A stretch of DNA of 37,106 nucleotides from Campylobacteraceae bacterium. Lineage in GTDB: Bacteria; Campylobacterota; Campylobacteria; Campylobacterales; Sulfurovaceae. The notes beneath the pieces were generated by a model. It was not told the origin of the DNA. It ran no database searches and saw nothing but the letters and a program-made list of their open reading frames with translations. A program made the position numbers and the translations under genes. Shown piece by piece: positions 1-37,106 of the stretch (within the stretch, counting starts at the first letter, position 1; each line of letters begins with the position of its first letter). Location: contig JALVUD010000017.1 of the NCBI GenBank assembly GCA_027035765.1, positions 1 through 37,106 on the forward strand. Direction: 5' to 3'.

Positions 1-1870
1 CGCCGCCGCCCCCTCCGCCTCCTCCACCGGAGAAGCCTCCACCGCCCGAGAACCCTCCGGTGTCGCTGGGTGGGGGAGAGGCCGCGGTACCCATGTCCCG
101 TGTGAAATCCCCCAGATCGTCGAAATCGCCGATGAACCAGACGGGGGTGGGGACCTGGAACTCTTCGTAAAGTTCCCGCCATGCGTCGGTGACCCCGAAG
201 AGGATTGCGTAGGGCAGCAATCGGTCCAGATAGTGGGGATCCTGCTTCAAAAAGCGTCGAATCCGGTCTTTTTCGACCCGGGTAACAAACTCTTTGAGCC
301 CCAGGAGATGGTTGTGGATCCGGGCCCCTTCGGGGGTGTAGGGGCCCACTCTGCGGTAGAAATAGGCGATCCCGAAGAAAAGGAGGATCAGATAACCGAC
401 CGGTCCGAAAATCAATCCTCGCCATCCATCGAATATCGAAACGAGCAACTGTGAAAAAGCGAACACGACGACGGTGAGCCAGATTGCGGCGAAAATCCCC
501 TGGGCGATACTGCGTTCGCGCCAGGCTTTCAAAACGGCCCCGAAACCGACACTGAAAAAAACACCGGCGAAAAGGATCACGATAATGTTTTCGCTGCCGT
601 ACTTTTGGGCGATGTCGTAGGCGATCAGAGCGAGAATCGGCAGGGCGAAAAGGATCGCTTTGATCAGAAAGTTTGAGCGAGCTTTGGCGGGATTTCGATT
701 GAAATACCCTTTTTGCACCGACCACTCATAAAGGGTGTCGTTGAGTTCGTCCAGTGCCGTGGAGAGTCGTTCTCTGCGATCCCGATCGGTTGTACTGATC
801 GTGAACGTAGAGGCCGTGGGAAACAGGATCCGATCGAGCAGGGTACGCTGATCCTCGGTGAGTTTGGATGTATCGGCATCTCCGACACGGCGCAGAACGG
901 TTCCGTTTGGGGTCTCCTCGATCGTCAGATACCCCTTTTGGGCCAGTTCGACGATCGCCGGGGAGATGTCTCGGCGATCGGCGTAGGCATCCAGAAGCAG
1001 CCCCGCCTCCAGGAGGCTGAGTCCATTGGGGGGATAGTATTGGGGGGCCACGGAGGTCCGCTTCGTCCCCGGATCCTCCCCCTTGCGGGCGAGTCTGCCG
1101 ATGAAAAAGAGATAGAGGATCGCGAGCGGCAACGGCAAACTCTCGATGAGGTGTTCGGAAAACGGTACGGAGACATTGGCTTTGCCGCTTTGTCCCAGGA
1201 GCCCTTCGGGGTAGATTACTTCGACAGTGATTCCCTCGTGGGGGAAGAGGGCTTCGTCTTCTAGAACGAAGCGGTGTGCATCGAGCCACCGTACAGGGGA
1301 GCGGAGGCTTCGCGTCGATCCGTAGCGTCCGGCGTAACTTTTCACCCTGACATTGTCCCGGGAAAGACCCGGCGGCAGGATCACCTCGATATGCGCCCGT
1401 CGGATCGGGACGTTCCAGCCTGTTCCGATAACGTTCCAGCGGATCGCATCGCCGCTGCCGTCGGAGGCGGGGAGAACCCCTTTGGCGACCCGGTAGCGGA
1501 TCGTGTAACGGTGGACGCCGGTTATAGTATGGCCGGGATCCCCGATTTTGAGTCGGACCATCGCACCGGCTTGGTCGGAGCGGATCCCTTCGCGTACCCA
1601 ACGGACGGGTCGTCCATCCATCGTGACCTGAAAATCCCCGAGTCCCAAATCGACAGGGCGGGAGTGGGGGGTGAGGCGGATTGTTTCGGGGATGTCGCGG
1701 AAGATCCCGTGGCGGTAAAGGTTCTCAAAATCATAGAGGATCTCTTCACGAATCGTCAGGGTTCCGTCGGAGTGAATTTTAAGAACCGTGCGATAGTCCC
1801 GGATAATTTCGGCATGGAGTAAGGAACTGAATAAAAGTAGAATATTTACCAGGAAAAAAAGTTTTCGCAT
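1..1870 (-). CDS. DUF2207 family membrane protein, 3' end outside window
   Basis: The reading frame is open from the ATG at 1870 to the window edge, so the C-terminus is missing (about 623 codons visible). An N-terminal signal peptide (MRKLFFLVNILLLFSSLLHA) is followed by a beta-rich extracytoplasmic domain of about 300 residues, a transmembrane segment (SLPLPLAILYLFFIGRLA), a winged-helix-like cytoplasmic part (DISPAIVELAQKGYLTI), more membrane segments and a Gly-rich tail (FSGGGGFSGGGGG). This order is that of DUF2207 (YciQ-like) proteins, whose function is unknown. An in-frame ATG lies 18 bases upstream at 1888, but the AAGGAAAATGGAAG Shine-Dalgarno stretch favours 1870. It lies downstream of lemA and a shorter paralogue on the same strand, probably in one operon. 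LemA and DUF2207 proteins are often neighbours. Confidence 0.85.
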   Translation of the reverse strand, partial: MRKLFFLVNILLLFSSLLHAEIIRDYRTVLKIHSDGTLTIREEILYDFENLYRHGIFRDIPETIRLTPHSRPVDLGLGDFQVTMDGRPVRWVREGIRSDQAGAMVRLKIGDPGHTITGVHRYTIRYRVAKGVLPASDGSGDAIRWNVIGTGWNVPIRRAHIEVILPPGLSRDNVRVKSYAGRYGSTRSLRSPVRWLDAHRFVLEDEALFPHEGITVEVIYPEGLLGQSGKANVSVPFSEHLIESLPLPLAILYLFFIGRLARKGEDPGTKRTSVAPQYYPPNGLSLLEAGLLLDAYADRRDISPAIVELAQKGYLTIEETPNGTVLRRVGDADTSKLTEDQRTLLDRILFPTASTFTISTTDRDRRERLSTALDELNDTLYEWSVQKGYFNRNPAKARSNFLIKAILFALPILALIAYDIAQKYGSENIIVILFAGVFFSVGFGAVLKAWRERSIAQGIFAAIWLTVVVFAFSQLLVSIFDGWRGLIFGPVGYLILLFFGIAYFYRRVGPYTPEGARIHNHLLGLKEFVTRVEKDRIRRFLKQDPHYLDRLLPYAILFGVTDAWRELYEEFQVPTPVWFIGDFDDLGDFTRDMGTAASPPPSDTGGFSGGGGFSGGGGGGGGG

Positions 1871-1947
1871 CTTCCATTTTCCTTCCATTTTTTCTACCCT
1901 CTCTTACAGTTTAGCACTTGTATGTTGAAGTCAGAGTAAGCAAGGGA

Positions 1948-2979
1948 TCATTCCCGGAACCAGAGGGGGAGCTCGAACTTGAGTTCGTTGTAGAGCTCCC
2001 CCCAGGAATCGCCGTAGCCGAAAAACATCGCATAAGGCAGGAGACGATCCAGGTAATGGGGATCTTCCCGCAGGAATCGGTCGATCCGGTCTTTTTCGAC
2101 ATGGGCGATGAAGGTTCTCAGTCCCAGCATGTGGTAGTGTATCTCCGCGCCCTTGGGAGTATAGGGAGCCACCTGGAGGTAGGAGTGTGCGGCGGCATAG
2201 AGAAGGAGCGTATAGGCCCAAAGCTGAGGAGAAGAGAGCAACGCACCGTATCCGTGTAACGCCCCCGCAAAAAAATGGGAAAAGAAAAAGAGGCCGAATC
2301 CAAGAACCATCAGGGAGATGATCCCATACGGGAGGTTGCGCTTTTTTACAGAAGTCACAAGCATAAAAAGGCCCAGAGCGAAAACAGGCCCCGCCATCAG
2401 GAAACCGATCAGATTGATCTCTCCGTAGTTTTGAATGAGACTGTAGAGGATCAGTCCTAGGATGGGAAGTGCTCCTAACGAGGCTTTTTTCAGAAAATCC
2501 TCGCGGGACTCGGAAAGCCGCCGGCTGAAATACCCCGCTTCAGCCGCCCAACGGTCCAGTTTGATTTTCAGGATATCGAGTTTTTCCCGCAGCTCCTCCC
2601 GTTGGGAGCTGTCGTTGCGATCCATCGAAAAAGTCTGCGCCTCGTAAGGAAAAAGGATCCCGTGAAGGAGGTAGCGTTGATCTTCGCTCAGCCGGGAAGT
2701 GTCGGTGCCTCGTATCCGCCGAAACTCCAAACCGCCGAAGGTTCTTTTGACCTCCAGATATCCTTGCTGAGCCAGTTCGATGATCGCCGGGAGGATGTCG
2801 AATTTATCGACGGCGGTATCGAGTAGAAAGGCTGACTGCAGAAGGCCCAGTCTTTTTGGAGGAGTGTAACGCACCGTCACCGAACGGTCTTTGAACCACG
2901 GAATCTTCCCATTTTGGGCCATGTGTCGGATCCAAAGGATATAGAGAAGGACCGGGATGAAGAGAAGGTAGGCTTCCAT
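1948..2979 (-). CDS. Short DUF2207-type paralogue lacking the N-terminal ectodomain
   Basis: This 343-residue protein starts directly with a membrane segment (MEAYLLFIPVLLYILWI). It then matches the cytoplasmic and membrane half of its downstream neighbour: DILPAIIELAQQGYLEV against DISPAIVELAQKGYLTI, and DTSRLSEDQRYLL against DTSKLTEDQRTLL. Both end in a similar segment with DPHYLDRLLPYA and a Trp near WRELYEE/WGELYNE. The extracellular beta domain and the Gly-rich tail are absent. It sits 26 bases after lemA and 77 bases before the full-length paralogue, so co-transcription is likely. I infer tandem duplication followed by loss of the first half. Function is unknown. It could act as a partner subunit of the full-length protein, though nothing in the sequence proves that. 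Confidence 0.8.
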   Translation of the reverse strand: MEAYLLFIPVLLYILWIRHMAQNGKIPWFKDRSVTVRYTPPKRLGLLQSAFLLDTAVDKFDILPAIIELAQQGYLEVKRTFGGLEFRRIRGTDTSRLSEDQRYLLHGILFPYEAQTFSMDRNDSSQREELREKLDILKIKLDRWAAEAGYFSRRLSESREDFLKKASLGALPILGLILYSLIQNYGEINLIGFLMAGPVFALGLFMLVTSVKKRNLPYGIISLMVLGFGLFFFSHFFAGALHGYGALLSSPQLWAYTLLLYAAAHSYLQVAPYTPKGAEIHYHMLGLRTFIAHVEKDRIDRFLREDPHYLDRLLPYAMFFGYGDSWGELYNELKFELPLWFRE

Positions 2980-3005
2980 ACCTTTGAGAGAAAACTCTTG
3001 CCCGA

Positions 3006-3572
3006 TCAGTCGAACTTGATCTCGGGCATCTTCTTGACCGCCGCTTTCTCCGATTCATCCAGTTCGAAGAAATCCTTGGGTTGGAAGTGGTAGCGCTGGG
3101 CGATGAGCACGTCGGGGAAAGATTCCAGACGGGTGTTGTAGTCCCGAACGACGGCATTGTAGTAGCGGCGGGCGTTCTGGATGGCGTCTTCGATCTCGGC
3201 CAGCTGCTGCTGGAGGTTGAGAAAGTTTTCGTTGGCCTTGAGATCGGGATAGGCTTCGGCCAGGGCGAAGAGTTTGCCCAGAGCCTGGGTGAGCATATTG
3301 TCGGCCTGTTCATGCTCTTTGACGGAATTGGCGTTCAGACCCATCTGACGGGCTTTGATCACCTTTTCCAGCGTCTCCGCTTCGTAATCCTTGTAGCCTT
3401 TGACGGTATCCACCAGGGCGGGGATGAGGTTGTAGCGGCGTTTGAGCTGGACGTCGATATCGGACCAGGCCGCATCGGCGGACTGGCGCAGGGAGACGAG
3501 CCGGTTGTAGATGTAGATGAGATAGAGAACCGCTCCCACGATCAGAAGCAGAATGATGGTACTGGCACTCAT
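3006..3572 (-). CDS. lemA: LemA family protein
   Basis: The 188-residue protein has one N-terminal transmembrane helix (about residues 4-24) followed by the LemA signature: YNRLVSLRQSADAAWSDIDV, then QLKRRYNLIPALVDTVKGY, and a long helical bundle ending in FPDVLIAQRYHFQPKDFFEL. LemA proteins are anchored in the inner membrane with a helical domain; their molecular role is not established. The start is supported by AAGGAGGAACCC immediately upstream. It is the first gene of a minus-strand set with two DUF2207-type proteins, a pairing seen in many genomes. Confidence 0.95.
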   Translation of the reverse strand: MSASTIILLLIVGAVLYLIYIYNRLVSLRQSADAAWSDIDVQLKRRYNLIPALVDTVKGYKDYEAETLEKVIKARQMGLNANSVKEHEQADNMLTQALGKLFALAEAYPDLKANENFLNLQQQLAEIEDAIQNARRYYNAVVRDYNTRLESFPDVLIAQRYHFQPKDFFELDESEKAAVKKMPEIKFD

Positions 3573-3586
3573 GGGTTCCTCCTTGA

Positions 3587-3609
3587 TAGTCTTAGACTAA
3601 TTCTATCAT
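3587..3609 (-). promoter_or_regulatory. Probable lemA promoter with start-site palindrome
   Basis: On the minus strand TATGAT (3604-3609) is a -10-like box. A 13-base perfect palindrome, TAGTCTTAGACTA (3587-3599), lies where transcription should begin, followed by the AAGGAGG ribosome site of lemA. The palindrome could be an operator or a short 5' hairpin. Only the inverted symmetry is seen directly. Confidence 0.4.
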
Positions 3610-3657
3610 AGAGTTGCGAAGCAGAGTTCCGGTCTTTTCGGAGAGGAGAGCAGTGGG

Positions 3658-3688
3658 TATAATGTTTCCAGAATCACTCTCTGAGGAG
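3658..3688 (+). promoter_or_regulatory. Probable pta-ackA promoter and ribosome site
   Basis: A perfect TATAAT -10 box (3658-3663) has no convincing -35, as is common in Campylobacterota. A GAGGAG Shine-Dalgarno (3683-3688) lies five bases before the pta ATG at 3694. Confidence 0.6.
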
Positions 3689-3693
3689 TCGTC

Positions 3694-5792
3694 ATGAGCC
3701 GAGAGCATTCCACCGATGCAGTCTATATCACCTCCCGGGAACCGGGGGCGGGGAGTATGGTCCTGGCTCTGGGACTGATGGAGCTGCTGCGCCGGCGCTA
3801 CCATCGGATCGCCCTCTATCGCCCCCTGGCCTACGATCGGGACCACGACAGCGACATGGAGACGCTGCTGCAGCACTTCGGACTGGAGCAGTCCCTGGAG
3901 TCGACCCAGGGGGTCTCTCTGGAAGAGGCGGAACGTCTCCTGGCAGGCGAGGGGACATCCCGATTGGCCGAGGCTGTTCTGGAGAAGTACGAAGCTCTCC
4001 GGGAGAGTGCCGACTTCGTCCTCTGCCTGGGGACCCGGATGGAGGAGCTCAACCGACAGCTGGGGATGGATCTCAATATCGAACTGGCCAAAAACCTCTC
4101 GGCCCCTGTGGCGGGGATCTTCTCCATGGCGGAGGAGGAGGTCGGGAATCTGGAGGAGCCTTTCGCCCTCTGGAGCCGGGCGATACGGCAGGAGGGGGCG
4201 GAGATCTTTCTGCTCTGTGCCAACCACTGTAGCTTGGAGGCGGCGGATCGGTTCGCTGAGGCCCCCTGGAAAGCCCATTACGATTTCCCGATCTTCTGTC
4301 TGCCCCGACTGGAGGCGCTGGAACATCTGAGCCTCTTGGATCTCATGGAGAATCTTCCCGTGGAGTGGCTGGCGGGAGCGGAGGAGCAGAAGGAGAACGA
4401 TCTACACTCTTTCCGTTTCGGCACCATGGAGCTGGGGAGCCTGCTCAGAGAGCTGCGGCCCTACGAGTTCATTGTCACCGCCTCCGACCGGGCCGATCTG
4501 GTGGCGGGGCTGCTGCTCTCGGCCCAGAGTGTCACGACTCCCATGAACGGTGGAGTCCTCCTCTGCGGTGAGGCGCCGGATCCCTCCCTGATCCGACTTC
4601 TCGAAGGGTTGGACGAGATCCCGGCGCCCGTGTTATATACTAAAAAATATGAGCACGAGCTGATCCCGGCGGCCATGGGAATCAAACCCTCCATCCGCCC
4701 CGGGAATCGGCGCAAGATCGATCTGGCACTCGAGCTCTTCGCTGAGCAGGTGGATACCGCGGCTCTCGAAGAGCGCCTGGCGGCGATGCCCAGGGAGATC
4801 CTGACTCCGCCGATGTTCCGGATGCGGCTCTTCGAACGGGCGCGTAAAGATCTCAAACGGATCCTGCTGCCGGAGATCGAGGATGACCGGATCCTGAGAG
4901 CGGCGGAGAGCCTGCTGCGCCGGAAAGTGGTACGGATCCTCCTGGTGGGGGAGAATGAGGAGATCACCCGCCGGAGTAAAAAGCTGGGGATCGATCTGAG
5001 CGGAGCGGAGATCCTGAACCCGACCGACGAAAGCCTCCGTCGGCACTTTGCCGAGCTCTACTACCAGGAGCGCAAAGCCAAGGGGGTCACCCGGGAGATG
5101 GCCCTGGACCGGGTCAGCGCCAACAAGACCCTTTTTGCCACCATGGCACTTTATGACGGGCGGGCCGACGGACTGGTGAGCGGAGCGATCCACGCTACCC
5201 GGGATACGATTCTGCCGGCGCTGCAGGTGATCAAGACCGCCGAGGGGTATCCCCTGGCCTCCAGCTGCTTCTTCATGTGCCTGCCGACCCGGGTCCTGGT
5301 CTATGCCGACTGCGCCGTCAATCCCGATCCCACCGCCGACGAGCTGGCGGTGATCGCTCTGGAGACGGTGGAGACCGCCGAAAAGTTCGGCATCGATCCC
5401 AGGGTGGCGATGCTCTCCTACTCCACCGGAGAGTCGGGGGTGGGGGCCGATGTGGAGAAAGTACGGCGGGCCACGGAGATCCTGCAGCGCAAACGTCCGG
5501 ATCTGCCGGTAGCCGGCCCGATCCAGTATGATGCCGCCATCGACCCGGAGGTGGCCAAGATCAAGATGCCCGACAACCCCGTAGCGGGACACGCCACCGT
5601 CTTCATTTTCCCCGATCTCGATACCGGCAACATCGCCTACAAAGCGGTCCAGCGCTCCGCGGGAGCCGTGGCCGTGGGGCCGGTGATGCAGGGGCTGCGC
5701 AAACCGGTCAACGACCTGAGCCGGGGCTGCAGCGTGGATGATATCATCGACACCGTGGCCATCACCGCCATCCAGGCCCAGGAGAAGGAGTC

Positions 5793-5796
<4 letters not shown>
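3694..5796 (+). CDS. pta: Phosphate acetyltransferase, long form
   Basis: This enzyme interconverts acetyl-CoA and acetyl phosphate in the cytoplasm. The 700-residue length is that of the three-domain type: a P-loop-like N-terminal domain (about 1-220), a DRTGG-type regulatory domain (about 225-340) and the catalytic PTA_PTB domain (about 370-700). Catalytic-domain marks include LPEIEDDRILRAA, DGLVSGAIHATRDT, MLSYSTGESG, GPIQYDAAID and the typical ending GLRKPVNDLSRGCSVDDI. The N-terminal nucleotide-binding loop is degenerate (SREPGAGSM). The ATG at 3694 follows GAGGAG by five bases. The stop overlaps the ackA start, so the two are translationally coupled and form the acetate production and assimilation pathway. 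Confidence 0.97.
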
Positions 5797-6986
<1,190 letters not shown>

Positions 6987-7009
6987 TGGATTTTTGATTT
7001 AATTGTGGT

Positions 7010-7027
7010 GTGGGATTACCATCCCAC
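7010..7027. terminator. Hairpin GTGGGAT-4-ATCCCAC after ackA
   Basis: A perfect 7-bp inverted repeat with a four-base loop lies 23 bases past the ackA stop. It is not followed by a T run, so termination activity is uncertain; it may be part of a dispersed hairpin repeat. Confidence 0.4.
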
Positions 7028-7054
7028 GCTACGAGACTAGTTATTTAAATGAAA

Positions 7055-7071
7055 GCGTTGCAAAGCAACGC
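7055..7071. repeat. Hairpin GCGTTGC/GCAACGC between convergent genes
   Basis: A perfect 7-bp stem with an AAA loop. The same stem arms recur at 10469-10489 in the other convergent junction of this window, so this is probably a small dispersed palindromic element serving as a bidirectional transcription end. Confidence 0.5.
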
Positions 7072-7079
7072 ATACCGAA

Positions 7080-7125
7080 ATTCCTCATTCCTCATTCCTC
7101 ATTCCTCGTTACTAGTTACTAGTTA
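7080..7125. repeat. Short tandem repeats ATTCCTC x4 and TTACTAG x2
   Basis: Positions 7080-7107 hold four copies of the 7-mer ATTCCTC, directly followed by TTACTAG units at about 7109-7125. A degenerate version of the first unit (reverse orientation) recurs at 10436-10466 in the other convergent spacer. No coding role is visible, although the permease stop codon lies inside this stretch. Confidence 0.6.
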
Positions 7126-7924
7126 TCTCCCGCCTATTGGCCCGATCCTGCAGCCAGTCGGAGATCTGGATCAGGCTGAAGGTCACCAGAAAGATCATCA
7201 ACCCCGGGAAGAAGCTGACCCACCAGGCGATCTCCATGACCGCCTTGCCGTCGCTGAGGATGCTTCCCCAGCTCATATCGGGCGGGGTGATCCCCAGGCC
7301 CAGGTAGCTCAGGCCGCTTTCGGCCAGGATGGCGCCGCTGACGCCGAAGGTGAAGCTGACGAAAAATATGGGGGCCAGCAGGGGCAGGAAGTATTTGAAG
7401 ATGATGGTCCGGGTGGGGACCTTCGCCAGGCGCAGGACCTTGATGAAGGGCTGGGAGGCGATGCGGTAGCTTTCGCTGCGGATCAGCCGGGCAGTCCCCA
7501 TCCATCCGGTGACGGAGATAACGACGATGAGGATCAGGGACGAGGCGGGGATATAGCTCACCAGGGTCAAGAGCAGAAAAAAGGTGGGGAAGGTGAGGAA
7601 AAGATCCACAATCACCACGAAGCTCTTGTCCCACCAGCCCCGGAAATAGCCCGCCGTAACTCCCATAATGAGCCCGATCAGTGAGGCGATGACCGCCGAG
7701 CCGACGCCGATGAGCAGGGAGATGCGTCCGCCTTCCATCACCCGGGCCAGGAGATCCCGCCCCAGCCGGTCGGTCCCCATAGGGTGGGCGAGGCTGGGGG
7801 CCTGGAGGATCAGCTCCCGGTGGAAGGTGTAAGGGGCCTGGCCCCAGAGCAGGGGTCCCAGGAGGCTCAGGAGGACCAGGGCGATCAGGATCCCCAGGCT
7901 GATGAAGGGGAGCTTACGACTCAT
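7112..7924 (-). CDS. OppC/DppC-type ABC transporter permease
   Basis: An integral inner-membrane permease of 270 residues with an N-terminal membrane anchor, a periplasmic linker containing the family motif HPMGTDRLGRDLLARV, and a BPD_transp_1 domain with about five more helices. The EAA-like loop is around RLAKVPTRTIIFKYFLPLL. In peptide/nickel importers this subunit pairs with an OppB-type permease, two ATPases and a binding protein, but none of these is beside it here, so substrate and partners are unknown. The start overlaps the end of rsmD by 11 bases, implying co-transcription with it. Confidence 0.88.
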   Translation of the reverse strand: MSRKLPFISLGILIALVLLSLLGPLLWGQAPYTFHRELILQAPSLAHPMGTDRLGRDLLARVMEGGRISLLIGVGSAVIASLIGLIMGVTAGYFRGWWDKSFVVIVDLFLTFPTFFLLLTLVSYIPASSLILIVVISVTGWMGTARLIRSESYRIASQPFIKVLRLAKVPTRTIIFKYFLPLLAPIFFVSFTFGVSGAILAESGLSYLGLGITPPDMSWGSILSDGKAVMEIAWWVSFFPGLMIFLVTFSLIQISDWLQDRANRREITSN

Positions 7925-8543
7925 CGCTTGGGGCCGGGCGGTAGTAGCTGAGGGTGCTTTTGCCGAAGCGCCGTTTCTTGACCAGCTCCAGCGCGCCGAT
8001 CTTTTCGGGGAGGTCCACGGCGGTCATATGTTCCACGATGGCCATTTCGCAGCTCTCGGGCCGGATCTGCTCCAGAAGCCCCAGGGTCTGCTCGTAGATC
8101 TCCTCCATCCCCTCCCGGATGCTGAAGGGGGGATCGAAGTAGAAGTAGGCCTTCTCTCCCGCGCTTTCCACCTCCCGGTAGACCCGTGGGAACTCTTCGA
8201 AGCTGTCGCCCCAGATCGTCTCGATGCGTCCGTGGGCGATCCGCTCCACGTTGGCGCGCAGGATCTCGTAGACCTCCCGGTTCTTCTCCATGCACCAGGC
8301 CCTGGAGGCGCCGCGGCTGACCGCTTCCAGGGCCACGGAGCCGCTCCCGGCGAAGACCTCCACGAAGGGTTTGCCCATCAGGTCGAACTGCAGGGTGTTG
8401 AAGAGGGACTCCCGCAGGATCGCCTTGGAGCTGCGGGTGGTGGCCACCGAAGGGATTTCCACCGCCTTGCCCTTGAACTCTCCGGCGATGATGGGGGCGG
8501 CATAGGTCTTCATCCGGCTTTTTCTGCGTCGGGGTGCTGGCAT
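7914..8543 (-). CDS. rsmD: 16S rRNA (guanine966-N2)-methyltransferase RsmD
   Basis: Family motifs are the opening PIIAGEFKGKAVEIP, the SAM-binding FVEVFAGSGSVALEAVSRGA and the catalytic FYFDPPF. RsmD methylates G966 of 16S rRNA using SAM. Length (209 residues) is normal. The ATG at 8543 is used here; a start at 8513 (MKTYAAPIIAGEF) would match the usual RsmD N-terminus better and cannot be excluded. A TATAAT -10 box lies at 8567-8572 on the minus strand. The end overlaps the following permease gene. Confidence 0.92.
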   Translation of the reverse strand: MPAPRRRKSRMKTYAAPIIAGEFKGKAVEIPSVATTRSSKAILRESLFNTLQFDLMGKPFVEVFAGSGSVALEAVSRGASRAWCMEKNREVYEILRANVERIAHGRIETIWGDSFEEFPRVYREVESAGEKAYFYFDPPFSIREGMEEIYEQTLGLLEQIRPESCEMAIVEHMTAVDLPEKIGALELVKKRRFGKSTLSYYRPAPSDES

Positions 8544-8566
8544 CTTGGGACTCTTTTTTTATCGTT

Positions 8567-8572
8567 ATTATA
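8567..8572 (-). promoter_or_regulatory. rsmD -10 box
   Basis: TATAAT on the minus strand, 24 bases before the rsmD ATG, in the divergent spacer shared with the plus-strand small membrane protein gene. Confidence 0.5.
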
Positions 8573-8637
8573 ACGTGTCGTCCCTATACCGCTGCGTAGA
8601 GACTGACGCCGTTTGCTTCTTTTTATCGGTAGAGGAG

Positions 8638-8660
8638 TACAATAGAATGGTCAAAAGGAG
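8638..8660 (+). promoter_or_regulatory. Promoter and ribosome site of the small membrane protein gene
   Basis: TACAAT (8638-8643) is a good -10 box and AAAGGAG (8654-8660) a strong Shine-Dalgarno six bases before the ATG at 8667. Confidence 0.5.
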
Positions 8661-8666
8661 TCGACG

Positions 8667-8969
8667 ATGATCCGCCGCAGCGGCAAGATGCAGTTTCTCT
8701 TCTGGGCCTTTTTCTTTTCGGTGTTGCTCTATCTCTGGATTCTTTGGATCGGGGTGCGGACCTTTCTGTTACACAAGGGGCCGATGATGGAGCTGCCCCA
8801 GCAGGAGGTGACGCTGCTCTTTATCCTCTACGGCTTTCTGATCGTCACGACCATGGCGGGAACGGTGGTCTCCATCATGATCGGCAACCGCCCCTATATC
8901 CGCCGTTTCGGGGCGATGGTGATTCTGGTCTTCGCTACCATCGTGGCCTCCAAAGGGATCTTTGGCTGA
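8667..8969 (+). CDS. Small three-helix membrane protein, unknown
   Basis: A 100-residue protein with three predicted membrane helices: FLFWAFFFSVLLYLWILWI, VTLLFILYGFLIVTTMAGTV and FGAMVILVFATIVASKGIF, joined by short basic loops (RPYIRRF). I do not recognise the family. The start is supported by AAAGGAG and a TACAAT promoter. The next gene has its own -10 box 40 bases downstream, so this may be transcribed alone. Confidence 0.75.
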   Translation: MIRRSGKMQFLFWAFFFSVLLYLWILWIGVRTFLLHKGPMMELPQQEVTLLFILYGFLIVTTMAGTVVSIMIGNRPYIRRFGAMVILVFATIVASKGIFG

Positions 8970-9008
8970 TCCCTGCCGGAGCTTAGGGCAATTCGGCTCC
9001 ATTTGGGA

Positions 9009-9014
9009 TACAAT
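9009..9014 (+). promoter_or_regulatory. -10 box upstream of the 9068 gene
   Basis: TACAAT 54 bases before the preferred ATG at 9068; no clear -35. Confidence 0.4.
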
Positions 9015-9067
9015 GGCGCCAGATTTTCCCCGCAGCCTTGACGCGGGGTATGGAAGGTAAAGCGGCC

Positions 9068-9673
9068 ATGCGTTATGAATGTACGATCCCTCTGATGAAG
9101 GCTCAGGATCCCCGGATCACCGAAAAGTTCGGTCCGCTGGGCCGGATCCTCCCCAACGCTTCCGATTCTTTGGAGGAGCTGCGGGACTTTTTTGAGCATG
9201 CGATTCTGGATGTCTTTCCCCAGCTGCTGCCCGAGAACGATCCGCGGATCAAACTCCTCGACTGCGAATACTTCCGCCTCTCGGCGGAGCGCCACTATCT
9301 GGAGTTCGCCCGGCGGGTTTTCCGCGAGAACGGCGGGGTCTGCTACTGGCACACCCAGGAGTTCAAGCTGGGGGATATGCAGAACTACCTCTACAAGATC
9401 AAGCTCATGGACCGGATCGACGAGATGATCTACTCCCGGCAGTTCGAGATAAGGGAGGGCAATGTCCTCTTCCGGATCGAGGATCTGGAGATCCTGGAGT
9501 TCGCGGTCAAGTATTTCCTCCGGGAGCTCATCGGCGGAGCGCTCTTCTTCGAGAAGCGCCCCCTGATGCTCGTCTACAGCTACGACCTCTCGCTGCCCGT
9601 TCTGACGGAGACTCCCGAAGATCTCGCCCACTACCGGGAGATCGCCCGAGCCGCCGGGCTTTACTTCCGCTGA
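9068..9673 (+). CDS. Conserved-looking hypothetical protein, 201 residues
   Basis: A soluble, acidic protein with no signal peptide or membrane segment. I do not recognise the domain. Visible features are aromatic-rich stretches (CEYFRLSAERHYLEFAR, GGVCYWHTQEFKLGDMQNYL) and a C-terminal part around FFEKRPLMLVYSYDLSLPVL. The frame extends back to a TTG at 9038, but GGAAGGTAA six to eight bases before the ATG at 9068 fixes the more likely start. A permease gene begins 10 bases downstream, so the two are probably co-transcribed. Confidence 0.75.
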   Translation: MRYECTIPLMKAQDPRITEKFGPLGRILPNASDSLEELRDFFEHAILDVFPQLLPENDPRIKLLDCEYFRLSAERHYLEFARRVFRENGGVCYWHTQEFKLGDMQNYLYKIKLMDRIDEMIYSRQFEIREGNVLFRIEDLEILEFAVKYFLRELIGGALFFEKRPLMLVYSYDLSLPVLTETPEDLAHYREIARAAGLYFR

Positions 9674-9683
9674 GGTCCCGACG

Positions 9684-10436
9684 ATGCCCTGGGAAACCCT
9701 TCTCCTGGCGGCATCGATCCTTCTGCTCTCCAGTTTCGTCCAGTCGGTCATCGGCTTCGCCTTCAACCTCCTGGCGGTGCCGCTGCTGATCTGGAGCGGC
9801 CTCTCCCTGGCTCAGGCGGTGGCGCTCACTTCGGTGCCGATTCTGGTGCAGGTCTCGGTGGCCACCTGGAAGCTCCGCCGGGAGGTGGTCTGGCGTGACG
9901 TCCTCCCCGCCTCGGCGATCCGCTATCTGACCCTGCCTATCGGTATCTCACTGCTCTATCTCATCAACCGACTCGACCCCGTCACCGTCAAGCAGATCGT
10001 GGGGGCCATGCTGCTGCTGATCCTGGCCAGCCAGCGCTGGATCCGGATCACGCCAAGGGAGCGGCTGCCTCTTGTCTGGGATCTGATCGCTTTCGGTCTC
10101 AGCGGGATCATGCTGGGGATGATCGCCATGGGCGGACCGCCGGTGGTGCTCTGGCTCATGGCCCACGACTGGAGCGCCCTGCGGACCCGGGCCTTCATGG
10201 CGGCGCTCTTTCTCATGGCCGCCCCGGTGCAGCTGGCGCTGCTCTACTGGAAGCTGGGGCCCGAGGTGGCGGCCTATTTCCTCTACGGCCTGCTGATGAC
10301 CCCTCTGGTGATCGCCGGCTCCCTGGCCGGGATCCATCTGGGCAACCGCCTCGATCGGGAACGCCTGCGCCGGCTGATCCTCTTTTTCCTCTTCCTGACC
10401 GGCCTGGTTTCGCTGATGAGCCCGTTTTTTAAATGA
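9684..10436 (+). CDS. TauE/SafE family membrane permease
   Basis: A 250-residue protein with about eight membrane helices arranged as two related halves. Family-like features are the opening SFVQSVIGFAFNLLAVPLLI, a mid-protein GLSGIMLGMIAMGGPPVVLW and GIHLGNRLDRERLRRLIL near the end. TauE/SafE proteins move sulfite, sulfoacetate or other organosulfur anions across the inner membrane; the substrate here cannot be read from sequence. It follows the 9068 gene by 10 bases and ends before a strong hairpin. Confidence 0.85.
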   Translation: MPWETLLLAASILLLSSFVQSVIGFAFNLLAVPLLIWSGLSLAQAVALTSVPILVQVSVATWKLRREVVWRDVLPASAIRYLTLPIGISLLYLINRLDPVTVKQIVGAMLLLILASQRWIRITPRERLPLVWDLIAFGLSGIMLGMIAMGGPPVVLWLMAHDWSALRTRAFMAALFLMAAPVQLALLYWKLGPEVAAYFLYGLLMTPLVIAGSLAGIHLGNRLDRERLRRLILFFLFLTGLVSLMSPFFK

Positions 10437-10468
10437 GGAATTAGAAATTAGGAAATAGGAATTTTGGT

Positions 10469-10493
10469 AAGCGTTGCCTTGCAACGCTTTTGT
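10469..10493 (+). terminator. Hairpin terminator after the TauE-type gene
   Basis: A 9-bp perfect stem, AAGCGTTGC/GCAACGCTT, with a CTT loop runs into TTTTG. It lies between convergent genes and shares its core arms with the hairpin at 7055-7071. Confidence 0.6.
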
Positions 10494-10501
10494 TCAAATA
10501 A

Positions 10502-11515
10502 CTATCGACTGGCGACTATCGACTGCGCCGAAGGTGCTTCCAACACTTTTTTATAATTGCTCCAGACCGGATTCTCTTCGGGGAAATACTCCAGGACTGT
10601 CTCCACGTAGCGGTCGAAGGGGTTTTCGATGCGGTTCAGCTCCCGGCGGCGGCGCCAGGGGAGGTCGTGGGTGGTCAGCAGGGTGGTGAACGGCACGGGG
10701 AAGTCGGTGCCGAAGAGCAGCTTGCCGTGGATTCGCTCCTGTGCCGCCAGATGGGGAAGGGCGCGGGCCCGGACGGGGGTGAGGATGGCGGAGATGTCGG
10801 CGTAGAGGGTCTCGTGCTCCTCCAGCATCTTCAGGAGACGGTGGTAGTGGGCGCCGAAGTGTTTCGGATTTTTCGAGAGGGCTTGGATCGGGTGGCGGGG
10901 GGAGTACTCCAGCCCCATGTGGGCGGCGATGGTGGTCACCCCGGCCCGCAGCGGCCCCTCCAGCATCTCCAGCCCCTCGTTCTCAGGATGGGAATGGACG
11001 CTGCTTTCGCTGCCGATGTGGACGATCAGCGGCAGGTTCAACTCCGCCAGCTTCCGGAAAAAGGGCTCGAAGCGTTTCTCCCTCGTGTCGATCCCCCAGT
11101 AGTTCTGCAGGAATTTCACCCCCCGGCATCCCTGCTCGGCGTAGCGCTCCACCCGCTCCAGGGCGTCGGGACGGAGGGGGTTGACTGACATGAAGGGGAT
11201 GATGCGATCGGGAGCTTGGCAGTAGAGGTCCAGGAGATCCTCGTTGGTGGCGCAGACGGTCAGATCCCGGTGTAGCTCTCTGCCCTGTTCGTCCACCCGG
11301 GCATCGACGCCGAAGAGCACCGTCTTTTCCAGGTAGCGGGACTCTTCCAGGCGATGCAGCAGCGTATCGCAGTAGGCTTGGTAGGGATCGGCGATGAGGG
11401 CCGCCGGATCGGCCCCCAGCTTCCGGCCGAAAAAGCGGATTGCCAGGCGGTCGTAGAAGCGGTCGAAGCGGGCACAAGAGTTGAGGAGGTGCATATGGAT
11501 GTCAACGGTCTGCAT
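10502..11515 (-). CDS. Amidohydrolase family metal-dependent hydrolase
   Basis: The 337-residue TIM-barrel protein shows the Amidohydro_2 metal-ligand pattern: HMH at residues 7-9, VHIGSES near 170, AHMGLEYSPRHP near 205 and LFGTDFPVP near 270 with the catalytic Asp. Members of this group hydrolyse or decarboxylate small cyclic or carboxylic substrates; which one is not evident. The start overlaps the end of the upstream plsC-type gene by 14 bases, so it belongs to the same operon. The last residues (AQSIVASR) are encoded by a near-tandem CGACTATCGACT repeat and may be a recent extension. Confidence 0.85.
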   Translation of the reverse strand: MQTVDIHMHLLNSCARFDRFYDRLAIRFFGRKLGADPAALIADPYQAYCDTLLHRLEESRYLEKTVLFGVDARVDEQGRELHRDLTVCATNEDLLDLYCQAPDRIIPFMSVNPLRPDALERVERYAEQGCRGVKFLQNYWGIDTREKRFEPFFRKLAELNLPLIVHIGSESSVHSHPENEGLEMLEGPLRAGVTTIAAHMGLEYSPRHPIQALSKNPKHFGAHYHRLLKMLEEHETLYADISAILTPVRARALPHLAAQERIHGKLLFGTDFPVPFTTLLTTHDLPWRRRRELNRIENPFDRYVETVLEYFPEENPVWSNYKKVLEAPSAQSIVASR

Positions 11516-12350
11516 GATGATCTCCTTCCTGAGTTCTCCGAAAAATCGTCGGTTTCACTCGATAGCTCTGGCAGTCGCTAATGTGAGAAGCGTCAACGAA
11601 GGACAACTGCTTGTCCTTCGTAGCTACGAAACCGGAACGGTCGGAGCGAAGCGAAGCCGTGGAGGCTGTAGCGCCCGTTTCACGGGTTGAGCGCTCCTTT
11701 GTCGCCATCGAGTGAAACCTCTCCGGAATGTCATTCTGAGGGGTCTCTCTGAAAAAGCTCTCTATCCGGCGGGTAAATTCTCGAACACTGCCGTTATAGT
11801 AGCACGCTTCACCTATATGAATGTCGATGATGAAAGGGACCCAGAGGGCTTCGTCTTTGGGAAGGACTCGGTCGGTGCCCCGGATTTCGACGGGGATCAC
11901 CGGCACCTCGGGGCGCATCTTCGCCAGGTGGGCGAAGCCGCTTTTGAAGGGGCGCAGCTCACCCGGTTCGCCTCGGCTCCCCTCGGGGTAGATGATGAGG
12001 ATCTCCCCCCGGTCCAGGGCTTCGGCCAGGGGATCGAGAGGGTGGTGCCCCGGTTGGTGTCTCACCCCCCGCCGCTCCAAAGGGAGGATCCCCACCAGCC
12101 GTTCGGAGACGAAGCGCCGAAGCGCTGTGGCGTAGAAGTAGTCCCTGGCCGCCACGGGGCGGACCCGCGGCAGCGTCGCGGCGGGGAAGAGGCTCATGAG
12201 GGCCAGGGTGTCCAGGTGGCTGTTGTGGTTGGCCACCAGGATCGCCGGCCCCTGGCGGGGGAGGCGCTCGCTCCCTTCGGCGCGGATTCCGCCGAACAGG
12301 AGGAGCAGCGGCCGGACGATCAGGAGGAAAAAGAGGGTTTTGAGTCGCAT
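11502..12350 (-). CDS. 1-acylglycerol-3-phosphate acyltransferase, PlsC type, with odd C-terminus
   Basis: After an N-terminal membrane helix the protein carries the acyltransferase motifs: the HX4D block NHNSHLD (His42, Asp47), a GILPLERRG block near 87 and YPEGSRG at 121-127, then PVIPVEIRGTD. These proteins transfer an acyl chain to lysophosphatidate at the membrane. The catalytic domain ends near residue 200 (EFTRRIESFF). The last 82 residues are basic, low in hydrophobics and encoded by hairpin-rich repeat-like DNA (11502-11750), so they look like read-through of inserted sequence. It sits within the lipid operon, 141 bases after the cytidylyltransferase gene. Confidence 0.88.
   Translation of the reverse strand: MRLKTLFFLLIVRPLLLLFGGIRAEGSERLPRQGPAILVANHNSHLDTLALMSLFPAATLPRVRPVAARDYFYATALRRFVSERLVGILPLERRGVRHQPGHHPLDPLAEALDRGEILIIYPEGSRGEPGELRPFKSGFAHLAKMRPEVPVIPVEIRGTDRVLPKDEALWVPFIIDIHIGEACYYNGSVREFTRRIESFFRETPQNDIPERFHSMATKERSTRETGATASTASLRSDRSGFVATKDKQLSFVDASHISDCQSYRVKPTIFRRTQEGDHHADR
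11596..11621. repeat. Strong hairpin inside the 3' end of the plsC-type gene
   Basis: A perfect 11-bp inverted repeat (arm ACGAAGGACAA, loop CTGC). A second short hairpin, CCCGT/ACGGG, lies near 11669-11681. The surrounding 250 bases read like noncoding repeat DNA rather than acyltransferase sequence. Confidence 0.6.
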
Positions 12351-12380
12351 CGCAGTTCCTTATCGTAAGTTCCGAAGGCC

Positions 12381-12460
12381 TTCGTCATTCCGGGCTTGAC
12401 CCGGAATCCAGGGCCCGGAAGTTCAGAGAGCGTGGATCCTGAATCGAGTTCAGGATGACA
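12381..12460. repeat. 80-bp double-hairpin repeat, copy A
   Basis: Two hairpins in tandem: stem ATTCCGGG/CCCGGAAT, then stem ATCCTGAA/TTCAGGAT, with ends GTCAT and ATGAC forming an outer inverted repeat. A second copy of the same length lies at 14029-14108. It occupies the spacer between the cytidylyltransferase and plsC-type genes. Confidence 0.85.
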
Positions 12461-12491
12461 TGCCCACACCGCTTTTTTCCGTCCGATCCAT

Positions 12492-13403
12492 TCAATAAAA
12501 AATATAGTAGACCCCGTGGAAAAAGAGGGGCGCCGTGTAGGTGAGGCTGTCGATCCGGTCCAGGATCCCGCCGTGCCCGGGGATGAGATCGCCGCTGTCT
12601 TTGATCCCCACATCCCGTTTGATCATCGAGACCACCAGATCCCCCACGAAGCCCGCCGTGGCGATCGCCGCCCCCGCCGCCAGCGCCTGGGGCACCGAAA
12701 AAGGGGTCAGATAGCGCAGGGCCAGAGCGGTGAGGGTGGTGGCCGCCAGGGCCCCCAGGAACCCTTCAAGGGTCTTGCCGGGGCTGACGGCGGGGGCGAC
12801 GGGCCGGCGGCCCAGGCTCTTGCCGAAGAGGTACTGATAGATGTCGTTGAGCTCGGTGAGCACCACCAGATAGAGGAGCAGCTCCACGCCGCCGTGCCCC
12901 TGTACCTCGGGCAGCCCGTAGAGGAAGGCCAGGTGGCTGACGGAGAAGACGAAGAGCATCATTCCCCACTGTACCTTGCCGGTGGACTCCAGAAATCCCC
13001 GGGTCTCCCCCGTGAGGATCTGGCGGAAAGGGAGGAGCAGAAAGAGATAGACCGGGATCCAGATGATGAACATGCCGTACCACCCCTCGTAGGCCCACCA
13101 GTACTGCAGCGGGATCGCCAGATAGGCCCAGAAGATGATCCGCCGGTCCACCCGCCGGATGGGGATCATGGTGAAATACTCCTTGACCGCCAGGTAGCTT
13201 ACCAGGGCGAAGAGCCCCACCGCCCCCGCTTTGCCGGAGAGGATCAGGGCCAGGAAGAGCCCCGCCATCACCCACCAGGAGCGGATCCGCGCCCCCAGCT
13301 CCCGGTAGGGCAGCCCGCTGCGCCTCCGCATGATCTTCAGGATCAGGGTCGCCAGAGAGAGCAGGGCCAGGATCAGCCCGCCCGTGAGCACGACCCGGTT
13401 CAT
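12492..13403 (-). CDS. CdsA-type phosphatidate cytidylyltransferase (YnbB-like)
   Basis: An integral membrane enzyme of 303 residues with about eight helices. The CTP_transf_1 signature is intact near the C-terminus: SMIKRDVGIKDSGD followed by LIPGHGGILDRIDS, including the Lys-Asp and His-Gly-Gly-x-x-Asp-Arg residues that bind metal and CTP. Reaction: CTP plus phosphatidate gives CDP-diacylglycerol. It overlaps the phosphatidyltransferase start by four bases. Because it sits with a phosphatidyltransferase and a methyltransferase, it is more likely an accessory YnbB-like copy than the essential housekeeping cdsA, but a sole-copy role cannot be excluded from one window. Confidence 0.92.
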   Translation of the reverse strand: MNRVVLTGGLILALLSLATLILKIMRRRSGLPYRELGARIRSWWVMAGLFLALILSGKAGAVGLFALVSYLAVKEYFTMIPIRRVDRRIIFWAYLAIPLQYWWAYEGWYGMFIIWIPVYLFLLLPFRQILTGETRGFLESTGKVQWGMMLFVFSVSHLAFLYGLPEVQGHGGVELLLYLVVLTELNDIYQYLFGKSLGRRPVAPAVSPGKTLEGFLGALAATTLTALALRYLTPFSVPQALAAGAAIATAGFVGDLVVSMIKRDVGIKDSGDLIPGHGGILDRIDSLTYTAPLFFHGVYYIFY

Positions 13404-13993
13404 CGCAAACCTCCCCGGACCCGGTTCCAGGCCGTGGGCGGGGTCAGAGCCGCCGCCAGGGTGACGAGAGGATCCCCCCAGCCCGCCGGGAGGATCCCCG
13501 GGCCGCTCAGCAGGGCGAAGACCCCCAGAAAGAGGGTCCGATCACTTTTGCCCATTGGGCCGTCGTAGCGACGTCCGTTCCCCACCGCCGCCCCCAGGAC
13601 GCCAGCGAATTCGCTCAGCCCCGCCCCCAGGGCAAACAGCGCGGCGCTCCAGAGGGAGACCCCCGGCACGAAGGCCAGGGCCAGGATCAGGACCGTATCG
13701 CTGAGCCAGTCCCCCAGTTCGTTGAGGTAGGCCCCCAGCCGGCTTGTGAGTCCGAACTCTTTGGCCATGATCCCGTCCAGGGCGTTGAGGGCCATCCGGA
13801 CAAAGAGGACGATCGGCAGAGCCAGCAGACTCCAGGCTGCCCCGCCGCCGAGGGCCACGGCCCCCGCCGCCAGGAGGGAGAGCGCCAGGGCCGCCAGAGT
13901 GATGGCGTTGGGGGTGATTCCCCTTTGCACCAGTCGGCCGGCCAGTGGGCGCAGCAGGTTTTGGAATGCTGGTTTGAGGTTGTAGACGGTCAT
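13400..13993 (-). CDS. CDP-alcohol phosphatidyltransferase (YnbA-like)
   Basis: A 197-residue membrane protein with about six helices. The family motif DxxDGxxAR-x8-GxxxDxxxD is present in altered form: NALDGIMAK, then GAYLNELGDWLSD. Thus Asn70 and Asn91 replace two of the four metal-binding aspartates, Asp73 and Asp95 remain, and Lys78 replaces Arg. Canonical members join CDP-diacylglycerol to an alcohol such as glycerol phosphate, serine or inositol phosphate; this variant resembles the YnbA branch as I recall it, whose acceptor is unknown. It overlaps the CdsA-type gene by four bases and presumably uses its product. Confidence 0.87.
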   Translation of the reverse strand: MTVYNLKPAFQNLLRPLAGRLVQRGITPNAITLAALALSLLAAGAVALGGGAAWSLLALPIVLFVRMALNALDGIMAKEFGLTSRLGAYLNELGDWLSDTVLILALAFVPGVSLWSAALFALGAGLSEFAGVLGAAVGNGRRYDGPMGKSDRTLFLGVFALLSGPGILPAGWGDPLVTLAAALTPPTAWNRVRGGLR

Positions 13994-14028
13994 GGGAGAC
14001 TCCTTTCGTTTGTCATCACACCGACACT

Positions 14029-14108
14029 TTCGTCATTCCGGACTCGATCCGGAATCCAGGGCCCTGAATACCCGGAGAGCGTGGATCCTGAATCGAGTTC
14101 AGGATGAC
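14029..14108. repeat. 80-bp double-hairpin repeat, copy B
   Basis: Same length and orientation as copy A at 12381-12460. The first stem is ATTCCGGA/TCCGGAAT, a paired change relative to copy A, and the second stem ATCCTGAA/TTCAGGAT is identical. It lies in the spacer between the methyltransferase and phosphatidyltransferase genes. Confidence 0.85.
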
Positions 14109-14130
14109 GCGCTTCTTCCGGGGCTTCGTT

Positions 14131-14973
14131 TCATACCTTTTCCGCCACCACCACGCCGAAGATCCCGCAGGGCTCCATCTCGTGGCGCAGATAGCGCAGC
14201 CCCGCCTCTTCCATCCACTCCCGGAAGAGTTCCAGAGAGCGCAGCCGCATCACCCAGGGTTCTCCGGTATGGGAGCGCAGGGTCCGGGCGATGAGCTCCA
14301 GCTGGGGATGGTCGGGCTGGATGGTAAAGATCAGCCGTCCGCCCCTGCGCAGGGCGAGAGCGCAGTCGTGCAGGCACCGGCGCACCAACGCATCGTCGGG
14401 GACGATCTCCCAAAAGCCGGAGCTGAGGATCAGATCCCGGCTCTTTTCAGGATAATTGCCGCTGTCGAAGGCGTCGGCCCGCCGGAAGCGGATCCCCTTC
14501 AGCCCCAGGGCTTCGGCGTTGGAGGCCGCCTTGTCCAGGTTCTCCTGCCGGTAGTCCCGCAGTTCGGCGTCGATCCGCTCTGTTTGGCACTCGGCGATCG
14601 CCTCCAGATCGTATTCGGCTCCGCCGCAGGCGATGTCGAGGTAGTCGATCCGCTCTTTTCCCTTCAGGAGCCCCTCCAGTTCCGTGACGATGGCCCCTTT
14701 GGTGATCTCCTTGCGGTTGCGGATCCCCCGCCAGCCGACGGAATCGAGATAGATCCGGTCGATGATCGTTCCGATCCATCCTCTGCCGGAGGGGCGGTTC
14801 TTGTAGACGTAGTCGAGCATCACCCCCGAGTCGTATCCGTAGCGGTTGCCGATACGGATCCCGTCGGAGAGATTTCCCGGACCGTTCAGAAAGGCCCGGA
14901 CGGTTGCGTACCAGATACGTCTGGGATCGAGAGGGTGGAGGGGTCGCTTCAGATCTTCGTAGCTCTTTTTCAT
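14131..14973 (-). CDS. Class I SAM-dependent methyltransferase (YnbC C-domain-like)
   Basis: First gene of the lipid operon, 280 residues. An N-terminal segment (about 1-95) is followed by a Rossmann methyltransferase domain with motif I YLDIACGGAEYDLEA, a motif II acid in the ERIDAELRDY region and LILSSGFWEIVPDDALV. The start at 14973 is chosen because GAAAGGAGAAAAAG directly precedes it; the frame continues upstream to 15045, but those codons cover the promoter. In E. coli YnbC an equivalent domain is fused to an alpha/beta hydrolase; here it stands alone. The substrate is presumably the lipid head group or precursor made by the next two genes (inference). Confidence 0.85.
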   Translation of the reverse strand: MKKSYEDLKRPLHPLDPRRIWYATVRAFLNGPGNLSDGIRIGNRYGYDSGVMLDYVYKNRPSGRGWIGTIIDRIYLDSVGWRGIRNRKEITKGAIVTELEGLLKGKERIDYLDIACGGAEYDLEAIAECQTERIDAELRDYRQENLDKAASNAEALGLKGIRFRRADAFDSGNYPEKSRDLILSSGFWEIVPDDALVRRCLHDCALALRRGGRLIFTIQPDHPQLELIARTLRSHTGEPWVMRLRSLELFREWMEEAGLRYLRHEMEPCGIFGVVVAEKV

Positions 14974-15016
14974 CTTTTTCTCCTTTCTTTCCCGGATTTT
15001 TCCGGGGGATAGTGCC

Positions 15017-15057
15017 ATTTTAATGAATAAAGCATAAAGTGTCAAGTAATACTTTAC
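15017..15057 (-). promoter_or_regulatory. Lipid-operon promoter with GTCAAGTnnnACTTTAC operator
   Basis: On the minus strand TTGACA (15040-15045), a 17-base spacer and TAAAAT (15017-15022) form a near-consensus promoter 44 bases before the methyltransferase ATG. A dyad, GTCAAGTAATACTTTAC on the plus strand (15041-15057), overlaps the -35 box and extends upstream. The same arrangement occurs at 36431-36471 in front of merR-aas. Confidence 0.8.
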
Positions 15058-15176
15058 AAAATGGAAACAAGACGGAATAACGTCGATAAAATGGGGATTC
15101 CTGCAGACCGACAGGTGAGAGGAGTCGTGAAAAAGAGTGGTTTTTCTTAAAAAATCGGCTCTTATGGGACTTTGGC

Positions 15177-15182
15177 TATAAT
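15177..15182 (+). promoter_or_regulatory. tRNA-Ser promoter -10
   Basis: Perfect TATAAT 29 bases upstream of the mature tRNA 5' end; no clear -35. Confidence 0.55.
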
Positions 15183-15210
15183 GGCACTGCTTCTACAGGG
15201 CCACACCGAC

Positions 15211-15301
15211 GGAGAGTTGGCAGAGTGGTCGAATGCGGCGGCTTCGAAAGCCGTTGTCCGGGCTTCCCGGACCGGGGGTTCGAATCCCCCACTCTCCGCC
15301 A
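15211..15301 (+). tRNA. serT(CGA): tRNA-Ser(CGA)
   Basis: A complete type II tRNA: acceptor GGAGAGT/ACTCTCC, D arm, anticodon stem GCGGC/GCCGT with loop TTCGAAA (anticodon CGA, reading UCG), a long variable arm GTCCGGG/CCCGGAC typical of serine tRNAs, T arm GGGGGTTCGAATCCCCC, discriminator G and an encoded CCA at 15299-15301. It marks the left border of the accessory island. Confidence 0.96.
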
Positions 15302-15382
15302 GCTATTTTTCTTCTCATCAGCTATAAAAAAGAAATTCTGTCCTAAAATCCACATTTAATTTTCATAACAGGATGTGGTTTT

Positions 15383-15769
15383 ATGATCAAAACACTTGGA
15401 AAATTGGCATTGATCGTCGTTTTGGGAATCTCTGTTTCAGGATGTGCACAGCGTGCTTCCTCTATTGAACCGGAGTACGTCTCTCCTATCACCTACGAAA
15501 AGTACTCCTGCGGCAAGCTGCACGGAGAGATGAACAGAGTGGCTGCCAGGGTCAAGAAGATTTCGGACAATCAGGATGGATTGGCAGTGAAAGATGCTAT
15601 GGTCACCACAGTGGGAGCGCTGGTCTTTCTCCCCGCATTGGTCTTCTTGGCGGCAGGTGATGACCACAAACCCGAGATCGCCCGCCTCAAAGGAGAATAC
15701 AAGACGATCCGGGAAGTTGCACAGAAAAAGCAGTGCCGATGGGCACGGGATCTTCCCCCGCTGAAATAG
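15383..15769 (+). CDS. Small lipoprotein, unknown
   Basis: A 128-residue protein with a lipoprotein signal (LALIVVLGISVSGC, lipobox VSGC with Cys21), so it should be lipid-anchored in the cell envelope. A hydrophobic segment (VGALVFLPALVFLAAG) lies in the middle, flanked by helical stretches and two further cysteines (CGKLHGEMNR and KKQCRWARD). AGGATG precedes the ATG, and TAAAAT at 15344-15349 is a possible -10. I do not recognise the family. It lies just after the tRNA and converges on the nuclease gene. Confidence 0.8.
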   Translation: MIKTLGKLALIVVLGISVSGCAQRASSIEPEYVSPITYEKYSCGKLHGEMNRVAARVKKISDNQDGLAVKDAMVTTVGALVFLPALVFLAAGDDHKPEIARLKGEYKTIREVAQKKQCRWARDLPPLK

Positions 15770-15782
15770 AGGTGAGGCCTCT

Positions 15783-16316
15783 TTACTCTACTCTCCACTC
15801 GATCCCTACGGGCAGGTGGGCACGGTCGTAGACCTGGCAGTGGACGTCGTAAGCCACCAGAAGGCGGCGGAGTTTGCTTTTGAAATCGGCGAGGGTGAGG
15901 CGTTTTTCGTGGAGGAAGCCCGGTGCGTGCTCATCCCGTTCCAGAAAGAGGATCATCTGCACGTGGCGGGAGTGCTCAAGCGGCGGGTAGAAAGGGGCAA
16001 ACTCCGGCAAGCCCGAACGCCGGGCTCCCACGAGGGCCGAGAGGGTGCAGACGAACTTCTGGGCCACTTCGATGAGGAGGGCGCCGCTGGTCTGGCGGCG
16101 GAGGTTCTCCCGGCTGTGGCCCCGGAAGTCTTTGACCTCCATCAGGATCAGCCGTTCCCCTTTGGCAGCGAGGATATCCACCGCCTTCATCCCGTTGAGC
16201 CGATCGACCCGCTCCCGGTAGAAGCGGCTGCTGTCAAACTGGCTCACGGCCCAGTCGTCGGGGAAGGTAAAGGTCAGCTGCGTCGGCGGGTTCCCCTCGA
16301 AGATCTCGATACTCAC
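15783..16316 (-). CDS. Putative PD-(D/E)XK nuclease paired with an ATPase
   Basis: A 177-residue soluble protein whose clearest feature is a PD-(D/E)XK-like core: MKAVDILA (Asp47), a short hairpin, then LILMEVKDFRG with Glu60 and Lys62, followed by a helix rich in Arg and Gln (ENLRRQTSGALLIEVAQKF). This pattern is typical of small restriction-like nucleases. It begins four bases after the ATPase gene, so both are made from one transcript and probably act together. The family name is not known to me, and the nuclease call rests on motif spacing only. Confidence 0.6.
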   Translation of the reverse strand: MSIEIFEGNPPTQLTFTFPDDWAVSQFDSSRFYRERVDRLNGMKAVDILAAKGERLILMEVKDFRGHSRENLRRQTSGALLIEVAQKFVCTLSALVGARRSGLPEFAPFYPPLEHSRHVQMILFLERDEHAPGFLHEKRLTLADFKSKLRRLLVAYDVHCQVYDRAHLPVGIEWRVE

Positions 16317-16320
16317 GAAA

Positions 16321-17352
16321 CTACTCCATCTCCAGATAGCGGTCGGACTGCTCCAGCGACTCCTCGAGGCTCACGATGGGCTCGACCTCTTCGATCCGAT
16401 CCCCCTGGACTGCCGTGACCGTGCCCCCTTTGAGGCTGAAGGTGATGTAGTGCCGGGGCACGGAGGCGTAGCGCTGCTCCTGGGAGAGGATCTCCAGCTC
16501 CCGCAGCAGAAAGAGACTGTGGGTCGCCAGGACGATCTGCACCCCCCGCCGTGCCAGCTCCGTCAGGATCCCCGCCACCGGCCGGATGAGTTTGGGGTTG
16601 AGGTTGGTTTCGGGTTCATCCCAGAAAAGCAGGCTCCCCTCCCGGATCGTGCCGTTTTGGATCAGGCGGTAGAGGGTGGCGAGCCTGCGGATCCCTTCGG
16701 CGCTCAGATCGATCTCCAGTTTCCCGCCCCGCCGGCTCTCCAGGAGGAAGCGTCCCCCCTCCAGCCGGAGCCTCCCGCCGATGAGCTGCTCCAGACGCCG
16801 CAGCAGGGTATGAAAGGGCTCCAGCTCCGCCTCACCGAGCGGTGCAGCCTCCAGCGCCCGAGCCAGATCGAAGTAGGTGGCGTCGAAGCCTAGGTCGTGG
16901 TGCTGATAGAGCTGCGCAAAACCCGGCCAGATCGAGAGGATCTCCCGACTGGGCAGAAAGACCGCCGGGGTCGAGAGAAACGCTGCGGGACTTTTGCTCA
17001 GCTTCACATCGCTGCGGCTGCGGGCGGAGAAGCCGAAGGCGTAATCACACGCCGCCTCCCTGAAACCCACCGCCACCCGGCACTCCTGCGCCCCGTGGTG
17101 GACCAGCCGCCCCAGACTCCCGGGCCGAAAGACCCGCAGCAGCTTCCGCCCCACCATCCGCCCGAACTCTTTGGCTTCGGGACGTACCGCCGCCGCTTCA
17201 TGGCTGATGGCGGCCAGGGTATAGGCGAGCTTGAGCAGATGGCTCTTGCCCGAGGCATTCTCTCCGATAACCACATCGAGCCCGGGGGAAAAATCGAAGC
17301 GATGCTCTCCGGAGAGGATGGTGAAGTTGTTGACGCTGAGGGAACGGATCAT
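16321..17352 (-). CDS. ABC-type AAA ATPase of a two-gene defence-like unit
   Basis: The 343-residue protein is a RecF/SMC-like ATPase (AAA_15/AAA_21 group): Walker A GENASGKSHLLK near residues 30-41, an ABC-signature-like LSAEGIRRLATLYRL near 225, Walker B LLFWDEPETNLNP near 240 and an H-loop ATHSLFLLREL near 275. Insertions between Walker A and the signature are short, without a long coiled coil. The ATG at 17352 is chosen because GAGGAGG lies five bases upstream; the open frame reaches 17379. Paired with the nuclease gene after it, it resembles ATPase-nuclease anti-phage units such as Septu or OLD systems in logic, but not in detailed domain make-up. Confidence 0.85.
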   Translation of the reverse strand: MIRSLSVNNFTILSGEHRFDFSPGLDVVIGENASGKSHLLKLAYTLAAISHEAAAVRPEAKEFGRMVGRKLLRVFRPGSLGRLVHHGAQECRVAVGFREAACDYAFGFSARSRSDVKLSKSPAAFLSTPAVFLPSREILSIWPGFAQLYQHHDLGFDATYFDLARALEAAPLGEAELEPFHTLLRRLEQLIGGRLRLEGGRFLLESRRGGKLEIDLSAEGIRRLATLYRLIQNGTIREGSLLFWDEPETNLNPKLIRPVAGILTELARRGVQIVLATHSLFLLRELEILSQEQRYASVPRHYITFSLKGGTVTAVQGDRIEEVEPIVSLEESLEQSDRYLEME

Positions 17353-17362
17353 CAAGCCTCCT

Positions 17363-17402
17363 CGATCGTGGTGTGTCACATCTTTCGATTATACAACGAT
17401 CG
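17363..17402 (-). promoter_or_regulatory. Promoter of the ATPase-nuclease unit with flanking inverted repeat
   Basis: TATAAT on the minus strand (17388-17393) is bracketed by CGATCGTGG (17363-17371) and CAACGATCG (17394-17402), which are inverted copies with one mismatch. This could be an operator controlling the unit; it is suggestive only. Confidence 0.35.
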
Positions 17403-17486
17403 GCGTCTTGAAATATATTGGGGGCTTTCCCAATGGAAATGATAGAATCATTCCAAAGCATCGAGCATTTTTCAAAAAGGGTGTTT

Positions 17487-18476
17487 ATGAGCGAAATCGT
17501 TATTTACGAAGATGGAAATGTCAGACTGGAAACGGCGGTAGAGAGTGAAACCATCTGGCTGAATCAAAAACAGATGGGGGAACTTTTTGATAAAAGTACG
17601 AAGACCATCAATGAACACATAAAAAATATTTTTAAAGAAGGGGAACTTGAAAGAGATTCAACTGTCCGGAAATTCCGGATAGTTCAAACTGAAGGAAAGA
17701 GAGAGGTAGAAAGAGAGATAGATTTTTACAATTTGGATGTCATCATCTCAGTAGGCTACAGGGTCAAATCAAAGCGAGGTACACAATTTAGAATCTGGGC
17801 GACGAAAGTCCTCAAAGAGTACCTCCTCAAAGGCTACGCCCTCGATCGTGAACGTCTCCAAAAGGATAAACTCCGGGAACTGGAGCAGACCATCGCCGCC
17901 ATCAAACAGGCCGTCGAAAACCGCACCCTCAGCGACGATGAGGCCAAAGGTTTCATCGAGATCATCGGCACCTACGCCAAGAGCTGGGCGCTGCTGCAAG
18001 GCTACGACGAGCAGACTCTGCAGGAGGTGATCGCCACCAAGGAACAGCGCTTCATCCTCGACTACGACGAAGCCAAAGCCGCCATCGCCGCGCTCAAAAA
18101 GGAGCTGATGGCCAAAGGGGAGGCCACGGAGCTTTTCGGCAACGAAAAGGCGGGCGAGTTCAAAGGCAACCTGCTCAACATCTACCAGAGCTTTGGCGGT
18201 GTCGATCTGCTCCCCTCGGTAGAGCAGAAGGCGGCAAATCTCCTCTACTACATCGTCAAAGGACACCCTTTCAGCGACGGAAACAAACGCATCGGCGCCT
18301 ATCTCTTCGTGCTTTTCCTGCACAAAAACGGCATCCTCTACCGCGAAAACGGCGAAGCGAGGATCAACGACAACGCCCTGGCGGCGCTGACCCTGCTGGT
18401 GGCCACCTCGGATCCCGAGCACAAGGAGATCATTATCCGGCTCATTATGAATATGCTGGTGGATGAGGTGGGGTAG
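17487..18476 (+). CDS. RhuM-Fic/DOC fusion protein
   Basis: The 329-residue protein has an N-terminal RhuM region (about 1-145: TIWLNQKQMGELFDKSTKTI, EHIKNIFKEGEL, DFYNLDVIISVGYRVKSKRG, FRIWATKVLKEYLLKGYALD) with a KilA-N/HTH-like DNA-binding look, a helical linker, and a C-terminal Fic domain with a canonical HPFSDGNKRIGAYLF motif near 258-272. Fic domains attach AMP or other nucleotide groups to proteins. The start at 17487 matches the usual RhuM N-terminus and has AAAAGG upstream; the frame is open to 17418. The first 300 bases are AT-rich and the rest GC-rich, suggesting a fusion of segments of different origin. RhuM genes often sit in restriction loci. Confidence 0.85.
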   Translation: MSEIVIYEDGNVRLETAVESETIWLNQKQMGELFDKSTKTINEHIKNIFKEGELERDSTVRKFRIVQTEGKREVEREIDFYNLDVIISVGYRVKSKRGTQFRIWATKVLKEYLLKGYALDRERLQKDKLRELEQTIAAIKQAVENRTLSDDEAKGFIEIIGTYAKSWALLQGYDEQTLQEVIATKEQRFILDYDEAKAAIAALKKELMAKGEATELFGNEKAGEFKGNLLNIYQSFGGVDLLPSVEQKAANLLYYIVKGHPFSDGNKRIGAYLFVLFLHKNGILYRENGEARINDNALAALTLLVATSDPEHKEIIIRLIMNMLVDEVG

Positions 18477-18517
18477 TTTTGGTTGAATTTTAATGTATAA
18501 TCAAAACAATAGAGGTC

Positions 18518-18685
18518 ATGAAGAAAGAAGATGAGATGAAAAAGTGTCCGGAATTCAAGAAAAAGATTGTTACGGTAGTTATCCGCTCCCAGGCAATCGA
18601 AGGCTATAAGCAAGGCAGCCGCTCGGCTGTTACGAAGGTCAAAGCACTCAAAGAGAAATATGAGCTCAAAGTATCGTCTCGATAA
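18518..18685 (+). CDS. Class I Fic antitoxin (FicA/YhfG/VbhA type)
   Basis: A 55-residue protein beginning MKKEDEMKKCPEFKKKIVTV. It contains the Fic-inhibitory motif [S/T]xxxE[G/N] as SQAIEG (residues 24-29). In class I systems this motif sits on an antitoxin helix and its Glu blocks ATP binding by the Fic toxin. The size equals that of E. coli YhfG, and its place directly before, and overlapping by 26 bases, a Fic gene is the classic arrangement. AGAGGTC precedes the ATG. The call rests on motif, size and position. Confidence 0.8.
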   Translation: MKKEDEMKKCPEFKKKIVTVVIRSQAIEGYKQGSRSAVTKVKALKEKYELKVSSR

Positions 18686-19265
18686 TAGCTCCATCTACAT
18701 TCCCGGAACTTCCATACCCTACAACAAACTCGGCATCGAAGATTCCGAAACGCTCCATCTTCTCGAAGGGGAGCTTCTCAAAGAGGCTTATAGCATTTTC
18801 TATGACGAATTGACGGATGAGACGAAGTTCGACGAAAGCTATTTAAAATCGCTTCATCGTCGCACCTTCGAAGCTCTTTATGAATGGGCAGGTGAATATC
18901 GTCCTTTCAATATGAGCAAAGGGGAGAGCCGTTTTTGCCAGGGGGCGTATGTGGCCTCTGAATCGAAACGGATCTTCAAAGAGTTGGAAAAAGTCGGTTG
19001 GCTTCGTGAATTCAACGATCGAAATTCCGAAGAATTTGCGAAAATGATCGCCTATTTTCAGGGGGAACTGATCGCTCTTCATCCCTTTTATGAGCTCAAC
19101 GGACGGATCGTGCGACTCTTTTTTGATATGATTGCACTGTATAACGGGTATGAAGCAATCGATTACGGTAAGCCGGAGGAGTATATCAAGGCCTCTATCG
19201 CTTGCGTACAATATGCGGATACGGAAAAACTGACGGAGATTATCCGTAGGGGATTGAAACGCTGA
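18660..19265 (+). CDS. Fic family toxin (class I)
   Basis: The 201-residue protein has the Fic fold order: LHRRTFEALYEWAGEYRPFN (substrate-flap region), then KMIAYFQGELIALHPFYELN and the catalytic motif HPFYELNGRIVRLFF near 141-155. The catalytic His and the Asn-Gly-Arg phosphate-binding residues are present; a Leu stands where the usual motif has Gly (HPFx[D/E]GN). Fic enzymes AMPylate targets such as gyrase or topoisomerase IV when freed of antitoxin. The gene overlaps the antitoxin gene out of frame, so expression is translationally coupled. Confidence 0.9.
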   Translation: MSSKYRLDNSSIYIPGTSIPYNKLGIEDSETLHLLEGELLKEAYSIFYDELTDETKFDESYLKSLHRRTFEALYEWAGEYRPFNMSKGESRFCQGAYVASESKRIFKELEKVGWLREFNDRNSEEFAKMIAYFQGELIALHPFYELNGRIVRLFFDMIALYNGYEAIDYGKPEEYIKASIACVQYADTEKLTEIIRRGLKR

Positions 19266-19345
19266 TTGATGATGTTGCCATTTGTGGGTTGTATCCAGCA
19301 ATATGGGAATGTTTTTGTCTGGTGCAACCTGCAAATGAGCAGTAG

Positions 19346-19480
19346 ATCGTCGAAATCGGCGGCAGGAAAAAGAGTTTTCGTCAAATCGAGCGTGTAATGC
19401 AGAGCTTTGTGGCTGCCGACGGCATCGTCGCGGGATCGGGCAACAGGATCCCTCTATGGATGTTCGGGTTTTTGTATTGA
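19346..19480 (+). pseudogene. Possible 3' remnant of an ATPase-like gene
   Basis: The spacer 19266-19602 contains no intact gene. One frame from 19346 to the TGA at 19480 encodes 44 residues with protein-like character (IVEIGGRKKSFRQIERVMQ and, at the end, GSGNRIPLWMFGFLY). The ending resembles the C-terminus of AAA/DUF4143-type ATP-binding proteins as I remember them. There is no start codon with a ribosome site, and a TAG lies directly upstream in frame. I read it as a decayed fragment; the rest of the spacer shows no other signal before the promoter at 19568. Confidence 0.35.
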
Positions 19481-19557
19481 AAAGGTGGAGGGTAGGCTAT
19501 CGGTTGTTACCTGGGACTTTTTCTCTCCCCTCCTTCTCCTCCTCGGCGGGAATACGA

Positions 19558-19596
19558 AAGTAAGCCATTGACTTACTTGGCAAGATCGGATAAAAT
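19558..19596 (+). promoter_or_regulatory. higBA promoter with operator; predicted leaderless transcript
   Basis: TTGACT (19568-19573), a 17-base spacer and TAAAAT (19591-19596) form a strong promoter. The inverted repeat AAGTAAG-N7-CTTACTT (19558-19578) covers the -35 and is a likely antitoxin operator. The -10 ends six bases before the toxin ATG at 19603, so transcription should start at or next to the ATG, and no Shine-Dalgarno is present. Confidence 0.65.
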
Positions 19597-19602
19597 AGTC
19601 AG

Positions 19603-19917
19603 ATGGAGATAGCGGAGACGTCGATTTTCACGAAAGAGATCACCAGGCTTCTCGATGATGAGTCGTATCGGGAGCTTCAGGAGTTTTTGGCGGCACATCC
19701 GAAAAGCGGCAGTGTCATCAAGGGTTCCGGCGGTCTGCGGAAATTGCGTTGGAAATTGTCGTCCAAGGGCAAGAGAGGCGGAATCAGGACGATCTACTAT
19801 TTTTATGAAGCGGATCATCTTATTTTGATGATTTTTGTCTATGAAAAAAGTAAAAACGAAGATCTGACTCCAAAGCAGATCGAACTGCTGAGGAAAACAT
19901 TTTTGGAGGGGACATGA
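19603..19917 (+). CDS. RelE/HigB-type toxin
   Basis: A 104-residue basic protein of the RelE/ParE superfamily. Diagnostic blocks are SGSVIKGSGGLRKLRWKLSS, KGKRGGIRTIYYFYEADHLI and FVYEKSKNEDLTPKQIELL, matching ribosome-dependent mRNA interferases of the HigB branch. The toxin gene comes first and the antitoxin second, the usual HigBA order. It overlaps the antitoxin start by four bases (ATGA). The start at 19603 lies at the predicted transcription start, suggesting leaderless translation. The catalytic residues cannot be named with certainty from sequence alone. Confidence 0.9.
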   Translation: MEIAETSIFTKEITRLLDDESYRELQEFLAAHPKSGSVIKGSGGLRKLRWKLSSKGKRGGIRTIYYFYEADHLILMIFVYEKSKNEDLTPKQIELLRKTFLEGT

Positions 19918-20204
19918 TGGATAAGGAACTGTTCAACGCTCTACTGGAAAGTACGGCGGAAGCCAAAGAGATTTTGCAAAAAAAGAGAAAAGCGAGTCGA
20001 ACGTTTTATATCGAAGAACCGGACGCCAAAGCTATCCGCACTCAGCTGAAGCTGACACAAAATGAGTTTGCGGCACTGCTCAATATCAGCGTCAATACGC
20101 TTCGTAACTGGGAGCAGGGCAGAAGGGTTCCGGAAGGACCGGCAAAAGTATTGCTCAACGTAGCTAAAGAGTACCCGGATGTGCTTTTGAAGCTTGGGGC
20201 TTGA
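19914..20204 (+). CDS. HigA-type helix-turn-helix antitoxin
   Basis: The 96-residue protein has a C-terminal XRE-type HTH (AIRTQLKLTQNEFAALLNIS then VNTLRNWEQGRRVPEGPA, about 42-80) and an N-terminal helical part (AKEILQKKRKASRTFYIEEP) that probably wraps the toxin. As in other HigA proteins it should neutralise the toxin and repress the shared promoter at 19558-19596. The start is ATG at 19914 (or the adjacent ATG at 19917), overlapping the toxin stop. Complete and intact. Confidence 0.9.
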   Translation: MMDKELFNALLESTAEAKEILQKKRKASRTFYIEEPDAKAIRTQLKLTQNEFAALLNISVNTLRNWEQGRRVPEGPAKVLLNVAKEYPDVLLKLGA

Positions 20205-20315
20205 GTATTTCACACTCGTTCCCACCATCCCAGTCTGTAAACACATAAAGCAAGTTATCGAACATGCCACCTGTGTGACATAATGTTGTCAAATCCATAT
20301 GCTACAATACCGATG

Positions 20316-20327
20316 TCTCAATTGAGA
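20316..20327. promoter_or_regulatory. 12-base palindrome TCTCAATTGAGA behind a -10-like box
   Basis: A perfect palindrome eight bases after TACAAT (20303-20308). It may be an operator for the gene at 20457. No properly spaced -35 is visible. Confidence 0.35.
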
Positions 20328-20383
20328 GATACTCACTGGCCTGCCGAAAAAAATGTGTCGTCGGCAGTCACCGTAACTTAGGA

Positions 20384-20432
20384 CAATAAAACCTTCACCG
20401 TTTCGATTCCCGAAACTTCGACCGTTTTATTG
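20384..20432 (+). ncRNA. Structured leader hairpin before the 20457 gene
   Basis: A 49-base element with a 9-bp outer stem, CAATAAAAC/GTTTTATTG, and an inner hairpin GTTTCG/CGAAAC with a five-base loop, ending 24 bases before the ATG and just before AGGAGG. A separate inverted repeat, CTGCCGA/TCGGCAG, lies at 20341-20367. The transcript leader is thus heavily structured; it could be an attenuator, an autoregulatory site or a cis RNA element. No known riboswitch class is recognised. Confidence 0.45.
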
Positions 20433-20456
20433 CCTCTATTCACCAGGAGGTAAATT

Positions 20457-21107
20457 ATGAGAACTTATGACACCCTTGTACGCTTCGTCAAAGAAACCGA
20501 TCGCAAAGAGCTGCTGCGCTCACTGGGCTATCGCGATCTCCGAAAGGGAGAGGAGAGTTTGAGTGCCTTTTTGGGCGCAGGATCGCTGCGGAATTGGCTG
20601 GCGAAAGGACATTACGATTTCGTCCACAGCTCCGAAAGCTTCGCCAAAACGCTCGCCTCGCTCGCCGGAGTCGATCCCGGCGTGATCGACCGGATCGTCG
20701 AAGCGGAGGCCGAACGCCGTGCCACACTATCGCAATTGCAGACCCCCTACATCTTCGTCGATACCCGTTTCCGAAGAAAGAACGAACCGATCTTCGCCCT
20801 GGCGTTCATGGAGTCCAAACGCCATATTTCGTTGGATAAAGAGACGGTCTACGACCAGGGTCTGGAAGCGACCCTCCAAGAGGTGGGCCGGATAGTCCGC
20901 GAACACTACCGCGACACCGGCGGCGAACTGAAAGTGTGGGGGAAGATCCACGAATACCGCTACCACCACCTCGACGGCAGGACGTTTCGCTTCGATACCG
21001 AGGGGCGTCTGGTCGAAGAGCTTTCCCGTAATCTGGACGAAGGGGGAGCCGTTTTGAGCGTCGGGGGGAGGGAGATTCCACCTGAGATGCTCGCCCCCGA
21101 TGGGTAG
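20457..21107 (+). CDS. Unknown 216-residue protein upstream of the restriction locus
   Basis: A soluble, charged protein with a strong CAGGAGG ribosome site. The N-terminal 75 residues are helical and could form a small DNA-binding or regulatory domain (GSLRNWLAKGHYDFVHSSES, FAKTLASLAGVDPGVIDRIV); the middle is beta-rich (TPYIFVDTRFRRKNEPIFAL) and the end Gly-rich. I recognise no family. It stands between the HigBA pair and the helicase gene, 87 bases before the latter, behind an unusual structured leader. A role in the island's regulation is possible but unproven. Confidence 0.75.
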   Translation: MRTYDTLVRFVKETDRKELLRSLGYRDLRKGEESLSAFLGAGSLRNWLAKGHYDFVHSSESFAKTLASLAGVDPGVIDRIVEAEAERRATLSQLQTPYIFVDTRFRRKNEPIFALAFMESKRHISLDKETVYDQGLEATLQEVGRIVREHYRDTGGELKVWGKIHEYRYHHLDGRTFRFDTEGRLVEELSRNLDEGGAVLSVGGREIPPEMLAPDG

Positions 21108-21193
21108 GGATGCGTCTTTCGGATACAAGGATTAATGGTAAAGCCCCGACGCATTGACCTTCTTAGTCGCCGGTTCTGATTTATTCCAGATTT

Positions 21194-24100
21194 ATGGCAT
21201 CATATCAAAGCAACATATGGGCGGAAAGAGGGGAAGATCGGAGTATGCAGGTTATCGACAATGTCAGTTCGCTGTTGGGTGACGATCTAAAAAACACTCT
21301 CCGACCCGGCGACAGGCTCAAAATCGCCGCCGCTACCTTTTCCATCTACGCCTTCGAAGCCTTGAAAAAAGAACTATCGAGTGTCGATGCGTTCCAGTTT
21401 ATTTTCACCTCTCCTACCTTTGTCCCGGACAAAGCCCTGGATGCCATCAAGAAAGAGCGCCGCGAGTTCTACATCCCAAAAAACGAAAGGGAAAGAGGCT
21501 TTTACGGAACGGAATTCGAGATTCAGCTCAGAAACAAGCTGACCCAGCGTGCCATCGCCAGGGAGTGTGCCGACTGGATCCGCAGAAAGGCTACCTTTCG
21601 ATCCAACAAAACTTCGGCTTCCATGCAGTCTTTCGCATGCGTACAAAGTCCTGATCGTACCGTCGTTTACATGCCTCTCAACGGATTCACCGCCGTCGAT
21701 CTCGGATATCAGAAAGGAGACGCGCTCAGCAATATCACGACCCGTTTCGATGATCCGTTGGCTACTCAGTCGTTTCTGAACACTTTCGACCAGATCTGGA
21801 ACGATCGGGAGAGACTCGAAGATGTCACCGACGCCATCATCGAACACATCAGCACCGTTTACCGGGAGAACGCCCCCGAACGCATCTACTTCCTGATGCT
21901 CTACAACATCTTCAAAGCGTTCCTCGAAGACATCAACGAAGATGTGCTGCCCAACGACCTGACGGGATTCAAAGAGACGCTGGTCTGGAAAAAACTCTAC
22001 AACTTCCAAAAAGACGCCGCCGTGGGGCTCATCAACAAGCTCGAAACCTTCAACGGCTGCATCCTGGCCGACAGTGTGGGGCTTGGCAAAACCTTCACGG
22101 CTCTGGCCGTCATCAAATACTACGAACTACGCAACAAATCGGTCCTGGTGCTCTGCCCCAAGAAGCTGGCCGACAACTGGCTCACCTACAACACCAACCT
22201 GGTTACCAACATCTTCGCCAAAGATCGTTTCAACTACGACGTACTCAATCACACCGACCTCTCCAGAACGCGGGGCCATTCCCACGGCATAGACCTCTCC
22301 CGCGTCAACTGGGGCAACTACGACCTGGTGGTCATCGACGAATCCCACAATTTCCGAAACGCCGCCGCCTACAAGGACAAAGAGACCCGTTACCAGAAAC
22401 TGATGAACAAAATCATCAAAGCGGGCGTCAAGACCAAAGTCCTCATGCTCTCGGCCACCCCCGTCAACAACCGTTTCGCCGACCTTCGCAACCAACTGGC
22501 CTTAGCCTACGAAGGTGAATCGGAGCAACTACAAAAAAAGCTGGGCACCACCCAAAGCATCGAGGAGATATTCCGCAGAGCCCAGGCTGCTTTCAACGCC
22601 TGGTCCAAACTCCCGCCTGAAAAGCGCACGGCCAAAGCAATTCTGGATATGCTCGATTTCGATTTCTTCAAACTGCTCGACAACGTCACCATCGCACGAT
22701 CCCGCAAGCATATCCAGACCTTCTACGACACCACCGATATCGGAACCTTCCCCAAAAGACTCAAGCCCAAAAACTTCCGTCCGCCGTTGAGTGAGCTCTC
22801 CCGCCTTCCGGACTACGATGAGATCTACCGGACGCTCAACTCCATGACCCTCTCCATCTATGCGCCAATGAATTTCGTTTTTCCCAGTCGTCTGCACAAA
22901 TACGAAGAGGCTTACGACACCGAAGTGCAAGAGGGCAAAGGGCGCTTTCGCCAGCGTGACCGTGAGCGCAGTCTTCAGGCACTGATGACCACCAACCTCC
23001 TCAAACGCCTGGAAAGCTCCGTCGAAGCCTTCCGTATCACCCTGAACAAACTCAAACAAAACCATGCCGAGATACTGACGCAGATCAGCCGTTTCGAGCG
23101 GGGCGATACGAGTGTGAAAATTTCGGATGTGCCTGACAAAGCGGTCACTGAAGATATCGAAGAGGATGAAGAGGCATTCATCGGCGGCAAAGTGCGTATC
23201 GCCCTGGAGGATATGGATATCCGCTCCTGGAAAGAGGATCTCAAAAACGATCTTTTCATTGTCGATCGTCTTCTGATCGAAATGGATCGGATCACCCCCG
23301 ATGACGACGCCAAGCTCCAAGACCTGATAGAACACGCCAATAGCAAAATCGAAAACCCCATCAACTCCGGCAACAAAAAGCTCCTCATCTTCACCGCCTT
23401 CGCCGACACCGCCCACTATCTCTACGAACAGCTGGCCCCCCATTTCCTGACCAAACACGGTCTGCACACGGCGCTCGTCACCGGACAGGGAAATCCCAAG
23501 ACCACCGTTCACAAAAAACACTATGATTTTCAAAGCGTCCTGACCCTCTTCGCCCCCAAGGCCAAAGAGAAAGCCCTGGTCATGCCAAACAACAACGACG
23601 AAATCGACATCCTCATCGCCACCGACTGCATCAGCGAGGGGCAGAACCTGCAGGACTGCGACTATCTCATCAACTACGACATCCACTGGAACCCGGTGCG
23701 CATCATCCAGCGTTTCGGGCGCATCGACCGTATCGGCTCCCCCAACGCCCAAATCCAGCTGGTCAACTACTGGCCCGACATTACCCTGGACGAGTACATC
23801 AACCTCAAAGAGCGGGTGGAAAATCGTATGACCATCGTCGACATCACCGCCACGGGCGACGACAACGTGCTCAGCGCCAAAGCCAACGACATCAGCTACC
23901 GAAAAGAGCAGCTCAAAAGGCTCCAGGAGGAGGTCATCGACCTCGAAGAGCTCAAGACCGGCATCTCCATCACCGACCTGGGGCTCAACGAGTTCCGGGT
24001 GGACCTGCTGGGCTATATCAAAGAGCACGATCTCGACAACCTCCCAAACGGCCTGCACACCGTCGTCCCGGCAGACAGAGACAAAGGGCTGGAGCCCGGC

Positions 24101-24502
24101 GTCATCTTCACCCTCTACAACCGCAACCACGGCATCGAAATCGACCGCCAAAACCGCCTGCACCCTTATTATCTGGTCTACATCGCCAACGACGGCCACA
24201 TCGTCGCCGACCACACCCAGGCCAAACGGCTGCTCGATTTGGCCCGCGCCGCCTGCAAGGGCCGCAGCCAGCCTATAGAAAAAGCCTACAAAGCCTTCAA
24301 TGAAGCCACCAAAGACGGGCGGGATATGCACTTTTACTCCGAACTGCTGGACCAAGCTATCGCCTCGATGGTCCAAAAACAGGAAGAGAGCGACATCGAT
24401 TCGCTCTTCAGTGAAGGGCGCACTACGGCACTGACCGCCAAAATCGAAGGGCTGGACGATTTCGAGCTGATTAGCTTCATCGTCGTGATGGAGGTGGATT
24501 AG
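21194..24502 (+). CDS. SNF2-type helicase with PLD-like N-terminal domain
   Basis: A 1102-residue DNA translocase. The N-terminal part (to about 150) resembles the PLD-like domain of related helicases (LKIAAATFSIYAFEALKKEL) but lacks an HKD catalytic motif. Helicase motifs: Walker A ILADSVGLGKTFTALAVI near 297, DESH box LVVIDESHNFRN near 380, SATPVNNR near 418 and, in the second RecA-like domain, IATDCISEGQNLQDCDYLIN and motif VI QRFGRIDRIGS near 838. The start at 21194 has no ribosome site; an ATG at 21245 (MQVIDNVSS) after GGGGAAGATCGGAG is equally likely. The stop overlaps the next start by one base (TAGTG). It probably supplies a remodelling or translocation activity to the restriction locus. 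Confidence 0.9.
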   Translation: MASYQSNIWAERGEDRSMQVIDNVSSLLGDDLKNTLRPGDRLKIAAATFSIYAFEALKKELSSVDAFQFIFTSPTFVPDKALDAIKKERREFYIPKNERERGFYGTEFEIQLRNKLTQRAIARECADWIRRKATFRSNKTSASMQSFACVQSPDRTVVYMPLNGFTAVDLGYQKGDALSNITTRFDDPLATQSFLNTFDQIWNDRERLEDVTDAIIEHISTVYRENAPERIYFLMLYNIFKAFLEDINEDVLPNDLTGFKETLVWKKLYNFQKDAAVGLINKLETFNGCILADSVGLGKTFTALAVIKYYELRNKSVLVLCPKKLADNWLTYNTNLVTNIFAKDRFNYDVLNHTDLSRTRGHSHGIDLSRVNWGNYDLVVIDESHNFRNAAAYKDKETRYQKLMNKIIKAGVKTKVLMLSATPVNNRFADLRNQLALAYEGESEQLQKKLGTTQSIEEIFRRAQAAFNAWSKLPPEKRTAKAILDMLDFDFFKLLDNVTIARSRKHIQTFYDTTDIGTFPKRLKPKNFRPPLSELSRLPDYDEIYRTLNSMTLSIYAPMNFVFPSRLHKYEEAYDTEVQEGKGRFRQRDRERSLQALMTTNLLKRLESSVEAFRITLNKLKQNHAEILTQISRFERGDTSVKISDVPDKAVTEDIEEDEEAFIGGKVRIALEDMDIRSWKEDLKNDLFIVDRLLIEMDRITPDDDAKLQDLIEHANSKIENPINSGNKKLLIFTAFADTAHYLYEQLAPHFLTKHGLHTALVTGQGNPKTTVHKKHYDFQSVLTLFAPKAKEKALVMPNNNDEIDILIATDCISEGQNLQDCDYLINYDIHWNPVRIIQRFGRIDRIGSPNAQIQLVNYWPDITLDEYINLKERVENRMTIVDITATGDDNVLSAKANDISYRKEQLKRLQEEVIDLEELKTGISITDLGLNEFRVDLLGYIKEHDLDNLPNGLHTVVPADRDKGLEPGVIFTLYNRNHGIEIDRQNRLHPYYLVYIANDGHIVADHTQAKRLLDLARAACKGRSQPIEKAYKAFNEATKDGRDMHFYSELLDQAIASMVQKQEESDIDSLFSEGRTTALTAKIEGLDDFELISFIVVMEVD

Positions 24503-25194
24503 TGCGCTACGACTTCCCGCCCGCCACCCGTTTTGGCAGAACGATTCCCAAGACCAAATTCTACGAACACGCCGCGATAGAGGGGAAACTCAAGCGCAAA
24601 TTCATCGACCAAATCGAAAAAATCGTCTGGAGCCACAAACTGGCCGAAGAGACGATGAACCTCCCATCTTCCCCCGAAGTCCCAGAAATCGAAGTTTTCG
24701 ACATCTACCTCAAAGGCGACCATCTCGACGACGCGGTGCTAAAGACCATCGACAAAGCCATCCCCAAGCCGATACTCTTTTACCTCCACGACACTGGGGG
24801 CCGCACCAAGCTTAAAACCGCCTACAAACGCCCGAGTGAGAGCGGCGGCAAAGGGTGGGTCATCGAAAACTACTTTCAAAGCGATTGGATGGATGAAGAC
24901 GCGCTGCCGCAGCCTCTACCCACGGCTTTGGATTTGCAAAAACTCTACGCCGCCATCATCGAAGCCCTGATGCCCCGAGACATCGCCGCATCCGACGTCG
25001 AAGGATTGCAAGAGCGGGTGGAGCGGCTCAAAAAAATCGAAGCCAAAGAGCGGGAATACGCCCGGCTCAAAGCCAAACGCGACAGAGAGAAACAGTTCAA
25101 TAAAAAGGTGGAGCTAAATGAAAAACTGCACCGATTGAAGCAGGAGATAATTGAATTAAAAAGAGAGGGTACAGATGAAAATTGCACAGTTTAA
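24502..25194 (+). CDS. DUF4391 domain protein
   Basis: A 230-residue protein with GTG start at 24502, overlapping the helicase stop by one base. The DUF4391 pattern is recognisable: MRYDFPPATRFGRTIPKTKF, IEKIVWSHKLAEETMNLP, EIEVFDIYLKG and ILFYLHDTGGRTKLKTAYKR. The C-terminal 60 residues are a charged coiled coil (VERLKKIEAKEREYARLK onward), likely for protein contact. DUF4391 genes often lie next to SNF2-like helicases in restriction loci; no biochemical function is known to me. It overlaps the following endonuclease gene by 20 bases. Confidence 0.85.
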   Translation: MRYDFPPATRFGRTIPKTKFYEHAAIEGKLKRKFIDQIEKIVWSHKLAEETMNLPSSPEVPEIEVFDIYLKGDHLDDAVLKTIDKAIPKPILFYLHDTGGRTKLKTAYKRPSESGGKGWVIENYFQSDWMDEDALPQPLPTALDLQKLYAAIIEALMPRDIAASDVEGLQERVERLKKIEAKEREYARLKAKRDREKQFNKKVELNEKLHRLKQEIIELKREGTDENCTV

Positions 25195-26197
25195 AGGTTA
25201 TTTATTAGAAGAGGCCTTGGCATACCTAATTCGAACCAGTGGCTATTCTTTAATAAATTCACCTTCGAGTCATGACCCAGATTTGGAAATCAAAGGAAAT
25301 GGACTCAATTTACGTGGGAGGGGAGCATATCATCAAATCGATGTAATCGCAGAGTTGAATTGGATTCCCGCATTCAATTATCCCATACGATTACTTGTTG
25401 AAGCAAAATTCCGTGATGGTAAAACAGGTATTGATGTCATACGTCAAGAAGTAGGGATTTTGTCTGATGTAAATGAAAACTATTTTATTCCAACCGATTC
25501 GACTGCAAAAGCAAGATATCGTTATGTGTCGGCGGTATTCTCCACTTCTGGCTTCAGTGAACCGGCAGTGGATATGGCTATTGCCCATCAAATCCAGATT
25601 GCTGATTTAGGGATAGAAGAATATAATGATTTAAAACGGATTATCAATGATGCGGCAGAGGCCATATTCGGTGATGCGGAAGAGATTAGCAAAGAGGAGG
25701 GTAAGCGTCTTAGAAAACAATTTAGGAATAGCCTTTTTGGATTTCACAATGATGAAGAAACTAATGAGAATATCTTGGAATTAAGCCGAAATATAAAAGA
25801 TGAATATCGTGAGCTTTTTATTGGTATGTCTGTAGGTGGGCACATGCTTCTACTCAAAGCAGACAATCCAGAGAACTTCGTTAGATATATAAAAGAACAC
25901 GGAAGTCATGATATTGTAATTCATTGGAGAGACATTGATAATGGAAAAAGATGGGAAATACGTCCAGCGATAGATAGAGAGAGTTACACTTTGGCTTTTG
26001 TATTACCGTCTAAACTGCATCGCTATATTTTCGAAATTGCGGAGAATCGATACACAGAGGCAATTAATCAAAAAGAGGTCCATTTCTCAAAAATAACCGT
26101 TACTTACTACGATAAAGACGAGGATAGGGAATATATAATTAATTTAAAATTCAATAAAGATAATTTTGAATTAGCGCAAAGGAATGAAAATGGATAG
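25175..26197 (+). CDS. PD-(D/E)XK restriction endonuclease-like protein
   Basis: A 340-residue protein with an Mrr-like core at the N-terminus: an acidic helix (LLEEALAYLIRTSGY), then YHQIDVIAE with Asp56 and IRLLVEAKFRDGKTGIDVIR with Glu76 and Lys78, fitting D...ExK nuclease chemistry. The remainder (about 120-340) is of unknown fold. The gene is markedly more AT-rich than its GC-rich neighbours, suggesting a separate origin or a swapped cassette. It overlaps the genes on both sides (20 bases upstream, 14 downstream), so it is fully embedded in the operon. Confidence 0.75.
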   Translation: MKIAQFKGYLLEEALAYLIRTSGYSLINSPSSHDPDLEIKGNGLNLRGRGAYHQIDVIAELNWIPAFNYPIRLLVEAKFRDGKTGIDVIRQEVGILSDVNENYFIPTDSTAKARYRYVSAVFSTSGFSEPAVDMAIAHQIQIADLGIEEYNDLKRIINDAAEAIFGDAEEISKEEGKRLRKQFRNSLFGFHNDEETNENILELSRNIKDEYRELFIGMSVGGHMLLLKADNPENFVRYIKEHGSHDIVIHWRDIDNGKRWEIRPAIDRESYTLAFVLPSKLHRYIFEIAENRYTEAINQKEVHFSKITVTYYDKDEDREYIINLKFNKDNFELAQRNENG

Positions 26198-28112
26198 GCT
26201 TGACCTACAAACCCCTGACTTCACCGAAGAACACATCCACAAACTGGCGGAGCTTTTCCCAAACTGCGTGACGGAAACGGCGGATGAAAAGGGCCACATA
26301 AAAAAAGCGATAGATTTTGATTTGCTCAAACAAGAGCTCTCCGCCTACCTCGTCGAGGGGCCCAAAGAGCGCTATCGGCTCGACTGGCCGGGCAAGCGGG
26401 CCTCCTTGCTCAAGGCCAACACCCCCATCACCAAAACCCTGCGCCCCGCACGCGAAGAGAGCGTGAACTTCGACACCACCCAAAACCTCTACATCGAAGG
26501 CGACAACCTCGAAGCCCTCAAACTCCTGCAAGAGGCGTACCTGGGCAAGGTCAAGATGATATACATCGACCCGCCCTACAACACGGGCAAAGATTTTGTG
26601 TACAAAGACAACTTTGCAAGGAGCCGCGAAGAGGAGTTGATGGAGAGCGGGCAGGTTGATGAAGAGGGCAATCGTCTGGTGCAAAACCTGGAGAGCAACG
26701 GGCGCTTTCACAGCGATTGGCTGAGTATGATGTATCCGAGACTCAGGCTGGCGCGGAACCTGCTGCGAGATGACGGGGTGATTTTTATCTCGATAGATGA
26801 CAATGAAGTGCACAATCTGCGGAAGATGTGTGATGAAGTATTTGGGGAGGGGAATTATATTGCAGAATTTATTTGGGAAAAAACATTCAGGCCGTCTAAT
26901 TTTGGCAAAACAACCCGAAAAAATACCGAGTATGTTATAAGCTATTCTAAATCTAATCCTATCGAATTGAAAGGAAGTCTTGAAGATTCAAAAGGTGATT
27001 TCTCTTTAACAAAAAAATTACACAATACACATACATTAAAATGTCCTTCGAACTATGTGCATGTGAACTTTCAGGATGGAATCTATAAAAAAGGGAAATA
27101 TGGCGACGGTTACGAGTTATTAGATGACATTTATGTTAAGAACGGAAAAGTTAAAAATGAATTTAGAATAAAAATTAAGCAATCAATATGGAGTCAAAAA
27201 CATTTAAATAATGAAATTGATAGAGGCGTGTATCTTGTTTTAAAGAATGAGAAAACAATGGCTCTTTATGCAAGAAAAGTCTATAAAAAAAATGAACTGA
27301 AGCCTACAACACTTCTTCCAAATGACATTGTTGGCGATGTTTTAGAGGCAAATAAAGAGATTAATAATTTATTTAAAACAAACTTATTCGATTATCCAAA
27401 GCCTTCTTCTCTACCAAAATATTTAATGACAACATGTACGGAAGATGAAGACATCATCCTCGACTTCTTCTCCGGCTCCGCCACCACCGCCCATGCCGTG
27501 ATGCAGCTCAACGCCGAAGACGGCGGTAATCGCCGTTTCATTATGGTGCAGCTGCCCGAACCCACCGACCCCAAAAGCGAAGCCTACAAAGCGGGCTACA
27601 CAACCATCGCCGACATCGGCAAAGAGCGCATCCGCCGCGCGGGAAAAAAGATAAAAGAGGAAAACAAAGAGAAAGAAGGCATCGAAAAACTTGACATCGG
27701 TTTTCGGGTGCTCAAAGTCGACAGCTCCAACATGAAAGAGATCTACTTCACCCCTGACGAAGTGAGCAAGGAGAGCCTTTTTGAAACCGTCGACCACATC
27801 AAAGAAGATAGAACTCCCGAAGATTTGCTCTTTGGGGTGCTGGTGGACTGGGGTGTGGATTTGAGCTTGCCCATTCGCACCGAAGAGATAGAGGGCAAAA
27901 CGGTCTACTTCGTCGGACACGGCGACCTGGTCGCCTGCTTCGAAGAGGATATCGACGAAAACTTCGTCAAAACCCTGGCCAAAAAGCTGGCCGACGAGGA
28001 TGTGCTGCGCGTGGTCTTCAAGGAAAGCGGCTTTGAAGACGACAATATCAAAATCAACACCGAACAAATCTTCAAACAGCTTGCCCCGGCGGTGGAAGTG
28101 AGGGTGGTCTAG
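26184..28112 (+). CDS. mod: Type III restriction-modification DNA methyltransferase (Mod)
   Basis: A 642-residue beta-class N6-adenine/N4-cytosine methyltransferase. Catalytic motif IV (MIYIDPPYNTGKDF, near 128) comes before the SAM-binding FxG-type motif I (ILDFFSGSATTAHAVMQL, near 428), the order of type III Mod proteins. Between them (about 215-415) lies the target recognition domain, whose DNA (about 26840-27440) is strongly AT-rich against GC-rich flanks, a sign of specificity-domain exchange. The first 90 residues and the C-terminal 150 are Mod-like accessory regions. With Res (29253) it should recognise an asymmetric site methylated on one strand. Confidence 0.93.
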   Translation: MKMDRLDLQTPDFTEEHIHKLAELFPNCVTETADEKGHIKKAIDFDLLKQELSAYLVEGPKERYRLDWPGKRASLLKANTPITKTLRPAREESVNFDTTQNLYIEGDNLEALKLLQEAYLGKVKMIYIDPPYNTGKDFVYKDNFARSREEELMESGQVDEEGNRLVQNLESNGRFHSDWLSMMYPRLRLARNLLRDDGVIFISIDDNEVHNLRKMCDEVFGEGNYIAEFIWEKTFRPSNFGKTTRKNTEYVISYSKSNPIELKGSLEDSKGDFSLTKKLHNTHTLKCPSNYVHVNFQDGIYKKGKYGDGYELLDDIYVKNGKVKNEFRIKIKQSIWSQKHLNNEIDRGVYLVLKNEKTMALYARKVYKKNELKPTTLLPNDIVGDVLEANKEINNLFKTNLFDYPKPSSLPKYLMTTCTEDEDIILDFFSGSATTAHAVMQLNAEDGGNRRFIMVQLPEPTDPKSEAYKAGYTTIADIGKERIRRAGKKIKEENKEKEGIEKLDIGFRVLKVDSSNMKEIYFTPDEVSKESLFETVDHIKEDRTPEDLLFGVLVDWGVDLSLPIRTEEIEGKTVYFVGHGDLVACFEEDIDENFVKTLAKKLADEDVLRVVFKESGFEDDNIKINTEQIFKQLAPAVEVRVV

Positions 28113-28115
28113 CGA

Positions 28116-29150
28116 ATGTGCCTATATAACCACTCGCCCAAAGACATTGAATCTTTTTTGCAAGAAATTTATGGCAGAGGGCTACATCGAAGTCGTGTGC
28201 TAAACGATGCCGATATCAAAAAAATCCTGCACACGATCGGCATCTTTCGATTCAAAGGCTATCTATATGCTTTTCGAAATGAGTTTGACCGGCACACTAT
28301 CGACGAAATATTGACACTCTACTATTTCGATAAATACCTGACCCGATATGTGATGGAATTTACCGCCACGATAGAGACTTTGCTCAAAACCAGAGTCGTG
28401 GAGCTTTGCTATAAATGGACCAATAATCCATTTTTTTATCTGATTCAGGAGAATCACAAGTTTTCAAACTTTCGGATCAATCAACCCACTCTGGAAAACT
28501 GGAAATCCCGAGAAAAGCGTGACGGTGAAGATGATGAGTGCTATACGCATTATTGCCTCTACTACAAAGAAAAGTATCTTTTTGAGAAAAATAAGCAGAT
28601 TTATTTATTGGGCGTGACTCTGATAGAGATAAAAGAAGATGTTAACTACCCTCCGTTTCATTACCTTGTTGAAAGTGCTACGCTTGGGGCATTAATTTCA
28701 ATGATAAAAAGCATAAAGATCGGAAAATATGATTTACTACACGGCGTTTCGAGAGAGTTCGGGATCAACCCGAAGCTTTTTAGACCTTATCTTGATCGAC
28801 TCAATGAAGTGCGCAACCGTGCCGCACATAGAGAAAGACTCTTCAACCGAGGATACCGAAGCGTCCGGGCTTTCAAACGATACCATCGGTTGCGCAAATC
28901 GATCGAACCGCATAGTTTTGCCGACGTCTATCTCTATTTTTACTTCATGCTTGGCAGGGTCGATCGGTATGAGAGTTTTGATGCATTCTTTCGACAAGAG
29001 ATCGAACCATTATTTGTCGAATATCGAAACGACAGGTTTATTGCACAGGACGCAAATGGTCTCAATCGGCAAATGGGCGAAACGGAGTTTGTGAGAATGA
29101 AAAGTTTTATTTTGAAGGGAATGGGAATAAATGAAAAAAGCCGGGCATGA
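28116..29150 (+). CDS. Abi_2 (AbiD/AbiF) HEPN-family protein
   Basis: A 344-residue abortive-infection protein inserted between mod and res. Abi_2 signs are an N-terminal RSRVLNDADIKKILHTIGIF and FKGYLYAFR, YYFDKYLTRYVMEFTATIET in the middle, PPFHYLVESATLGALISMIK and the HEPN ribonuclease motif RNxxxH in LNEVRNRAAHRERLFNR near 229-240. HEPN proteins of this type are predicted RNases that stop growth of infected cells. It begins three bases after the mod stop, so it is in the same operon. The end of the coding region forms one arm of a stem with the region downstream. Confidence 0.85.
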   Translation: MCLYNHSPKDIESFLQEIYGRGLHRSRVLNDADIKKILHTIGIFRFKGYLYAFRNEFDRHTIDEILTLYYFDKYLTRYVMEFTATIETLLKTRVVELCYKWTNNPFFYLIQENHKFSNFRINQPTLENWKSREKRDGEDDECYTHYCLYYKEKYLFEKNKQIYLLGVTLIEIKEDVNYPPFHYLVESATLGALISMIKSIKIGKYDLLHGVSREFGINPKLFRPYLDRLNEVRNRAAHRERLFNRGYRSVRAFKRYHRLRKSIEPHSFADVYLYFYFMLGRVDRYESFDAFFRQEIEPLFVEYRNDRFIAQDANGLNRQMGETEFVRMKSFILKGMGINEKSRA

Positions 29151-29185
29151 CAAGGTGACTCACGCCCCTTGCCAGAGGACCCGGC
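29140..29185 (+). ncRNA. Stem-loop RNA candidate after the Abi_2 gene
   Basis: Outer stem GCCGGG (29140-29145)/CCCGGC (29180-29185) encloses an inner stem CAAGG (29151-29155)/CCTTG (29167-29171) with an 11-base loop. The first arm is in the last codons of the Abi_2 gene. It is not followed by a T run, so it is not a typical terminator. Structured RNAs near Abi_2-type genes have been described as I recall; a match here is unverified. Confidence 0.45.
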
Positions 29186-29202
29186 GTTTGTGACGGTTGC
29201 AT

Positions 29203-29227
29203 TATAACGAGATACGTTTAACGTATC
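29203..29227 (+). promoter_or_regulatory. res promoter region with 17-base palindrome
   Basis: TATAAC (29203-29208) is a -10-like box, followed at once by the perfect palindrome GATACGTTTAACGTATC (29211-29227), 25 bases before the res ATG. It looks like an operator over the transcription start or a 5' hairpin, giving res control separate from the mod operon. Confidence 0.5.
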
Positions 29228-29252
29228 CTGAAACTAAATCAGAGGATAGCCG

Positions 29253-32200
29253 ATGAAAATACGCTTCAAACACCAGCAATACCAGGCCGACGCGGTGGCG
29301 GCGGTGGTGGATTGTTTCGAGGGCCAACCCTATAATGCCGGATTCAAATATACCATTGACCCGGGTAGGGCTGCGGGGCAGCAGACGATGGAGTACGACG
29401 ATGAAGGGATTCGCAACTACCCCTTGCGACTCAGCGAAAGCGCCTTGCTGCACAATATCCAAAGGGTCCAGCGCAACCAAAATCTCCCCATCGACCCCAA
29501 TCTGGTCAAAACCCCCATCTGCAACGTAAACCTGGATGTGGAGATGGAGACGGGGACGGGAAAGACTTACGTCTATACCAAAACCATCTTCGAGCTGCAC
29601 AAGCGCTACGGCTGGAGCAAATTCATCATCGTCGTCCCCAGCATCGCCATCCGCGAAGGGGTGGCCAAGAGTTTCGAGATGACCCGAGAGCATTTTTTGG
29701 AAGATTACGGCATCCAACCGCGCGTCTTCATCTACGACTCCAAATCACCCCAGAACATCAAGAGTTTCTCCACCGACGGTGGGATACAGGTGATGATTAT
29801 CAACGTGCAGGCTTTCAATGCCGAAGGAGAAGGAAGGAGTGAAGCAAGTCGTCGTATTTATAGAGAACTTGATGAGTTTGAATCCAGGAGGCCGATTGAT
29901 TTAATCAAAGCCAATCATCCGATTCTCATCTTGGATGAACCTCAAAAAATGGAAGGCGCAAAGACAGTCAAAAAATTAAAAGAATTCAATCCTCTGATGA
30001 TTCTTCGCTATTCCGCCACTCACAAAACCAAGCACAACCGCGTCTATCGCCTCGACGCCATCGATGCCTACAACCAAAAGCTGGTCAAAAAAATCACCGT
30101 CAAGGGCATCGAAGCCAAACATCTGGGAGGAACGAGTCCTTATATCTACCTCCAAGACATCGAAATCTCCAAAGAACGTCCGCCCATTGCCCGACTGGAG
30201 CTGGAAGTCAGGCAAAAAAGCGGCATCAAGCGCATCGTCAGAAAGGTAGAAAAAGGACGCAATCTTTATGAGCTGTCCAATGAACTGGAACAATACAGAG
30301 GAATCACCGTTACCGATTTGGATGCCGTTTCAATGGAATTGAGCGACGGAACGAAACTACAGATCGGCGACGTGGTGGGGGATGTCAACGAAGCGTTGCT
30401 GCGGCGCATCCAGATACGCGAAGCGATACGCTCGCACCTCAATAAAGAGAAAGAGCTTTTCTATAAGGGCATCAAAGTGCTTTCGCTCTTTTTCATTGAC
30501 GAAGTGGCCAAATACCGCTACTACGACGAGGAAGGTGAAGCGCAATCGGGAGAGTATGCCGAGATTTTCGAAGAGGAGTACAAAGCGGCTATTGAGGATT
30601 TCGGTTCCCTTTTTGGGCCGGAGTATCACGACTATTTGCGAAAAATCGACGCGTCCAAAACCCACAACGGCTACTTCTCCATCGATAAAAAAGGGAGGCT
30701 CACCGACCCAAGCGTCAAAGGACGCGGCGAAGAGAAGGGGCTCAGCGACGACGTGAACGCCTACGATTTGATACTCAAAGACAAAGAACGGCTCCTCTCT
30801 TTTGACGAGCCGACCCGCTTTATCTTTTCCCACTCGGCCCTGCGGGAGGGGTGGGACAACCCCAATATCTTCGTCATCTGTACCCTCAAGCACTCTGACA
30901 GCACCGTCGCCAGACGCCAGGAGGTGGGACGGGGGATGCGCTTGTGTGTGAACAAGCATGGAGAACGGATGGATGATCCGTCAACGGTGCACGAAATCAA
31001 CGTTTTGAGTATCGTTGCGAACGAAAGTTACAAAGACTTTGCCAAAGGGCTTCAGAAAGAGATCGCGGAGTCCCTCACAGACCGTCCGAAAACTGCTGAC
31101 GTCGATTATTTCAAAGGCAAAGTGCTTCCTTTTGAAGAAGAAAAGGTTGAGGTCAACGACAAGCAGGCTCGTCAAATCGTTCGTTATCTCCTCAAAAACG
31201 ATTACGTGGACGATGATGGCAAAATCACCGAAACTTACATTCAGGCCCGGGAAAACGGAAACCTTGCTCCCCTGCCCGAGGATCTGCAGCCCTACTCCGA
31301 AGCGATTCTCCTCCTGGTCGACTCGGTCTATAGTGACGTCAAACTCCCTGCGATCGAAAATGAGTTTTCCCGAAAAGAGAATCCCCTCAATGAGGAAAAT
31401 CTGAAGCGGAAAGAATTTCTGGCCCTTTGGGAAAATATCAATCAAAAAGCGGTTTACGCCGTCCATTTCGATACCAAAGAACTTGTCGTCAAAGCCGTGG
31501 GGGCTTTGGATCGGGAGCTGAAAGTGCCCGAAATCACCTACCGAGTGGTTGAAGGGGAGATGGAAAGTGACGTTGACGGAGAGGAGATCCGAAATGGAGA
31601 AGGGTTCCGCGTCAGAGAGGACCGTGACGAGACGACGCTTAAATCGATCCATTCCGAAGTAACCTATGATCTGATCGGAAAACTGGCCGAAGAGACTCAA
31701 TTGACGCGGAAAACGATCGGCGCAATTCTACGTAAAATCAGTGACAGGACCTTCAGCCAGTTCAAAAAGAATCCGGAGATTTTCATTCGAGAGGCGGCCC
31801 GCATTATCAATGAGCAAAAAGCCGCGACGGTCATTGAACACCTCTCCTATGATAAGCGGGAGGAAAAGCATCGGCTCGAAGAGATTTTTGTTCCCCAAAA
31901 CAGCGAATATAAACGCCTTCAGGAAGTGCAAAAACACGTTTATCAATATCTGGTAACCGATTCCGGGAAAGAAAAAGAGTTTGCCGAGGCACTCGACAGC
32001 GCTACGGAAGTCGTCGTCTATGCCAAGCTTCCCTCGGCCTTTTTTATCCCCACACCGGTGGGGGACTATAACCCCGACTGGGCCATCGCCTTCGAGGAGG
32101 GGAGTGTCAAGCACATCTACTTTGTCGCCGAAACCAAAGGTTCGCTTTCCTCAATGCAGTTGCGAAAAATCGAAGAGATGAAAATCGAATGTGCCCGTAA

Positions 32201-32285
32201 ATTCTTCGAAAACATTGCGACGGACAAGGTAAAGTACGATGTCGTCGACAGTTTCGATCGGTTGATGACGCTGGTTCGGGAATAG
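29253..32285 (+). CDS. res: Type III restriction endonuclease subunit (Res)
   Basis: The 1010-residue subunit has a DEAD-type helicase: Q-like region at the start, Walker A METGTGKTYVYTKTI near 98, ILILDEPQKMEG near 227, SATHKTKHNR near 254, an insert domain, LREGWDNPNIFVICTL near 535 and motif VI RRQEVGRGMRLCVNKHG near 553. The C-terminal nuclease shows the PD-(D/E)XK motif in GDYNPDWAIAFEEGS and HIYFVAETKGSLSS (Asp about 940, Glu-Thr-Lys about 960). Length and motifs are normal, so it appears functional. AGAGGATAG precedes the ATG. A patch at about 29820-30000 is AT-richer than the rest. It works with the Mod protein encoded upstream. Confidence 0.95.
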   Translation: MKIRFKHQQYQADAVAAVVDCFEGQPYNAGFKYTIDPGRAAGQQTMEYDDEGIRNYPLRLSESALLHNIQRVQRNQNLPIDPNLVKTPICNVNLDVEMETGTGKTYVYTKTIFELHKRYGWSKFIIVVPSIAIREGVAKSFEMTREHFLEDYGIQPRVFIYDSKSPQNIKSFSTDGGIQVMIINVQAFNAEGEGRSEASRRIYRELDEFESRRPIDLIKANHPILILDEPQKMEGAKTVKKLKEFNPLMILRYSATHKTKHNRVYRLDAIDAYNQKLVKKITVKGIEAKHLGGTSPYIYLQDIEISKERPPIARLELEVRQKSGIKRIVRKVEKGRNLYELSNELEQYRGITVTDLDAVSMELSDGTKLQIGDVVGDVNEALLRRIQIREAIRSHLNKEKELFYKGIKVLSLFFIDEVAKYRYYDEEGEAQSGEYAEIFEEEYKAAIEDFGSLFGPEYHDYLRKIDASKTHNGYFSIDKKGRLTDPSVKGRGEEKGLSDDVNAYDLILKDKERLLSFDEPTRFIFSHSALREGWDNPNIFVICTLKHSDSTVARRQEVGRGMRLCVNKHGERMDDPSTVHEINVLSIVANESYKDFAKGLQKEIAESLTDRPKTADVDYFKGKVLPFEEEKVEVNDKQARQIVRYLLKNDYVDDDGKITETYIQARENGNLAPLPEDLQPYSEAILLLVDSVYSDVKLPAIENEFSRKENPLNEENLKRKEFLALWENINQKAVYAVHFDTKELVVKAVGALDRELKVPEITYRVVEGEMESDVDGEEIRNGEGFRVREDRDETTLKSIHSEVTYDLIGKLAEETQLTRKTIGAILRKISDRTFSQFKKNPEIFIREAARIINEQKAATVIEHLSYDKREEKHRLEEIFVPQNSEYKRLQEVQKHVYQYLVTDSGKEKEFAEALDSATEVVVYAKLPSAFFIPTPVGDYNPDWAIAFEEGSVKHIYFVAETKGSLSSMQLRKIEEMKIECARKFFENIATDKVKYDVVDSFDRLMTLVRE

Positions 32286-32289
32286 GCCC

Positions 32290-35200
32290 CTATTTTCTCT
32301 CCTCCGCCATCCTCTTCGCCCCTTTGAAATCCACTTTGCCGCTGGCCAGTTTTGGCAGCGTCTCGACCTGCAGGATCCGCGAAGGCTGCATGATGGGGGC
32401 GATGTCGGAGGATTTGATCCGCTCATTCACCTCTTCGGGAGTCAGATCGCCGCTGTAAAGCAGCACCACCGTTTCGCCCTTTTTCTCGTCGGGGAGGGCG
32501 ACGGCGACGGTTTCGATCGCTTCGCCGAATACCCGGCCGATCGCCTCCTCCACCGCCCCCAGGCTGATCATCTCGCCGCCGATTTTGGCGAAGCGGCTGT
32601 AGCGATCGACGATGGTGATGAAACCTTCCTCGTCCACGTGGCCTTTGTCGCCGGTCTTGTAGAAGCGCATACCGTCCACCTCGGCGATCACCTCGGCGGT
32701 TTTGGCCGGGTCGTCCAGGTAGCCCTCCATCACCTGCACTCCGGCCACCATGATGAGGCCGTCTTCGCCCACGGGGAGCTCCTGGAGGGTCTCCGGGTCG
32801 GCGATGCGGATCACGGTGCCCGGCAGGGGCTGGCCCACGGTGCCGGGGCGGTTGCCTACGATCACCCGGAAGGTGTCGGGGTCGAGCATGTCGGGCATAT
32901 TGACCGCGATCACCGGAGAGGTCTCGGTAGCGCCGTAGCCCTCATACAGCTCCACGCCGAACTTGGCCCGGAAGGCCTCCTTGATCTCCGGTTTGAGCTT
33001 CTCCGCCCCGGCGACCCCCATCCGGATCGAGGCGAACATCAGGGGGTGGAGCTTGCGATTGCGGGCGTAGAGGCGGAAAAAGGTTGAAGTCCCGAAAAGG
33101 ATCGTCGCCCCGTAGCGGGCCGCCATTTTGCCCACGCTCAGGGCGTCGGTGGGATCGGGGACGGCGGCGACCGGGATCCCTTCGCACAGGGGCAGCAGCG
33201 TCGTCACCGTCAAGCCGAAGCTGTGGAAGATCGGCAGCGATCCCAGGATCAGATCCTCGTCGCCGAAGTTGAGCATGGCGCCGGTCTGTTTGATGTTGCC
33301 CAGCAGATTTTTGTGGCTCAGCACGATCCCCTTGGGTGTCCCTTCGCTCCCGCTGCTAAAGAGGATCGTCGCAGGATCGCAGAGCCGCACGGGGGCGAAC
33401 CAAAGGGCCCGGATGAGGCGCTCGGGAAGCAGGAGTGCCGCGGCGAAGGCCAGGGCTTTGTCGGCTTTGCCGAATTCCGCGCCGATTGTCTCGGCCATCA
33501 GGAGCCGATCCCCCAGCAGCGCCGCGGGGTCGAAGCCCTTGGCGGAGAGCTTTTTGAGGAAGCGTTCGGAGCTGACCACGGTCTGCAGATGGGCCTTGGC
33601 CACCGCCGCCTCCATCGCCTCGGGGCTGAGGGTGTAGTTGAGATTGACCGGGCGCTTGCCCAGGGCCAGGAGGGCCAGGTTGACGATGCTACCGGCGGCG
33701 GAGCTGGGGAGCAGGACGCCCACGTTTCGCTGCCCCCGCAGCCGCGGCTTCAGGGCCCGGATAAAAAGGATCACGGCGCTAAGGAGCTGCGCCCGGTTCA
33801 GATCGGCCCCCGAGGCGTCGGCGATGGCCCGCTGGAAGGGGTGCTCCTTGGCCCGGCTGAGCCACTGGTAGTGCAGCGGCTCCTGGGTGGCGATACTCTC
33901 CTCCCAGGCCGCGAAGGAGAGGGTCCGCACCGCCTGCTTGACCTGCGAAGCGGCGGCATGAGACGGCAACGGCGCACCGAAATGGACCCGCAGATCCCGC
34001 CGCGCCCCGTGGCGGGAGATGAGGCGGTAGCGGGGGTTGGCCCGGGAGAATGTGGAGCCCCAGAGACCGTGGAGGTAAAACGGCACGATGGGAGCGTCGC
34101 ACTCCTCCATGATCTTCTCGAAGCCCTTTTTGAACTCCCCCAGCTGGCCGTTGTAGCTGATCCGCCCCTCGGGGAAGAGGGCCACCACTTCGCCCCGGCG
34201 CAGCCGCTCCCGGATCGCCTCCATGGCCCCTTTGGAGGCGGAGCCGGAGATGGGGATCATCCCCAGGCGCTTGAGGAAGAAGCGCAGATACCACTGCTCG
34301 TAGATCCGCTTCTCCATGACGAAGGTGATCCGCCTCGGGGAGGCGACCTGGAGGATGAGCCAGTCGATCCAGCTGATGTGGTTGCCCAGCAACAATACGC
34401 CGCCCCGGGGAGGCAGATGCTCCAGCCCCTCTACGGCGAGGCGGTAGCGGGTGTGCAGCAGGGGCAGGAGCATCAGCCGCGCCCCCAGCTGGGGCAGCTG
34501 GCTCATGGCGTAGAGCGCCGCGGCCAGGGTGAGCCAGGCGGCGGTGTGGAGGATCCCCAGGGTCGAAAGCCCCAGCTGCACCAGCACGATGGTCCCCAGC
34601 AAAGCAGCCAGCATGGCGATGTTCTGGACGAAGTTGCTGCCGGCCAGGATCGTCCCCAGCCGCTCCAGGGGGGCCAGGAACTGCACCGTGGCGTTGAGCG
34701 GCACGATGGCCAGCCCGCCGAAAAAGCCGAAAGCCAGGATCGCCGCCCCCATCCAAAACGGCGTCGCCGAAGCCGCCAGGAGGCTCAGCGCTCCCCAGAG
34801 CCCCAGCGCCCCCAGCGGGACGAAGCCCAGCTCGATATGAAGCCGCGAATAGCGCCCCGCCACCAGGGATCCCAGGATCACCCCCACGGCGCTCAGGGCC
34901 AAAAGCCCCTGGATCATCACCGTGTTCTCATCGCCCGTGAGTGTCTTGTAGTGGGCGGGGAAGGCGGCGATGACCAGCTGGCTGAGCGCCCAGAAGACCG
35001 CCAGCCCCACGATGGAGAGCCAGATGTTGCGGTCACTTCGGAGGGTGGCCAGGTTTTTTCGCAGATACTCCAGCCGCAGATAGCGCCCCATCTCGAAAGC
35101 CTCCCGCACCGCTTCGCCGGTGGCGGGGATCCGTAGCGCGCTCAGATACTCTAAGGCGCTCATGGCGATCAGCCCCCAGCCCAGGGGGGCGACGGAGCGC

Positions 35201-35727
35201 AGCACCGCTCCCGGCGCGGCGCTGCCGTCATAGAGCGATTCAAAGAGGAACGAAAAGAGCAGGCCGCTAAGCAGAATTGCCGCGATGGTGAGGGCCTGGA
35301 CCAGGGCGTTGGCACCGGCCAGGCGCTCGGCGCCAGCCAGATGGCGGATGAGGGCGTATTTGGCCGGGGAGTAGAGGGCGCTTTGCACCGCCAGAAGCAG
35401 CGTCATCCCGAAGGCGGCCAGGAACCACCCCTGATAGTAAAAGAGCGTCGTCAGTACCGACAGCACCAGCCCCGCCAGGGCCATGGCCCGGACGATCCGG
35501 CTCTTGTCGTATCGGTCGCTGAGCCAGCCCGAGGGGGAGAAGAGCAGAATGAAAGGGATCAGGATCAGGGCGTTGACTAAGGCGCTAAGCACTACCAGGG
35601 TATCGCCGGAGTAGCTTTTGATCAGGACGTTCTGGATGGTGATTTTGTGGGCGATGTCGGTCATGGCGTTGAAGACCAGGACCGCCAGGAACGGCAGGAA
35701 CCCCTCCAGACGCAGCAGCGCTCTCAT
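32290..35727 (-). CDS. aas: LplT-Aas fusion: lysophospholipid transporter, acyltransferase and acyl-ACP synthetase
   Basis: A 1145-residue membrane protein with three modules. Residues 1-400 form an MFS transporter like LplT (about 12 helices; SGWLSDRYDKSRIVRAMALA). Residues 425-610 form a PlsC-type acyltransferase (LLGNHISWIDWLI with the HX4D motif; FPEGRISYNGQL). Residues 640-1145 form an acyl-activating AMP-binding domain (ILFSSGSEGTPKGIVLSHKN, YEGYGATETSPVIAVN, TGDKGHVDEEGFITIVDR). In E. coli, LplT flips lysophospholipids inward and Aas re-acylates them; here one chain does both. The start overlaps the merR stop by four bases, so both are expressed from the promoter at 36431-36471. Confidence 0.95.
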   Translation of the reverse strand: MRALLRLEGFLPFLAVLVFNAMTDIAHKITIQNVLIKSYSGDTLVVLSALVNALILIPFILLFSPSGWLSDRYDKSRIVRAMALAGLVLSVLTTLFYYQGWFLAAFGMTLLLAVQSALYSPAKYALIRHLAGAERLAGANALVQALTIAAILLSGLLFSFLFESLYDGSAAPGAVLRSVAPLGWGLIAMSALEYLSALRIPATGEAVREAFEMGRYLRLEYLRKNLATLRSDRNIWLSIVGLAVFWALSQLVIAAFPAHYKTLTGDENTVMIQGLLALSAVGVILGSLVAGRYSRLHIELGFVPLGALGLWGALSLLAASATPFWMGAAILAFGFFGGLAIVPLNATVQFLAPLERLGTILAGSNFVQNIAMLAALLGTIVLVQLGLSTLGILHTAAWLTLAAALYAMSQLPQLGARLMLLPLLHTRYRLAVEGLEHLPPRGGVLLLGNHISWIDWLILQVASPRRITFVMEKRIYEQWYLRFFLKRLGMIPISGSASKGAMEAIRERLRRGEVVALFPEGRISYNGQLGEFKKGFEKIMEECDAPIVPFYLHGLWGSTFSRANPRYRLISRHGARRDLRVHFGAPLPSHAAASQVKQAVRTLSFAAWEESIATQEPLHYQWLSRAKEHPFQRAIADASGADLNRAQLLSAVILFIRALKPRLRGQRNVGVLLPSSAAGSIVNLALLALGKRPVNLNYTLSPEAMEAAVAKAHLQTVVSSERFLKKLSAKGFDPAALLGDRLLMAETIGAEFGKADKALAFAAALLLPERLIRALWFAPVRLCDPATILFSSGSEGTPKGIVLSHKNLLGNIKQTGAMLNFGDEDLILGSLPIFHSFGLTVTTLLPLCEGIPVAAVPDPTDALSVGKMAARYGATILFGTSTFFRLYARNRKLHPLMFASIRMGVAGAEKLKPEIKEAFRAKFGVELYEGYGATETSPVIAVNMPDMLDPDTFRVIVGNRPGTVGQPLPGTVIRIADPETLQELPVGEDGLIMVAGVQVMEGYLDDPAKTAEVIAEVDGMRFYKTGDKGHVDEEGFITIVDRYSRFAKIGGEMISLGAVEEAIGRVFGEAIETVAVALPDEKKGETVVLLYSGDLTPEEVNERIKSSDIAPIMQPSRILQVETLPKLASGKVDFKGAKRMAEERK

Positions 35728-36401
35728 GCGTTCTCCTTTTGGCGCCGCTGATCGCCGAAGCGCTGGCGGTAGGTTTCGAAGAGCTGCATATTGAAGAGAT
35801 AGGGTTTGAGGATCAGCGTGGCGTCGAAGAGCGCCTTGACGGTGCGGTTGGTGTCGAAGCTGTAGTCGATGAGCCGCTTGGCCAGATCCACCTCGGAGCG
35901 GGCCACGGAGCGGGCGTGGGCGATGTAGGCCTGGACCAGCTCCCCGTCGGGATCGACGGCCTCCAGCTCCTTGAGGATTTTCAGGATCTCCAGCTCCTTT
36001 TCGCTGAAGCCGTCGCCCCGGTCGAAGAGGGCATCGTTGATGAGATAGTGGTCGAGGCGGTCACAGTCGATTCCCGCCGCCCGGCAGAGCTCCTCTTTGG
36101 TGTAGCGTTTGGGGGAGGGGGGTGCCATGAGCAGATCCAGGGTATCCAGGATCGCCTCGTAGCCCCGGCTCAGATCGAAATCCTCCCGCTGCATCAGCTC
36201 CCGGATCTGCTCGATGGAGGCGTGGAAATTCTTCTGGAGATATTTGATGAACTTGATCCGCTCGATATAACTTTCGTCGTAGAGATGGACGTTGGGTTTG
36301 GGCTTCTCCGGTTCGGGTAGCAGGCCCTCTTTGATGTAGTAGAGGATCGTCGATTTGGGGGTGTCGGTGGCTTCGACCAGGTCTTTCATTTTCAGAGGCA
36401 T
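35724..36401 (-). CDS. MerR family regulator of the aas operon
   Basis: A 225-residue regulator with an N-terminal MerR winged helix (MKDLVEATDTPKSTILYYIK, GLLPEPEKPKPNVHLYDESY, then a helix IKFIKYLQKNFHASIEQIRE), followed by helical repeats. It has no cysteine pattern for metal sensing, so it more likely senses a metabolite such as an acyl compound (inference). The start at 36401 follows GGAG by six bases; an in-frame ATG at 36413 has no ribosome site. It is the first gene of the operon with aas and should regulate its own promoter, which carries a dyad also found in front of the lipid operon near 15041. Confidence 0.88.
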   Translation of the reverse strand: MPLKMKDLVEATDTPKSTILYYIKEGLLPEPEKPKPNVHLYDESYIERIKFIKYLQKNFHASIEQIRELMQREDFDLSRGYEAILDTLDLLMAPPSPKRYTKEELCRAAGIDCDRLDHYLINDALFDRGDGFSEKELEILKILKELEAVDPDGELVQAYIAHARSVARSEVDLAKRLIDYSFDTNRTVKALFDATLILKPYLFNMQLFETYRQRFGDQRRQKENA

Positions 36402-36430
36402 CTGAGGCTCCATGAAGAGGGTTTTCGGAC

Positions 36431-36471
36431 ATTTTACCGTGAAAAGCGAGAAGTGTCAAGTGAGACTTTAC
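36431..36471 (-). promoter_or_regulatory. merR-aas promoter with GTCAAGTnnnACTTTAC operator
   Basis: On the minus strand TTGACA (36454-36459), a 17-base spacer and TAAAAT (36431-36436) form a near-consensus promoter. The dyad GTCAAGTGAGACTTTAC (36455-36471, plus-strand reading) overlaps the -35. Box sequences, spacing and dyad position are identical to those at 15017-15057. Confidence 0.82.
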
Positions 36472-36483
36472 AATATATATAAT

Positions 36484-36498
36484 TCCCATATTATGGGA
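36484..36498. promoter_or_regulatory. 15-base palindrome TCCCATATTATGGGA
   Basis: A perfect palindrome 13 bases upstream of the merR operator in the AT-rich spacer between the divergent merR and 36728 genes. It may be a binding site for another regulator. The rest of the roughly 300-base spacer is AT-rich and shows no open frame. Confidence 0.4.
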
Positions 36499-36666
36499 CA
36501 TTGGTTGCATGATCAGTGTTATATTTATTAATATGTTATACAATATCCTTTTTTGCTCTATTAGGGGAGAGGTCGGGGCCGTTCGATCCGTATAACCCTC
36601 GGATAAACAGAAAAATTTTTATTCTGTAGAGTAAACTTAAGAGACGCTTCTTACTGAGATGTGAGA

Positions 36667-36722
36667 CCTTCGTCGAAGGAAGAACCCACTACAATGCGCG
36701 CGACGTTAAAAGTTCGCAAGGA
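36667..36722 (+). promoter_or_regulatory. Promoter region of the thioredoxin-like gene
   Basis: A 13-base palindrome CCTTCGTCGAAGG (36667-36679) lies ten bases before a TACAAT -10 box (36690-36695). AAGGA (36718-36722) is the ribosome site for the ATG at 36728. Confidence 0.45.
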
Positions 36723-36727
36723 ATAGA

Positions 36728-37106
36728 ATGAAAAAAGTACTGTTGATCCTCTCGCTGCTGATCGTGGCATCCGGCGGAGTCCTCTATGCGCTCAAGGGCA
36801 AGAGCCAATACGAGCCGGGGAAATACTCCCTGGAGATCCGGCCTGCCGACAGACCCTTCGGCGTCGGTTCGACCCTGAGCTACCGATTGCCCGATCAGTT
36901 CGGCAAAGCCCACCGCTCCTCTCCCAAGACCCGGACCATCGCCTTCGCCTTCTCCAAAAACGCCGGGCATATCCTCCGCAGCACCATGGAGGAGAAACCT
37001 GCCGGATACCTGCAGAAGCACCGGGCCGTGCTCATCGCCGATATCAGCGGAATGCCCACCGTGATTCAGAATATGTTCGCCCTGCCGGATCTGAGGAAAA
37101 GCGCCT
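36728..37106 (+). CDS. Secreted or anchored thioredoxin-like (YtfJ-type?) protein, 3' end outside window
   Basis: The frame is open from 36728 to the window edge (126 codons). A signal sequence or membrane anchor (MKKVLLILSLLIVASGGVLY) is followed by YEPGKYSLEIRPADRPFGVG, STLSYRLPDQFGKAHRSSP, TRTIAFAFSKNAGHIL and AVLIADISGMPTVIQNMFAL. The pattern of DQFGK, a beta strand with a FSKNAGH stretch in place of CxxC, and ADISGMP resembles YtfJ-like thioredoxin-fold proteins without the redox cysteines. The location would be periplasmic. Function is unknown; the family call is tentative. A ribosome site AAGGA and a TACAAT promoter support the start. Confidence 0.7.
   Translation, partial: MKKVLLILSLLIVASGGVLYALKGKSQYEPGKYSLEIRPADRPFGVGSTLSYRLPDQFGKAHRSSPKTRTIAFAFSKNAGHILRSTMEEKPAGYLQKHRAVLIADISGMPTVIQNMFALPDLRKSA

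Follow-up and report, generated by a model that had tools for sequence, protein, structure and literature searches.

The two adjacent genes described here are already catalogued as HEC-02 and hence are not new. They lie in the window, a 37,106-nucleotide stretch of contig JALVUD010000017.1 from a Campylobacteraceae bacterium with an assembly (GCA_027035765.1) of 2.03 Mb. We consider it likely that the pair is the HEC-02 candidate anti-phage system, in which an ATPase acting as sensor and switch would bind and gate a small PD-(D/E)XK nuclease of predicted activity. The pair is probably both real and mobile, and it is probably a phage-defence unit. The positions of the genes and of the surrounding features are listed in Table 1.

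An earlier note on this DNA had described an ATPase and a smaller partner four bases apart, and both open reading frames were found as described, each on the minus strand. If translation began at an in-frame GTG 27 nt before the ATPase start, that protein would have 352 aa. The ATPase carries a Walker A motif, GENASGKS (K36), a Walker B motif, LLFWDEPE (D245/E246), and H278, and the D...ExK residues of the small protein were located at Asp47, Glu60 and Lys62 as claimed. A GGAG is present within the 3' end of the ATPase gene, upstream of the GTG of the small gene, suggesting that translation of the small gene may be coupled to that of the ATPase gene; in most relatives, at loci from the ATPase-first search described below, the two genes overlap by 4 nt. 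A promoter with a possible operator had also been proposed. The TATAAT was found between the arms of a 10-nt inverted repeat, but the operator is weak, as an equal repeat was obtained in 43 of 1000 dinucleotide shuffles. As judged from sequence, both ORFs are real genes, far beyond chance, because relatives of both proteins adjoin each other in several phyla.

Table 1. Features of the window in and around the HEC-02 pair.
Feature	Position	Strand	Description	Basis
ATPase gene	16321-17352	-	ATG start, 343 aa; HEC-02 ATPase component, predicted sensor/switch	ORF, PADLOC, Pfam, model
Small protein gene	15783-16316	-	GTG start, 177 aa; HEC-02 nuclease component (predicted), D47/E60/K62	ORF, PADLOC, motif, model
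Intergenic gap	16317-16320	-	4 nt, ATPase stop to small-gene start	Sequence
Promoter region	17353-17417	-	TATAAT near 17390; AGGAGG before ATPase ATG	Sequence
Inverted repeat	17363-17372/17393-17402		10 nt, one mismatch; flanks TATAAT	Sequence
Variable island	15062-32300	.	Holds the pair	blastn of window vs L074 and L075
tRNA-Ser(CGA)	15211-15301	+	Beside the pair here and in G400 (L002/L078)	
Lipoprotein-like ORF	15383-15769	+	128 aa; between tRNA-Ser and pair; absent at G400 site	
RhuM-Fic fusion	17418-18476	+	Divergent from pair	PADLOC PDC-S23, 451 bits
Separate Fic protein	18660-19265	+	VbhT-like in NCBIfam, below cut-off	PADLOC PDC-S04; NCBIfam
Restriction and helicase genes	21194-32285	+	SNF2 helicase (C3a139-like), DUF4391, unassigned ORF, type III Mod, Abi_2, type III Res-like protein	
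340-aa ORF	25175-26197	+	36.6% G+C; between DUF4391 and Mod	

The suggestion that the genes may form an unnamed two-gene system did not stand, since both are HEC-02 in PADLOC-DB 2.0.0 (2023), where the A and B labels of HEC-02 are inconsistent among its models. The ATPase matched PDLC04146, PDLC04213 and PDLC04214 with E-values of 6.2e-102, 1.6e-78 and 2.2e-62 (339, 263 and 209 bits), respectively, and more weakly AriA (1e-20), AbiLi (9e-18), PD-T4-4_A (4e-15), GajA (4e-9) and PtuA (3e-7). The small protein matched HEC-02 models only (PDLC04145, 5.2e-23; PDLC04228, 5.4e-21; others weaker), and the genes show the HEC-02 layout of two adjacent genes on the same strand. In Pfam, the ATPase was assigned to AAA_21/AAA_15, and the small protein reached 21.3 bits to DUF6661, below the 27-bit cut-off. 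No match to the small protein was found in NCBIfam or PHROGs, and no significant match in a PDB sequence search. When the seven small proteins of the query alignment were compared with Pfam, weak nuclease matches, to NERD in two (best 0.024) and pPIWI_RE_REase in one (0.012), were below significance. In full-text literature searches, the sole match to 'HEC-02' was an unrelated chemistry paper, and no mention of 'DUF6661' was found. HEC-02 reportedly stems from a 2024 preprint by Payne et al., as an Hma-embedded candidate. The window pair agrees with HEC-02 in that both genes match its models, the adjacent genes have the sizes of their HEC-02 counterparts and relatives occur inside Hma operons; no tested feature distinguishes it from HEC-02, and the window pair lies outside Hma, beside a tRNA gene. 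A passage of PMC12988326 gives HEC as Hma-embedded candidate and mentions antiviral activity of several HECs, including HEC-06; HEC-02 is not named there. A passage of PMC12255303 cites the preprint from which the HECs come.

Recurrence of the pairing was examined from both sides. In a small-first search, the alignment of seven small proteins was run against 398 genomes of a phylum other than Campylobacterota, that of genome G449, which is itself a source of the query and one of the 12 genomes matched. Five of the 12 matches were at E < 1e-20, and an ATPase gene was found directly upstream on the same strand in 12 of 12. In an ATPase-first search with the ATPase alignment (E<=1e-30), 34 matches were spread over 28 of 200 genomes; loci were read for 30 of them and four matches were left out. 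At 27 of these 30 loci, an intact small gene carrying the motif lies next to the ATPase gene. Ten of the 30 are rows of the query alignment with a partner already known; among the other 20, the small gene was intact in 17, truncated in one (L054) and not present within 200 bases in two (L056 and L070). Six of the 27 partners (L062-L065, L067 and L068) diverge too far to be detected with the profile at 1e-3; they were identified by eye through a motif of the type E-A-[KR]-S or E-V-E-A-K-S, and PADLOC also recognised L063 and L065. Each locus held at least 60 other ORFs, of which the ones close to the ATPase were assessed. Recurrent pairing was thus borne out in both directions.

The pair was found to be rare in Campylobacterota, in 3 of 397 genomes by protein search and in 5 of 100 relatives by profile search, and relatives within the window's own genus carry it. 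Both genes are also present on plasmids of Pseudanabaena and Paracoccus. On a Sulfuricystis plasmid (L015:4336-6029), a HEC-02 ATPase without nuclease partner was observed beside an apparent C-terminal remnant of an Hma methylase, likened by eye to the Hma gene of L004; this arrangement is possibly a decayed Hma locus. Among IMG/VR contigs, L014 holds the ATPase with an adjacent small gene (L014:4001-5571), and L013, which has the same flank, ends shortly after the ATPase. Lysozyme-like and antirepressor-like ORFs, so labelled by eye, were seen near the pair in L014. The L014 pair is probably carried by a phage; in phage records, no match at E 1e-3 was found to the small protein of this viral-contig pair.

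In the window, the pair lies in a variable island. The flanking genes are approximately 0.3 kb apart in G403, which is without the island (in L075, window position 14868 is followed by 32318), so that the whole 15.0-32.3 kb stretch is taken as the island; in G401 the island is partly absent, and homology from window position 15061 resumes at 20400 after approximately 0.35 kb. The island of toxin and restriction genes that the earlier note had reported, with the pair at its tRNA-proximal end, was found, with tRNA-Ser, RhuM-Fic, Fic, RelE/NadS-like genes, SNF2 helicase, Mod/Res and Abi_2 all present and the Abi_2 gene between type III mod and res. The 340-aa ORF gave no convincing family match in Pfam, PADLOC or NCBIfam. 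G400 (L002/L078), a second genome of the genus, also has the pair next to this tRNA-Ser, with 98% identity across 752 bases, and lacks the 128-aa ORF there. The small gene of G399 (L003/L079) shows 96.5% identity across 480 bases; its neighbours differ, and homology stops at the stop codon. Both are MAGs in which the contigs end inside the pair, and assembly error is therefore possible. No stretch of 11 or more bases from the tRNA 3' end recurs exactly elsewhere in the window, and a duplicated attachment site was therefore rejected. The G+C content of the pair (63-65%) is like that of the core genome, compared to 37-58% for other island genes, which counts against the explanation that we prefer. 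A housekeeping DNA-repair pair of the RecF/SbcCD kind would account for the RecF/SMC-like ATPase core; given the patchy occurrence in 3 of 397 genomes and 5 of 100 relatives, the presence on plasmids and viral contigs and the absence of the island from a sister genome, we regard this as very improbable.

The assignment of the small protein as a PD-(D/E)XK-type nuclease, also made in the earlier note, was supported by several observations. In an alignment of 16 small proteins, D47 and E60 were invariant and K62 was present in 15; one relative (L033) has T at position 62, a point against the assignment. Among 30 aligned pairs, which include distant ones, position 47 holds D in 25 cases and E in the other 5, E60 and K87 were found in all 30, and position 62 was K in 28, R in one and T in one; hence D/E47, E60 and K/R62 occurred in 30, 30 and 29 of 30, respectively. 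In the AF2 model (pLDDT 90.2), D47 immediately precedes a strand, E60/K62 close the following strand, and helices come after it. This order, with D before a strand and ExK ending the next, is usual for the PD-(D/E)XK fold. Foldseek returned nothing at E<=0.001 for this model. The best VIA-align match was Upx (Z 7.3, 3.8 A, 134 residues), followed by AF1548 (Z 6.7, 3.5 A, 111 residues), FokI (Z 6.4, 4.2 A, 127 residues; chain residues 414-555), BspD6I (6.0), BstEII (5.8), Cdn1 (5.7) and a Pyrococcus repair endonuclease (5.5), with Card1 and Can2 in further rows and HamA and SduA lower down. Leaving aside 4coi, 9wuf and 1y88, the top 20 rows are presumably nucleases of the PD-(D/E)XK fold; 4coi is a ribonucleotide reductase. 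Since all of these Z scores are below 8, the case for the predicted fold lies in motif, model and structural neighbours taken together and not in Z alone. A non-nuclease family was looked for, and the top structural matches were mostly PD-(D/E)XK nucleases.

The AF2 model of the ATPase (pLDDT 87.8) was matched by VIA-align to SMC heads, retron-associated PtuA, Rad50 and Septu PtuA at Z 16.5-19.8, with an SMC head at Z 19.8 (3.7 A, 272 residues) and retron-associated PtuA at Z 18.9. The Walker motifs, the AAA_21 match and this model point to an ABC-type ATPase, in keeping with what had been proposed, with an SMC/Rad50/PtuA-like head, and its 343 aa leave no space for a long coiled coil. Three known systems were considered and set aside. 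The Septu partner is an HNH nuclease, and Septu (PtuAB) shares with the window pair an SMC-like ATPase head of similar fold; the window small protein is in contrast of predicted PD-(D/E)XK type, shows no HNH or PtuB match and matches HEC-02 models only. For Gabija, which combines GajA, with its TOPRIM, and the helicase GajB, the ATPase had no Pfam TOPRIM match and the partner is no helicase; the earlier view that the pair is neither Septu nor Gabija thus agrees with Pfam and PADLOC. For PARIS, no match to its TOPRIM nuclease partner AriB was found for the small protein. PD-T4-4 is likewise an ATPase and nuclease operon, organised like WonAB according to a passage of PMC12137116; the window ATPase, however, scored 54 bits to PD-T4-4_A compared to 339 to HEC-02, and the small protein had no PD-T4-4_B match in PADLOC.

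Of the 12 small-first loci, at least four have the pair within or next to Hma or BREX genes. It lies between HmaB and HmaC in L081, adjoins HmaB in L085 and lies between BrxC and PglX in L086. In L080 it adjoins HmaB, and its other neighbour, of 950 aa, is most likely the second HmaC counted among the neighbours. In BREX loci and in the related Hma loci, according to a passage of PMC12839542, OLD-ABC ATPases are paired with nucleases of the PD-(D/E)XK, HNH or PIN kind. As a control, the neighbours of the pair in the 12 small-first loci, 48 proteins in all, were compared with 48 proteins from seven control regions; twelve regions had been sought, four contigs were too short and one 1.8-kb stretch was dropped. 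Matches of the neighbours included Hma, BREX, Dpd and HEC-01 families among the 25 commonest families listed, a comparison that is not a formal enrichment test. RhuM-type matches and a set of type III restriction genes were also present in the control regions, and defence neighbours alone are therefore weak evidence.

Beyond the catalogue entry, the description as unnamed was at odds with a published wider class, 'OLD-ABC ATPase + novel REase', which has an experimentally studied relative, WonAB. This operon class is said to go back to Krishnan et al. 2020. Likened through the descriptions in the papers, WonAB and this class share with the window pair a prophage- or island-borne two-gene operon of an ABC ATPase and a small PD-(D/E)XK nuclease, the latter predicted in the window. 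In contrast, WonB is smaller (16.1 kDa, with K71), and E300 and H333 of WonA stand approximately 55 residues later than E246 and H278 of the window ATPase. Passages of PMC12137116 report that both genes of WonAB, from the Vibrio WASA-1 prophage, were needed for protection, that ATPase-motif mutants and the nuclease mutant K71A lost protection, that WonB was toxic only alongside active WonA, and that genomic DNA stayed intact, translation stopped and infection was aborted. WonAB is described there as closely related to the 'OLD-ABC ATPase + novel REase' class and similar to PD-T4-4, relationships that are repeated in a passage of PMC12409358.

Because the anatomy is the same as that of WonAB, a sensor ATPase licensing a nuclease was adopted as the working model. 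By analogy, the window pair would work like WonAB, with an active nuclease, and the ATPase would most likely sense infection and license the nuclease. The compact ABC ATPase, probably a head-engaging dimer, would serve as sensor and ATP-driven switch, binding and gating the nuclease encoded alongside, which in the uninfected cell would either be inactive or be licensed solely within the complex. A signal induced by the phage would change the nucleotide state of the ATPase and release nuclease activity, and phage production would then stop, probably at the cost of the cell. The WonAB result favours RNA as the nuclease substrate, and DNA is possible. Under DNA restriction, the ATPase would load onto or scan invading DNA like Rad50/SMC and the nuclease would cut it directly with no cell death. 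The SMC/Rad50-like head, the structural matches to the DNA endonucleases FokI, BspD6I and BstEII and the residence of pairs inside restriction-like Hma and BREX operons are consistent with this; however, WonAB leaves genomic DNA intact and inhibits translation, and no methylase constantly neighbours the pair, and we judge restriction to be unlikely. A toxin-antitoxin unit, with the small nuclease as toxin, the ATPase as its neutraliser and defence as a by-product, is more doubtful still. The tight coupling of the two genes and their location among Fic and RelE/NadS-like genes would suit it, but the WonAB nuclease is non-toxic without its ATPase, which rules out simple sequestration there.

The gated-nuclease model can be taken further at the C-terminal end of the ATPase, whose sequence is conserved (15 of 15 have D337) and which has pLDDT < 50 at residues 326-331 and 341-343 in the monomer model. 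The pairwise distance matrices of the two proteins were correlated (rho 0.82; none of 2000 permutations as high, best 0.33) over 30 pairs, a selection made up of the window, 17 loci from earlier searches and 12 of the 30 ATPase-first loci. With tail and nuclease classes that were defined after the sequences were seen, a Q-x-[DE]-R tail was found with a 'KD[YF]R-like' nuclease in 12 of the 30 pairs, a [YF]-D-x-E tail with a 'K[DN]P' nuclease in 10 and another tail with an 'E-KS' nuclease in 5; in the remaining 3 the tail was unclassed, and the nuclease was 'K[DN]P' in one and unclassed in two. Both the tracking and the distance correlation are explained by common descent of two genes that are not separated; docking would likewise account for them. 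The tracking of tail and nuclease may mark a putative docking site. We tentatively propose, as a possibility short of an even chance, that HEC-02 pairs make up a modular sensor-effector family: the ATPase tail would dock the nuclease, and the nuclease would cut tRNA or rRNA, stopping translation.

These findings give the catalogued but little-described HEC-02 independent support as a real co-inherited two-gene unit, in Campylobacterota and several other phyla. They also link it by anatomy to the experimentally studied logic of WonAB, and they identify concrete residues and a segment of the ATPase tail as targets to test.
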